Of a DNA stretch of 64,000 bases, positions 1-64,000 are shown one piece after another. The stretch is from Chaetoceros tenuissimus (Eukaryota > Bacillariophyta > Thalassiosirophyceae > Chaetocerotales > Chaetocerotaceae), in contig BLLK01000045.1 in NCBI GenBank assembly GCA_021927905.1, positions 1 through 64,000 of the forward strand, written 5' to 3'. The number at the start of each line of letters is the position of its first letter. Positions within the stretch are counted from its first letter, which is position 1. The translations under genes were made by a program, and so were the position numbers. The notes under the pieces are model-generated. The model saw only the letters and a list, made by a program, of their open reading frames with translations, had not been told where the DNA came from and searched no databases.

Positions 1-906
1 TACAAAAAGCGCTTACCTCATCTCGAACAAGCGCTGATACTTCACGTAATGCTGGTTTTGTTGAGTAGGTTTGCAAAAGTTCAACTGTCCCATCAGGCTT
101 TTCAATATATGCCTCCCAATCTCCAGGGAAACTTCTATATACCCAACCTTTACTGATCCTTTTTAAGTAATATGCTTCTTCATATCCTTTCTTATTTCCA
201 AGGTCGTAGGAAGTAGAATATGCATTGTTGAGAACAACAAAAGTTGAAGATGGTGCTGCGTGTGCTGAAACAAGACGATCCCAAGTCTCTTCACCTCCTG
301 GATTCACACAAATGATGCATTCATTATCTCTAGCTTCTTTTCTAGCCTTATCACTCATTACTTTTCCAGTTCTCGATATTCCACCCATTCCTTTGATTGT
401 ACTAAAGTTCACTGGTTCTGTTGTGATACAAGCTGTAGAACCTTTCGCTGCGCCTGCAAGTTTCTTTGCCCAGTATACATTTGAATATCCAATTAGTTGT
501 CTAGATAAATCAGATCCAGGTTTGTACCCACCATCAACTTTCAGATCTTTCCCTACCACATTCTTTCCAAATTTCTGATTAAGAGGAGTACCGAATTTCA
601 CTTCCTCGACGTTAGGCACAGGTGGAAAGTTCACCTCGATCTTTTTCTATTTTTCATCGATATTTGCATTGAACAGAGAATTAAGCTTATTGAAAATCTC
701 AATTTAATGAATATGAAGAAAAACTTTCACAGAATACGTACATTTCCAGCAGCAATAGCTCGACCAAGTGCTGCTGATGCCTGTTTAGCAATCTGCTCGT
801 TGAACCACCCATCATAGAGTTTTGGCATTCCTTTGCCACCATCAAGAAAAGGGACAAATGCATTTGCCGCTAAAGGGAGAATTAGGAAAGTAAGTATGAA
901 TTTCAT
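1..906 (-). CDS. DUF1995 (LPA3-like) plastid protein, 3' end beyond left edge
   Basis: I read two exons: 906-742 (55 codons, ATG at 906) and 646-17 (210 codons), separated by a 95-nt intron with GTACGT donor and ATAG acceptor; a second GTAAGC donor at 16-15 opens an intron that leaves the window. The protein begins with a signal-peptide-like hydrophobic stretch ending in ANAF, typical of diatom plastid targeting. The late part, with EEAYYLKRISKGWVYRSFPG and a following E(V/I)-rich segment, looks like the DUF1995 family, which in plants includes LPA3, a chloroplast factor for photosystem II assembly. The family call rests on pattern recognition, so function is inferred. The C-terminus is missing from the window. 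Confidence 0.6.
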
Positions 907-1394
907 GTTGCACTAGAATTAAAGCTCGTTTGTTATGAATGAAAAGAATAGTAGAACTTTTTCATTCAGAAAGTAGGAAAGAGACGACATGGATTTTCGC
1001 GCGAAGGATACCTCCAAGAAGGAACTTCAACTTCTTCTCAACATGTGAAGACATATGCATAAAAGTGCAAAACATAGGATGCCATAATCCTAGTGATATA
1101 ATTAGCATTCCATTACATAGTATTCATTGACAGCACGAAGTAGTGAAAGTAAAAGAAAAATCTCGGAAGGATAAAACCGACTAAAAATTAATGATATCTA
1201 CCATCATTGTAAGAGATCGATCTATGATTTCTTTTGATTGTAATATACCACATTATTGGTGCCTGATGCGTTAGACACTTGAATCAGCCTGTCTAGCTTC
1301 TCATATATACACTGCTATGATTCCACTTTTCAGACCCCCATTTTTATTTTTTATATTTCCTGAGTATATTTTCCTATGCATAAAATTAAATGGC
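907..1394. other. intergenic, no gene seen
   Basis: This A+T-rich stretch lies upstream of the DUF1995 gene and downstream of psbM, which are both on the minus strand. The short open frames in it have no recognisable protein features. It should hold the DUF1995 promoter and the psbM 3' untranslated region. Confidence 0.6.
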
Positions 1395-2028
1395 TTACTC
1401 GGAGTCCTGTCCACCAGCCTTTCCTGCCTTACGAGCCTCAGTCTGGATGTAAAGGTTTACAAGGAACAATACTGGAAGGAAAGTTCCAAGAAGTACAGCA
1501 AGGTAAGCTCCGAATTGAACCTCAAGAGCTACAGTGTTGGTTGGGAGTGCCTCGATAACGGAGTCCATTGCGAAAGCTGGGGAAGCAATAGTTGCAGCTG
1601 GGATAGCTCCTACAGCAAGCTTGCTTACCTCAGAGATAGCTATAAATAGAAAGAATATTGTTAGTTCACATTTTTTAATGATTCATGAGTTCAATTGCAA
1701 CGAGAAAGAGAGGGTAAAAGAAGGAAGAAGAAATCCATCAGTTGTCAAAGACTCAGAGCGTATTTTCTACCATAGCTTCTGGAAAAAATCATGCACTTCT
1801 AATTCCGACTTCATAGTTATTTCCAAATGGAAACCCTTGCATCAGACCCAAGAAACACTATGATGTCATCACTTCCGGCAGATCTTTTTGTACTGATTGG
1901 ATGCATCTATCATTCCTTCTCATCCCCTTTCCCATCGTGCATGGTGATGATCACTCACCCTTCTGTGCGTTTGGAGCGAATGCCATAGCAGTAGCGAGAA
2001 GAGTGAAAAGGTTGAGGAGCTTGTACAT
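1395..2028 (-). CDS. psbM: Nuclear-encoded photosystem II subunit M (PsbM)
   Basis: Two exons, 2028-1959 and 1639-1395, join in phase (G|CT) to give 104 residues; the donor is GTGAGT and the acceptor TATAG. Residues 1-18 form a signal peptide ending MAFA; a second hydrophobic targeting region ends at ASPAFA near residue 48, the classical thylakoid-processing motif. The mature part is about 55 residues with one membrane helix (FGAYLAVLLGTFLPVLFLVN) followed by YIQTEA, which resembles the single-helix core of PsbM (helix, then Y-V-K-T). PsbM sits at the photosystem II dimer interface. It is normally plastid-encoded in plants; a nuclear copy with lumen-type presequence fits known transfer in diatoms. 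Another single-helix thylakoid protein is the main alternative. Confidence 0.72.
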
Positions 2029-2876
2029 CTTGACTATATTTAAATTGAAACGAATTGTGGTGTTGTGTTGGGTGAATTAGTTTGATACACTCGCTTGATT
2101 ATCTTCAGCCATCTCTCGAGACTTGCGTGCGTTGAAGTTTGATGCGGCGATCTTCTGATAGTCCATATTGGGTTAGGATATTTTTCATAGGTCGACGGAC
2201 AGACGGAAAATTTACGAATTTCAATTTCATTTTCATCGTTCTTTCCTTCCCTTTGGATTTCAAAACTTCCAAGTTTAAGCTTTAAATTAATAGAAAATAC
2301 TAGTATATGAATATCTATTTTTGATAAAGTTTCAAATGATTTGTTCTGAAATTTTATGTCAACCATTTATCGCAATGGAATATTGAATGTGTCCACTTTT
2401 GTCTTGTGCGATAAAATCTCTTCAAGAAAGCATACTACTATTACGATTTCAATTCTTACAGTTGCTAAGTACACAAAGAAAACCGAGGATAGCACAAAAA
2501 GATTTGTGTCAAGTATCGATTTGCCATATTTTTTTCCCTAGCTTCCTTACATTTACAAAACAGAACGCAAACGAGAAATATTTTCACCTAAACTGTTGCC
2601 AATCGAATTTTATAGATATAGTTCAAAATATATCATGAGTTTTTAGATGGAAATTATATTTAGCTCTCTACGAACTCATAAAAACAGTTTGCCCACTAAG
2701 GAGGAAAAGAGAATTCCTAACTGTACCTCCTCTTTATTCAGATGTAGCCCTGGAGCAAAAAGGCCACACAGTATTAAAATCATACATTATTTTCGTTGGA
2801 TTGACTCTATTTTTTTCAACCAACAAAAGGGACCTAAACAAAATGAACTCGGCACGCATTACCGATTTTATATTGC
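2029..2876. other. intergenic, no gene seen
   Basis: This region is upstream of psbM and downstream of the antenna gene, both minus strand. It contains open frames of up to 108 codons (for example 2040-2366 minus) but they are low-complexity and lack recognisable domains. Expected content is the psbM promoter and 5' leader and the antenna-gene 3' untranslated region. Confidence 0.55.
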
Positions 2877-3611
2877 TTAGAAGTAAGGGAAAGCATGGTT
2901 TGCTCCCTCAAGAGCAGTCTGGGTAGCAACTCCTCCGAAAGCAAGCATAGCAAGACGTCCATTTGCAATCTCACGGGTCTTCATGCGCTTTACTTCTTCA
3001 TCACTCTTTCCCTTAAGGAAGTTAAGTGGGTCAAGCATGTAATCTCCTGCCTCACGGTCACTCTCTCCCTTAGCAACCTCAACAAGAACAGCAGAAGTAC
3101 AGAACTCAACGAATCCAACAGCAAGGAGAAGGAATCCCATGGATCCCTGGGAAACAAGAGCATTGTGTGCCTCGTATGCAGTTGGGATGTTCTCAACAGA
3201 GTAAATTTCACCTGGGAAACGAAGAGTTACTCCGAATGCTCCATCAGTTGCGAGCCATCCGAACCAAGCCAACATAGCTACACGAGAATGCTTAAGCTCA
3301 GCCTCACGCATCCAGTAAAGAGTTGGGATTCCCTTCTCCTCCCACTGTGGAGGCTGGATAAATCCAGAGAAATCCTTTGGAATGGAAGAAAGGTAGAATG
3401 GGTCGAATCCAACATCTCCTGGAAGTGATCCATCAAGGTTTACTGCACGAGGAAGGAAAGGTACAGCCTTGGATCTCTCGGTCTTGTCAACCATGCTGTC
3501 CCACATTCTGTCAGGCATAGCCTTCAAAGCAGAAGAGCTTTGGCTTCCAGCATTAGAGGTGAATGCAGCAGCAGAAGAAAGGAGAGATGCGGCGATGATT
3601 GCAGACTTCAT
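2877..3611 (-). CDS. Fucoxanthin chlorophyll a/c-binding protein, Lhcr-like
   Basis: The 244-residue intronless frame starts at the ATG at 3611, chosen over an in-frame upstream extension because residues 1-17 then form a signal peptide ending AAAF, the diatom plastid cleavage motif with an essential Phe. GDVGFDP lies at residues 65-71. Helix 1 carries the chlorophyll-binding E105-x-x-H108-S-R110 and helix 3 carries E214-x-x-N217-x-R219, the two generic light-harvesting motifs that bind chlorophyll and make inter-helix salt bridges. A middle hydrophobic helix is at about 155-178. The protein should sit in the thylakoid membrane and pass energy to the photosystems. The N-terminal region looks more like the red-lineage Lhcr group than Lhcf, but that sub-assignment is tentative. 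Confidence 0.9.
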   Translation of the reverse strand: MKSAIIAASLLSSAAAFTSNAGSQSSSALKAMPDRMWDSMVDKTERSKAVPFLPRAVNLDGSLPGDVGFDPFYLSSIPKDFSGFIQPPQWEEKGIPTLYWMREAELKHSRVAMLAWFGWLATDGAFGVTLRFPGEIYSVENIPTAYEAHNALVSQGSMGFLLLAVGFVEFCTSAVLVEVAKGESDREAGDYMLDPLNFLKGKSDEEVKRMKTREIANGRLAMLAFGGVATQTALEGANHAFPYF

Positions 3612-3937
3612 TGTATTACTTTTTAAGCGTAGTTGAGTGATAAGGATTTTCGTACCATAGGTAGGAAAGGAGGGCTTGTAGTTTTGGTGTGGTGTGGTCA
3701 CTTTGCTTTCTGGTGTGCATCAAAAGGAAAGATACGAGTTCAAGATGAAACGTCAGAGTCCTTTCTTTCCTTCTCTTCCTCTTCCTCTTCATTTTAATCG
3801 GGACTCATGAGAACCCGTCATTTTTTTGGAACAACTATGAACAAAACCGTTGTGTGCAAATATGAAAATTTATCAGCATATGAGTTCTAATGAAATCATA
3901 ATTTGCACAAATTTATTTCGTTTATTACTACACAGCC
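3612..3937. other. divergent intergenic region, antenna gene / ankyrin gene
   Basis: The two genes diverge from here, so both promoters must lie in 326 bp. I see a CT/GA-rich tract around 3760-3800 and one ACGTCA half-site near 3750, but no strong conserved element. Confidence 0.5.
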
Positions 3938-5038
3938 ATGGAAGTAGAGGGAAACCATTTTGCTGATAGTCAAGTTCTATCTTATCTCATTAGACGTGAG
4001 TTTGATTGGGAATCCCTTGCAAATATTGTGGACCAAAGCCCAGAGCTTGTTAAATTATGTAGAATATCTGGGCATAGCACAATGTTACATGAAGTATGCT
4101 CCGTTGGATCAGCACCTACATCTATAGTAATGAAAATATTAAAATCATGGGAAGGAGCAACCATGGTAAAAAACAAATTTGGTGATACTCCTTTACATAG
4201 TGTTGCAAGAGTAGCCCAAAGAAGTTCCTCCAAGGTCCACGCTCTCTTGGAAACGAATGAACAGGCTCTATTTGTAAAGAATAATACTGGACATTTCCCT
4301 TTGTCTACTGCCATCATTTCTGGAGCGTTCCTATCTGCCATCGAGCTATTTGTAGAAACAGATCCTTCTATTCTTCTTCAAAAAGATGGAAATGGCCAAA
4401 CTCCGTCGGAGCTACTTGTATCCTCATTCATGAAGAATATTCCAGGTTTCTTTGCTCTGACGTCATTCTTGAATGGTGGTGAGATGCGAAACATTGTCAG
4501 AACCTTTTGGAATAAAATGGAGTACTTACTCCTCCGAAGCTATGAACAAATTCATGATTTAGACTTTAACTCTTGCGATGGTTCCATGATATGCCATGCT
4601 CTTTTAGCTCAGAATATTAAGGGTGACAATTTAGCACACCTTTTATCTCTTGCGTTGTCCCAGAATACTGCTCACTGCACTCGTACTTTGGACAAAGATG
4701 GAAATAGCCCATTGCATGTATTAGCAAAACGCCTTGAATTTAAAGGGGCAAACGTACTTCTTGCAAAATTCCCTTATACATCTACATTAAAAGATGCAAG
4801 GTCAAGGATTCCACTTCACATTGCGTTGGAGAGCGTACGAGCTAAGACTCGTCCATCTAAAAAGCTATCGTCTCAACTTCAAAACTTTCTTGTTTCCTCA
4901 GAAGTTCTAGATATTGAAGAGAAAAAGGATGACAGGGAGCACATGTTACCATTCATGATCGCTGCAGGAGACGGTCATTTGGATCTCACATTCGTAATGC
5001 TTCAAAAGAGTCCTCTTTCTATTCATCACTATGCGTAG
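3938..5038 (+). CDS. Ankyrin-repeat protein
   Basis: The 366-residue frame has no recognised intron. Ankyrin-type units are visible by their LH signatures: TMLHEVC, DTPLHSVARVA, GHFPLSTAI, GQTPSELL, NSPLHVLAKR and RIPLHIALES, most preceded by a turn of the form D/N-G-N/G. The C-terminal unit MLPFMIAAG matches MLPFLLAAT in the second ankyrin protein of this window (21788-23500), so the two belong to one diatom family. Such proteins act through protein-protein contacts; there is no catalytic domain, signal peptide or membrane segment. Partner and role cannot be told from sequence. Confidence 0.85.
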   Translation: MEVEGNHFADSQVLSYLIRREFDWESLANIVDQSPELVKLCRISGHSTMLHEVCSVGSAPTSIVMKILKSWEGATMVKNKFGDTPLHSVARVAQRSSSKVHALLETNEQALFVKNNTGHFPLSTAIISGAFLSAIELFVETDPSILLQKDGNGQTPSELLVSSFMKNIPGFFALTSFLNGGEMRNIVRTFWNKMEYLLLRSYEQIHDLDFNSCDGSMICHALLAQNIKGDNLAHLLSLALSQNTAHCTRTLDKDGNSPLHVLAKRLEFKGANVLLAKFPYTSTLKDARSRIPLHIALESVRAKTRPSKKLSSQLQNFLVSSEVLDIEEKKDDREHMLPFMIAAGDGHLDLTFVMLQKSPLSIHHYA

Positions 5039-5388
5039 CTTGGGTTACAACTATGGTAGAAAAAAAACATCAAGTTCTCATTCATCGGCTTTCTTTGGCA
5101 TAAATGTCTCTGTCATAGATTCTTCATCTAAAATAACCATGTACGGTATACCTTTCAAATTTTATATTCGTAGCTCAAAAAAGTGGCATGGTCAAGCATG
5201 GTTGTCATTTTTTATTCCCATTTCATATTTATCTTTCTCTCTTTCTTTCCCTTTTCTCTCTGTTTTCAAATTAGATAGCACCATTCAAATGGCAAAAATG
5301 AACAACCAAAGAACAAATCAATTCGTATCTTATTTACATAGGTAGTAATCGAAATCTTTAGAGGAAAAACAACAGTAGTATACTAAAG
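5039..5388. other. intergenic, no gene seen
   Basis: This gap separates two plus-strand genes. It has a T/C-rich tract near 5225-5260 and is expected to hold the ankyrin-gene 3' end and the URB2 promoter. Confidence 0.5.
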
Positions 5389-8300
5389 ATGCCTAAGAAA
5401 AGATCTAGAAGTAATAGCGACGTCGGCAAGCGTAAAAAGAGGGTAGAGAAGACCCCTACAAAAAGGCAGGTAGAGAAAAAGAAATCTACACTTGAAAATC
5501 ACATTTTGAACTTTTCTCGCCATACACAAAAGAAAAAACAGAATGATCCCTTTTTGAATGCATTATCCCTATCCTTTTTGCCATCCCATAATGGAAATGA
5601 AAGCCTAGATGTCAATGAATCCATAGAATTCTTTGCAAAGTTTTTGAGAGATGACAAAGAAAGTAATTTATATTCAAAATCTGACATTGCCAGTCTCATT
5701 CTACAATGGATTACGGGTTCATTGGTCCAAAAGCAAGACAAAACACCACAAAGTCACTGGGAAGCATTTACAGCAGCTCTCGAAATACTTGTTGCAGGAA
5801 AATACAATCAATTGCTTGATGACGGCTTGAGAATGGATCCTACAATTCAAACTATTATTGATGACAAATTGTCAGATAAAGCCTCTCTATCTGCATCGAA
5901 CGAAATACTATCTATGACTCTGACACAAGGCACTATGAACAAAATTATTCCTTGCCTCTTGAGGGTTACATTTGACGAAGCAAACGGGAGAAATTCTCAA
6001 GTTCAAATTATGGCAGCAAGGTGTTTTGCATTGATTGTTACTTCAAAATATTATCGTCCTACTGTTGACTATGTCTGTAACACACTGTTCCCATTGGTCG
6101 ACGATCTCATAAAAGATAAAAGCACCCTGGATCAGAATCAAAGTGGTGTTTTGTATCTAGTGGTAAAACTGTTGAATGATTTACAGAGTAAGGGAAGGGC
6201 AACAAATCCAAAAAAGACATTTCAACTCATGAGCAGTAAGAATATGCTTGCGTCGTTTGCAAAGTTCAATTCGGTTTCTTCTTCCAGTAATGATTTAGTG
6301 AATATGATCGTGAGGAAAGTTTTCCGCTTTGCACTTTTTGATACAGCTCATATGGATGAATTCCGATCCATGAATATAAGTATTCCTATTTTGGATCCAG
6401 AGGTTCAAACACAAAATACTTCTACTTTGAACGAAAAACAAAAGAAGGTAAAAAATAGGACCAATTCAAGCTACCAGGAAGCTCTTTTCAAATCCTTTCG
6501 AGAACTATGCAATGAATCAAGTGATCTAGAGTCTGTAGCACCTCTCTTACCCATTCTCACTGAAGAATATATTCTTCAAAGCATTGACGATGGTAATTCA
6601 TCAAAGAGGAGAACAAAAGTCGATATTACTGCAAAGTTGCAATTCTGTTTCTGGAGTGCTTTGATAGATCCGCTACTGAAGACGCTACAGTCAATGTCTG
6701 TAGGCGACGAAAAATCTGTCGTTGTGAAGTCTATAGAAACAAGTGTTTCTCTTTTAATCAAACACGATGTTTATTTACCTTCGTATGAAGATCAGAACGA
6801 CGAGCAACTCAATTTTTTGCAAGCTACGGGTAAAATCATTCTTTCATCTGCTGAACAAAATAGGGATCAATCAAATCAATACATGGAAATCATGCTGAAC
6901 CTCTTTCTATTAAATCATCATGTGTATCACGATAAAATCTTGAGAGTCATCCTATGTACAAGTGAAGCAGCGCGGGATGAAAGAGATGATTCGACCAAGC
7001 GTTTGCTTCGAAACATTTGTTCAACTTACCAGAAACTAAGACAACTAGGGCATTTGGTAGAGGCAATCCTTACTTGGTGTGAAATCAATCAGTCGAAATA
7101 TGATGGTGATGTAATCAATTCAGAGTCATTTTTACACGAAGAGCACTTTCGTGACGCCATGACATCTGCTATTCATGTTTCCCCAGTCGGTCAAATAGAA
7201 GAATGTTGGAAGGCCCTGAATAACCACATTGTCGAGACCACCAAAGAAAGGAAAAATAGTAGTGTGTCTCTAGCGACTGAATTTTTCGTAATTGTTCTGA
7301 GAGGACTTCAGGTTGGCAATCATTCTTCTCACGCCATACAGAAATTGTGTGAAGAAACTCTATCATCAAGTGTCCCTTTGCTACTCTCACTTGATACTGA
7401 TGACAAGAGCAAATCATCATGCTTTGATCTCACCTGTCCAAAAACAATTTCGGCGCTTCAGCTATGGGGATTTGTCCTTCATGTCCAGATTAAATGTTGC
7501 TTTTGGCTTAATGAAATGCCTCACGAACAGAGTTCAAAAGATATTGACGGAAATGATTATTTATTGAATGGACATGATCTTGGCCCGAGACTATCGCGAT
7601 CAATCAAATCATTCTCGAAGTCCCAACCAAAGGGAAGCCATTCATTAGAAGCAATGCAACTCTTATCTTGTCACAAACTGCAACAATTACACTCTTCTAT
7701 ATTTCAGAAGCAGCAAATGGAAGATTTAAGTGATAATATTGGCCCAGACGAAGTTGAAAGTGATAGAATGATTGAAGAAGCTCAAGAACTTGTCAACTTT
7801 ATAATTTCTAGCGCAAACAAGCGGTTTGGAGGGTGGAGAGTTGTTTGTGAAAATCTTTCGAATTGGATTCCTTATGCTAATGATGATCATGTGGAGAAGT
7901 TTTTAGAATGGTTCTTTTTTATCCTAGCTTCAAATGAACACACGGAACTCGGTGATTATGTTGAGGTTGCTGGTGAGCAGTCCAAGATTCCTATCAAAGT
8001 GTATAAAGAGGAACTTTCGGCAGCGAAAGCCCTTCTCCACGACGCTTCATTTTATGAAATACCAGCTATCTTGGATGCTATGACAAATATCGGATCTTCA
8101 TGTATGTCAACTCTTTTGTTTCCATCCTCCAAGAAATCTAAAAAGAGGATGATAGTAGATCTGTTTGTAAAAGCAGAGAAATTGTCCGAATTTCAAGCAG
8201 ATCGTGTTGTCAGTGCTACAAATTTGATAAATATTTTGAAATCGATGATTTCCATCTGCGACAAACTTCGAGATGTGAATGCACTTGTGACAAATGTACT

Positions 8301-10050
8301 GTGGATCCATATTGGAGCCACTCAGTACTTCGATTTCGACAAGAAGTACACACTACAAGAATACGAATATGGGTTCAACTTAATATTTTCATGCGCAAAT
8401 CTTCTCCTCGAAGTGCTGAGGCATGTAGAAAGAACAAACTGCATATTGGATATAAAAGTCATGCAAACCCTATTGAACCATGTCATGAGTTCAACAAAGG
8501 CTATTATATCCTGTATTGACCAGCATTCGCATTTGAGACTTTTTGAGAGGACTTTGTTATCGATAGGATCCGAAATTATTTCAGAATTGGCAATTCATGG
8601 TATCAATAATATCGAAAATCACCATGAATACATCAAAGGTTGGATGACATGCATGAGAGAAGAAATAAAAACTGTATCATCTTCCGATCTGTACAAAAGG
8701 GAAATGATTGAAATACTGCGACCATCCATCAATATATTTCGTTTATCAGCAACTTCAGATGGATTAAATTCTCTCTATCCCTTGCTCATTGAAGTTGCAA
8801 ATGTGATTTATCCTCTAGTCATGTTCTCATGTCAAAAAGTTCACGATGCTTTGAGCTCTCACAAAACAAATGATGATATTCATGTTTTCGAAGAATACTT
8901 ATATTTTATGACCGACGCTATTGCTTTGCGAAATTCCACTCACGACGAAAAACATGCCATGAAGGGTTATGATGAATTTGATGACCTTACAAAGGATATT
9001 CTTTATACCATTATGTCAAGCCTCACAGGACCTTTGCGAAAAGAAGAGACCAGTATCCTTTATAGCTTTGGATCCCTAATTGCTGACGAAAAGTTAGTCT
9101 CTTCTGAAAACGTTGATCTGAAAATGGATGTTCAAAAGATTGTTCTAGATAACATTTTGTCAGAAGACTGTGAGATACACCCTATCATTACATCATCGTA
9201 TGCAAGAATACTCCAATTTTCAAACACACAGGATCTCAACACTCTAGTAGAGTCACTTCTGGATAGCTTGGAAGGCTTTGATGGTATTGATCGTCTTAAA
9301 GTGATTTCTGCAATCATGTATTGCTTCAATATCATGGCAAATGTTGTAAAGGGTCATACAGATAGAAATACTGTTTCTATGCTCGCCGAAACCATTTTCC
9401 CATTATCCTTCGAGCTAATATTTCCCTTTGACGAGCAAAAGGAAATTTCATACCTCGTTTGGAAGAAGCAAATCATGATAGCTCAAAGTTTCATGGGAAC
9501 ACTCATCTCTAAAAATGATTTGAAAGTTCTGAAAGGGGGTGACATTGCAAACATTTTGAAGACGCTCAACTTGATTCTACTGAGAAACTGTCAAAACGAA
9601 GAGGTTGATTCAACATTACTTTCAAATTCTTGTGGTATTATTACATCACTGCTCAAGTATTACCCAAAGGTTTTGTATGGATGCGTTCCTTTGTTGACAA
9701 ATGCTATAAAGTGTATATTCCAGAAAATATTATTCAGTAAGATGAGTTCCACAATCGAGATTCAAGTGTTCGAGGATCTTCGCAAGATTTGCGAACTACT
9801 CCCTGAACACAAGGATATATTCAAAAAGCATGTAATGTATCTGATTATGTTTTACGTTGATAGTTTGAAGGACTTGTCACTGCATCCATCTACAAAAGCA
9901 CTCTCAGAGCCTCTGGTATACTCCTTATTGGAATGTTTATCAGAATTCGAGACGAAACAATTGAATGCAATTCTTTCAACAACTGATAAGGCACTATTCC
10001 AAAGTGTATTCAAAAACTTCCAAAAGAATCAATATAAGGGACAATTCTAA
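5389..10050 (+). CDS. URB2: URB2/NPA2-like nucleolar ribosome-biogenesis protein
   Basis: A single intronless frame of 1553 residues begins MPKKRSRSN and has a lysine/arginine-rich N-terminus (about residues 1-45), a probable nucleolar localisation signal. The bulk is alpha-helical, repeat-like sequence without enzyme motifs. The extreme C-terminus, with LNAILSTTDKALFQSVF followed by KNQYKGQF, matches the conserved end of the Urb2/Npa2 family, whose yeast member belongs to an early pre-60S complex with Npa1, Dbp6, Nop8 and Rsa3. The length is in the range of eukaryotic URB2 proteins. Assignment depends mainly on the C-terminal block; the middle is too diverged to judge by eye. Confidence 0.78.
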   Translation: MPKKRSRSNSDVGKRKKRVEKTPTKRQVEKKKSTLENHILNFSRHTQKKKQNDPFLNALSLSFLPSHNGNESLDVNESIEFFAKFLRDDKESNLYSKSDIASLILQWITGSLVQKQDKTPQSHWEAFTAALEILVAGKYNQLLDDGLRMDPTIQTIIDDKLSDKASLSASNEILSMTLTQGTMNKIIPCLLRVTFDEANGRNSQVQIMAARCFALIVTSKYYRPTVDYVCNTLFPLVDDLIKDKSTLDQNQSGVLYLVVKLLNDLQSKGRATNPKKTFQLMSSKNMLASFAKFNSVSSSSNDLVNMIVRKVFRFALFDTAHMDEFRSMNISIPILDPEVQTQNTSTLNEKQKKVKNRTNSSYQEALFKSFRELCNESSDLESVAPLLPILTEEYILQSIDDGNSSKRRTKVDITAKLQFCFWSALIDPLLKTLQSMSVGDEKSVVVKSIETSVSLLIKHDVYLPSYEDQNDEQLNFLQATGKIILSSAEQNRDQSNQYMEIMLNLFLLNHHVYHDKILRVILCTSEAARDERDDSTKRLLRNICSTYQKLRQLGHLVEAILTWCEINQSKYDGDVINSESFLHEEHFRDAMTSAIHVSPVGQIEECWKALNNHIVETTKERKNSSVSLATEFFVIVLRGLQVGNHSSHAIQKLCEETLSSSVPLLLSLDTDDKSKSSCFDLTCPKTISALQLWGFVLHVQIKCCFWLNEMPHEQSSKDIDGNDYLLNGHDLGPRLSRSIKSFSKSQPKGSHSLEAMQLLSCHKLQQLHSSIFQKQQMEDLSDNIGPDEVESDRMIEEAQELVNFIISSANKRFGGWRVVCENLSNWIPYANDDHVEKFLEWFFFILASNEHTELGDYVEVAGEQSKIPIKVYKEELSAAKALLHDASFYEIPAILDAMTNIGSSCMSTLLFPSSKKSKKRMIVDLFVKAEKLSEFQADRVVSATNLINILKSMISICDKLRDVNALVTNVLWIHIGATQYFDFDKKYTLQEYEYGFNLIFSCANLLLEVLRHVERTNCILDIKVMQTLLNHVMSSTKAIISCIDQHSHLRLFERTLLSIGSEIISELAIHGINNIENHHEYIKGWMTCMREEIKTVSSSDLYKREMIEILRPSINIFRLSATSDGLNSLYPLLIEVANVIYPLVMFSCQKVHDALSSHKTNDDIHVFEEYLYFMTDAIALRNSTHDEKHAMKGYDEFDDLTKDILYTIMSSLTGPLRKEETSILYSFGSLIADEKLVSSENVDLKMDVQKIVLDNILSEDCEIHPIITSSYARILQFSNTQDLNTLVESLLDSLEGFDGIDRLKVISAIMYCFNIMANVVKGHTDRNTVSMLAETIFPLSFELIFPFDEQKEISYLVWKKQIMIAQSFMGTLISKNDLKVLKGGDIANILKTLNLILLRNCQNEEVDSTLLSNSCGIITSLLKYYPKVLYGCVPLLTNAIKCIFQKILFSKMSSTIEIQVFEDLRKICELLPEHKDIFKKHVMYLIMFYVDSLKDLSLHPSTKALSEPLVYSLLECLSEFETKQLNAILSTTDKALFQSVFKNFQKNQYKGQF

Positions 10051-10151
10051 ATAGTGTTCATTTTATTGAAAACACAGACTTCTTTTTACTGATTTTAAGT
10101 GCGTTTTTTCAATAAAATGACGTAGGTTATAGCTTGAAAATAGCCCATTCC

Positions 10152-12751
10152 CTATTTGTTTCTTAAATGAGGAGGGATATATCTACCTCCTGGTGCAGAT
10201 GCAGAACCATTTCCATCTTTGTTTCTTAGATGTGGAGGCACATAACTTCCTTTCGCAGGAGCTGGTGCAGGTGCTGGAAGAGATTCCTTCACTGCTTCCA
10301 CATTATCTAGAGGACTTTCATCCTTGGCATCGTCACCCCAAGTATCTTCTTCCTCCTTCACCGTTTCAACAGAGATAGTCTTTTTCTCTTTCTTCTTTTT
10401 ATCCTTTTTAGAATCGTCCTTTTTTATGACTGAGGCATCGCCACGCAGTTGTCCCTTTTGTTCTCCTTCAATGCCCATTTCAGCTCTCATGTCCATCTTA
10501 AAAGACTGGATATCCCCCTTATACTTCTCAATTCGTTTATTATCACAAATCCAAATTTCTTTTGCAACTTGTGAGATAAGTCGCATATCGTGAGAAACCA
10601 ACACCATTCCACCTACAAACTCATTCACAGCATTTGCAAGAGCATCAATACTTTCCATATCAAGACTGAGAGATAAATTGTAAGCACTTGGGACCATTAA
10701 GTAGGAAATGTAAACATATCATACTTACTGATTTGTAGGCTCGTCTAGCAGCAAGATGTGCGGACAGTCCTTTCCGAGTTTCGAAAACACAACTCTACTC
10801 TTTTGTCCATCACTCAACTCTTCCATCTTTTGCATTTGCATTTTCCCAGAGACTCCAAATCGTCCAAGATACTTACGAAGCTCTTCTCGCGGCATATCTG
10901 GATATTCCTTCTCAAAGAATTCGAGAGGTGTCAATTCCAAATCAAGAACATCCACAAAATGCTGCGTGAATCTACCCATTTTTAAATGGCCATGAGGGCG
11001 AATATCGCCGAGTGTAGGAAGCAACTCTCCAGCCATTAACTTTACTAATGTTGTTTTACCTGTTTTTGCATTTTGTGTTAGACATTGAATAAAATAAAAC
11101 AAAATCAGTTGCAAGTTTAAGACACAGTACCTGCTCCATTCGGTCCGACCAAAGCGACCCGCGAATCCAAATCAACACCAAAGTTTACGTCAGTATATAG
11201 TGGCTCGCAATTAGGATATCCAAATGACACATCATGAAATGCCAAGACGGGAGGTGGTAAATGACCTGGATCTGGAAATTGAAAGTTCATTGGTTTCTCT
11301 TGTTCAGGTTTTTCTGTCAAACCAGCTCTTATCATCTTTGCAAGAACCTTTTCCTTCGACTGCGCTTGCTTTGCATTTTTACTTGTTCCGTGCCCAAACC
11401 TTGCAATGTATTCCTTCATACTCTTAATTTGTTCCTGCTCCCATTCATATCTCTTCATCTGATTCTCTTCCTTCTCAGACTTTGTCTTGATGAATTGATC
11501 ATAGTTTCCATCATAGTATTCTAGCCTTCTCTTGTTGGTGAAATGAATAGTATGCGTGCAAACATTATTCATAAAATCTTGTGAATGAGAAATAAGAAGC
11601 AAAATCTTATCCCACTTTGAAAGGTATTCCTCAAGCCAAATGACAGCCTCCATATCCAGACTTAAAAGATAATTTGTAAGTGTTTGTAATGACATATATC
11701 TAGAGAAGCAAGCAAATCATACGTAAACACATCATACTTACTGGTTAGTAGGCTCATCAAGTAGCAGAAGGGTTGGTTGGATGAATAATGCTCGGGCAAG
11801 AGAGACTCTCATTCTCCAACCTCCACTAAAGTCCTTTGTTTTCTTCCCTTGCATTTCATGGGTGAATCCAAGACCTTTTAGAATAGAACGAGCTCTTGTT
11901 TCAGCAGTTGATGCATCCAAAGCATCAAGGCGATCATAAACGTAGTTCATCAAATCCATAAGCTTCTCTTGTTGTTCTTCCAAAGTAAATTCACTATCAT
12001 CTTGACCCGAACCATCATCCTCGGCAAGAGCAGACAAAGCATCATTGAGGCTTTCAGCTTCCTTTTCCAACCTCTCACGTTCCTCATCTACACTCATGAC
12101 AGCTTCAAGAGCAGTTACTGTGTCAGAAGCTTCAATCTCTTCCTTCAAATGAAAAACATCAATTCCATCTGGAATAGGCACAGCTCTTGCACCGAGAGCT
12201 TTCATAAATGTACTCTTTCCACAGCCATTCCTCCCAATCAGAGCATAGCGATTACCATGATTGAGAACAATCTCAGAATGATCCAGCATGACCATTCCTT
12301 TATGTTGCAAAGTGAAATCTTGTACATTAACATCTCTACTACGAGCATCTACTCCTTTCTTCGAGGTTGCAAATGTACAAATAGTTCCTTCAGTAGCTAA
12401 TGCATCTGCAGCCTCATTTGATACCGAAAGATCTTTGTTTCCACTCAATCCTTCTTGTGCCGATTTCAGTGCCTCAGCAGCAATCTCAGCCTTGGTCTTC
12501 TCCTTAGTTTCATCTTCTTTCTTGCCTTTACCCTTGGCCTTCTTCTTAGCCTCACGCTTTGCCTTAGCTAAAGCCTTTTTCTCCTCTTTGGTGAGTTTCT
12601 TTTCAAACAACTCATCGTCTCCTCCTCCCATAGCTGCATCACGAAGATCTTTTCCGACAATGCCTTCATATTCGTCCGCACGGCCCTGCAAGTCACGCTC
12701 AAAAGCTTCTCTCGCTAGTTTCTCTTTCTTCTGATGCCATTTAGAACTCAT
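10152..12751 (-). CDS. ABCF2: ABCF2/ARB1-type ABC ATPase with PPHLRNK tail
   Basis: Four exons, 12751-11742, 11660-11131, 11059-10729 and 10665-10152, give 794 residues; introns are 81, 71 and 63 nt. ABCF proteins lack membrane domains and act on ribosomes; yeast Arb1 works in 40S/60S biogenesis. After a lysine-rich N-terminus come NBD1 ([34 protein letters not shown]), a linker with NYDQF and [19 protein letters not shown] typical of ABCF2, and NBD2 ([28 protein letters not shown]). Introns 1 and 3 split the same His codon of DEPTNH in both NBDs. The tail carries two copies, [10 protein letters not shown] and [10 protein letters not shown], resembling the eIF4E-binding motif of DDX3. Start at 12751 was preferred to an upstream in-frame ATG at 12997 because [11 protein letters not shown] is family-like. 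Confidence 0.92.
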
Positions 12752-13278
12752 GTTTTCATAAAGAGTGATGAAGTTGGGGTGTGAAGTTTCACTTTCTAAT
12801 GATATGTAAAGAAGTAAAAAGAGGATGAAAAGATGAGCACTATCCCATATCCCATCTCTAATGATTGCACTTATCCCTGTCGGATAGGAAGTAAGAGAGA
12901 AAGAGGAAGAAAAGAGAGAGGAGAAAAATTCCAGTTCTGTTTGTGTATGCAACATATTCATAATCTTCATATGTTTTATAACTAAAGCTTTCATCATTTT
13001 TTTCTATTCATACGTTACTAATGCAATTTTTGATATCTTAGAATATTGCAAAAAAGAAGCGTTGAAAGTGCATGAAAAGAAAAATGAATTCCGTTTTCGA
13101 AATGTTGGTGTCAAAAGTGGGAATGCTTGAAAAGATGTCATTACTTTTCGCAACAAGACCAAAAACAAAATAAGGAGTGCGAAAGCAAAGATGATGATCA
13201 ACACTCCACATAATTTTGCAAGACAATTACACTTCAAAACTCGCCTTCGAATAGCATCTCCACCAAACTTATATAGAG
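12752..13278. other. divergent intergenic region, ABCF2 / 2OG oxygenase
   Basis: Both flanking genes start here and diverge. A purine-rich tract (GA-rich on the plus strand) at about 12890-12925 is the only visible compositional feature. No gene is supported. Confidence 0.5.
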
Positions 13279-14487
13279 ATGCGCGTTCTTTATCAGCTAG
13301 GACTGAACCTATGCTTGTTCGGATTTGGATTAGGGTATGAGATACGATATGGTTCGCAGGATAGATTCTGGAGACACCACGCCGAACAAAAGAGCTTGAT
13401 CATCGATGGTATCGACTACTATACAACCATAGACTCATGTCTTGACGATAAGTTAACTAAGCAAGAAAGACAAGATGTCAAAACTCACATTGCTGAGAAT
13501 AGAAAAGTTGGAAAACTATACGAAGACACACATCACGACGTCTACATGATGGTCATCGTAGAGCAAGCTCTTGCACCAATTCATGCAAAGGCAGTAACAG
13601 CTTTGGCATCTTGTGTACAGGAAATTTTACCAGAGTTTTATGAGTGTCGTCCATTGGCAAAAGAACTTGGAAGTAAGAAGGATCTAGGAGGAAATTGCCC
13701 AACGCATTTGGAAGCTCTTCTTTCAATATTCTTGCCAGAAATCACTGTAGAAATGAAACGCACCCTTCAAGTAGCATACGATGAAGCAGGATGGGATACT
13801 GCTGCGCTTCCAGAGGGCGAATGGGAAGAAGAGCCTGACGTATTCGTATTGCCACCTCCAAGAGATGTAGGTTTGAGAGCTACAGAGATATTAACCTATA
13901 CAGATAAATTCAAGAATATGAGGGATCACAGTGATGGTAGATCAAATAAATATACGGTCAATTACGCTTTAAAAGGCAAAGATGAGTATGAAGGTGGAGA
14001 ATTCTACATTCGACATGAGGATGGGGAAGAAACGACTTACGTGAAGCCGGACAAATACGACGCAATTATTTTCTTAGGAGGAAACTATTACCATGGAATC
14101 ACTGAAATCACTTCAGGGAAACGTGAAATGTTTTGCAGTGAATATTGGGCTTACCCTGATGCTCCATTAGGGTCTACACTATGGCACAACGGTAGTAAAA
14201 GAATGACGAAGTACGTGGATTTGTGTGACAAAGAAGCGAAGAAACACAATGGACCATGCAAGGTTGATTATTTTGCCATAGATGAAGGTGCTAGTGAGCT
14301 TGGTCAAAAGGAGAAAGAGAATGAAAAAGAAGAGGAAGATGACGATGAAGAGCATCGCAACATGGTCCTCAAAGTGGCTAGAAGTGTTCTTGATGGAGGT
14401 GATGTTACATCTGATGAATTAGAACTTGCAATGAAGCATCTCCTTTACCTCGACAGTCTTTCGATGGATGATGGGGATGAATTTTAA
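13279..14487 (+). CDS. 2-oxoglutarate/Fe(II) oxygenase, prolyl-hydroxylase-like
   Basis: The intronless 402-residue frame starts with a hydrophobic stretch (residues 3-20) that looks like a signal peptide, so the protein probably enters the secretory pathway. The catalytic core shows the facial triad in order: H217-S-D219 (in RDHSDGR), the distal H272 in NYYHGIT, and R282 in SGKRE, the likely 2-oxoglutarate-binding residue; YEGGEFYI precedes the distal His as in P4H-type enzymes. Such enzymes hydroxylate protein or small-molecule substrates using Fe(II), O2 and 2-oxoglutarate. The C-terminus is acidic (about 350-362). Substrate is unknown; a phytanoyl-CoA-type enzyme is less likely given the P4H-like spacing. 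Confidence 0.8.
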   Translation: MRVLYQLGLNLCLFGFGLGYEIRYGSQDRFWRHHAEQKSLIIDGIDYYTTIDSCLDDKLTKQERQDVKTHIAENRKVGKLYEDTHHDVYMMVIVEQALAPIHAKAVTALASCVQEILPEFYECRPLAKELGSKKDLGGNCPTHLEALLSIFLPEITVEMKRTLQVAYDEAGWDTAALPEGEWEEEPDVFVLPPPRDVGLRATEILTYTDKFKNMRDHSDGRSNKYTVNYALKGKDEYEGGEFYIRHEDGEETTYVKPDKYDAIIFLGGNYYHGITEITSGKREMFCSEYWAYPDAPLGSTLWHNGSKRMTKYVDLCDKEAKKHNGPCKVDYFAIDEGASELGQKEKENEKEEEDDDEEHRNMVLKVARSVLDGGDVTSDELELAMKHLLYLDSLSMDDGDEF

Positions 14488-15697
14488 GGGAGAATGATTG
14501 TGTTTATATGATACTTTTGTAGGTTAAAAAAAGTAATGGAGTTTTATTGAGTTCAATATAGATAATACTCCGCTATTTACCTTTTACTTTTTAAAGTTTT
14601 TGTTCCGTCTAGAACGTAAATAGACGACATAGAGGCGTAATCTTTTTCAAATTTATTCAAGGAATCATTTATATTTCACATTGTAATACACCATGGTGCT
14701 GAGTAGACTTTTGAAAAGGATATGTTACTTTGACTATCCAATGCTGAACTATCAAAATTGACGGAAGTGATCGATAGCCTCATAGTGCTCTAGCTAGATA
14801 GTAAAATTTCAAACTGAAAATTCTATTTCGTTTTCTACGAGTGATGATTAGATAGGAAGCTGATTCCATAAACAATTAATTACGTAGTACTGAACTCAAT
14901 TAATATTGATGTATATATCACGTCGCACAGGAGTAGAAGAGATGTTAGAGTTAAAAATATATGATTTTGAAAGTTATAGACAGTTTACTTACTTTTGAGC
15001 TAGTGACAGAGTAAATCAACAAATAATAGTATTGAAGTAGCTATAATAAAAAGGAATTGTGAAATTGCTAATTCATATTCACATTCATATTCATTCAATT
15101 AGTTTACCATGGTACCATACGTATTCTCTTTTTCTTAAAAAAAAAAAAAGTTCTCAATGGGTGCGCGTTAGGCTAAAATTATACGACTGATAGGCGGGAA
15201 AAGAGTAAAATGTCTGTTTCAAGTGTTCTTTGGCGCCAAACACACAAACCTAACTGACAAACAGATTGGTTTCGATGAACGAAAAAGCTGCATCAACAAA
15301 GGTGCACCTCTCATAACTAACTCACGGTGGTAACAACCAAGTCACCCCACGTTAGACTAATCTTTAGACATCGTTCTAGTTTTGTAGCGTGGAATCATAG
15401 ATTGCAGAGTGAAGGAATCGTAGAAGGAATATATTCTCGAGCCAATCTCACAACACTGTCCAGGACCATCAGTTTCTCTACTCTAGGTGGGAATTTCAAA
15501 ACTTCATTTCCATCAACTTCTTCTCCCTTACGTTCATAAGATCGCGGGATATTCATAGTTGTCGAAACTAGATTTTACTACAAGTACATTTACATCTCAG
15601 GGGTTTCAATTACTGTCTCTAGAAAGCAGGAGAGCTTACAAAGTGCCGTTCCTTTTTACATATCTACTATATACACAACATACACTTTTGATACATC
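14488..15697. other. 1.2-kb intergenic region, no gene seen
   Basis: This is one of the longest non-coding stretches. It is very A+T-rich, carries a 13-A run at 15137-15149, and near 15230-15700 becomes less A+T-rich, which would suit the promoter and leader of the downstream gene. Short open frames at 15327-15539 and 15559-15768 have no recognisable domain. Confidence 0.55.
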
Positions 15698-17218
15698 ATG
15701 AATCAGAATTCTACAGATGGCAACAATCCCTCTGGACCACCACCGATAGGAGGCAGGACTGGAAATAGTCCCCTGGCACCGCTGGACTCAATTTTCAACG
15801 ATACCGATGCATCAAGAGAAGAGTTTACCCAGAGATACATGGATAACCCTGTTTTTGCACAAAATCAACGCCCTCCTCCTCATGACTATGGAAGATCTCC
15901 CTATGATAACAGGCCGCCTCCTAATGATCCATATCGTTATGGCTCATATCCTCCTCCACCAGGTCCTCCTGATGTGGCAGCTAGATCACCAGGGCATCAA
16001 GGAAACCAGCCAGATATGTCTGGAAGGCAGCAGCCACCGGGAGGACCAGGAGCTTGGCAGCAGCCACCAGGACCAGGTAATTATCCTCCTCCACCAGCAG
16101 CAGGAGGACAAGCACCGCAAGATCCATGGTATGGGAACAGGGATAATACAGGGGCTACAACATCTCAACACTCACCTCAGAGACAGATGATGCCTCAAGA
16201 CCAATACGACAACAGTCAATACCCTCCTCACATGAGACCGCCACATGATAATCACTATCCATATCCACCTCCATATTCTCCAAGTCATAATCATGGTTAC
16301 CCTCCTCAGTACCCTCCTTATCCTCCTAGGCCATACCCTGATCATCGTCCTCCACCTGATCCGCGCTATGGAAGCTATCCTGGAGGTTATCCTCCATACC
16401 CACCACCATATGACTATCATGGTTACTACGGACAAAGGGGGCCACCAGGAGGACCACCTCCATATGGTGGTCCACCTGGTTACAATTATCCTCCAGGACC
16501 AGGAGGTCAAATGCCTATGCCAATGTATCCTGGAATAGCTTACATTAAAGATATCAACGAAAACGATGTCCTTTGTGGAAGAGGAGGAGCAACCAACTCT
16601 CATTCAGGTAATAGATCTTATCGAAAACTAGTGAAAAAGTTCAAGGATAAATATCTCAAAGCGAAGAAGAAGCAGAAACCAGCTGTTGCAGCAGAGGTGG
16701 TTGACATTATTCGTAAGCTTGATCCACCGGGAAGATTCCTCAAGAAGGATAAGGATACTGGTTGGTACACTGATATTGGTGATGCGAGAGCGAAGGAGAA
16801 GACAAGTCAGGCTCTAAGAGAGGGAGCACCTCTTATTCGAAAACAAATGAGTGAGGGAACATATGTTGTTGAGTTTTCGAGTGATGATGACAGTGTTGTA
16901 ACTCCTCCAATTCCAGGAGAAGAAAAGGAAGAGAAAAAGGAAGAGAAAAAGGAGACGAGAAAATCACCTGGACCAAAGGCTGATAACAGTGCAAATGATG
17001 AGGCGAAGGATAAGTCCAGTGATGAAAAAGAAGGGGATGATGGTAAGAAACGGGGAGCAGAAGATGATATTACAGGAGAATCTCCTTTGAAAAAGCAAAT
17101 GACAAGTAAAGACGACGACAAGGAAGATCTCGGAGAGGATTTTGACCCTCCAAGAAACGAAGGGAGTAACAAGGAGGCCAAGGAAGAAACTGAAACTTCA
17201 AAGGAGGCTGCTCTGTAG
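15698..17218 (+). CDS. Proline-rich DUF6824-domain protein (copy 1)
   Basis: The intronless 506-residue protein has a long Pro/Gly/Tyr-rich low-complexity N-terminus (about residues 10-270, many YPPP and PPYP units), then a compact basic domain at about 278-380 beginning IKDINENDVLCGRGGATNSH and containing RSYRKLVK, DPPGRFLKK and ALREGAP. This is the DUF6824 domain, which I know mainly from diatoms and relatives. A highly charged, acidic, Lys/Glu-rich tail follows, with EESPLKKQ-like segments. No signal peptide or membrane span is seen. The basic domain beside disordered tails suggests a nuclear, perhaps DNA-linked role, but that is inference. The copy at 40275-41618 has the same architecture. 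Confidence 0.88.
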   Translation: MNQNSTDGNNPSGPPPIGGRTGNSPLAPLDSIFNDTDASREEFTQRYMDNPVFAQNQRPPPHDYGRSPYDNRPPPNDPYRYGSYPPPPGPPDVAARSPGHQGNQPDMSGRQQPPGGPGAWQQPPGPGNYPPPPAAGGQAPQDPWYGNRDNTGATTSQHSPQRQMMPQDQYDNSQYPPHMRPPHDNHYPYPPPYSPSHNHGYPPQYPPYPPRPYPDHRPPPDPRYGSYPGGYPPYPPPYDYHGYYGQRGPPGGPPPYGGPPGYNYPPGPGGQMPMPMYPGIAYIKDINENDVLCGRGGATNSHSGNRSYRKLVKKFKDKYLKAKKKQKPAVAAEVVDIIRKLDPPGRFLKKDKDTGWYTDIGDARAKEKTSQALREGAPLIRKQMSEGTYVVEFSSDDDSVVTPPIPGEEKEEKKEEKKETRKSPGPKADNSANDEAKDKSSDEKEGDDGKKRGAEDDITGESPLKKQMTSKDDDKEDLGEDFDPPRNEGSNKEAKEETETSKEAAL

Positions 17219-17536
17219 TGATGTAATATCTAAGAAAGAATATTTATTTTAGTGGTGGTAGTCCAGTTTTTTATGAAAATATTTTCACAGAAATGGAAGT
17301 ATCTAAATTAGCCTGATGAAACCAAGATGCAACCGTTGCACGACCACAATTTTGGATGAGATGAGAACTCTGATCGCCGAAACAAAATGGCCCGTCGTCT
17401 TTTTCACTTTTCACACACCTTCCTCTTCTTTTTGAAGACAGAGAGAGACAGTTAGTTAGTTACCTTCTTTGTATCCTTACACATAGAAGATAAACTGAAA
17501 CTATAGGTACCAAGCTTGCTGAAACATTGTATCAAA
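17219..17536. other. intergenic, no gene seen
   Basis: This gap lies between two plus-strand genes and should hold the 3' end of the DUF6824 gene and the promoter of the membrane-protein gene. A TTAGTTAGTTA direct repeat sits near 17451-17461. Confidence 0.5.
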
Positions 17537-18536
17537 ATGGGAAAAGTTAATCCATCAGCTCCGCCTATTGTAGACGCGAAGCCTGTGGATCCAAGTGATG
17601 CATCTAGAATCTCTTCGACCTCCACAGCTCCGTCTGATACAAGTTCGACACCATATTCTTCCATGACTTCTGAGCTTGTTGGTTCCGTTGCAGAGGGGCA
17701 GACTATTTACATTAGAGCCGTCTATCGTACCTTCTTACATAGATTTTCTCTCTTTGTGAACTTCTTTGTAATTCTTTCAGCTTTTGGAATTGCAGTAGGT
17801 CAAATTTGGGGAATGGCCATAAAACAGTTGAGTAGTTTTTTGTTGTTGAGATGGGTAGATGGTTCATTAGGATTTACCTGTCTTTTCGTGTAGTTTGAGT
17901 CGTGAGAAAATCCTTTTTTTTCGATTTTTCATTTGAAACTAACACATGTTTTATCCTATTTTTTAAATAGCACTGTTTTCCTAGAGACTCTTTTGAGATC
18001 ATATATGATTGGAATCTCTGGTATGATTGTGTTAAATGAAATAGAATCCGTGACTTTGTTGAAGAGCAGTCCTATTCTGTACAAATACCCTTGGCGTGGA
18101 GTTTTTTGTAAGTACGATGATTTCATTTTACATTTGGTTTCACATATAAATTCCTAATTCTTTTTCAGACACTTTCTTCGGTGCACTCGGTACACTTCTG
18201 AATGACATTGGAAATGATGATTACGTAAATAATTGGAATAGATACAAATACAACAACTACAACAATAACAGTAGTGGCTACGTCACATTTCAAATTCCAT
18301 CCTTGGAGCATTTCATCGAAATTTTCATTGGAGTCACAAGTCGTCTTCTTTTCTTTATGGGATGTGTCTACTTCTTGATGGGAATTTTATTCCTTCAATC
18401 AAAAGTAAATAGAGATGTTGAAGAGTTCAGACATCGTCTAAGAATGTGCAATGAAAGTTTCGGAAATCATCAAGATGTTATGCAAAGAAGAGTTGGAGGA
18501 AGACTTGCAGAGGAAATTGGAATGACTCATGTTTAA
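17537..18536 (+). CDS. Multi-pass membrane protein of unknown function
   Basis: I read three exons: 17537-17826, 17971-18107 and 18169-18536, giving 264 residues. The exon 2/3 join (T|AC, GTAAGT donor, TTTTCAG acceptor) is firm; the first donor (GTTGAG at 17827) was chosen because it is in the required phase and is less certain. A Ser/Thr/Pro-rich N-terminus (to about residue 55) is followed by hydrophobic segments LFVNFFVILSAFGIAVG, YMIGISGMIVLN, YTFFGALGTLL and a last helix FIGVTSRLLFFMGCVYFLMG, then a basic/coiled C-terminus. A short Asn/Tyr-rich loop precedes the last helix. I recall similar uncharacterised membrane proteins in diatoms but cannot name a family or function. Confidence 0.72.
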
Positions 18537-18654
18537 AGTGGAGGAAAGGTGTGCTGTGATGTGTATGTAGTATTGTGCAATTATAAAGTCAAACTTTTTT
18601 GAACAAACTCAGTTTCATTATTCCTATTTCTATTGGTATGACATTACGGACCAA

Positions 18655-19980
18655 TTAGAGCCACACCTTCAGTCTTGACATAAAAGTAAATGCTGTCTGT
18701 TCCACAAGTTCGACTCTTTCACTTACGGTGTATCCTTCAGGAGGTTTGATTCCCCATTTTTCTTCAGCCCTTTCTAACATTTTTAAGATGTCATCGTTTA
18801 TAAGAAATGCAGTTTCAATGTCAGTCGTTTTCTTTTGTTGTTGGAGGACTGCTTCTATTTGTTTTATGCGGTCTGGATATGTTATATTTGCAGGTACGGT
18901 TATACCTAGCTTTTGTTCAAGAGCTTGTAGTTGTGAACCAAGATCTCCATGAACTTGTGATCCATTAGCTTGTGACAAACTAATCTCTTCGCCTCCGCTT
19001 TTCGGTGTCTGTAACTCATCAGTACTTTCTTCAGTACTAAACCTTTTCAACACTTCAGGTACTGGGAGTAGACCTGTTCCTAAACATTTATGACAGTACT
19101 TGCTTTCAAAAGATGACTTAGCCTCATCAGGAACTTTTTCATCCTTTGATAAATCGATTGTTGTTGTCTTTGCTTGTATGTTAGATGGAGATTTTTTATC
19201 AGACTCTCCTGAAGGTTCGACAGTAGCATCCGATATGCTTGTTTTTACATCTTCAATTTTTGAATCTCCGAGCCTTTGCCTCTTTCGCTGTTGTCTAGAA
19301 GAATCGTGTTGCTGCTTTTCAACCAATTTCTTGCGTTCCCTATTCACACAGTCAGTTAAAACACATCGGACATAATCTTTTGCCTGTTTTGAATTCATTT
19401 CAGTGTATGCATTTTGATCTGTAACATATAGCAGAAAGCGGCCTTTTGGGTTTTGACTAATTACTTCATTATATATCTTGGACGCAATCTTTTCTCGTCC
19501 GGTATCGTCGGATTGCACATATCTTTTGTAATATTTTTTGAGACAGGTCCGATAAAATTCGTTACCTTTATGGCTTCCACTTGAAGGACCTTTACCATGG
19601 GTGACGTCGTTTTCTCCTATCTTTGTAATCATTTCAAGTGCCTGTCGTGATCCATTAGTTGACGGAGTAGAATATTCATATTGGTTAGTTTGTGGAGGTA
19701 TGTTGTTATAGACAGGTGCAGGTGGATTTCTAGGATATGTAGTTGGTGCGGGAGGAGGGTAATTTTGATAAGAATCGTAGTAAGCTGGATCTTGACGTTG
19801 AGGACTTGACCTATTAGCATAGTTATAATAAGGTGCCTGTTGATCTTGCATAATGGGTTGTGGTGCTATGGGTTGTAAAAGATTATTCGTCATAGTGTCA
19901 GGTCTACCACTATTTGGAGGAAGCTCGTTCTGGTTTTGTTCTCCACCAGTGCTTGGATCAAAAAATGCCTGCGTCACCAT
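18655..19980 (-). CDS. Divergent DUF6824-domain protein (copy 2)
   Basis: The intronless 441-residue protein has a short Pro/Tyr/Gln-rich N-terminus (about 1-110), a domain at about 117-215 that starts MITKIGENDVTHGKGPSSGS and keeps the DUF6824 landmarks (NDV-x-x-G-x-G, F/Y-R-x-x-x-K-K, NPKGRFL, K-Q-A-K), and a C-terminal region with CHKCLG (a CxxC that could bind metal) and a coiled-coil stretch (about 335-420). Against copies 1 and 3, Cys in VLCGRGG is replaced and the domain is clearly diverged. It converges on the upstream membrane-protein gene, their 3' ends being about 120 bp apart. Function unknown. Confidence 0.8.
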   Translation of the reverse strand: MVTQAFFDPSTGGEQNQNELPPNSGRPDTMTNNLLQPIAPQPIMQDQQAPYYNYANRSSPQRQDPAYYDSYQNYPPPAPTTYPRNPPAPVYNNIPPQTNQYEYSTPSTNGSRQALEMITKIGENDVTHGKGPSSGSHKGNEFYRTCLKKYYKRYVQSDDTGREKIASKIYNEVISQNPKGRFLLYVTDQNAYTEMNSKQAKDYVRCVLTDCVNRERKKLVEKQQHDSSRQQRKRQRLGDSKIEDVKTSISDATVEPSGESDKKSPSNIQAKTTTIDLSKDEKVPDEAKSSFESKYCHKCLGTGLLPVPEVLKRFSTEESTDELQTPKSGGEEISLSQANGSQVHGDLGSQLQALEQKLGITVPANITYPDRIKQIEAVLQQQKKTTDIETAFLINDDILKMLERAEEKWGIKPPEGYTVSERVELVEQTAFTFMSRLKVWL

Positions 19981-20514
19981 TTTTTCAGGTTATAAAATAA
20001 AACAAGATAAATTGTAAGCCAGTATATCTTAGCTTGGAATTGGGGATTGGAATACAGGAAGCAAGCAGCAACAACAATGAAAAATGAGACTATTTGATGA
20101 TGTACTATCTGCGGTACAGCGTACAGCGTACAGCGGTCAGTGCACGACAAAAAGGTGCGGAAGCGAGGAGGAGGAAATACACCGTACCTATGCAGCAAGG
20201 GAGAGAGCTATCTTTACGTACATACGTACGAGTACTACGTGTCTTTCTTTGCTCGTCATTGTACTTTTAAAAATATACTTAATATATTTTAAAAGATCTG
20301 ATATCAGAGATACTATCACTCGTATCTCTACCTAAGTGTCCTTTTTTTGAATAACCGATCACAGGTCGTCTTCCTGTTTGTGCTTGGGCTGGGAAATTCC
20401 TCTCTATGGTGTAATCTGGAGCGGGAAGAAGTCACATGCATAGTTCCTACACAATGTAAACGTAAAACGGCTTAAGGCAATTTACAAAGATAGTGCAATT
20501 AAATTATATTTTAA
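19981..20514. other. intergenic region with short repeats
   Basis: The region is upstream of the divergent DUF6824 gene and downstream of the RBR gene, both minus strand. It contains three perfect GTACAGC units at 20114-20134 and a GTAC-rich patch at 20216-20240. No gene is supported; the 83-codon frame at 20084-20335 is repeat-derived and featureless. Confidence 0.5.
20114..20134. repeat. (GTACAGC)x3 tandem repeat
   Basis: Three adjacent perfect 7-bp units lie about 140 bp upstream of the divergent DUF6824 gene start. This could be a simple repeat or a clustered binding site; nothing decides between them. Confidence 0.8.
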
Positions 20515-21441
20515 CTAAGAGTCTTCCACATTAAGACGTTGGGCGTTTGCAATTGCTGTGGATGTCCTTGTAGCTCCATATTTTCGTTGCTTTCTATCAA
20601 GTGCAAATCGCCAAGAAAAATCATGACCACAAACGCAAATCATATGATCACATCCATAACCTTTCGAAATGAGAAGTTTGCATCTAGGGCACTCTGCCCA
20701 TCCATCGTTTATACCGAATTTGTCATTTTGCATTTCTTCCATAACTGCGATTGTTGATTCTGTTTGAGTTTTGTCATCATGCAAGACAATAAACATAGTC
20801 GAACAAGCTCGGCAGTGCAGTTTTTGTTGATTTCTGACCAAGTTTCCACAATCACATTTTGGACAATTTGCAAGTTTATATTTGTCTGGTTTTTGATAGG
20901 CACTAGCGATTGCTGATAGATGCTGATGTTTTCTCCTTTCTTTGTCATTTTTCACCAGACCATGTCTTTCTAGTTGCGAAAGTGCAACGTGGATGTTGCA
21001 AGATGGAAAGAAACAAGTAAGAGGATAGTTGGATACATCTTTCTGTGCCTCTGTTACATATATTTTACGATAACAGGTTTTGCACGCAGGGGAGTGATTG
21101 CAATTTCGCATGAGGTTGAAAAGAGGTTCAGAAGTAACTTCACAGCAAATTGGACAGTACTCTTCTTTTTTAGATAATTGTGTAGATGTTTCTGTTGAGT
21201 TGCTTTCATTGTCGTCTACTTGATTATATTCCTCGTCATCATAGTATTCTTCGAAGAAGGAGACGAAGTCATAGTAGTCCATGACTTCATCATCAATCTG
21301 GTAACTTGTTTTAAGTTTCCTCCCATATTCAGGGACTCTCTGTTCCGTTGAACACTTCCTATTATCATTATGACTGGATCCACCTCTTCGAATCTTGGAC
21401 CCGAAGTGTTTGGAAGCGTGTTTCTGCCATCCACGTGGCAT
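20515..21441 (-). CDS. RBR-type (RING-IBR-RING) E3 ubiquitin ligase-like protein
   Basis: The 308-residue protein has a basic N-terminus, an acidic patch (about 48-85), then three zinc-binding modules: RING1 from C96-P-I-C99 through C120/C123 to C143/C148, an IBR-like region with C193-P-K-C196 and C210/C213, and RING2 from C251-P-R-C254 to GYGC264DHMICVCGHDFSW. RBR ligases take ubiquitin from E2 onto a RING2 cysteine; C264, in the GC(N/D)HM context, is the expected catalytic residue and is present. It is compact compared with ariadne/parkin proteins and lacks an obvious regulatory domain. A single intronless exon is read from the ATG at 21441. Substrates are unknown. Confidence 0.82.
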   Translation of the reverse strand: MPRGWQKHASKHFGSKIRRGGSSHNDNRKCSTEQRVPEYGRKLKTSYQIDDEVMDYYDFVSFFEEYYDDEEYNQVDDNESNSTETSTQLSKKEEYCPICCEVTSEPLFNLMRNCNHSPACKTCYRKIYVTEAQKDVSNYPLTCFFPSCNIHVALSQLERHGLVKNDKERRKHQHLSAIASAYQKPDKYKLANCPKCDCGNLVRNQQKLHCRACSTMFIVLHDDKTQTESTIAVMEEMQNDKFGINDGWAECPRCKLLISKGYGCDHMICVCGHDFSWRFALDRKQRKYGATRTSTAIANAQRLNVEDS

Positions 21442-21787
21442 AGTGTTTCTTCTTTCAAAAATGAATGTAACTTAAATCTATGAGCTGTTCTCTATTGCGG
21501 CAGTGCAAATGTATTGTTTTTATGTGCGAAGTTTGAGAAAGAAACACATTTCAATTGAAAAATGCACTTGGAATTGTTTGGAATACTGGTGCCTTCCAAT
21601 TGTTCTTCAAATTTGACTTGACCGTTAAGGAACCAAAAATTTAACCGTCGACGACGTTCTCATAAAAAGTAAAAAGAAGAAGATGAAAAGTGTGAAGTTG
21701 CAAGTCCACAACAAATCTTTGAAAAAAATCAGAAGGAGAGACAAATGTAAAATATCTAGTTTAAAATCATTCTATTATTACAAATTA
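21442..21787. other. intergenic, no gene seen
   Basis: This gap lies between two minus-strand genes, upstream of the RBR gene and downstream of the ankyrin gene. It is A+T-rich and I see no further structure in it. Confidence 0.5.
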
Positions 21788-23500
21788 TCATATACATGGC
21801 TTTACAAGAGAAGGCTTGCTCTTGATTAATTCAAATATAGTAGAAAGTTCTTCTTTTCCGTCAGGGCATTTCGCAGTAGCTGCAAGGAGAAATGGAAGCA
21901 TATTATTTTCCTTGTCTGAATCATCAATTACCGCAGGGTTAATTTCCATCAAAGAAGCAATACCTGTTGACCAAGTCTTTCCAGTTTTTAGCGAAGTATG
22001 AAGTGGGTAATTTCCTCTTGCATCTTTTTCCTTTGCAGCTGATGGAGAAATATTCAATAAATCCTCCAACAATTGGGTACCATTGTATTCTACAGTACAA
22101 TACTGTGATACTTGTGGTCCGAAATATCCTATGCAGTTCTTGCAGCACTTGGTGTTATTGGGTAAGCGAAATGAAAGTCCGCCAGCTTCACAGTTACATT
22201 GAGAGCAAGTCTGATGATGTGCCTTTGCAAGGTTGCTATTCGAGATGATATGAAGAGGAAAATTACCATCACAGTCGCGGTGGGTAGCTAGCTCAGGACA
22301 CATTCGCAAAAGTAGCTTTGTGAATAACGGGAAAGCAGCCCAGAATGATGCCTCATGAGGAGTAGACTGGCTGTACTCCACACTACCATAGATTGCAACC
22401 CTTAATACATAAAATAGGGATTCAATACATTGCGTAAGCTCTTTGCTGAAAACGCTTGCAGTCCTTCCAAAGGATTCCAAGTCGCTCATAGATAAGGATC
22501 CATTCAACACTTGTTCAGTTGTAACTCTCTGGAGATCATGATAAAACTCATGCACGGAGTTCATCCCATACCCATTGCATTGGAGCAATAAGTGGCGCAT
22601 ATCTATGTAGTCAAGGCCATGACGCAAGAGTAACTTAACTCTGTTGGATGAAGCAGTGATACGTTCTGACCGCAAAGGAATGTGTCCTGAAAAATTACGG
22701 ATGTAGAGGGCCTCAGGATAAGATGCAATCAAGCATCCAATGATCTCAGAGGATTCATCCTGTGAGTTTACTAGATGCAATGGTAGGTTTCCTTGCTCGT
22801 CTTGTATTCTGCATGCTTCTGGATACATGTGGACAATGTTTTGGACAAGTGCAGCGGATGAGCCAGGATGGGAAACGATTATGTGAAGAAGAGTGTTTCC
22901 ATTAGAGCTGATTCTAGAAATCTCTGGAAATCTCTTCATAATGGCATCACATATTTCAAAAGGTGGAAGGAAATCATTCACTTGATGAAGAACAGAACAG
23001 TGTTGATTGTAAAATGCTGCTTGAGGTAATGCTTGAATTACATTCAGAGCAGCTTCCAGTCCGTTGCTTCCAATCAGATTCTTTAACAGAACATGGAAAG
23101 GCAACTCATAATTTTCTTCCATCGGTCTAAGGGATGTTTCCGGGGCCACTGCAATTAAATGTTGCATAAGATCTGGGCGTGAAAGACTAGGATATGTAGC
23201 ACTGCCGTTGTTTGTATCACACAACAAATGCAATGGAAGATTGCCATCTTCATCTTCGACACAACATAGTTCTGGAAAATATTTAGTTATGATAGCAATC
23301 ACTGATTGAGGGATTGTATTCATATAACATGCATCATGGAGAATGGTACATGGTTCGCTTCTTAGATTTTGTTTGACCTCTTCCTGAAATTTTGGCGATT
23401 CCAGCATGGAGATAGCTTCACTCCAACATTGCTTCCTCAAAGACTCCGAAAAGTGCTCTTGATAAAGGTAGCATTGACTGGATTCATTATTCATACTCAT
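21788..23500 (-). CDS. Ankyrin-repeat protein with Cys-rich insert
   Basis: The 570-residue intronless protein carries at least seven ankyrin-like units recognised by TILHDAC, GNLPLHLLCD, YELPFHVLLK, GNTLLHIIVS, GNLPLHLVNS, GNFPLHIISN and GNYPLHTSLK. Between the last two is a Cys/His cluster, HHQTCSQCNC followed by CCKNC, about 15 residues later, that could bind zinc. The terminal block MLPFLLAAT matches MLPFMIAAG in the ankyrin protein at 3938-5038, so they are family members. No signal peptide, membrane span or catalytic domain is seen. The role is presumably as a protein-binding scaffold; partner unknown. Confidence 0.87.
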   Translation of the reverse strand: MSMNNESSQCYLYQEHFSESLRKQCWSEAISMLESPKFQEEVKQNLRSEPCTILHDACYMNTIPQSVIAIITKYFPELCCVEDEDGNLPLHLLCDTNNGSATYPSLSRPDLMQHLIAVAPETSLRPMEENYELPFHVLLKNLIGSNGLEAALNVIQALPQAAFYNQHCSVLHQVNDFLPPFEICDAIMKRFPEISRISSNGNTLLHIIVSHPGSSAALVQNIVHMYPEACRIQDEQGNLPLHLVNSQDESSEIIGCLIASYPEALYIRNFSGHIPLRSERITASSNRVKLLLRHGLDYIDMRHLLLQCNGYGMNSVHEFYHDLQRVTTEQVLNGSLSMSDLESFGRTASVFSKELTQCIESLFYVLRVAIYGSVEYSQSTPHEASFWAAFPLFTKLLLRMCPELATHRDCDGNFPLHIISNSNLAKAHHQTCSQCNCEAGGLSFRLPNNTKCCKNCIGYFGPQVSQYCTVEYNGTQLLEDLLNISPSAAKEKDARGNYPLHTSLKTGKTWSTGIASLMEINPAVIDDSDKENNMLPFLLAATAKCPDGKEELSTIFELIKSKPSLVKPCI

Positions 23501-24209
23501 GATGTGATTAGATCTATTTGATTTTTATGAGGATTTAAACAAAACAGTTCCCAAGGTGGTAAAGATTATGTTAACATCATGAAAAGATTAGTTTTGTTTC
23601 GAACAGAGTTTTCCACATGGCCTCCCAGTTCAAATACGCTGGTATGTACTGCGACAAAAGGGCAATAGTAATTGAAAAACTTAGACATGTATGATCTAGT
23701 CTTGTCTTCAATAATGAGTACATAAGAATTTTTTATTTGACCAAACACAAATTTGCCACAACCAGCTTGTGCTACCCATGACAGGACCGATAAAAAGTCA
23801 TTTAGTAGAAATAACGATCGTGAACGGCTAACAAATGCTTAAGTAGATAGGTCACGACAAACCAGGCAAAGCTAATTTTGTGTTAGTATCTTCCTTGACT
23901 GCTATTTTTAACGATACAATGTCCCGTACAAGGAAAACGGTCAATCTGTTTCCCACATAGTTTAAAAATATGGTTTTGCACATACAGTTTGTCTATGCAC
24001 TTCAATTGTATTAGTAATTGTTAGTAGCAGTAACAATAGTACGTAGTGATCGTAATAAGTAATAAGTAGTAAATGCGTAAATGTGTTTTATCTGCAGTTC
24101 TAGCTTTTCTTTCTTCTTCGTTTGGAGATAGTCTCTGGTGTTTGAATAAAGAAATTCAAAACATGCATTCAAATGTAAGACGCCCTCACAAACAGTCTTG
24201 AATTGAATT
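23501..24209. other. 709-bp intergenic region, no gene seen
   Basis: The region separates the ankyrin gene start from the 3' end of ROCO-protease copy A (both minus). It has TAGTA/GTAAT-rich stretches near 24005-24070. No open frame here has recognisable features. Confidence 0.5.
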
Positions 24210-27200
24210 CTACCATTGTGATTGAGCAATTGCCAGATTACTAACTTTCTTCCTGGCTTTTTTCAGCAAACTGTACAGCAACTTGGATGGTGCCAAATAA
24301 CATAACTCTTCCTCTTCGTGATCAGCACTACTGACAATACCTATGACAAGACCTGCATCATTCACTACTGGCCCTCCTGAATGTCCATGCCTTGTGCGTA
24401 GATGAGCTTTTATCCATAATGAGGGACAATGATATCGAATATTAGCATTGGTAGAATTGGATTGAGTTGAGTGTCTATCTACTCTTGATTTCGTAATAAC
24501 TCTACCTGCTTTGTAACAAGCATTGCCGTTGTAATTGTTCTCGAATTCCTGATCATATCCAATCATCCTCACTGACGACTCCAGCTCGACCTTATCTGTC
24601 ATACCAAGCCTACGTAGACCATCTGCTTTCGGATTGAATATACCTACCTCAGCCTGAGGATACGAGATTCTATTACCATCTGCTTTCAGCGGACTCTCAA
24701 ACTTAGACTTCAATCGAAGCACACACGCATCGACATTCTCCAAGTCTTCAGTCACTATGTCTGCGGTATATTGAAAGAGTGCAGATTCTGTTGATGAATC
24801 ATAAACTCCAATGATAGCACGAGCGCCATCGATACCGTGATACTTAGGACCGATGCTTTTATCAGCTTCAAAATGGAAGAAAGTATGGCCAGCTGTGATG
24901 ATGAGTCCACGTTGTGTATCAGCAATGAATCCGGATCCGAGGGATGTGATGAGGCCTTGTTTGGTATCCCAAATGCCGACAAGTACAACCGAAGGATGAA
25001 TATCAACAATATCTTTCAACTTTTTCGAACTCCTTTTGCTTTTTGCGTGCCTAGATTTGATTGGAGTTTTATTATCAATATCGACAACACAATGAACTTT
25101 TCTAGACCAACAAGAAGGTGATAATTGGATTTCGTGTTTTGACGGTTTTGACTTTTCAAAGTACTCATATACATTCGGCATGATTTTGAAATCAGGACAG
25201 GCTTCTTCAAGATTATGCCATGATGTGAACGTGTCTCCTCTCAATATCCTTGGATCGACACGATGCACTTGAGCCTGATTTGAGCACAATATACACTCAT
25301 TCCCAGCGATCAACACTGATGCCTCCTTCCACATCGCAGCATCTCTCGGATCTTTCGTCAACAAACACTCCGGACAGCCTACCTCACGAGTAAACACATC
25401 ATTCAGCTTACCCTTCACTGCCCAGTCCACCGCTTTCCGTATTGCTTCATATCCCAATGTCCAGATCTTCGCACCATTATTACCTGCGAAGCCCTTCCCA
25501 CATAGTATAAGTTTACGGTCAGAGCTCCGCATAGTCTTCGCACCAACACAGTTGGGCGAGTCTACATTTGCAAGATGTACATAGATCTCAGCGATGCTCG
25601 ATACCATTTCCTTTGTCTTGTATGAGAATGATATCTCTACGATCTTCATGTAGATTGCCGTCTTGTAGCATAGCACCTGCTCGACATAGATACCTTGGGC
25701 TCGACCATGACGTGAGTCGGTATTGTCAGTCTTGCTGTCCTTGTACATATCATTGAGTACTGTCAGCACTCCTTGTGTGATCTCGTCCATGAAGCTTGGA
25801 GGCAAGTTACCTCCCATTACCCATGAGTGGCATATGACTGTTTTGTGGTTCTCTCTAGTCTTGAAGGTCCATGGCGAGCCACTGTCCAAAGGCTCTGCTA
25901 CTACTCGAGGTAGTACATAGAAGTCCCGATTGCTCACATCGTCACCAATAGGCATGAAGATCCCGTTATGTTCACATAACTGCTGAAGGAACATGTAGAG
26001 TTGGCCAGCTTGTGAGTCGGAGTCGTCTGTCAGAGCGCATTGTGAGCTGATTTGTGGTTTGGACTCCCATATTTCTACAGCTTCAAATGGTCGTATACTC
26101 AGACTCTCAAAGGGATCGTCATCGTGGTTGGAGTATATACTACCAAAGCCACTGACAGCATCTTTATCTCGGATGTCCTTGATCTCATCAGGCTCCAAGA
26201 CACATCCTATCGCAAACGACAGCCATCGAGGATCAAGCACTACATACTGCTTCAGCAACACAGGATCAGCACATAGCGGTGCTTGATCGCCAAAGTACAC
26301 TACCTCTCCAATAGTCGATAGGAACGCAAGAGCTTCTTGTACGACATCCTTGGAGAAGTGATCACCAACAGGTGGGTTCCTTGATAGTGCGACATAGATG
26401 TCATCAAAGCGTACTACCTTTTGCTTCATCTCACGGAAGGTGGCCAAGATGTCTTTGACAGCAAGCTGGAGAGGTGTCATTGGTGCATATAAATGTTTGA
26501 ATATGCCTGTTTTGTTGGAATGCTCAATGGATGTGGTATTGAGTATAGCACGTCGTAGCTCATCGACACTATGATGGTTGATAGTGGTGGTGATGTTGTC
26601 TCTGGATGTGCTACTACTGCTATCATCGTCGGCAGACAGCAATGATACGACAGGTATCTTGTCATTCTCACCTAGAGCGAGTATAGGTAGTGATTGTCTT
26701 CGTGCTTGTGCTCTATTGCGATGATCTTGGAGACATTTGTATAGTAGGTTGACTCTGTATGAGGTTTCTTGCTTGTCAATAGATGCGGAGTGTAGGATGA
26801 TGGGCATGATAGCACATCCGGAGAAGTTAGGCTCGGATATGACGTCTACCCAGTATAGAACGTTATCTTCGATGTCGCGAATGATGGTATTTTCTTTGTT
26901 TTTGAGTAGTGTAATATGTTCAGGGTTGTATTCATCGTATGAATCGTCGTCATCGTATGAGTCGTCATCATGGAGTCCGGTGCCACTACTGCTGCTTTTA
27001 GCTTCGTTGATTATACGATTGAGCTTATGGTTATGAATAGCAAGGTCCCATACAATAATGTATAAAGAATCTGGAGAGAAATGCTCTCGTTGCTTTGATC
27101 AATTCATTGCGCATTATTAGTCAACATATTTCCAATTTTTACTTGAACAAGCATTTCCTTGACTTACCTTCATTCCTTTCATTTCATTACTCCCTTCTAC

Positions 27201-27494
27201 ATGGTTATATAATATAAACTCTGAACAATTGATTCTTCCACATGAACTCACAGTTTGAAAGGATTCTTTCCATCGGCATATTTCAACATCCATCCTATTC
27301 TTGCTTGACCTTGATTTTACTGTTTTCATAGCTAAGCTTTTCGCTATGAAGGATCTTGATTGATCCAAATCTTGGCAACTGCATAGAAATATCTTTAGAG
27401 GCAACGGTCTCAAGTCATGTTCATAGCTCAAGTCGTTCTCAATCACTACAAAGTCATCATCTTCCATTAGTTTATCCTTGGTCCCTTTCCACAT
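24210..27494 (-). CDS. ROCO-protease copy A: degenerate Roc, COR, trypsin-like domain
   Basis: Two exons, 27494-27191 and 27070-24210, give about 1054 residues. The join (A|AT, GTAATG donor, TCTCTCCAG acceptor) keeps the intron where copy B has it; a stronger GTAAGT donor at 27167 with an acceptor at 27093 is an alternative (1069 residues). Order: short N-terminus, Roc-like domain whose P-loop is lost (LCSCQDLDQS) and whose DxxG is HVEG, NSLYIIVWDL, acidic insert, VLYWVDVI, a COR-like region with YVVLDPRWLS and FYVLPRVVAEP, a CPEC motif, a variable linker, then a trypsin-like domain with H830 (ITAGH), D882 (NVDAC) and S999 (GHSGGP). Roc-COR proteins are signalling scaffolds; a chymotrypsin-fold protease as the output is unusual. 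It is near-identical to copy B in the core. Confidence 0.78.
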
Positions 27495-30400
27495 TTAGAT
27501 TATGTTGTTATATTATAGCAGATCAAAAGTATTGACTCAACTATTTATTGACAACCTTCAATGAAGTACTGGTCTCCATGATCAAAAGGAAGGGCTCCTC
27601 ACTAAGGTACTCACTAGTTGTGATGTTTTAAAAAATGAATTCCAGATTGTTCTTCAGATAATGAGAGAGACAGTCTTTTCATCGTGTCATCATACCAAAA
27701 TAGTATTTTTAAATTAGAAACATCGTCATTGTACTGTTTGTGGTTCGTGGTACGGAGACAACAACACACAGCACACAGCTCACCAAAAAAAATAGAACAA
27801 CTTTTTGTTCCATTCAATTTTTCATCAACCTATGATACAAAGTTAATGGAAAAGATACTGTAATGGACAGTTTCAACAAACGCACTTTACAACAACATCT
27901 AACTATATTTTGAGCTACTAGACTGGAAGCTAGGCTATCCAAGACTATAACTGCTACCATAGGAGAACTTCAGTAGCTATTATTTTGACTTGCAAAACAT
28001 ACATTTATTTAAAAGCACGACCAAGCATACAAAATGGAAGGTACACCAGTTGCAACTCTCAATGCACCATCTTCTGAGTCTCAGAAATTTAGTCCAGACT
28101 CTCAACACCATGAAAGTTCCGGTCAAAATAATTTGACTGCATCTACTATTCCAGTTAGTAACAATCGTCCAATGTCGCCTAGAGATAGTGATGTTGCAAG
28201 TTCTTTTACACAAGGAAGTAATGCTTCTTCTGTCATCTCAGCTTTAAAGAGAATGATGCAAAATCCAAGGACACCTATGAGGGTTGAGTCGAGGATATCT
28301 TCCATCACAACAACTGCACAGCAGTATGGTAGTGATGAACAGGATGAACCGTTGACAGACGTTGACGTAGACGTAGACAACGTTGATGAAACTTTTCCAA
28401 GTGATGTACCAAATGATCATCAAAGCCTTAATCTTGATGATCAAAGTGCAACTAGTCACCATAGATATGACGGAAGGGAATTAGCAGTAGTTGATTCTAG
28501 ACTTATCGAAGTTAGAAAAGAGAAGGATACATCTTACGATGACGATTCTGTAGAAATGCCACAAAAGAAAGGTATCCAACGAGCCTTATGCCTTGACGAA
28601 GATAGCTTACATAATATCAAACATAGAGCCAAAGTTGTATTTAAGAAGCGGACACAGAAACAAAAATCACAAGTGAATCTCAAGTCAAAAAACAAAGGGA
28701 AAAAGAAAACAAAAGGAGGAAAAGCTGGAAAATTCTACAATGACATCACTCCTAGCACGAGGAATACTGACGATTTTCAATTGCGGGCTCTTTCAACGAA
28801 GAAAAGGGTGCCATCCCATCAAATGCTTCATGATATGTTGGATGTTGAAATGTCTGATGTTAGTGACATTGATCAGCAAGATGCACAGTTTTTAGCAGAA
28901 AGTCCAAATTACACAAGAGGTCTTCGACAATCACTGAGTGCTCATATGTCTCATATTCCACAAGTTGTCCAATGTGTGAAAAGAGGAGTATCCAATATGT
29001 ATTCTGAAGTGAACCACATTATGGAGGAGAACTCGAGATCCCGAGAAAGTTTTATTGAGAGTATAAAAAGCATCTCCAGTCATGAACATGATTTTTTGCA
29101 TGAGAATGACGATAGGAATTCAATATCTCCACCACCACCCCTAAATGAAAGGAATGTCTCTCTTGAAAGACACACTTCCGATTTAGGTAGAGAGGGAGTC
29201 AAAGATAGAACTTTCTCTGATTTTCAGAAAGCTGCCAATATGATTTTGCGTGAAAGTGCCAATTCAAGTGATTTTGAATCACATGATATAGAAGCAAGTT
29301 TACACCAATCAAGATCTGCAATTGGCATCGATGAATCTCCGAGGCCTAATAAAGTAAGAGAGATGGTGAAGGCAATTGATGCCAGACATGCTATACAAAC
29401 AGGCATAGCTGCTGGCACTCATGGTCCTTCGACTCCCCGAACAAAGATAGCTAAGGGGACTATTACGTCTTTGAGAAAAGCCCCCCCTGCAAGTGTATTT
29501 AAACAGCAAGAAATAAAAACACCGAACGATATAATGAAGATAATCTTTCTTGGAGGGATTCATAATAATGATGAAAAGTCAAGAATTATTCATACCATGC
29601 TGTCTCAAAAAGGAAAATACAAAAAGCTATGGAGCGGGGACAAGATTGATGTACGAAGGTATTGTTGGGAACCTGAGCAAACTGGTTCACAAGGCGATAT
29701 GTACCGACTAGGATTTGGACAAAGAACTCCAAAGTACAATTTATTTGATCTTAAAGGCGGTACAGTAAGCTCTAGCCTTCACCATGTAAGTCCAATCAAT
29801 ATATATGCATATGTCAAATATCTCATTTTCCAAAAAAGACCTTCTAATGCAGAGAGACTTTCCAGTCCATGCAATCATTATTTTTCTCTCCAGATTCTTT
29901 AAACATCATTGTATGGGACCTTGCCATTCATAACCATAAGCTCAATCGTATAATCAACGAAGCTAAAAGCAGCAACAGCACCGGACTCCATGATGATGAC
30001 TCATACGATGACGACGATTCATACGATGAATACAACCCTGAACATCTCACACTACTCAAAAACAAAGAAAATACCATCATTCGCGACATCGAAGATAATG
30101 TTCTATACTGGATCGACGTCATATCCGAGCCTAACTTCTCCGGATGTGCTATCATGCCCATCATCCTACACTCCGCATCTATTGACAAGCAAGAAACCTC
30201 ATACAGAGTCAACCTACTATACAAATGTCTCCAAGATCATCGCAATAGAGCACAAGCTCGAAGACAATCACTACCTATGCTCGCTCTAGGTGAGAATGAC
30301 AAGATACCTGTCGTATCATTGCTATCTGCCGACGATGACAGCAGTGGTAGCATATCCAGAGACAACATCACCACCACTATCAATCATCATAGTGTCGATG

Positions 30401-32690
30401 AGCTACGACGTGCTATACTCAATGTCACATCCATTGAGCATTCCAACAAAACAGGCATATTCAAGCATCTATATGCACCAATGACACCTCTCAAGCTTGC
30501 TGTCAAAGATATCTTGGCCACCTTCCGTGAGATGAAGCAAAAGGTAGTACACTTTGATGACATCTATGTCGCACTATCAAGGAATCCACCTGTTGGTGAT
30601 CACTTCTCCAAGGATGTCGTACAAGAAGCTCTTGCGTTCCTATCGACGATTGGAGAGGTAGTATACTTTGGCGATCAAGCACCGCTATGTGCTGATCCTG
30701 TGTTGTTGAAGCAGTATGTAGTGCTTGATCCTCGATGGCTGTCGTTTGCGATAGGATGTGTCTTGGAGCCTGATGAGATCAAGGACATCCGAGATAAGGA
30801 TGCTGTCAGTGGCTTTGGTAGTATATACTCCAATCACGATGACGATCCCTTCGAGAGTCTGAGTATACGACCATTTGAAGCTGTAGAAATATGGGAGTCC
30901 AAACCACAAATCAGCTCACAATGCGCTCTGACAGACGACTCCGACTCACAAGCTGGCCAACTCTACATGTTCCTTCAGCAGGTATGTGAACATAACGGGA
31001 TCTTCATGCCTATTGGTGACGATGTGAGCAATCGGGACTTCTATGTACTACCTCGAGTAGTAGCAGAGCCTTTGGACAGTGGCTCGCCATGGACCTTCAA
31101 GACTAGAGAGAACCACAAAACAGTCATATGTCACTCATGGGTAATGGGAGGTAACTTGCCTCCAAGCTTCATGGACGAGATCACACAAGGAGTCCTGATA
31201 GTACTCAATGATATGTACAAGGACAGCATGACAGACAATACTGACTCGCGTCATGGTCGTGCCCAAGGTATCTATGTCGAGCAGGTGCTATGCTACAAGA
31301 CGGCAATCTATATGAAGATCGTAGAGATATCATTCTCAAACAAGACAAAGGAAATGGTATCGAGTATCGCTGAGATCTATGTACATCTTGCAAATGTAGA
31401 CTCGCCCAACTGTGTTGGTGCGAAGACTATGCGAAGTTCTGACCGTAAGCTGATATTATGTGGTAAGGGCTTCGCAGGTAACAATGGTGCGAAGATCTGG
31501 ACATTGGGATATGAGGCAATACGGAAAGCGGTGGACTGGGCAGTGAAGGGTAAGCTGAATGATGTGTTTACTCGTGAGGTAGGGTGTCCGGAGTGTTTGT
31601 TGACGAAGGATCCGAGAGATGCTGCGATGTGGAAGGAGGCATCAGTGTTGATCGCTGGTAATGAGTGTATATTGTGTTCAAATCAGGCTCAAGTGCATCG
31701 TGTCGATCCAAGGATACTGAGAGGAGAGTATATCCAGAACCATCACGATGATGAAAGTTGTTCCATCAAATCTGGGTTTTCACAGTTCAGTTTGATCAGT
31801 CACTACTCTGCAGTATCCCAAAGCATCTATGATGGTTCTGAAGTCAAACCCACTAGAGATATTAGAGATATTCGTCCTTCAGTTGTACTTGTCGGCATTT
31901 GGGATACCAAACAAGGCCTCATCACATCCCTCGGATCCGGATTCATTGCTGATACACAACGTGGGCTAATCATCACAGCTGGCCATACTTTCTACCATTT
32001 TGAAGCTGATAAAAGCATCGGTCCTAAATATCACGGAATAGATGGTGCTCGTGCTATCATTGGAGTCTATGATTCATCGACAGATTCTGCCCTCTTTCAA
32101 TATACCGCAGACATAGTGACTGAAGACTTGGAGAATGTCGATGCGTGTGTGCTTCGATTGAAGTCTAAGTTTGAGATTCCACTGAAAGCAGATGGGAATA
32201 GAATCTCGTATCCTCAGGCTGAGGTAGGTATATTCAATCCGAAAGCAGATGGTCTACGTAGGCTTGGTATGACAGATAAGGTCGAGTTGGAGTCGTCGGT
32301 CAGGATGATTGGATATGATCAGGAAGGGGATGAGATTTATCTCGTTGAGGGAGTGGATTATAGTCCTTGCTACCGTGCAGGGAGAGTGATCAAGAAATCC
32401 GATCGACGCTCCACGTCAAGTCAATCATCTCATTCTAGTGCTTTTATCTCAAACAACAACATGGCAGATAATTTCCAGAGCATTCGATATCATTGTCCCT
32501 CGTTATGGATAAAAGCTCATCTACGAACAAGGCATGGACACTCAGGAGGACCAGTAGTGAATGATGCAGGTCTTGTCATAGGTATTGTCAGTAGTGCTGA
32601 TCATGAGGAAGGAGAGTTATGTTATTTGGCACCATCCAAGTTGTTGTACAGTTTGCTGAAAAAGGCTCGAAAAGAAGTTAATTCCCAGAC
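24240..32690. repeat. Inverted duplication carrying the ROCO-protease pair
   Basis: The arms are 24240-27080 (minus) and 29884-32690 (plus), about 2.8 kb each, with a 2.8-kb non-identical centre. Identity is very high from the intron acceptor (TTTCTCTCCAG) through the COR region, drops in the linker (about 25000-25235 and 31725-31870), returns for most of the protease, drops again for about 35 codons before the active serine, and is high to near the stop codons. Confidence 0.85.
27495..28033. promoter_or_regulatory. Shared divergent promoter region of the ROCO-protease pair
   Basis: The two paralogues diverge from this 539-bp interval, so both promoters lie here. No inverted symmetry was noticed, meaning the duplication does not extend into it and the two genes may be regulated differently. 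No separate gene is supported. Confidence 0.5.
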
Positions 32691-32730
32691 TGGCACTGTA
32701 CAAAGGGTTCGGTTTTCATCCCGGGACTAG
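28034..32730 (+). CDS. ROCO-protease copy B: disordered N-terminus, degenerate Roc, COR, trypsin-like
   Basis: Two exons, 28034-29759 and 29894-32730, joined G|AT (donor GTACAG, acceptor CTCTCCAG), give 1520 residues. Residues 1 to about 500 are disordered, Ser/Asp-rich, with a Lys-rich patch near 205-235. The Roc-like domain follows: MKIIFLGGIHNNDEKSR replaces a canonical GxxxxGK(S/T) loop, FDLKG keeps DxxG, then DSLNIIVWDL, an acidic insert, and VLYWIDVI with IILHSASID in place of the G4 motif. The COR-like region carries YVVLDPRWLS and FYVLPRVVAEP, then CPEC. The protease domain has H1273 (ITAGH), D1325 (NVDAC) and S1459 (GHSGGP), so catalysis is plausible. No signal peptide: probably intracellular. 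Function is inferred to be signal- or damage-triggered proteolysis, by architecture alone. Confidence 0.82.
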
Positions 32731-33360
32731 TTTTGTAAAAGTAATTTCAAAATTTTTGTCAAAAGTGTCTTTAAAATTGACAGCTTCAAATAAATAAGGC
32801 TTCCATGTTTTGATAAAGTTAACAACAAAATGTAAGATAGCAGCATGATAAGACGTATAGCCAATATCTCTCTTCTTCTATCTAGATTCCTCTTGATGAT
32901 ATTACTTCTTCGTTCGGTGGTAAAAGGGACTGAACTTTGAAAAGCTATAACAATCATCGACCCCCCTATTTGGTAGGTTTCATCACAAAAGGAGACAGTT
33001 GGAAAGCGCTTGACGGCAGATTCACCGCGTGTTCCAATGACTGAAGTCCAGTGAATCTGCTAGAGGCGCAACCAACTACCTTCATGACAAGCTCAAAATA
33101 AGTCGATTCATATTTAGTTTATAATATTGCTTAACGTTTGATTCATTCAAAGATTGATGTAGAATAATCTTCAAAGCCACTGTTTCGGCGTCATTTCAGT
33201 ATATGCAACATTTAGTATGCGACAATTTCTTTTCCTACTGTCTATAGCATTTCTTATGAAAATTGCTCTCATTTGACATATGTAAATTACTTTTTATTCA
33301 TCATATTGAAATTCATTCTTCTTTCCCCTCATCATTCATCTTTCAGTTAAAACCAGCGCT
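32731..33360. other. intergenic region between convergent genes
   Basis: The ROCO-protease B and ABCC genes converge here. The only notable content is the nested inverted repeat at 32997-33077, listed separately. Confidence 0.55.
32997..33077. other. Nested three-stem inverted repeat, possible structured RNA
   Basis: Three nested pairings are seen: AGTTGG (32997-33002) with CCAACT (33072-33077), GCGC (33006-33009) with GCGC (33066-33069), and GCAGATTCAC (33016-33025) with GTGAATCTGC (33051-33060), all perfect, with small internal loops and a 25-nt apical loop. Total 20 bp in 81 nt. It is equally pairable on either strand. It could be a non-coding RNA, a terminator-like 3' element for the two converging genes, or a mobile-element remnant. 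Confidence 0.5.
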
Positions 33361-36300
33361 TCACCGCTCTAAGCTCATTGCTGCTTGATCTCCAGTACTT
33401 TTGATCAAAGATGCAAAATATCCGTCACTTGACATTAATTCTTTTGGTGTACCAAATTCTACACTTTCACCCTTTTCCAGAACCAAAACTTTGTCAAAAT
33501 CAACTATTGTATCAAGACGATGGGCAATAACAATAATCGTTGCTTCACTAAACTTGACTCTTAGTGTCCTTTGTAGCAATCTATCGGTTTCAATATCAAC
33601 ATTTGCGGTAGGTTCATCCAGTACAAGAATTTCCAGTTTGTATAAAATAGCTCTAGCCAATGATAAAAGCTGACGTTGACCCACGCTGAAGTTAGATCCA
33701 TTCTCTTCTACCATAGTATTCAGACCATCAGCTAGCTTGTTTACAGCATCAAGCATCTGCACTGATTCTAAAGCTTCATTGATGTCATCAACTTGGAATT
33801 GTCCAAATGGGTCAAGATTTTCTTGGATAGAACAACCTCTAAATAGTATAGGTGTCTGAGAAATAATGGCCATCTTTTTTCGAAGGGTGTGTAATCCAAG
33901 TGTTTTGATATCTATTCCTCCAACTTCGATAGTGCCTTTCTCGCATTCAAGAACTCTGAACAATGCCTGGACAAGACTACTCTTACCACTCCCACTTCTC
34001 CCAACTTGTCATAAAGTGAGATGGGACGTCGTCTTAGAAACACGAAAAATGCATAGGATTTATGTACGACAAAAACTTACCTATTGCTAATCTACTTCCA
34101 CTCTCAATACTAAAAGAAATATTTGAGAGGCAAAGTGGCAAATCTTCGCGGTATCTAACGGAGAGGTTAGTCACTCTAATACTGGCATCAATTGGCCAAT
34201 TCTTGTTTTGAGTGTCAAACTCTGTTGCCAGAGCGGCTTCAGGAGCTAGTTTTCCATACTCATTGATTCTTTCGACTGAAACCATTTGGTTTGTTACTTC
34301 AGCACTCTGCCGAATAATCCAAGGTAGATTCGTTGTAGAGATTTGTATTAATAGTGTCAGTGCAAGACCAAGCACGCTAGGATTGACATCCCAAAGATTT
34401 TGAACCTGAAAAACTACAGCAAGAATAGATGCGCATGCCATCAAGACCCATGATAAGAGATCCATCTGGAACGCAAACCAGCGAGATGTAAATACAAAAG
34501 CAAATGATGCTCTTGTATGTTTGTCATGGTATTGTTCAAAGATGTCAGAAAAATACATGGACTTGTCATTGGATCGTATAGTAACAATACCGTTCAGAAC
34601 CTCGCCTGCAAAGACAGATTTTAGTAATCTAAACATACAGATATAATATTTGCCCAACACGTTCTACTTACTCAGCTTCGCAAAAATGGGAGACCTCCCT
34701 TTATGAGAATAGTAAGAAAATATTTCATAAGTCATACAAACACGAAAAATACAGAAAAACTTACCTATACCATCAAGACGCTTCAATTCTCGTGTGGTTG
34801 TCACGAATATTCTTCTAAGATATAGAAATAGGAACAAGAGTATGGGAAGAACTATGAGCAGGAAAGGAAGTACCCAAATTGCAGTGATAATACTTCCGAT
34901 AATTGTAACAAAACCTATTGAGAAATCATAAATAGTCAAAGGGAGAGTCTCATCGCAAACACTACAATCGGAGGCAAACCTATTTACTATGCGGCCTAAG
35001 GGATTTGTATCGAAAAAGCAAATCTTTGATCGAAGGACACTCTCTAGCATTTTATTGTGCAAACTCTCTGCTGCTTTGATTAGCAGCTGAAAGCTAAAAT
35101 ATGAGTTTATCATAGCAAAAAAAATCATACCAAATGTAAGGGATACAACAACTTTCAAAACATCTTCACCAGACGAATACCTCCCAATCATCACAATCAC
35201 GGTCAACTGTGAAGCCTGTGTACAAGAAAATAACAGTATGAAAACAAGTAGAGTATATACTCCCCCGATTGCTTGGAAATAAGCCTTCCATGTAGCAAGT
35301 GTAATTACACCTGTACTTCTTCCTTCCTTTTGCGAATCTATCAAAGCTGATTTAAATTCACTTCTATTCACTTCGTTGCAGTCAAGATTTAAATCATCTT
35401 CTTGTTCAACATCATCACTGAAATTGTTCACTTGGACGATCTCCTCTATATGATTACTGGGACAGTCTGCAACTTGTGCATATGAGCCTTTACTGACAAC
35501 TCTCCCTTCATCAATCACAATACAAACATCTGCGGCACCTGCAAACTGCAATTGATGCGTGACTAGAATCACACAGCAATTTCCCCTTTTCAATGCTAGG
35601 TTTTTGATGGCATCATAAAATAGCTTCCTTGAAATCTTTGCATCAACAGCTGAAAGAGGGTCGTCAAGGAGAAGGAGTCTTACTCGATCAAGTAGAGTTC
35701 GGTAAAGACATCTAGCCAAACCTATAAAAGACAAGTTAGTGAGATCCTCAACATCTGTGTAAGAAAGCCTAATCTTCCCGTTCTCACCTAGCCTTGCTCT
35801 CTGTCCACCAGATAGTTGTAACCCTCTATCACCGACTAAAGTATTATCTCCATTTAAAAAATTGATCAAATCTTGGCTAAGACCACACGCATTAATGACA
35901 TCGTTGTATACATCATCATCAAGTTTGCACCCCATGAGGATATTCTCCTTTACCGTACCATCAACAATAAAAGGCTCTTGCTCGGCATAGGACAATTTCA
36001 CAAACTGACGAAATATTTGCCCTGTTGTTGGCCTCAATTCTCCTGCCAAGCACTGCAGTAGTGCAGACTTACCAGAGCCTACTTTTCCGAGTACACAGTA
36101 CAATTTCCCAGTTGAAAATTCTAAAGAAATATCAGATAAAGCAATCGGAGATGCATCGATTTCGTTTTCACCCAAATTTGAATTAGAGGCACTGCTAAAT
36201 TCAATACTATTCCAACGGCATGTCACACCGGACATCTTTAAGATTTTATCCTCAGATGAATCAATATGATTCATACCAGTGTCAACATTTACTGGGTCTG

Positions 36301-37510
36301 GTACTGACTCCAAGGAAAAGAAATTTTGAATTCTTCCACTCGCAATGAATGACTCACTTAAACTCATCACGCTGTTAGGGACGTGCTTAGTCAATATAAA
36401 TTGAACGATATTGAGCAGAGTCATTGTAGAAAAGGCTTGCTTTGGTGTGAGCTCACCACCCATTGCATCGTAAATACTGAAGATAAAAACAGAAACAGAG
36501 ATGCTACCAATGTAGAATATAGCTTCATTCAACGCTTTGTATCGCCCAGCTTTTTGAATGGTTGCAATCTCTCTTGCTCGGATCTTTTGTATTCTATCTC
36601 TGAAATTATATTCCCACCCATTGTATTTCATGATTCGTACTCCACTGATTGCCTGTGACACAAAATTTACTCTTTCATCAGTAATTGCGGCTACTTGAGA
36701 TCTATAAAGAGCAAATTTTCTCCCTAAAGCGATCTGTAAAGGAATCAAACAAGCTAATAGAACATAGCCAATAGCAAAGACTGGACCGATGATTAGAATT
36801 CCAATGACCAAAATCACAATACAGAAAAAAGGACCCAAGAAGAGGAAAGGGCTTGTAACTGATGCGTGCACAAATTTTTCTACATCTGTACTCGCAAGAT
36901 TCATGATGTAACCATTTGATATACCATCCGCACAATGAAGTGCACCTGCTGGAAGACGTAATGCCTTTGCAAAGATAGATGCTATGATTCCAATTCTCAA
37001 TTGCATTCCTAATCTATAAGTTTCAAAAAATTGCATTTGTTTCGAAGGAAACGCAATCAGCCCAAACAACGCGAGCAAGCTTGCATACAAGTAGCCCTTT
37101 TTCGTGTCAACAGAACCAGATTCTTCACTATTATTAGACTCAAATCTTCCAAATTGCTCCATTAGAAGACCAAGGACCCAAGCCTGCGCTATTCTTGCAG
37201 ACATATTGATAAACATTAATAAAAATGCAAACTTGGAATTTGTAAGGAAATGTTTGAGCAAACTCCGAGCCAAATTGTTTCGTTTTGAATCCTTTTCCTG
37301 TTTCCATATACCTTCAATAATCTTTTTGTTTTCTGCCGACGAGTCAACTTGTTGCAGATCATACAAATCCCTATCTTCTAGTGGCCGTTCGTTTCCAAGT
37401 TTCAGTAGAGGCATAGCCCACCAAAAGCACATTTTGGATAACCAATTGGCTTTTGCTATTGGATTCTCTTTCCTCTTATCACATCCGCTTTCATTATGCA
37501 TCTTAGTCAT
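33361..37510 (-). CDS. ABCC (MRP)-type ABC transporter
   Basis: Five exons, 37510-35788, 35721-34765, 34698-34672 (27-nt microexon), 34605-34081 and 34004-33361, give 1291 residues; every intron is phase 1. Architecture is TMD1-NBD1-TMD2-NBD2. NBD1: Walker A GKVGSGKSALL, signature LSGGQRARL, Walker B RLLLLDDPLSAVD, H-loop VTHQL. NBD2: GRSGSGKSSL, degenerate signature FSVGQRQLLSLARAIL, Walker B ILVLDEPTANVD, IAHRLDT. ABCC pumps export organic anions and glutathione conjugates; diatom members are often vacuolar. No extra N-terminal TMD0 is seen, so it is a short-type ABCC. The 66-nt first intron (35787-35722) is stop-free and a multiple of three, so it hides in one long frame. The start is the first ATG (37510). 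Confidence 0.9.
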
Positions 37511-38270
37511 GAGAGTGGATATATACAATATCCCTGATGCGGTCTACGAATATGTGGAAGAAACGAGTGAAACACAATTGGAATAATAGCAAAACAAAAA
37601 ATGGATGGGAAAAATTGCAGAAAAATGAGGTTTTATTCAATATCTATTTGTAGAACAAAAGACTACCCCTAAGCCACCCCTCCCACAATGACGTCAGTAG
37701 GGATGAGGAAATACGCTTGATTTCAGTGCCTCTCAGTGGAAATATTAACAATGATCTGTTTGAGATAGATGCAAGTGCATTTCCAGAGGAATTCACAATG
37801 AAAAGTCATCAAGAAGAGGAATATTGCACAAGAGCAAAATGACCAATGACGAGTTGCTGTAATGTTTGTATGTCGATCGTCTCCTCACCGCTATCTATTT
37901 ATTTGATTGATTGATTTGTTCACCCATGGTTCTACAGTGGAATGATTGTCCAAAGATAAAAAAGTCAAACGTGAAATAAAACTACAGAGCACACAGTAAA
38001 ATGTCATTCATGGTGCTCACGACAAACGCTATAGGAAGGAATACTGATATGACCAAGTATGATCACCCATTGGCCATTATTATCTATACTCTAGCCTAAA
38101 ATAGTACAGTAGACCTTGGCCCTCACAACGCCTGGCATACATTTCTTTCACAAGATTCGTACGTAATAAAGCACTGATCATTTACTTTACAATTCTGATC
38201 AATTCCATATGAATTTCATGAGAAGAATACAGTTTCCATTGCTATCGGTTGGCACTAGCAAATCTCAAAA
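37511..38270. other. 760-bp intergenic region, no gene seen
   Basis: It lies upstream of the ABCC gene and downstream of PSMA7 (both minus) and contains the TGACGTCA site listed separately. No open frame with recognisable features was found. Confidence 0.5.
37689..37696. promoter_or_regulatory. TGACGTCA palindrome upstream of ABCC gene
   Basis: A perfect CRE/bZIP-type palindrome lies about 180 bp upstream of the ABCC start codon. bZIP factors bind this sequence in eukaryotes, and TGACGT elements are known in CO2/cAMP-responsive diatom promoters; function here is inference. Confidence 0.4.
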
Positions 38271-39201
38271 TTACTCATCGCCCGAGGATCCTTGCTTTGA
38301 CTTTTTACTCTCTTCAATTTCTTTTTCAATTTCTGTCACAACTTCTTCTACATCGCTTTCAGCCATGACAGTCTTTCCATCTTGCTTGACAACACAAATT
38401 TCCATGTTCTTTGCACCACTGTCAACGACCTCTAACAAAGCTTGTACCCCCAACTTCACAGCTGCCTTCTCATCCATATCTTGTTGATAATTCTTCTCCA
38501 AAAACTCTCGTAGACTTTTCGCATTTCTTCCTCCAATCACTTGTGCATTCCATCTACTATGTGTTCCAGCAGGATCACTCTGGTACAAAACAGGTTTCAT
38601 TTCCCCACTTCCCTTATGATCCAAGTCAAATCCAGCAATGAGAGAAGCGATACCGAACGGTCTGACTCCTCCACGCTGTGTATATTTTTGTTGAGTTCTA
38701 GCAATGAAACGAGCGAGGTATTCGATAGATGGCGAGTCTTCACATGTTAGGCGGTAAGATTGTGCTTCTAGACGAGCCTTGTGGATGAGGACACGTGCAT
38801 CTGCTGTGAGACCTGAAAATGCAAGAGTTGTATTGTCATCAATTGGTACAATTTTACGAATAGTACGTGGATCTTGAAGTCTAGATGGAAGAGAAAAGGA
38901 CAAAGAGTGTAAGTATCAATGATAAATGTAAAAAATGATTTTATGATATATTCTTGACACTGTGATGAAAGCAATTTGATCCTTTCTTCAATTGAGATGT
39001 ACCAATCAGGTAAGTCGCTTTCAATCTAACTCAGGTCGGCACTTACTTTGCAAGAGCACGACGTTCTACAGCAAGTACTACACAATCTTTTGCTTTGATA
39101 CCAATTGCGGTACTTCCACGTCTAACTGCTTCCATTGCATATTCTACCTGGAACAAATGCCCATCTGGACTGAATACTGTAATTGCACGATCGTAACTCA
39201 T
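38271..39201 (-). CDS. PSMA7: 20S proteasome alpha subunit, PSMA7 type
   Basis: Two exons, 39201-39047 and 38880-38271, joined AA|A (GTAAGT donor, CATCTAG acceptor), give 254 residues. The N-terminus has the proteasome alpha signature [20 protein letters not shown], then [32 protein letters not shown] and [20 protein letters not shown], which best match the alpha-4 ring subunit (human PSMA7, yeast Pre6). The C-terminal [13 protein letters not shown] tail is also typical. The protein forms the outer ring of the 20S core and has no catalytic Thr of its own. Length is close to the human protein (248). A 166-nt intron sits after LAK. Confidence 0.93.
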
Positions 39202-39576
39202 TCTTTAGCCTATTGAAGTGATTTGTTTCTATTGTGTGTCTTTAGATCTTTGGTATCCTATCTCTTTTGTTTTTGTTTTTAGATGTGTGTGTGCTGCGAG
39301 CTGGAGGAAGAGTTTCGAGAGGCTTCGTCTCTCTTCCATAAAAATAGTTAGAGTGACTGCGCTTTACCGTCACTCTCTCCACAATGCACAATGCAAAATG
39401 CACAATGACAGTGCAAAGTCGAAAGCAATACATCATACGCATACCTAATTCAACATCATTTACTACTAGTAGGTAATGTCATTTACTTACAATTATAACA
39501 ATACTCTAAATTGGGATTCTAGTTGAAAGAGAGAGCGCCTTGTAAAAAAGTAGAGAGCTTCAAAACTTGCCAAAAA
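39202..39576. other. divergent intergenic region, PSMA7 / small membrane protein
   Basis: Both genes start from this interval. It has a short direct repeat, CACAATGCACAATGCAAAATGCACAATG in pattern, near 39380-39408. No gene is supported. Confidence 0.5.
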
Positions 39577-40074
39577 ATGTTCTTTTATGACATCACTCCT
39601 ATACCAGTGTACATTTTCTTCTCCAACCACTATCATCATTTCCTTGAATATATACATAACTTGGAGGTTGATCCTGACTTGATACATGCAGTTCATAGAG
39701 GGGTTGTTCTAGGTGTAATGGTCTTGACTTTCTTTATCCTCTTTCCTGGAGAACCTATGGACTTTTCTACTGGGAAAGAAACAATAGTTGATGCGAGTAA
39801 TGAAAACACCAAGAAAGAAGCAGATCAGAAGCATGCGAAAGATGAATGCTCCACAAAAGAGAAAATTATACAGAATAAGAATGCACGGACATTTCAAAAG
39901 ACTCATTCAAACAACAATAAGCAAGGCATAAATCTTGAATTGATCTTACGAGTAGGAATGTATATTTTCATAGTCACTGGAGGGATATATACACTCAATA
40001 ATACATACGGAATATCTGTCAAAGATATATTCAAGTATTACTTTCCAAAAGAAGCGGCAGTCCTTGGAATATAA
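39577..40074 (+). CDS. Small two-helix membrane protein, unknown
   Basis: The 165-residue frame starts at the first ATG (39577), which has an A-rich leader (CAAAAAATG). A hydrophobic stretch near residues 42-58 (VVLGVMVLTFFILF) and another near 125-141 (LILRVGMYIFIVTGG) flank a charged, Lys/Asp-rich central loop. The last part, ISVKDIFKYYFPKEAAVLGI, is moderately hydrophobic. I do not recognise a family. The open frame, the start context and compact termini support a real gene, but there is no homology evidence. Confidence 0.6.
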   Translation: MFFYDITPIPVYIFFSNHYHHFLEYIHNLEVDPDLIHAVHRGVVLGVMVLTFFILFPGEPMDFSTGKETIVDASNENTKKEADQKHAKDECSTKEKIIQNKNARTFQKTHSNNNKQGINLELILRVGMYIFIVTGGIYTLNNTYGISVKDIFKYYFPKEAAVLGI

Positions 40075-40274
40075 ATATATCATTATATCCTTTTTATTCA
40101 TATGTATGCACTTGTGTATTTACAATGACCTTTCGACTCCCAATCATCAAAACTGATTTTCAATACAATAAAGAGCTTCCTACTTTTGTTCCAAACAGAT
40201 GAGATACACCACAACCTCATTTCGTAGATATCAATACATGTAGCATAGACCCCCTGCTATGCGAGGACCCAGAC

Positions 40275-41618
40275 TTAGATTTCGAAAGTTGGAGCTTCGT
40301 CATCTTTGAGAGCATCTTCTTCCCCCCCTACAACTTGGCGCTTAGTTGGGCTCTCATCTTCCTCACCTGTTTCAGAGGTCTTGCGCTTCTTTGGAGACTC
40401 TTTATCCTCATCAGAAATTGCCGGAGTGCTTATGGATGAAGGCACAGCTGGTTTAGCCGGTCCCTTCTTCTCCTTCTCTTCCTTCTCTCCTTCTTCTGCT
40501 TTCTCCACCTTTTCTCCTGGAATAGGAGGAGTCATGACACTATCGTCGTCACTTGTGTGTTCAACCTCGTATGTCCCATCTTCCATTTGCTTTCGCATCA
40601 GTGGTGCACCTTCCCTAAGTGCCTGGCTGGTCTTTTCCTTAGCCTTTGCATCACCAATGTCAACGTACCAACCGGTATCCTTGGACTTTTTGAGAAATCT
40701 TCCAGGTGGATCAAGTTGACGAATAATATCTACAACTTCTCCAGCTACGTGTGGCTTATCCTTCTTTTTTGCGCTGAGATATTTCTGCTTCATTTTTTTC
40801 ACAAGCTTTCGGTAAGATCTATTACCGGAATGAGAGTTGGTAGCACCTCCTCTTCCGCAAAGAACATCATTTTCATTGATGTCTTTGATCCAAGCGATTC
40901 CAGGATACATTGGCATAGGCATATGACCTGGACTTCCTTGTCCAGGAGGCATCATGTGATTGTAACCAGGTCCTGGAGGTGGCGGGTATGGATTCCGATT
41001 CCAGTATGAATATCCATCGAGATGCTGAGGAGGAGGAGGGCCATTTCTTCCAGGACTTCCACCATAATATGGATTTGCTTCTGGATGCTGGGGAGGAGGG
41101 GGTCCATTCCTTGAAGGGCTTCCGTAAGAAGGACTAGATGGGTCCGAGCTACCGTAGTTATTACTTGGAGGTGGAGGCGGATAATATCCTTGTGGTGGAT
41201 AGTATCCAGACTGTTGTGGCGGTGGTGGGTAATACCCTTGCTGTCTATCATAGTAGGAATGATATGGATCAGGATGTCTACTAGATGGATGAGGCGGATA
41301 ATAGCCTCCTCTAGGTTCACTATCTTTACGGTCCTCAGGGTAAGGGGCATATCCTGTTGGCGGAGCAGGCCAAGAATGCTGATCATAGCCATATGGTGCT
41401 GGGGGAGGAGGATATTGCTGATGATGGTTCAAAAGTGGAGGCAAGTTACGAGGTGGAGTTGCCTCATTCTTCATAGCGTTCCCAGATGCGTTGAAATGAA
41501 AAGGAGGTGCACCATAGTTCTGGTCACCCTGAGCCTCTGCACTTCCTTCTACTTTCCCAGTTCCTCCTTCAGGTCTAGGCTTGATCTCCGCTGTTTCTGT
41601 TTCTACTTTTTCTGTCAT
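40275..41618 (-). CDS. Proline-rich DUF6824-domain protein (copy 3)
   Basis: The intronless 447-residue protein starts at the ATG at 41618 (MTEKVETET); an in-frame upstream extension to 41819 would add a hydrophobic segment that does not suit the family. A Pro/Tyr/Gly/His-rich N-terminus is followed by the DUF6824 domain at about 240-345 (IKDINENDVLCGRGGATNSH, RSYRKLVKK, DPPGRFLKK, ALREGAP) and an acidic Lys/Glu/Pro-rich tail with SDDDSVMTPPIPGE. Domain and flanks are very close to copy 1 (15698-17218), which shares SDDDSVVTPPIPGE, so these two are recent paralogues. Function unknown; nuclear location is inferred from composition. Confidence 0.87.
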   Translation of the reverse strand: MTEKVETETAEIKPRPEGGTGKVEGSAEAQGDQNYGAPPFHFNASGNAMKNEATPPRNLPPLLNHHQQYPPPPAPYGYDQHSWPAPPTGYAPYPEDRKDSEPRGGYYPPHPSSRHPDPYHSYYDRQQGYYPPPPQQSGYYPPQGYYPPPPPSNNYGSSDPSSPSYGSPSRNGPPPPQHPEANPYYGGSPGRNGPPPPQHLDGYSYWNRNPYPPPPGPGYNHMMPPGQGSPGHMPMPMYPGIAWIKDINENDVLCGRGGATNSHSGNRSYRKLVKKMKQKYLSAKKKDKPHVAGEVVDIIRQLDPPGRFLKKSKDTGWYVDIGDAKAKEKTSQALREGAPLMRKQMEDGTYEVEHTSDDDSVMTPPIPGEKVEKAEEGEKEEKEKKGPAKPAVPSSISTPAISDEDKESPKKRKTSETGEEDESPTKRQVVGGEEDALKDDEAPTFEI

Positions 41619-41872
41619 ATTGCAATCAAGTTTGAATTCTTCAATTTTGTGATCTAGTTCCAAGTTGACACAATTCTTATTGGGATTGATGGAGTAATGA
41701 AGAACATTACTGGTGCATAATGAAGGGATGGCTGCCACGACACAAGATACAACCACGAAACGGAAACGATTTTTAAAGTACCTAAATTTAGCTGAAATCT
41801 CGAACAATTTAGATGTCAATATTTATAAATTTTTGTTTTGATTTTTTTGGAAAAGTTGACTGTAGTAATTCT

Positions 41873-42760
41873 TTACATCCAATTAAAGTCATGAGCAACA
41901 GTGTGCATAGTTTTAATACTATCACGATGTATTTTGTCAAATCGTTCCACGGCATTTAGCTTCGCAGTTGTAATGTATTCCTTTGGCATCTTATCATTAT
42001 TATCCATCCACTGTAATATGTCATTGAAAGTTTTCAAACCTAGTTCGCTTGCATATTCGGGGTGGCCTTGAAAGGAATATATGAATGGCTTCTTTGATTC
42101 TTTTGTGTAGTATACTGCGCCTTGGATAGGCACTGACTGATTTCCACCTAGACTTTCTGCACAGTCTGGAAGTTTCTGAACCATGTCACCATGCGTATAC
42201 AATATACTTTTACCATTCATATCATTGGTATTGGATGTGCTTGAAGCATTTTCAAAGTTCCTAGGCCCAAGTTGTATTGAAGCTGGACAAGGAATACAAG
42301 GCTGTTGTTGTTTTGGACAATTTGAATCAGCGAAGGAATGCGCTACAACTTGATGACCGAAGCAAATAGCTAACGTCTTTCGTTCCCTTTTATGTATTTC
42401 TGTTTGTATAACTCGTTTCAAGTGTTGGATCCATTCGTCTGAATCGTATGCACTTGAAAATGATCCGGGTAAAAGGATTCCATCAAACATATCCCATTCT
42501 TCTTCTATTGGATAATCCTTCTGTTTAGCCTCATAGACCGTGATAGAGAAATTCAGAACTTTGTATTGATGTGATTGCAAGTACGCATTTGAAAGCAGCT
42601 CAAGAAACATTTCGGCAACATTTGATGACGGCCCATACGGTGGTTCATCTTCGCAAGATATCATCATTAGTTTGAGGTCTTTGCTTGGAACATTTTCCGA
42701 TCGAGTACTATTCTTATTCGTATGGTGAATGCTTTTGCTATATACTTTTCTCGAAGTCAT
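41873..42760 (-). CDS. Class I glutamine amidotransferase-like protein
   Basis: The 295-residue protein carries a GATase class I triad: C133 in AICFGHQ, and H233/E235 in FQGHPEY. FDGILLPGS before the nucleophile is the usual strand-turn preceding the oxyanion region. No synthetase domain is attached. Free-standing members of this family include plant gamma-glutamyl peptidases (GGP) in glutathione-conjugate processing and yeast YLR126C-like proteins, so hydrolysis of a gamma-glutamyl bond is a reasonable guess. The N-terminal 30 residues are polar and look neither like a signal nor a transit peptide. It is divergent with the sulfotransferase-like gene, 368 bp away. Confidence 0.8.
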   Translation of the reverse strand: MTSRKVYSKSIHHTNKNSTRSENVPSKDLKLMMISCEDEPPYGPSSNVAEMFLELLSNAYLQSHQYKVLNFSITVYEAKQKDYPIEEEWDMFDGILLPGSFSSAYDSDEWIQHLKRVIQTEIHKRERKTLAICFGHQVVAHSFADSNCPKQQQPCIPCPASIQLGPRNFENASSTSNTNDMNGKSILYTHGDMVQKLPDCAESLGGNQSVPIQGAVYYTKESKKPFIYSFQGHPEYASELGLKTFNDILQWMDNNDKMPKEYITTAKLNAVERFDKIHRDSIKTMHTVAHDFNWM

Positions 42761-43128
42761 GTGTGTTTATAAACGAATGCGATGTTTGAATATAGAAGGA
42801 CAGATAAAATGAGTTTTGTATGAAAAATAAGTTAAAGTGGAAAAGATCCAAAAATGAGAGTTGTTCGAAGAACACAGAACTATGTCATCGGAAAATGACG
42901 TCATAACCATTCCCCAGACAGAAATAGAGTATCCGAATCCTCTTATGGGTCATTGTCCCGAGTAGATTCTCCGATCATCGTGAGGTGAAATAAGGTGAAA
43001 GATGAAAGATGAAAGTGTTCTATTGTGCCATATTTAATTTGTTGCAATTACTACAGTTTCAACATTTGATATTTCGATCCAAACATAGTGTTTATCTTAT
43101 ACTTGAGAACATATTACAATAGTGAACG
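42761..43128. other. divergent intergenic region with TGACGTCA
   Basis: Both flanking genes start here. The only clear element is ATGACGTCAT at 42895-42904. A GATGAAAGATGAAAG direct repeat lies near 43000-43014. Confidence 0.5.
42895..42904. promoter_or_regulatory. ATGACGTCAT palindrome between divergent genes
   Basis: A perfect 10-bp CRE-type palindrome lies 135 bp from one start codon and 225 bp from the other. It could serve both genes through a bZIP factor; this is inference from the consensus. Confidence 0.4.
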
Positions 43129-44648
43129 ATGGATGGGTACGAAAAGCGCTCACTTCAGCGAGGGCTGATGTCGGATATACATCATTCTTCGACACGAAAT
43201 GAATCCAAACAAGAACAACACCAAACTTTCAATATGGAGTTTCCAATGCCTGAACCACCAAAACCAAATTTCTCATCCACAATATATACTGCTTCAGAAT
43301 TACTGTTTAATAATCATTATACCTATGGCAATCGGGGGTTCAACAATGACTTCATGACCACCTCCTCAGGATTGGTGTTTCGAAGTGCTGATTCTACAAA
43401 TCGTGCAATGAGAGAGATTGAAAATAAGCAAAAGGAGGCGAGGATAAAGAAAAAGGCTGCATTACTAGCAATGAGTTTAGTGGTTGTGGCAGTACTACTA
43501 TTGAACATGACACGAACAGAGGAAGCGTTTTTAAGGAATACTCAGGATGAAGAAGGAAAAGGTACTAAAGAAGTGTCAAAAGAAAGCCAATTGGCAAGTC
43601 AAATTCAAGCTTTAGAATTAAATGAATCAGAACCGCCACCCGAAGAAGAGGTTATTGAAGATGGTAAAGAATATCTACAGCCGTTTCGTTATTTTGCAGA
43701 TACTACAACTGCTCGTAGACAAAGCGATTCGAACTTCTTTTTTCACATTCCTCGGTCTGGTGGATCAGCCATCAAGGAAATTGCTGGTAAATGCTTAGGT
43801 AAAACATTAGCAGCTGAAGTAGGAGTAAGAGATGGTCATCAAGAAGATATATTACTTCAGAAAGTTGAAATAGACGGAGCTAGTTACGTCAATGTCGATA
43901 CCACTAGTATTGATGGACTTCACAGAGCAGCCAATCTCGGTCTTGCAGCGTCAGGTTTATCGGATATGATTGCCAGTAGTTACTTTGAGGAAGTTGGAAT
44001 GCTTTTTGATCTAGGGCACAAGGGGAGGGCATTTACAATTTTTAGACATCCCATTGAACGAGCTGTGAGTCACTATTGGTTCGCCACACGATCCGATAAG
44101 GCCTACATCGATCCTTCAGTTTCAATTGAGGATTACGTAAGTTATTTTCTTAGCATCATCTGTCTACTAGTCTTTCATTTACCACACTTACATTTCCTTC
44201 TTAATAGGCGCAAGGTCAAGGTATTGAAAACAATTGGGTTGTAAGATTTATCACTGGTAAAATGGAGGGAGAAATCACAAAAGAGCATCTTGAAATGGCG
44301 AAGGAAATATTGCGTCGCAAGTTTTTGGTTGGATTCCTAGATGACGGTGAAGAAACAATATACAGAGTTATGAAGTACTATGACTGGGCGTTTGATAATG
44401 ACGAAACTAAAAGAATGCAGCAGGAAGACTGTATCAGAGATTTACTGAAAGATAGAACAAATGTGAATGATGTAGAATACGAATTACCTGAAAGAGGATC
44501 TCAGGCAAATGCTTTGATCAAATGGCAAACGCAGTTTGATATAAAGCTGTATGAATACGCAAAGGAAGTCTTTGATGAACAAACCAAAGACTTCGGCAGT
44601 AAAGCACGCAAAAAGATACTTCGAAAGAAAAAGAAAGAGGGCAAGTAG
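43129..44648 (+). CDS. Type II membrane sulfotransferase-like protein
   Basis: Two exons, 43129-44136 and 44208-44648 (phase 0, GTAAGT donor, TTAATAG acceptor), give 482 residues. A cytosolic N-terminus of about 105 residues precedes one membrane anchor (ALLAMSLVVVAVLLLNM, about 110-127), then a charged stem with a coiled stretch, then a catalytic part: FFHIPRSGGSAIK near 204 resembles the 5'-phosphosulfate loop of PAPS-dependent sulfotransferases, and FRHPIERAVSHYW near 304 the 3'-phosphate-binding strand-helix. This suggests a Golgi enzyme sulfating a glycan or protein. A very basic C-terminus (KKILRKKKKEGK) ends the protein. Acceptor substrate unknown. Confidence 0.8.
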
Positions 44649-44779
44649 ACTGCCTTCTTATTTTCAGACTGTAAGGATTATGCAGCCATTTTATCATAGA
44701 AATTTTACCATTATGATAAATTCATTGTAACGTTATCTTATTTGTACCTTAGTAGTATCCGATTTTGTTATATTTGTCT

Positions 44780-47369
44780 TCAATATAGGCTATCTGAATC
44801 ATCGGAACTAGCGGTGTAGCCAGCTTCTTCAATAAGCAAAGCAACAAAGTCATGTTCTCCTTTCCCGAATCTGAAAAGAGTGGAAAAATACAGTGAAAAT
44901 GAGAATATCATTTTTGCAAAATATGATCTCCCGATTAGAGATCCTAAAATTTCTACTCACCCGTAACTAAACCCATAGACATGAGCATGTCGTTTGATTG
45001 GATCATATGTTATACGCCCGCCACCACAAACAATCGTATCATATCCATTTTCATTCAATTCTCGAACTAATTCACGAGCCACATCTGCGTGATAGGGACC
45101 ACCGCAATCTGCTGGCGATGCACTTTTTACAAACCAATCGGGCTTCTCCAAGGTTGGTGATGATGCTTTGATTATCACATATTTATTTGCCCCTGCTGAT
45201 AATTGTACCTTTTCAATTTTACATTTAACCTCCTTTTGAGATACACGAGATCTATTTTCCACTGCTTCGGAAGCTTGCATTGTACTCGCGTCTTTTAAAT
45301 CGGCTTCGCTTGTTGTAACAGGACTTGAATCTTTGTATTTGTCTAGAAAAGGTGTCCACCACGAGTTCTCTAATCGAAACTTATTCACCCTGTTTGATCG
45401 CTGTTTTGGATTAGTTTAAAGCTTGTAGATAACACAAAATTCAATACATATTCAATTCACTTACTGTAGCAATTTCTTTGCCTTTTGCATTAATAGTGTA
45501 GTCAGGATCTAAGAATTGCAATTCGCCTTTTTAAATAGCACTTGTAAGATAAGAATTACGAGTATAATTGGAAAAATGATATGACAAAGACAAAAGATTA
45601 GTTGAAACTTACAACATTGCAATGCCAGTTGCTCCGAATCCAAGTATCCATCAGTGTGGCCTTTTCGAAGTGATGGTATTGTTTTCTGTATTTGATCGGT
45701 TGTTAGGATTGCTCCTCCATACATTGCATCTCCACATAGAGGAAACCCTAGTTCGGATAATTGACCTCTAATTTGATGTGCTAAATCGAGATTTAGAATG
45801 CTATCACACAATTAATATTTTCATATAGTGTTTGCAACGTACCTCTACCGGTCATCAACTCAACCTCGACCTCCACTAATGCTTTACATTCAATTGGCTT
45901 CATGTCTGATTGGAAATAATCATGGGGTCAGTATAGAATACTATTAGATGATACATTTTTAAAATAATACTCACCTTTATCACCCCAAAGTGCTTCGGCT
46001 AGTTCGTCACTGACAGGAATGACTTCACCAACCTTTGCAATCTTCATAAGACATTCTAACCATCCTTCATTTGGAACTTTTGAATATACCTTTGGGGCTC
46101 TCTTATCAGGTTTCAAGAAGTGACGGACAGTTTCTTGAGTTTCTTGAAAGTATCGCAACTTTTTTATCTCATCAAGTACAGAGGTAGATTTCTCTTTCAA
46201 AGATTTCTTAGCGATACTTTCACAAACGAAGATAATATAAAGAAGAATATTTACGTACCTCCTTCAACACTTGACATCTCGGGTTGAACACATAGTAGAC
46301 ATCTATACCTCTTTTGTATTTGACCCAACTTTGCTTTTGCCACTCCGGTAATCTCTGTATTCAAGTGAGCATCAGTTTTTGTCCTCAACATCTTTGCAAA
46401 GTATGCAGCGAAACTTTTCTTGGTTGCAACTACAAAAATCCCAGAAGTATTTTGATCTAATCTTTGAGGAGGGACAACGTAAATGAGGGGGTCTTCTTTT
46501 CTCGTCTTCTGCCCCTGCCTCTGCTCCATTTTGTTATACATTTTTGTGTTGTTTCCAGCTTTCTCTAGTATCTCATTTCTATTTTGTTTAATTATGGCTC
46601 TGCCTATAGCGGCAGGTACATTCTCAATGCAGTTATCCACAGTAGAATGAACAGGAACTCCAGCTGGTTTGGAAATGATGATGTATCCATCATTCTCGGC
46701 TATGATAACACCACGCTTTCCGTCTTCGCTTACTTCGTCGTCAATAGATTTAGACCAATCAAATTCACTAACTTTTGGGAATCTCCTGGGTTCATGATGC
46801 ACACGTAGATAATCACCCTCGTTCAAAGTGCTAGTAAGATTTTTCACTTCGAGTCGGACTGGCTTCAAACCTAGAGCTGGGTCTCTCGGCGCTGTTGCAG
46901 GTAAATACCATATACTCCCTATTGCCAACAAATCAGCTGGTGATGATCTACCTAGAGGGAAATTCGAAGGATCATGTCTGAACATCATATCTACTTTTGA
47001 AAGCAATACATCAGAGTCATCCTTCAAAGATTGTTGTGTTCTGTCTATATCTTCATCGAACTCTGCAGGAAGAACAGACTTGATCGCATCTTCAACAGTA
47101 ATATTATTCTTTGACGAGATAAAATGTGTAACAAATTCAGATGTACTCCGCGATGAACCGAACCAACTCTTCATCTCCTCTTTATACTTTTCCTGATCAG
47201 CTTTTTTATTCTCATCTTGGTTGGCATGCACCGAGGCTAACCTTCTGAATGACGCATTTGTAGAAGCTGCTCTCCATAGGGGTATCGTCGTGAAGCAGTT
47301 GATCCGTCTACTAGCTATGAACATTGTGAAAATAAAGATTGCTGATCTCCTGAGTAATAACTTAGTCAT
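44780..47369 (-). CDS. RluA-type pseudouridine synthase fused to Janus/PHPT1 domain
   Basis: Seven exons, 47369-46259, 46193-45975, 45905-45843, 45780-45613, 45526-45465, 45400-44961 and 44870-44780, join in phase to 717 residues. A signal/transit-like N-terminus is followed by a pseudouridine synthase domain: IIISKPAGVPVHS, PQRLD305QNTSGIF with the catalytic Asp, KRYRCLL, LMTGRAHQIRGQLSELGFPLCGDAMYGG and LQFLDP. After FRLENSWWTPFL and a polar linker comes a second domain, NKYVIIKA, YH645ADVARELV, CGGGRITYD and HAHVYGFSYGFG, the layout of PHPT1/Janus proteins; H645 matches the active-site His of human PHPT1. No stop, start or promoter-sized gap separates the two. The splicing model is mine; a split into two genes would need an exon boundary I do not see. 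Confidence 0.82.
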
Positions 47370-47906
47370 AACTCTAATATAATAGTAGATGTATTTCTAT
47401 TCTGGTATGAAACTTTTTGATTCTAATCTGTGTCCAACGTTCATCACCTTTAACCATCAACAAATAAACCATAAACATCATCTTCATGTTCATGCAAAGA
47501 ATGAGTGGTCTGGAGCTAAATGGGAGTCATTCATTAGTTCTCATTCATAATAGGACTTTAGCTTTCTAATGACTTTTGGATGACCAAAAACCAAAAACAA
47601 TAAATAAAAATATCGATGAAATTTTTGGTCCCTGTTCCTATCTGAATTCAATGTGTTTGTGATGAATGAAGTTAATACAGTTTTTACGATAGATAAAAAA
47701 ATATGAATGAGTACAATATCAACGTACACTAAAAATAAGACATTATGGTCTGATTTGGTTATTTTTATACAATACAGTAGTGTCGTGAATTACATAACAT
47801 TTGTATATAGTATATACAATATAAGCTGCAATTAACAAATTACATTGGGCATAATCTGCAGTTCCATCATCATATTATGAAATGCGATGGTAGCTTTATC
47901 ATGTAA
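47370..47906. other. intergenic, no gene seen
   Basis: A very A+T-rich gap between two minus-strand genes. The 62-codon frame at 47541-47729 is composition-driven. I see no other structure. Confidence 0.5.
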
Positions 47907-48404
47907 TCAGATAAGCTCTAATGAACGCCTAGGGCAAGCCACAAATAGTGGGTCTTTGTATGGAGATATTTTCGATGGCACCATCATGTGTTCATTTTGT
48001 GGATTACTGATTTCATGTGGGGTGGGCAAATCATCAAAGCTAACTCCATTGACTTTTAACTCGAATTGCTTTTTCCCTTTGTTTTTATTTTGAGGCAAAG
48101 TAAAGGAAGAAGAGTATGCTGTCAAGGTAAACACCATTCCTTTATATTTCCAGGCGACATTAAGCTTGCTCTGTCTATCCATGGAGTAGAAAACTTCTTT
48201 CTTGCCAATGAAAACTTGTTTTTTACCACTTGCAAGACTCCAATTCATTTTGATTGTATATGATTTTCCCTTGCTTCCATCGTGATTTATTCCTCCCACT
48301 CCAATAATCCACGAAGCACATTTTTTCGAGGCGAGGAGTTTCTTCCCTTCACTGCTAACCTGTGAATCAATCTTGTATATCTGGCTATCGTAAGTTTCAA
48401 TCAT
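47907..48404 (-). CDS. FAIM1-like small beta protein (tentative)
   Basis: The 165-residue frame starts at the first ATG (48404). The central pattern, W-I-I-x-GGINHDGSKGKSYTIKMNWS, then SGKKQVFIGKKEVFYS, a buried W (VAWKYKGMVFTLTA), and FELKVNGVSFDDLP, resembles the FAIM1 fold: DG-x-x-H, GKR-x-I-x-x-DGKE, W, and a final V-DG-x-x-F. FAIM1 is a conserved all-beta protein linked to protection from protein aggregation and cell death in animals. I recall comparable diatom proteins, but the match is by eye. No targeting signal is seen. The C-terminal 25 residues lie outside the pattern. Confidence 0.6.
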   Translation of the reverse strand: MIETYDSQIYKIDSQVSSEGKKLLASKKCASWIIGVGGINHDGSKGKSYTIKMNWSLASGKKQVFIGKKEVFYSMDRQSKLNVAWKYKGMVFTLTAYSSSFTLPQNKNKGKKQFELKVNGVSFDDLPTPHEISNPQNEHMMVPSKISPYKDPLFVACPRRSLELI

Positions 48405-48965
48405 GTTCGAAATATTGTACAATGAAATGAGTTTCTTTCCTGGATTGGAATGTTATGAGCTGAACGAAGAAGTAATGACTACCAACTAAGCTGGTTCTCT
48501 ATTTTATGTGCGTGATTTCCAAAGAAAATTCACGAGACATTTATCTAATTTAGCTTTTGGTTTGAAGTTGAACGGATGTCAATGAATTTATTAGTATAAA
48601 AAACCCGTTCACCTTCCATTCAACGCTCTCCCAGCAATGCCACTGAAATTGTGAAGAACAAAAATGAGAAAAGAGGTCATGAACTGATCGTAAACTTGAT
48701 CGCCCACATCCTTGAAAGGGCGGCGTCGTAGCAGTAGTAGTAGTAGTAGTAGTATTAGTGAGGTCCGCATGGATGTGATTCTTCATACTTTCAATTCTTC
48801 GACAAACATTACATCAGAGAAAAGATTTCCATAAATATAACAAATAAAAATGTACATGATATTGCTTATTCAGAATTAGAGATACTTTGCTTTATCAAGT
48901 TTTAAAGATACCAATTATAATACATGTAACTTCGACTCTACGTATAAAAGTGCAAGCGTACAAGC
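48405..48965. other. intergenic region with AGT/GTA microsatellite
   Basis: A gap between minus-strand genes. A trinucleotide (AGT)n run at about 48733-48754 is the only feature. A 78-codon frame over it (48550-48786) is repeat-derived. Confidence 0.55.
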
Positions 48966-50575
48966 TTACTCTTCGTATTCCTCGTCGTCATCATCATCGT
49001 CGTCGTCATCGTGATCGTAATTAACTACTCGGACAAACCTATGCGCTCTGAGCCATGCTAATCTCCTCTGTTCCTCTCTTTCTCGCAGAGCCCTTGCTAC
49101 TCTTTCTTCATCGTCAGATTCCATGTCATCGTAGTAAAAGAATTGAAAGCGACTTGATCCACGGTGATCATCATAGCCATCATCAGGCTCGCTATCACTA
49201 TCACTATCTTCAGCAAAGTCTGAGTCATATGAAGATACTTCTTCAACTTCTTCAACTTCTTGCATGATGGCATCAGCATCGTCATCGTCATCTTCTACTT
49301 CATTAGAGTCTACATCGTCACTTATGTTAACAGCATGTTCCTCATCCTCACTATCGTCGACATTACCCTGTTCTTCTTCGTTTTCATTTGCAGGTCCATT
49401 CTCTTCACTCACATTTTCTTCCTCGGCCCTTGCTGCTTCTTCAATTTCCCTCAACCTTTTCTTATGCGAACGGAGATTATTGAAGTCATCATTGACCCAA
49501 TCCCATTTACACATGTTCAAGATGTAATAGATACAATCATCAGGAAGCTTAGCAAAAGGACTACCTCTTCTTCTCTGCATCATGAAAAGTATTCTTGCAA
49601 GATGACGAAACTTGTCACCAAAACTCAATTGCTGCGATGGGTTCCATAATTTATAAATAACTCCATATGAAACTTTGCCAACAAATTCTCGATTATCGCG
49701 CCACGGATTACCCCATCCCCAAATAGGTCTCTTCCCAAACACTTTGGTAGAAACATGAGCTCTTCCAGGCAAAACACTCAAAAAATTGTCATCGTGAGTT
49801 TTTGTACTTCTTTGATTATCATATACAATTGCTTGATCACTGTCCATTGTACTGTGAATGTATATTGCACGAATCTCACCAGGCTTGAGAATAATAGGAT
49901 TCGATTCGAAACTAAGTTCACAGTAAGAGCGAAAGGAGGGACTATCGAATTGAAAATAAAGATGTTAGAACTAATATGTTTGATTAAATAATGGGATCAG
50001 AATCTACATCAGTTCGAATAACTTACCGATGTGACTTTTCATAAATCTTTTTCCAGTGATTTTCTTTCATGGCGATTGCTCCCATTTTCACATTCGAATC
50101 ATCTCCTCTTCCATTAACATTGTGGCGGATATACTGCAATTGTCTACCTGATCGAGTACCATCACCTGAAACATCATGATCTTCCTCATTCTTGGTAACC
50201 CAAACAGTCAAATCTCCAAGTGCTCCCCGTACAGATACACTCTTTATAACAATCCTTTTACAAAACCAGAAACATTAGTTTCAGCTTAGAATATGCATTC
50301 TTATGTCTTCTATATTGAATCTTCGTCTTCTTACCTATCCACTGGGAGAATAGTCTTGGCTTGAATGGGAAAGGCAATGCCACAAAATGTATGATCTTCG
50401 CTATCTTTTGTTCATAGCATTATAGGAAAAAGATATCACATATGTTAGTTTCAAGTCAATACATGCAATCTTTTGAATTCCTTTTATTGCATTCTATTCT
50501 CTTACCTGGGGTATCAATCACAACATCTTCATTGATCACATGAGTAGCGATCTTTGGTCTATTCATAGAAGCCAT
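48966..50575 (-). CDS. Diatom-type protein of unknown function with acidic tail
   Basis: Four exons, 50575-50506, 50404-50335, 50254-50027 and 49941-48966, join in phase to 447 residues; introns are 101, 80 and 85 nt. The fold begins FCGIAFPIQAKTILPVDRIVIKS-like strands, continues through LTVWVTKNE, HWKKIYEKSHR, NPIILKPGEIRAIYIHS, a Trp/Gly-rich stretch (PIWGWGNPW, VSYGVIYKLWNP) and LPDDCIYYILNMCKWDW, which I associate with a repeated family in diatom genomes whose function is not known. The last 150 residues are very acidic (runs of Asp/Glu) and end in a poly-Asp block. The LPDD-x-x-x-x-I-L segment vaguely recalls an F-box, but I do not claim one. Confidence 0.8.
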
Positions 50576-50986
50576 CTTGATGTCTCTGTAAGCTGCAACC
50601 TTGATGTAAGATAAGTAAGTTAATCAATGGGTAGGGTGCTTAATAGTGCAATGGAATTTCCTTATTAACGTTGACACAATAAGTATCTATTTGAATTCAA
50701 TCAATGTTCTTTGTTCTGTGAAGAAGATGGATGAGAGAAAGATCCCTCTGGCGTCATCATCGCATCATTCCTCAAAATTGAAAGGATACTCTAGTTTCCT
50801 TGACTGATTAATGACGTCATAGAGAGCTGTAGACACCTATCAATTTTTAAAAATCAGTCGACATTGGACTTTTACTTCAAGCTATGCAAGCGAGCTATGC
50901 AAAGTATGAAAACCATAGATTGACTCTAGTCTACTATAAAAATTACAATACTGTAGACTTACCAGAAGTCTACTATACAAATTGCA
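50576..50986. other. divergent intergenic region with TGACGTCA
   Basis: Both flanking genes start here. Apart from the palindrome at 50811-50820, a GTCTACTATA motif recurs as GTCTACTATAAAAATTACAAT- and GTCTACTATACAAATTGCAAT-type copies at about 50930 and 50970. Confidence 0.5.
50811..50820. promoter_or_regulatory. ATGACGTCAT palindrome between divergent genes
   Basis: A perfect 10-bp CRE/bZIP palindrome identical to the one at 42895-42904. It sits 235 bp from the acidic-protein start and 167 bp from the RAB3GAP1 start. A shared regulatory role is inferred. Confidence 0.4.
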
Positions 50987-53900
50987 ATGGGTATTTCAGA
51001 TGAGTATATAGATTATAGTTGCTCTACACCACTCGAGCGGCTATCGAGAGATGTAGAGACTATGCTTAGGTCTTGGTATATAATTGAAGGATCAGATAGA
51101 CATGTGAGCTTTCATGATAGTGATCGCAAACCAAATGTTCAAATGTCTAATCCCTCAGCTACAAAAAAGTTTGCCCCTCCATCAGTATCAAAGAATGGTC
51201 ATTCATATGCAACTCCAGTAAAGGAATACAATAGAGAGAGGCTACTCACTCCTTCTAGGTCTTCCAATAATAAAAGACGTACTGATAATGACGAGACATT
51301 TATGGGAGCAACGGCAGAAGCAAATGTAGCTAGTAGCAGTGATAAGAATACTTCTCCATCTTTATTCTCGCCATCATCACCCATGAGAAAAATGGTTTTG
51401 ACTGGGAATTCAAATGATGATAAAAAATACAATTCACCAGACAGACTCAATACTAGCCTGGATACAAGTATAGATGATTTGGTTGATTCAACTGCATCGG
51501 CGGCACTGAAAGCATTCCATACGCCACCAAGAACTAGAAAAGACTTGTATATTCTTGAAGAGGAAACCAAAAGATCAGATATTCAACTCATCCGTTCAGG
51601 AAAAATTACCTTTGCAACTTTGACTCATGATTATGAAAGAATGGAAATAGAATTAGACTTGTGTCTTTGGGACGGGCCACCAGCACCAGAATTCTATGCA
51701 ATGGATGCAACCAGTAATACTCCATCTGACGGTCCAAGCAAAACGAATTCACAGCGATTGCCATTATCATTGATTGCGAATGCAAATGATCCCTTTCCAT
51801 CCATTAACATATTGAATAATCTTTCATCACTTTTTGGAATCGGGCAGCATCTGACGCTTTCACCGTCCGATCCTAGCGCAGTAGAATCTTTATTGCATTC
51901 AACTATGCAAGCTCTGAGTGATGCAAATCATCCATCTCGCAAAGAAACTGGATTGGGATTCATTAGTACAATTGCAGCTTCAAGACGAACAGCTATGGAT
52001 CAAGTAGCATTACAATCAGCAGCATTGAAATCTTTAAGCCATCAATTACAAATGGCTCTCAATACTGCCATCACAAATTGTGATTCTCGAATACCTTCGT
52101 TCGGGATATGGGGAGTGTATAAACCACACGTAAGACTTAATAAAGTGGAAGGGCAGAATGATACTCTCACTCAAAGCGTAATGGAAGTACCAGCATGGAT
52201 GAATAGTGGCAATTTGTTTGACTTAGCCGCAGATGAAAGCATTTGTTGTTCGTTTCGAAAGCATATTGAAGAAATGATGGATGAAAGTGAAAGCGAAGAT
52301 GACGATGATGTTTCAATTGGCGGTCAAAGCTATCGGTCTAATCCTCGATCCCCTTCTCGTCATCGAGAGCGTAGGACTCCTTCTCGTCTTACATCAAATT
52401 TGTCGCTAATGCAAAGGAGAAGAGCGAACAATGACACTTCATCTACGAAGAAAAGACTTCTTCTTCCTGCGTTTATAACTGGAAAGTGTCATGCTGGATC
52501 TTCTTGTTTTGCAACAGGAGCTGAATTTGCTATTCATGTTGTTCCTCCTGGTGTTGAATATCCAATTCACTGCACAACACTAAATACACTAGGCAACCTT
52601 TTATCGCAGCAAAGTAAAGAAGGAACCAGGAAAAGAGCGAAGCGAGGTAGGAGGCAGAAAACAAATAGGATACAGCAAATCAATCCCAATGACTTGGATG
52701 GTGATGAAGGAAAGGTATTTGTGTCTGGTGCAAGACACAAATATACTTGGAGTAAAATATTTCAATACAACCAAAATTTCATTCCAAGACAGGAAGAACT
52801 GCTACTTGCATCCCCCTCTTCACCACGTAGTAAACTTCGTTGGGATGACTTGAATATTATGACTTACGACTTAAATTGGCGGCGATCTGCAAACTCTATC
52901 CTTGAGAACGGTGATGGGAGTTTGACACTGAAGCAATATCAAGATGCATGCAAGGCACGAGCACTATTATTGTTATACCGGGCTTCTCTCACAGCAAAAA
53001 CAAATAAAGCAAAGAGAACGATGGCGGAAAACAGAAGTTTGGAATGTCTTTTTGGACCGACGACTGACCCTTTGTTATTATTGAATATAACATGCAGTTG
53101 GACTAGCAAAGAGAAACCTTCATCTCCGAAAAGGACCCCAGGACTTACGAAAGAAGTGATACCGCTTCTTGCTCTACCCTTGAGGATACGATCAAATAAT
53201 ACCATGACATCACAGGATATATTAGAAATGGAGAACTCTTTACTCTCATCTATATTCAATCCTCTGACAGCCCCAGATTTCAAAGTCAGCGTAATGTTTG
53301 ATCCAGACGTGGCTTGTACAACACTTAGTGCTTCGAATAGATGTCTTTTGGCTTCGCTCATCCGCACATGTACTCTAGACCAATCTTATTTGCTAGGTCA
53401 TATGACAAAGCCAAACATTTTGGACGAGCTTCATCATCGGGAAGAGCTAAATGAAATTGCAGAAGAGATCATGAATGAATCTCACATATCCACTCTCACA
53501 AGGAACCTTGTTCATGCCGTTGATTGGAATGGAATGGCGACACTACTCGAAATGGATGAAAGTGTCAACAGGAACAGGATGCGTGACATTGTTGAAAACG
53601 TTTTTACAATTTGTTCAAACAATGATAACTTCCCTAGCCCGCCGGTCGAAATGTTCACATCTATGTCTAGTGACAACAATGAAATCGACTGTCCATTTAG
53701 ATCACATTTAAATAAGGCTAGCAAACCGGGTAGACTTTTGTCCGTTCTATTTACAAGTATGAGTTCCTTGCAAACTCCATCCGCAATGGCTTCTTTGTGG
53801 CTTGACTTTATCTCAGAACTCCGGTTGAAATGGGAAAAAAGGGAGAGCATTCCAAATACTGGATTAATACCAGGTCTTGACAAAGCGAAGAAACAGGAAA

Positions 53901-55423
53901 ATGTATCAAATGGAATTAGTTCGAAAGCCCTCAATTCTGCGTTTTTAAACAGTTCTCTTAGCGATCCAGATTTAGATGATTGTTTACTAAGTCAAAAACT
54001 GGAGGTTTTCAATATCGGAGTTGAATGCATGATCGCGAATGAATTGAAGGATATGGACGTTGATCAAGTCGAAATTGAGGCAATGATGCAGAGAAATAGC
54101 GAAAAAGACTTACCGCAATCTCTGCAATCTCCAAAAGACGACGACTTTTTTGATGCTCTTGGCAATATGGACGACTCTTCTGATGCATTATCAACTGACA
54201 TCGCGATGCTGGAAAAGAATATCAACAAGGATGCAACATTAGCCGATGGGTCCTGCATGAGAAGAGGTGCCCGTTGTCCGATAAATGATTCAAACCTTAT
54301 TGCCACAAGCGATCAGATCTTTGCACCATATGTGCAACGTGATATTCCACTCACAGATGACTTGATTGTTGAAAGGAAAAATATGGTCATGAAGCCTGGA
54401 CAAGATGCAAATTCTTTACGAACTCGTATCGACACCGCACATCATATACAAAAGCCAAAACTTATCAATGACATGTCCGCATTCAAAGCAGCAAATCCTG
54501 GTTGTTCTTTTCAAGATTTCATCTCGTGGTACGGGAATCCTGAGAATCCCTTGGAGCAGTATGAAGAACGCCTCTACTCTTCGGATTATTCACAAAATGG
54601 GCTTCAAAATTCATGTCCAAAAACACCAGAAGAAGCATCTGTAGAGGCCTTCCATGTTTTGAACTCGACTAGGACCTTCTGGAATGACTGTTGGGAAGAA
54701 GCTTCACCCACCCCAGCTGAAGATCAATTGCCTTTGTTCGATCCTTATAGCAGCGTTGAAATGTTATTGCTATGGTTCGAGTCCTTACACCCAGCAGTCC
54801 TTTTGAACCAAATTCTAGCTGTCAATATTTCAATGGCTAATTTCATTCTCCAAACGTCCTGTCCATGTGTAAGTTTAAGACCAGTCCGAGAATCACTCCT
54901 TCGACTTGAAGGAAAGAGCAGCATTGTACTCCGCCTACTCAATAATGACATGATCAAAAGTATCTCGAATCCCATTGAAAAGACAGATGAAATGATGGAC
55001 CCCTTCACCTACATATCCCCGGAGACTGTCGAAGCCTGTGAAAATGTCTGTTCTTTAATTGGAGATGTTGAAATATTGCAATCCAGAGCAACCTCTCTTC
55101 TCTCTAAGCTGAATGGGGATATTGAATTAGTTCAGTCGATAATGGAATCTCCAGAAGGACGAAATATCAAGGTCTCAATGGATGGCAGTAGAGCAGAGCT
55201 TCTCAATGAAATATTACAACAAGAAGAAAGAAATGTAGGTATCACTGGGAATACAAGCAACTTACCATCTCCATCTCTGCGGGAATATATTCTCCGCAAC
55301 TCTGATGGAAATCGACCCTGTCAGTTGACTGTCTGTATAGGGGGAACGTTCGGACTCGAAAGTGGTGGAACGCATAGTACGAAAGGAGGTTTGGTGTTGG
55401 CTCTGAAGAAGTGCACAAAGTAG
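50987..55423 (+). CDS. RAB3GAP1: Rab3 GTPase-activating protein catalytic subunit homologue
   Basis: A single 1478-residue frame. The N-terminus (LERLSRDVETMLRSWYII) and the KITFATLTHDYERMEIEL and DPFPSINILNNLSSLFGI segments follow the order of RAB3GAP1. The strongest evidence is FKAANPGCSFQDFISWYG followed downstream by a WNDCWEEASPTPAEDQLPLFD block, matching the conserved Rab3GAP catalytic-domain FKAANPGC-x-x-x-DFVRWY. RAB3GAP1/2 act as GAP and GEF in vesicle traffic and autophagy; RAB3GAP1 has no canonical GAP fold. It is longer than human RAB3GAP1 (981) through Ser/Asp-rich insertions (about 40-170 and 430-480). No introns were needed. Its residues 1215-1341 recur as a broken copy at 60668-61078. 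Confidence 0.83.
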   Translation: MGISDEYIDYSCSTPLERLSRDVETMLRSWYIIEGSDRHVSFHDSDRKPNVQMSNPSATKKFAPPSVSKNGHSYATPVKEYNRERLLTPSRSSNNKRRTDNDETFMGATAEANVASSSDKNTSPSLFSPSSPMRKMVLTGNSNDDKKYNSPDRLNTSLDTSIDDLVDSTASAALKAFHTPPRTRKDLYILEEETKRSDIQLIRSGKITFATLTHDYERMEIELDLCLWDGPPAPEFYAMDATSNTPSDGPSKTNSQRLPLSLIANANDPFPSINILNNLSSLFGIGQHLTLSPSDPSAVESLLHSTMQALSDANHPSRKETGLGFISTIAASRRTAMDQVALQSAALKSLSHQLQMALNTAITNCDSRIPSFGIWGVYKPHVRLNKVEGQNDTLTQSVMEVPAWMNSGNLFDLAADESICCSFRKHIEEMMDESESEDDDDVSIGGQSYRSNPRSPSRHRERRTPSRLTSNLSLMQRRRANNDTSSTKKRLLLPAFITGKCHAGSSCFATGAEFAIHVVPPGVEYPIHCTTLNTLGNLLSQQSKEGTRKRAKRGRRQKTNRIQQINPNDLDGDEGKVFVSGARHKYTWSKIFQYNQNFIPRQEELLLASPSSPRSKLRWDDLNIMTYDLNWRRSANSILENGDGSLTLKQYQDACKARALLLLYRASLTAKTNKAKRTMAENRSLECLFGPTTDPLLLLNITCSWTSKEKPSSPKRTPGLTKEVIPLLALPLRIRSNNTMTSQDILEMENSLLSSIFNPLTAPDFKVSVMFDPDVACTTLSASNRCLLASLIRTCTLDQSYLLGHMTKPNILDELHHREELNEIAEEIMNESHISTLTRNLVHAVDWNGMATLLEMDESVNRNRMRDIVENVFTICSNNDNFPSPPVEMFTSMSSDNNEIDCPFRSHLNKASKPGRLLSVLFTSMSSLQTPSAMASLWLDFISELRLKWEKRESIPNTGLIPGLDKAKKQENVSNGISSKALNSAFLNSSLSDPDLDDCLLSQKLEVFNIGVECMIANELKDMDVDQVEIEAMMQRNSEKDLPQSLQSPKDDDFFDALGNMDDSSDALSTDIAMLEKNINKDATLADGSCMRRGARCPINDSNLIATSDQIFAPYVQRDIPLTDDLIVERKNMVMKPGQDANSLRTRIDTAHHIQKPKLINDMSAFKAANPGCSFQDFISWYGNPENPLEQYEERLYSSDYSQNGLQNSCPKTPEEASVEAFHVLNSTRTFWNDCWEEASPTPAEDQLPLFDPYSSVEMLLLWFESLHPAVLLNQILAVNISMANFILQTSCPCVSLRPVRESLLRLEGKSSIVLRLLNNDMIKSISNPIEKTDEMMDPFTYISPETVEACENVCSLIGDVEILQSRATSLLSKLNGDIELVQSIMESPEGRNIKVSMDGSRAELLNEILQQEERNVGITGNTSNLPSPSLREYILRNSDGNRPCQLTVCIGGTFGLESGGTHSTKGGLVLALKKCTK

Positions 55424-58016
55424 AATTAAAGGTTGAAGATGCTCTCAACTACCTTGACAAAGTGAAACTTGAATTTTGAGACCGTCCACGTATCTACAAT
55501 GAATTCTTGGAAATTATGAAAAACTTTAAATCACATGAAATTGATACTCGGGCTATTATGAGAGTCAGTGATTTGTTCCGTGGGTACAATAATTTGATTT
55601 TGGGACTCAACACTTTTCTACCAGATGGGTTCAAGATTAGTATCAAGGAGTTAGTAGAAGGTGGACGTTATGCTAGTAAGAAGCCATTGCCACCTGGAGT
55701 TATGTAAGTTTCTCGAGGTTTATGATGTATTGATTTGTTGAAATTATGTTCACTCATTTACTTGAATTTATAGGAATCATAACATGAGCCAACAGATGGG
55801 AAGAGGTCCTCCACAACATCAGCAATACCATCCTAATGCTCAACAGATGAACCAACACCACAAGACAATAGAGGTCAGTGGAATAATATGCAGGGTCGAA
55901 AATCCTGCAATCGAGTTTGACCATGCTATTTCCTACGTCACTACTATCAAAAAGAGGTTTTCAAACGAACCAAAACTTACCAACAATTTCTTGAGATTCT
56001 CCACACCTATCAAAAAGAAAAAAGAGGAAGCAAGGAGGTGCTGGAACAAGTTTTCATTCTATTTGCAGATCATCCAGATTTGTTGAAGCAGTTCACATAT
56101 TTTTTACCAGAGGCAGTTCAGGAACAGTCGAGATAAAGACTTTATGCAGCCGCAGCCGGTGAGGAAGCTAGGACGTGCACAAGTGTCTATTAGAAGGGAT
56201 GAGCGTGGGGATGATCAGGAAGTTACAATTGATATGACCAAGAAGCATGCTGAAAAACAACAAATGATTGGAAAGAAAAGACCAAGCCGTCCTTCTGCTA
56301 CTCTTCAGTATCCAATGATGCCAGAAACTATGATCTACAACGCTGGGGTTGAAAGACAATTTTTTGATTTGGCAAAAGAATCACTCCGGGCTTCTTCTCG
56401 TGAAGGGGATTTGGCATGGGCTGAATTCTTAAAATGTATGGACCTTTATGCTCAGGAGATTCTTTCTAAGAATGACATGCTTAGATATATGGAAGATTTG
56501 TTGGGAAAACATCATGAAGATCTTTTTGAGGAATTCAAGAGCAGCTGCAGTCGCAGCTGGTGTACCGAGCCATGACGATACTTGGCATTCTGTACCTTTG
56601 TCTGAAATTGGTTTTAGTCGTTTTAGACGTTGTATTCCATCCTATAGGGCACTTCCTCGAGACTACCTAGCTGCTCCATACAGTTGTAGAAGTGAAGAAG
56701 AGACAAAAATGCTGAATGATATTTGGATCAGTCTTCCGGATGAAAGTGAAGAAAGCTACACATTTAGGCACATGAGAAAGAATCAGCACGAGGAAGTCTT
56801 GTTCCGTTGTGAGGATGAGCGATTCGCAATTGATATGATCATTGATAGTACTGCTACTTGTTTGAAAAGATTAGAGCCTATTGCAGAGGAGGTTGCTATG
56901 CTTCAGGAACAGGAATCGTTCTCCGAAGGATATGATAGCAAAGAGAAGATGGACATCAAGAGTGCTTTGGATAAAAGAGGAATGGGAAGTAAAGTTATCA
57001 AGTACTCCTTTGACAAAAGTATCTTGAATACCATTCATAGACACGCCATTACTCGTATTTACGGTGACGCTGGTCAAGAGATGCTTGACTTGATGAGCAA
57101 GAATCCTGTTGTAGCAGTTCCTGTGGTTGTTAAACGTTTGATGCAAAAACTAAGAGACTTTAAGGCAGCAAGAGAAGTTTTGAATCAACGATGGAAGGAA
57201 TTAGCTGAGATTAATTATTACAAGAGTATCGATCATCGTTGCCTCACTTGGAGAACTGTCAACAAGCGCGCAACTAGCACAAGAACTCTTGTGTCTGAAA
57301 TCAAAGATCGTGCAGCAAATAATGGTTACGAGAGTGAGGTGAATGTAATGGCTAAAAGGGACAAAGCTAAGGAAGAGTTTGGAAGCTTTACGAGCGCACA
57401 ATGGGGCAATTTCTTGAAAGGAAGATGGATCTCACTAATTTTCCGAAGCCATCACCATCTATGTTCACCCCTCACTTTAGTATGCAATATGAAAACAAGT
57501 CTTTTGCACAAAGAGATGTATGTCGTATTCTATCTTTTGCTTCAAAGCGTGGGTCGTTTTCTCCTGGCGACAAAGAGAAATGCCAAAGATTGTGGACTGA
57601 TTTCCTTGCACAATTCTTTGACCTTGGAAGTATTTGGATGCAGAGCCCAGCAGTATCATATGCTGTTCTTCCACATCATACCCCATCTATTGTTAGTAAC
57701 GACGAAGAGAGTGGAAATGATGATGACGACATTAGCGCAGAAGAGGAGAGAGATATGGTAGAAGATATGATGGTTACTGAAGAAGAAATGGAAGAGACTT
57801 CTAGTAGCAAAGAAAAACATACAGAGTTCACTTTGCTAAGTGATCAACCAATTCCGTCGGGATGTGCTGTATCAACTGTTTATGGTGAAGGCGTAGTAAC
57901 TGGATATAAATCATCGGACGCTTCTTTCATCGTAAGCTTGCCATTCTGCTGAAGGAGGAAAATACGAAGATCGCGTCAGGTGTATTCTAGGCCACAATGC
58001 ATTCAATCAATTTTGA
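55423..58016 (+). pseudogene. SIN3: SIN3 corepressor pseudogene
   Basis: Translation across three frames gives a recognisable SIN3: PAH1 (ALNYLDKVKLEF, then RPRIYNEFLEIMKNF), PAH2 (ATCAYV-like [28 protein letters not shown]), and the Sin3 HDAC-interaction part (SEIGFSRFRRCIPSYRALP, YTFRHMRKNQHEEVLFRCEDERF). It is broken by TGA at 55477, TAA at 56134, and frame changes near 55975, 56170, 56543, 57417 and 57943. An intron at 55704-55773 (GTAAGT to TATAG) is retained, so this is not a processed copy. The 5' part of the gene is missing: similarity starts immediately after the RAB3GAP1 stop. Sequencing error is possible but the two long neighbours are intact. A working SIN3 should exist elsewhere. 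Confidence 0.87.
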
Positions 58017-58295
58017 ATGTTCTGATTTCAAGATAAAGATTAGTAAAAGAAATAATAACAACCCAATATCTACATTTGGAATGCAAAAAATTATTTTATC
58101 ATATTCATCAATTTATATTCATTTCTGGTTAGCGTAATTTTCGTGATGCTTGTTCTACCCGTTCATGAATGGCGACTTTCTGCCTGTTCTAATGGAATGA
58201 CAAATCATAGACCGGAGCACTTCTCTTTCGCTCAACACTTTTCCAAAAAGGTTGATACTTTTGCACAAAGCTACTCTGGTCTAGAGACATCCAAT

Positions 58296-60005
58296 TCACT
58301 CATAATTTTTCGGATCTTTTAGATTCGAAACTGAGACATCACCATAGCTCGACTGGCTCAAGGACGGGCCAGGAGTAGGTGTGAAACGATGACTCTGTCT
58401 CAGGTAAAGAGGTTTGTCAGGTGTGAAAACTTGACTCTGGTTCAGGTAAAGAGGTTTGTCAGGCGTGAAAACTTGATTCTGGCTCAGGACAGGTCCACGA
58501 GAAGCACTGTTCTGAGAACCAATATGAGAGAGGCGGCGACGCTTCTTCTTTGCACTTGGAGTAGATCCATCATATGTCAAGGATGACATCTTCAAGATAT
58601 TTTTAGTTAGAGGAGAAGGAACACAAAGGAAGGAAGAGCCGGAGATTTCACTGTCCTCGCGACCTCTTTTCTTCTTTATCTCTTCTGCCTGGATAATATC
58701 ACGATACGCTTCGAGAACATTTCCATCCAAGGAAGCAATGTCACCTGAAACGGTAGATACTTTGACGGCTCTAATTTGCATTTCAGCAACAGTCTCTTGA
58801 AATTTCTGTTTTGCAAGCTCATTTTTATCACCGTAAGCATAAAATTCTTCATTCTTGTCTAGGCCGAGGTTCTTCATAGATGTGAAATATTTGCCTTTTT
58901 TGGTTCTAGACATGGACTTCAAACGTATCAAATCGTTGCTTGGAATGTGTCCTCTAATCTCCTTTGCAGACATCTGTGCAACCACAAGATGAGAGTCATT
59001 TTTTGCAAGAGCACCACAATCCATAGGGGTCAGTGCATGGGATTCCGCGACGTTGTCATTGTAAATTTCGACATTCTTGTAAAGTTCATGGAAAGTGGCC
59101 TCAGCAGCGATCGTGTTGTCCACTACATGACGTCTTGACGTTTCCACTTTACGCAAAGCCCCACTCAATTCATTCTCTACATTTCCTTTTTCCAATTCTT
59201 GTTTTCTAGATAGTCTCGCAACAGAGTCCTTTACTTCTTTCTGGGCTTCTGCTTTTTTGCTTTGGATTTGTTGCCTCAACTGAGCTTTCTTTTCGGTGAT
59301 CCTAGCAAGCTCTCTATCATACTCGTCAATCTCAGATTGAAGATTCTCTGTTTCAACATTGACTTCTATAATATGTAATTGATTTTGCTCATTCATGGTT
59401 TCAGTTTCGGCCTGAAATTTGTCTGCAAGTCCTTCGTACTTTTTTGCCGCAGCACGATACTCCTTTACATTTTCGTTATGACGTCCAGTGAGCTCGATTC
59501 TCTTGTGTTTCAATTCCGTCATGCGAACTTTGCCTGTTTCGATGTCCTCTTTTGCCGACATAATCTTAGCGTTCAGATCTGCCACAATCCCTTCTGTGGC
59601 GTCTTCACTAACTTTTGATATCAAATGATTGGCTTTTCCTTGTCTGGTTCTGATGGAGGCTTGATTCTTTCCTTCATCCTTTTCGTAGATGGACTTGATA
59701 ATTCTATTCAACACATCTATAGTAATAGCTTTCTGTTCTTCCGGTGATATCTCTAGTCGATGAAGGAGCTCATCAATAGTATCAGCTTCGAGCATCCATT
59801 CCTGGACCAAGTCGTTGCTACGTTGAAGTTTACCTTCGAGGTCAAACTTCTGGATGGCTGCAAACATATCGTGGCGGGTGTGCTCATGTGGATAAAGCTT
59901 GTTTGCTTCGATCGCCTCTTTCACATCCTGCAAGCCTTCCCATGTTGATTTCTTAGTGGGGATGGTTGATTCATTCAAGTCGTTGTTGTTGTCCATGTTG
60001 TCCAT
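58296..60005 (-). CDS. Coiled-coil protein with FTPDK repeats, unknown
   Basis: The intronless 569-residue frame starts at the first ATG (60005, MDNMDNNND). The N-terminal third has short helices (WEGLQDVKEAIEANKLYPHE, EWMLEADTIDELLHRLE); residues about 130-300 are a long Glu/Lys/Gln-rich coiled coil; a conserved-looking globular stretch follows (about 320-430); then a basic KKKRRRLS nuclear-signal-like motif near 500. The C-terminus carries three 14-residue repeats (QVFTPDKPLYL(N/R)QS twice, then HRFTPTPGPSLSQS), encoded by 42-bp units at 58475-58350. TP sites suggest phosphorylation by proline-directed kinases. A kinetochore, cytoskeletal or chromatin scaffold would fit, but I recognise no family. 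Confidence 0.78.
   Translation of the reverse strand: MDNMDNNNDLNESTIPTKKSTWEGLQDVKEAIEANKLYPHEHTRHDMFAAIQKFDLEGKLQRSNDLVQEWMLEADTIDELLHRLEISPEEQKAITIDVLNRIIKSIYEKDEGKNQASIRTRQGKANHLISKVSEDATEGIVADLNAKIMSAKEDIETGKVRMTELKHKRIELTGRHNENVKEYRAAAKKYEGLADKFQAETETMNEQNQLHIIEVNVETENLQSEIDEYDRELARITEKKAQLRQQIQSKKAEAQKEVKDSVARLSRKQELEKGNVENELSGALRKVETSRRHVVDNTIAAEATFHELYKNVEIYNDNVAESHALTPMDCGALAKNDSHLVVAQMSAKEIRGHIPSNDLIRLKSMSRTKKGKYFTSMKNLGLDKNEEFYAYGDKNELAKQKFQETVAEMQIRAVKVSTVSGDIASLDGNVLEAYRDIIQAEEIKKKRGREDSEISGSSFLCVPSPLTKNILKMSSLTYDGSTPSAKKKRRRLSHIGSQNSASRGPVLSQNQVFTPDKPLYLNQSQVFTPDKPLYLRQSHRFTPTPGPSLSQSSYGDVSVSNLKDPKNYE
58350..58475 (-). repeat. Three 42-bp in-frame coding repeats
   Basis: Two near-identical units (58475-58434, 58433-58392) and one diverged unit (58391-58350) encode 14-residue repeats with a conserved FTP core in the coiled-coil protein. 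Confidence 0.85.
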
Positions 60006-60667
60006 GTTGGTCAATGGTTATGTTTTGCTGTTCTTATTTTCATTTATGTTTCATGTATGAATATCATCAATAATGAAGATTGCTGTTTGACAGAGACACA
60101 AACGTAGCGACGAACAAAAGTTGGAATTCATGGAAACAAGACTCAACAGGCAGCTAAATTAGCCAAGCTAAATTTCCGGGGGCAAACACGAATGAAATAA
60201 AGCTAAAAAGCTCGAACTAAATTTATCTAATACTCCGAAAAAATGAACAGCGAAATCGGTGATGTCCTGTGATGAGCGGTGATGTCCTGTGATGAGCAAT
60301 TATGTCTTTAATAGGACGTTTGTTACTAAGAATTAATACATACGTAGTTATAATTACTCCGAAAATTCTCTTTTGCTGACTGTTGAGGCAACATCTGGTT
60401 TAGCATCTGTCTAACAATGAAGAATACAACAACGTCTACGTACGTACATACGAACAATATGCGATGGCACATCGAAGAGAAAAGAAGAATCCATTTTCAC
60501 TGGGAGAGCTCAATGGCTCTTCTATTTGTGAAGATAGCAACATGTTCATAATATTCATATGTAATCATTGCATTGCACTGTATAAAATATCTCAAACTCA
60601 AAGAATATTTCGTGCTCGGTGAGAGAATGAGTGCCGCACAGAAGAGAAAATAATGCAACGACAACAA
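60006..60667. other. intergenic region with 20-bp tandem duplicate
   Basis: It lies upstream of the coiled-coil gene. A perfect 20-bp tandem duplication occurs at 60257-60296, and TACGTACGTACATACG-type GTAC repeats near 60438-60450. No gene is supported. Confidence 0.55.
60257..60296. repeat. 20-bp perfect tandem duplication
   Basis: Two adjacent identical 20-bp units (60257-60276, 60277-60296) lie about 250 bp upstream of the coiled-coil gene start. Confidence 0.9.
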
Positions 60668-61078
60668 AGAAGCATCTGTACCTTAGAGGCCTTCCATGTT
60701 TTGAACTCGACTAGGACCTTCTGGAATGACTGCTGAGAAGAAGCTTCACCCACCCCAGCTGAAGATTAGTTGCCTTTGTTCGATCCTTATAGCAGCGTTG
60801 AAATGTTATTGCTATGGTTCGAGTCTTTACACCCAGCAGTACTGTTGAACCAAATTCTAGCTGTCAATATTTCAATTAGAGCTGTCAATATTTCAATGGC
60901 TAATTCTTTTATTCTCCAGACGTCGTCCTGTCCATGTGTAAGTTTAAGATCAGTCCGAGAATCACTACTTCGACTTGAAGGAAAGAGCAGTATTGCACTC
61001 CGCCTACTCAATAATGACATGATCAAAAGCATTTCGAATCCCATTGAAAAGGCAGATGAAATGATGGACCCCTTCACC
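60668..61078 (+). pseudogene. Broken duplicate of a RAB3GAP1 internal segment
   Basis: This 411-bp stretch is a close copy of 54630-55009 in the RAB3GAP1 gene, in the same orientation. It has a 5-bp insertion near 60681, in-frame stops TGA at 60734 and TAG at 60767 where the source has TGG and CAA, and a 21-bp tandem duplication at 60859-60900 plus smaller indels. Similarity stops abruptly at both ends and no start codon or promoter context is evident, so it is a dead segmental duplicate. A 123-codon frame through it (60770-61141) is a by-product of the source reading frame. Confidence 0.9.
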
Positions 61079-61668
61079 GAGAGAAAGCCCAATGTCCAAC
61101 TCCTGCGTGCGATGAGGTGGGTGGTGCCAAATTCTTCTTAAGTCCAATATTGAAAAACTGTTTCTGGTTGGCAAAAAAGAATGCATCACGTAAACAGAGT
61201 ATTTGCTCAAATACATATACCATATCTCCACATCAAGTTGCAAAAAAAGGTTTGCTATAGTACGTGCAATACATGTCATTTGCTCAATGCGGAAGAAAGT
61301 TCGACAGATAAATTCCTTGTAAAGACAAAGATTAAGAATGGTGCAGAGAAACCTGTAAAGAAAATTTTGTCAGTGGTTATCCAAGAAGGGAGATTCAGTC
61401 AAAAGACGCATTTGTAATAAAAACAAGGGCGCATTTGGATTCGAACCTGCCAAGAAAGTTTGTCCAGTGACTTGTGATGCGTAATTCCTTTGATCCATCT
61501 TTGTTGATACATGACAAAATTACACTTCTTCTATAGTACATAATTACACATCTTTTATTTCAATAATTGGGGATTCTCTTTTTTATTCCATTTATGAACG
61601 TATGGTTGAACTATTGAACCAATTTACAATGTCATTTCGCAACTACGACATACCAGTAAATGACCAAA

Positions 61669-61776
61669 AGCGCTTCCAATGACATACCCCTGTATCATCA
61701 TGGTTTTGTACATGATCCTCTTTCATCTCAACTGATATGTAAGACCAAGTGATTCCTCCCTCAATTTGGAAGCGCC
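61669..61776. repeat. 10-bp inverted repeat with 86-bp spacer
   Basis: GCGCTTCCAA (61670-61679) is the perfect complement of TTGGAAGCGC (61766-61775); one or two flanking bases extend the match with a mismatch. It could bound a small mobile-element remnant or a long hairpin RNA; no target-site duplication was recognised. Confidence 0.5.
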
Positions 61777-62100
61777 TTAAAAAAGTCTGACCGTCTCAAC
61801 AATCTACAGGCATCTGAGAACATTTATTCGAAGTGTCAAATATCGCCATAGAGACTCGTCCGTCTTTTTTTATCTACAAAGCTGACAGAGTTACGTAATT
61901 GTTTCAACTCCATTATTAGCATCCAATCAGAGCGACGACTCTCCTTCGCTTACAAGAGAAAACATTATTTTTAGTGTCACCATTGTGTACAAGGCATGTA
62001 AACATCATGGTCAACATGATCCAATTTCTTTCTCTATCGAGCTACCTTGGATCGAGCACGGCCGCATAACTTCAAAAGAAATAAAAAGCAAGTCCATAAT

Positions 62101-62160
62101 GCATTCAGGCAAGGAATATGTTTTCATGTTCCTTAAAACATATTCCTTGCCACGAAATGC
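62101..62160. repeat. Hairpin with 17-bp perfect stem
   Basis: The left arm 62108-62124 (GGCAAGGAATATGTTTT) is perfectly complementary to the right arm 62135-62151, with a 10-nt loop. A further 5-bp pairing (GCATT 62101-62105 with AATGC 62156-62160) lies outside across a small bulge. It is about 600 bp upstream of the MYND gene. Possible roles include an RNA hairpin, a palindromic mobile-element remnant or a cruciform; none can be proved here. Confidence 0.7.
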
Positions 62161-62783
62161 TTTCTTTTTAAGTTATTGATGTTACAAATATTGTGCATTC
62201 AGTGATAAGGATTTTCTCGTAATTGAATGCATATTTATCCATCTGTTTACGGTATAACTGCGAATCAGTAACCCAAAAATATTAATTCTTTACTCCATCC
62301 CAAATTGTTCAATTTCTCAAACCACATTCGACAAAACTTTTGTAAAAGTGAGACGGTGTTCCAAATTGCTTGGAGCAATAACGTTCAACCAATGGATTCG
62401 ATATCCCCTCGTAATAAATTTATAAAGAATATTGACTACATTCTTTGAAATTGATGCGCGTTAAAAAAGTAAAGGTTGATTTTCATTACATTTTTACATG
62501 TTGCATTCTTTGAGTGAGGCATACTCGGAGAGCATCAAATGAAAAGAAACTTCCGCCAATTTCAATTTATGGCTAATTTAATGGATGCATTGGATATGAG
62601 TCGTGTATATATTTCAAACAGTCCGGGTGCGAAAAAAGGCCAAGCACAAGACACAAGAACAACACTGAACACATAAATCTTGGAGCAAGTATTTGAAGAC
62701 TCCATAAAGCTTTTGTGTGGCCAAAGAGCGGTTTCTACTATTCACAAAGCAAAGCGTAGTGAGCAAGACACGAAAGTCGAGAC

Positions 62784-64000
62784 ATGGGCAAGAAAGGAAA
62801 GAAGAGTAAGCGTGCTGCTGCTGGAAAGAATGTGGATGCAACTGCGAGTAAGTATCACGCTCATGAACATGTCATCATAAGAAAAAATGTGCCAGAAATC
62901 TCATTCATATCTTTGCTTCTATAAAAGTATTCTTACAGAATATAAACAGTAGAGTTGATAAATTTTCGGATGAAGCAGAAGCCATGTTTTCGGATGGGTT
63001 TTACGAAGAATCTATTGAGAAGTTGAATGATTGTATTCAGATCTTTGAATCACACAATGCTGCAATTGCGAGACATGGAGATAAACATATGAAGAGAGTA
63101 TTTGTATGCAAACAAATCATTTTCAGTAGAATTATCCTTACTGAATTTAGTCGTTGCAACTACGGGACCGTCATTGAGATTTACAACTCCATGCGTGAGC
63201 GTAAAGAATTCGAGCAGCTCCCACCATGGTTTCAATGGGATATGGACATCTATCATGAGCTTGCACGTATCAAACTAGGAGATCCTTGTCAACTTTCTCC
63301 ACTTGTCCCAACAATCATTCATATTCTTCATGAAGCCACGCTATCTGACGAAGCTAAGCAAGATCTCCCTTCCGTTGAAATTCTAGCTGCTATAGATATT
63401 TTGAGGAGTGCAAAGGATTTTGATAATGCAATTGTACTTGGAAAAAAGTTGCTAGATCTCAAAAATGATAAAGCAAGTTTGTCCTTAACCATAACATTTC
63501 TTGAGCAGTACAAAGCGGGAAAAGAACGAAAATCGAATGCTCATTTTCCTCTTTTCAGTGATATTCTAAAAGGTCTTCCTGAATGTGGAATTCCTGAATG
63601 TGGAATTCCTGAATGTATGTTACTTGCTCAGTTGCATTACATACTACGTCATCAAACATCACAATCTATTTACTACACAGAGATGTATCTCAGAAGAATG
63701 TTTGAGACTGGTCTTGATTTTTGCAACACCTGTTCATGCGCACACACGTCAGAAGTCCAGTTTGTATGCAGCGGGTGTCGCTCAGTATGCTACTGCAGTC
63801 GTGCACATCAGCGCTTGACTTGGATGAAAGATGCTGTCCAAGGTATGCGCATTGGACATAAGATTCTGTGTCCGTTGATGAAAATTTATAGAAAGTGGAG
63901 AAATGCAACTGACAACAATGAAGAAAAGGCATCAAGATTGAGAGTCAAATTTGAAGAAGCATGTTTGCGTTTCCTTTCTCATGGACTGCGTCTGAAGGAC
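62784..64000 (+). CDS. MYND zinc-finger protein, 3' end beyond right edge
   Basis: Exon 1 is 62784-62847 (a short Lys-rich start, MGKKGKKSKRAAAG) and exon 2 runs from 62928 to the window edge, about 379 residues visible; the A|TA join (GTAAGT donor, TATAAAAG acceptor) was chosen by phase, since the nearby TTACAG acceptor would give a stop. The middle (about 25-300) is helical and TPR-like (MFSDGFYEESIEKLNDCI). A MYND-type finger follows: C-N-T-C, then FVCSGCRSVCYCSRAHQ, and a later H-K-I-L-C. MYND fingers bind proline-rich peptides. Three 15-bp units at about 63575-63616 encode (G)IPEC repeats. Such TPR-plus-MYND proteins are common in diatoms; partner unknown. Confidence 0.77.

Follow-up and report, generated by a model that had tools for sequence, protein, structure and literature searches.

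Can a Roc-COR switch, the central module of LRRK2, a protein known from Parkinson's disease, be joined to a protease in a diatom, and is such a protein still a switch? The question arises from a head-to-head gene pair in the window (the whole 64,000-nucleotide stretch of DNA analysed here), in which the initial annotation saw a sensor-to-effector design built from a Roc-like GTPase, a COR-like region and a C-terminal protease.

Two divergent genes with COR and protease in one frame

As the initial annotation had described, two large genes diverge from an interval of 539 bp between their predicted start codons (27495-28033), with gene A starting at 27494 on the minus strand and gene B at 28034 on the plus strand; the interval is probably a shared divergent promoter region. 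Gene B is predicted to consist of exon 1 (28034-29764, plus strand; 577 aa in an open frame with a phase-0 GT-AG join), a 101-nt intron (29765-29865, plus strand; GTAAGC...TTTCCAG) and exon 2 (29866-32730, plus strand), together encoding 1531 aa. The 1066-aa product of gene A is predicted from exon 1 (27168-27494, minus strand; 109 aa), an 84-nt intron (27084-27167, minus strand; GTAAGT...AG) and exon 2 (24210-27083, minus strand). The splice junctions of both genes were picked by eye and reading frame and are predictions. Exon 1 of gene B encodes about 495 polar, low-complexity residues (71% of residues 1-495 are polar, Gly or Pro) followed by a degenerate Roc-like N-terminal half (KIIFLGGIHNNDEKSR ... 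FDLKGGT), and exon 1 of gene A encodes a diverged, degenerate Roc-like N-terminal half. The 3' exon of each gene spans the second Roc-like half, COR, a cysteine motif, a linker and the trypsin-like protease.

COR and protease lie within a single uninterrupted frame of 953 (B) or 957 (A) codons, with no stop and no intron required, and it is therefore unlikely that the protease half is a separate gene in either copy, the outcome that the initial annotation had weighed against its own reading. Hydropathy analysis found no hydrophobic leader in A or B (the maximum for a 19-residue window within the first 60 residues was 0.42 in A and -0.47 in B), and a cytosolic location of both proteins is therefore likely.

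A trypsin-like domain at each C terminus

Trypsin_2 (Pfam PF13365) matched the C-terminal region of both proteins above its curated cut-off of 27.6 bits. The domain occupies 31933-32586 on the plus strand in gene B (E 6.1e-9, 37.2 bits; E 4.3e-10 on the cut segment), with H1284, D1336 and S1470, and 24336-24938 on the minus strand in gene A (E 6.6e-10, 40.3 bits), with H842, D894 and S1011. A profile score over the cut-off combined with a complete His/Asp/Ser triad identifies both domains as trypsin-like, in agreement with the original claim of a C-terminal trypsin-like domain with an intact triad. The residue numbers then given (H830/D882/S999 and H1273/D1325/S1459) are 11-12 too low for the present gene models, indicating that other splice junctions must have been used. 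The pair resembles Trypsin_2/HtrA-type proteases in its His/Asp/Ser residues and GHSGGP motif, but differs from them in having neither a PDZ domain nor a leader and in carrying a large COR-bearing N-terminal half; a PDZ search of the pair gave no match at E up to 1, and the protease segment had none with a limit of E 10 either. Both A and B are predicted to be active proteases.

Outside Pfam, the protease part gave weak matches to MarP and DegP, to Deg/HtrA structures (E 0.4-1) and, in PADLOC, only to RT-Protease models. One alternative explanation, which we consider possible but rather unlikely, is that A and B are general stress or protein-quality proteases of the HtrA/Deg-like kind, in which COR is merely an oligomerisation scaffold and which have no part in defence. 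The best of the non-Pfam matches, weak as they are, fall in Deg/HtrA/MarP serine regions, and Trypsin_2 is common in this genome (at least 20 places), as such an explanation would predict; the missing PDZ domain speaks against it. Among those at least 20 Trypsin_2 places, none but the pair coincides with a COR-A place.

A COR-like module preceded by a degenerate Roc-like region

COR-A (PF16095) was detected at 30508-30780 on the plus strand in gene B (E 2.8e-5 in the genome search and 1.1e-5 in the protein; E 1.4e-6, 28.7 bits, on the cut segment) and at 26181-26354 on the minus strand in gene A (E 3.9e-5 and 1.5e-5, respectively). These matches score 25-29 bits, below the curated cut-off of 35.3 bits, and count as one observation rather than two because the copies are near-identical there. 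The landmarks on which the initial annotation had relied (YVVLDPRWLS, FYVLPRVVAEP and CPEC) are present in both copies, and its assignment of a COR-like region holds to the extent that COR-A was found in both at E 1e-5 to 1e-6, though under the cut-off. Behind COR lies a CPEC...CILC cysteine motif (31585-31677, plus strand, in gene B), which is a possible metal site.

To place this region among relatives, we used ten other ROCO proteins from the same genome, described below. In a profile-profile comparison with these (hhalign), the COR part scored 35.3 with a probability of 22.0%, and none of 100 column shuffles scored above 30.3. A plain HMM built from the ten did not separate A and B from shuffled sequences: in a set of 1083 sequences, of which 1000 were shuffles of A and B, A ranked second and B near the bottom of the 30 listed. 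AlphaFold gave no confident model, either for the protease alone (pLDDT 31.1) or for a two-row alignment of the pair (pLDDT 27.7). The sub-threshold COR-A score, the plain HMM result and the missing structural prediction are what one would expect if the pair were unrelated to ROCO proteins, that is, if the COR-A match were due to chance and the genes encoded a lineage-specific protease whose long N-terminal half was unrelated. We consider this very unlikely, since COR-A matches the same stretch in both copies (one observation, as noted), the COR part outscores every one of its 100 shuffles, Roc-type landmarks stand ahead of COR in the right order, and ROCO proteins with C-terminal peptidases have been published for brown algae and other SAR organisms (PMC11378527, in excerpt).

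The Roc-like region itself is far from canonical. Pfam Roc reported no match in the spliced Roc segments of A or B with a limit of E 10, at which the program's filters discard most matches above about 0.1. Both copies have degenerate G1 and G4 motifs, and copy A also has a degenerate G3. Copy B has GGIHNNDEKS in place of the expected GxxxxGK(S/T), so that the spacing and the Gly before the Lys are wrong, and copy A has no P-loop; DxxG occurs in copy B only (DLKG), and (N/T)KxD was found in neither copy. Scanning four reading frames of the pair for LRR families at E up to 1 gave no match, and the spliced Roc segments had none either.

Aligned by hhalign with the ten ROCO proteins, the pair gave an E value of 0.0028 but a probability of only 10.8%, with the landmarks in order: FDLKGG opposite FDNGGQ, NVLYW opposite LQYW, PIILHSASID opposite PVILVGTHYD, YVVLDPRWL opposite YCILDPQWL, and FFSPDSLNIIVWDL opposite LFFSREGIFIVVFDMM (window first in each case). 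The Roc part alone scored 27.5, a value equalled or exceeded by 9 of 1000 column shuffles, with a probability of 4.3%, and its best-aligned stretch was the switch-II region. In the spliced protein, the Roc-like and COR landmarks stand in order, again with low hhalign probabilities. The Roc-like GTPase region of the initial annotation is thus not borne out as a recognisable Roc GTPase, given the missing Pfam match, the degenerate GTP motifs and the weak profile-profile support. These data support an architecture of degenerate Roc-like region, COR and protease, and do not support a working GTPase switch; because there is no Pfam Roc match and the GTP motifs are degenerate, we leave the pair out of the ROCO GTPases.

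Could the Roc domain be very diverged yet still bind nucleotide, so that A and B are working GTPase-regulated proteases, as the initial annotation had proposed? Copy B does retain a KS pair and the DLKG motif at roughly correct positions, and the landmarks align in order with those of intact ROCO proteins. With the G1 spacing and the Gly before the Lys wrong in B, no G1 at all in A, no (N/T)KxD in either copy and no Pfam Roc match at a limit of E 10, we regard this as distinctly unlikely. The loss of motifs required for a GTP switch would also suit the stress-protease alternative.

Mosaic divergence between the two copies

The similarity between A and B is uneven. Three near-identical blocks in gene B (all plus strand) are paired with minus-strand segments of gene A: block 1 at 29883-31727 (96.8% DNA identity; partner 25234-27081), block 2 at 31857-32325 (95.3%, the His/Asp half of the protease; partner 24546-25014) and block 3 at 32482-32663 (95.1%, the Ser half; partner 24259-24440). 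Between them lie a diverged linker separating COR from the protease (31728-31856, plus; partner 25015-25233, minus) and a diverged protease loop region (32326-32481, plus; partner 24441-24545, minus). Strong divergence affects exon 1, the linker, one protease loop and the tail. The exon 1 sequences resemble each other at scattered positions only, and in a search of the genome each matched only itself.

Simple pairwise counts of dN and dS for the two copies follow the same pattern. In the Roc half plus COR, dS is 0.115 and dN 0.012 (dN/dS about 0.10); the protease core has a dS of 0.156 and a dN of 0.012 (dN/dS 0.08), and the Ser half a dS of 0.37 and a dN of 0.007 (dN/dS 0.02). The islands are unconstrained, with a dS of 1.8 and a dN of 1.2 in the linker and saturated dS with a dN of 0.45 in the protease loop, and dN/dS for the whole exon is 0.31. 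A CYxAGRVIxKS stretch is nevertheless conserved within the loop island in spite of its saturated synonymous sites, a sign that both proteases may have been maintained over a long time.

The likeliest explanation for this sequence pattern is that an old pair has become a mosaic in which blocks are homogenised by gene conversion, because constraint alone cannot leave synonymous sites alike in blocks and saturated between them; the inverted layout of the copies also favours conversion. The diverged islands may either have been kept apart by selection or merely have escaped conversion. We rejected two other explanations. The linker and loop are not introns, as judged by eye, since their boundaries have no common GT/AG and both are in frame. 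Haplotype duplication does not fit either, as the copies are inverted on one contig and their region-mean dS is 0.115 or more, compared with a heterozygosity of 1.56% published for the presumed host, Chaetoceros tenuissimus NIES-3715 (PMC8613185, in excerpt). The low dN/dS of the conserved blocks would equally suit a housekeeping enzyme, in keeping with the stress-protease alternative, but in such an enzyme it would be unusual for exon 1, linker and loop to diverge while the rest of the pair is converted.

Ten sister loci with other effector-type domains

Genome searches covered 41,027,912 bases on 68 contigs. A search with gene B retrieved, besides the pair itself, a decayed third form that occurs twice on contig C33, within two tandem units of 6478 bp each that are 99.9% identical. 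The one decayed copy that we compared in detail has stops and frameshifts, keeps the order COR then protease, and matches B residues 896-1171 and 1306-1414, a match that leaves out both the catalytic His (1284) and the Ser (1470) of B.

COR-A identifies at least 12 places in the genome, the pair and ten others. A stretch of 80 kb on contig C59 contains four of these sister loci, and a stretch of 7 kb on C27 contains two. In a domain scan that left out the upstream frame of locus L050, Roc scored over its cut-off in eight of the ten and LRR_5 (BspA type) in seven; ankyrin families matched seven at E up to 0.1, over the cut-off in L045 only. The window pair lacks the LRR or ankyrin part that is typical of most sister loci. 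GxxxxGKT is present in nine sister ROCO proteins, with none found in the 9.5-kb locus of L051, and GTH(Y/F)D in all ten.

In place of the protease, a CHAT-type, caspase-like Cys follows COR at all ten sister loci, at nine by pattern and at L045 by eye; the pattern is a corrected version, an earlier His/Cys pattern having given 0 of 10. The full His-to-Cys pattern is present at three loci, and the His was located by eye or alignment in the rest. When the CHAT-like regions of eight loci were aligned, two His and the Cys were invariant; Pfam CHAT matched six of these eight at E up to 1 (best 5.1e-6, over the cut-off), and a profile of the eight matched a solved CHAT protein with an E value of 0.0033. 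A direct genome-wide search with Pfam CHAT found no match, and the sequence-based CHAT assignment is therefore good but not strong, and we hold it with moderate confidence. Two sister loci end in TIR_2, L048 (E 3.4e-8, over the cut-off) and L051 (6e-5, below it), both scoring over the cut-off in the genome search, and L050 has two in-frame stops ahead of its end. The genome therefore holds several paralogues with different C-terminal effectors: of the 12 COR-A places, two are trypsin-like and ten CHAT-like, two of the latter with TIR.

These loci bear on the proposed sensor-to-effector design in two ways: an effector-type domain in the same C-terminal slot of ten sister loci strengthens it, and argues against a mere stress protease, while the degenerate motifs of the pair weaken its Roc switch. 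Pattern searches for relatives gave four matches in viral contigs, none of them a relative, and, with the sister ROCO profile, 96 matches in bacterial and archaeal genomes, none of them confirmed.

Relationship to known ROCO proteins

How far is this architecture new? The comparisons that follow draw on excerpts of the cited papers. Three brown algal ROCO proteins (group 3) carry a C-terminal peptidase domain, IPR009003, and nest among SAR ROCO proteins, some of which also end in peptidases; brown algal ROCO proteins have been interpreted as candidate immune receptors (PMC11378527). The window pair shares with group 3 a stramenopile host and a trypsin-like peptidase C-terminal to COR (the latter below its cut-off). 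The brown algal genes all have N-terminal LRRs, a Roc domain and 7-55 exons (PMC11378527), whereas, compared by description, the pair has no N-terminal LRRs, a degenerate Roc-like part, two exons and a head-to-head, converted arrangement. In bacteria, AP-GTPase(Roc)-COR proteins are followed by at least 24 different C-terminal domains, including TIR, caspase and trypsin; one bacterium can hold many such paralogues with different effectors, and they have been interpreted as conflict systems (PMC8195603). A variable C-terminal effector slot and several paralogues per genome are common to both cases, and the ten sister loci resemble the bacterial pattern; the bacterial proteins have a GTPase and rapidly evolving N-terminal LRRs, both of which the window pair lacks. 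LRRK2, DAPK1 and the Chlorobium and Dictyostelium Rocos likewise place COR beside further functional domains but, unlike the pair, combine a nucleotide-binding Roc with kinase, death or other domains (PMC6337361). The word "protease" is absent from that review.

The initial annotation knew of no described diatom system of this form. Since brown algae and other SAR organisms (PMC11378527), as well as bacteria (PMC8195603), have published ROCO proteins that end in a peptidase or trypsin, a fusion of this kind is already known. Among the open-licence PMC papers listed by our searches, two features seem to be new: the occurrence in one diatom of twelve COR-A loci whose products end in CHAT-like, TIR or trypsin domains, and the combination, in the pair, of a degenerate GTPase with a converted, island-like pattern.

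A proposed function for the pair

With a probability of about one half, A and B are cytosolic, ROCO-derived multi-domain proteases that act as NLR-like signalling or death effectors and are not cycled by GTP. Each would consist of a degenerate Roc-like domain, COR, the cysteine motif, a variable linker and a C-terminal trypsin/HtrA-type protease without PDZ. The diverged N-terminal part would sense a partner, or be held by one, and would keep the protease off in a dimer held or driven by COR, which is a main dimer contact in the Rocos studied (PMC6337361, in excerpt). Because the GTP-binding motifs are degenerate, control would probably be exerted through partner binding, proximity or linker cleavage rather than a GTP cycle, and any of these could turn the protease on; once released, it would cut cellular proteins or itself. 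The setting would likely be defence or cell death, in view of the effector-slot argument and of sister loci with other effector-type domains, and by this analogy A and B perhaps have a role there. Points against the proposal are the missing Pfam Roc match, the low hhalign probabilities, the plain HMM result, the whole-exon dN/dS of 0.31 with its unconstrained islands, the lack of an LRR or ankyrin part, the decayed relative on C33 and the moderate CHAT assignment of the sister loci. A bolder form of the proposal, which we offer tentatively and with considerable doubt, is that the unicellular diatom has a bacterial-style ROCO immune set with swapped effectors, in CHAT, CHAT-TIR and trypsin forms, in which the pair is a GTP-free pseudo-Roc/COR protease branch, with exon 1, linker and loop held apart for partner or target specificity, that executes cell death on viral infection.

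We know of no diatom counterpart of NLR immune receptors, and the pair and its ten sister loci hint that an alga has an immune-like set of proteins that has been little explored. Viral infection kills diatom cultures in a matter of days (PMC8613185, in excerpt), and coexistence with infectious viruses is in print, again in excerpt, for C. tenuissimus NIES-3715. If that strain is the host, ROCO proteins ending in protease, CHAT-like and TIR domains would allow an algal immune hypothesis to be tested directly. A COR-protease with a degenerate GTPase would, in addition, offer a natural way of asking what COR does when no nucleotide is involved. The at least twelve COR-A loci found here (ten without the degenerate pair) compare with at most four ROCO copies each in the diatoms, the oomycetes and another SAR species covered by the excerpts of PMC11378527.

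Further ROCO loci and related sequences in the genome

Beyond the head-to-head pair of COR-protease genes in the window, the genome holds ten more ROCO loci (L042-L051; a lower bound), which lie at C27:1.898-1.906 Mb, C59:464-541 kb, C58:822 kb, C17:368 kb, and C32:3.54 and 3.65 Mb. A CHAT-like (caspase-like) His/Cys domain was recognized downstream of COR at all ten, by pattern and by eye, and two of them carry TIR as an additional C-terminal end. Leucine-rich repeats of the BspA type scored above the cut-off at seven of the ten, and weaker ankyrin matches were likewise obtained at seven. These loci are arguably more striking than the COR-protease pair itself.

Across the diatom genome, 16 places match TIR_2 (for example L057, L059 and L061), 13 of them above the curated cut-off; ankyrin repeats accompany TIR_2 at one of three places scanned further (L059).

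On C33, the region 963-982 kb (L052, L053) contains two tandem units of 6478 bp each with 99.9% identity, and inside each unit is a decayed relative of the COR-protease genes.

Other genes and repeats in the window

Gene A is neighbored by an ankyrin-repeat gene (21788-23500) and, at 20515-21441, by one that matches IBR weakly (E = 7e-4, under the cut-off). Three DUF6824 genes are present (15698-17218, 18655-19980 and 40275-41819), two of which share a 418-bp stretch in inverted orientation (16504-16921 versus 40512-40929, 79% identity). A direct repeat of ~400 bp (54623-55009 and 60661-61078, 88% identity) has one copy within a Rab3GAP-like gene (50987-55423).
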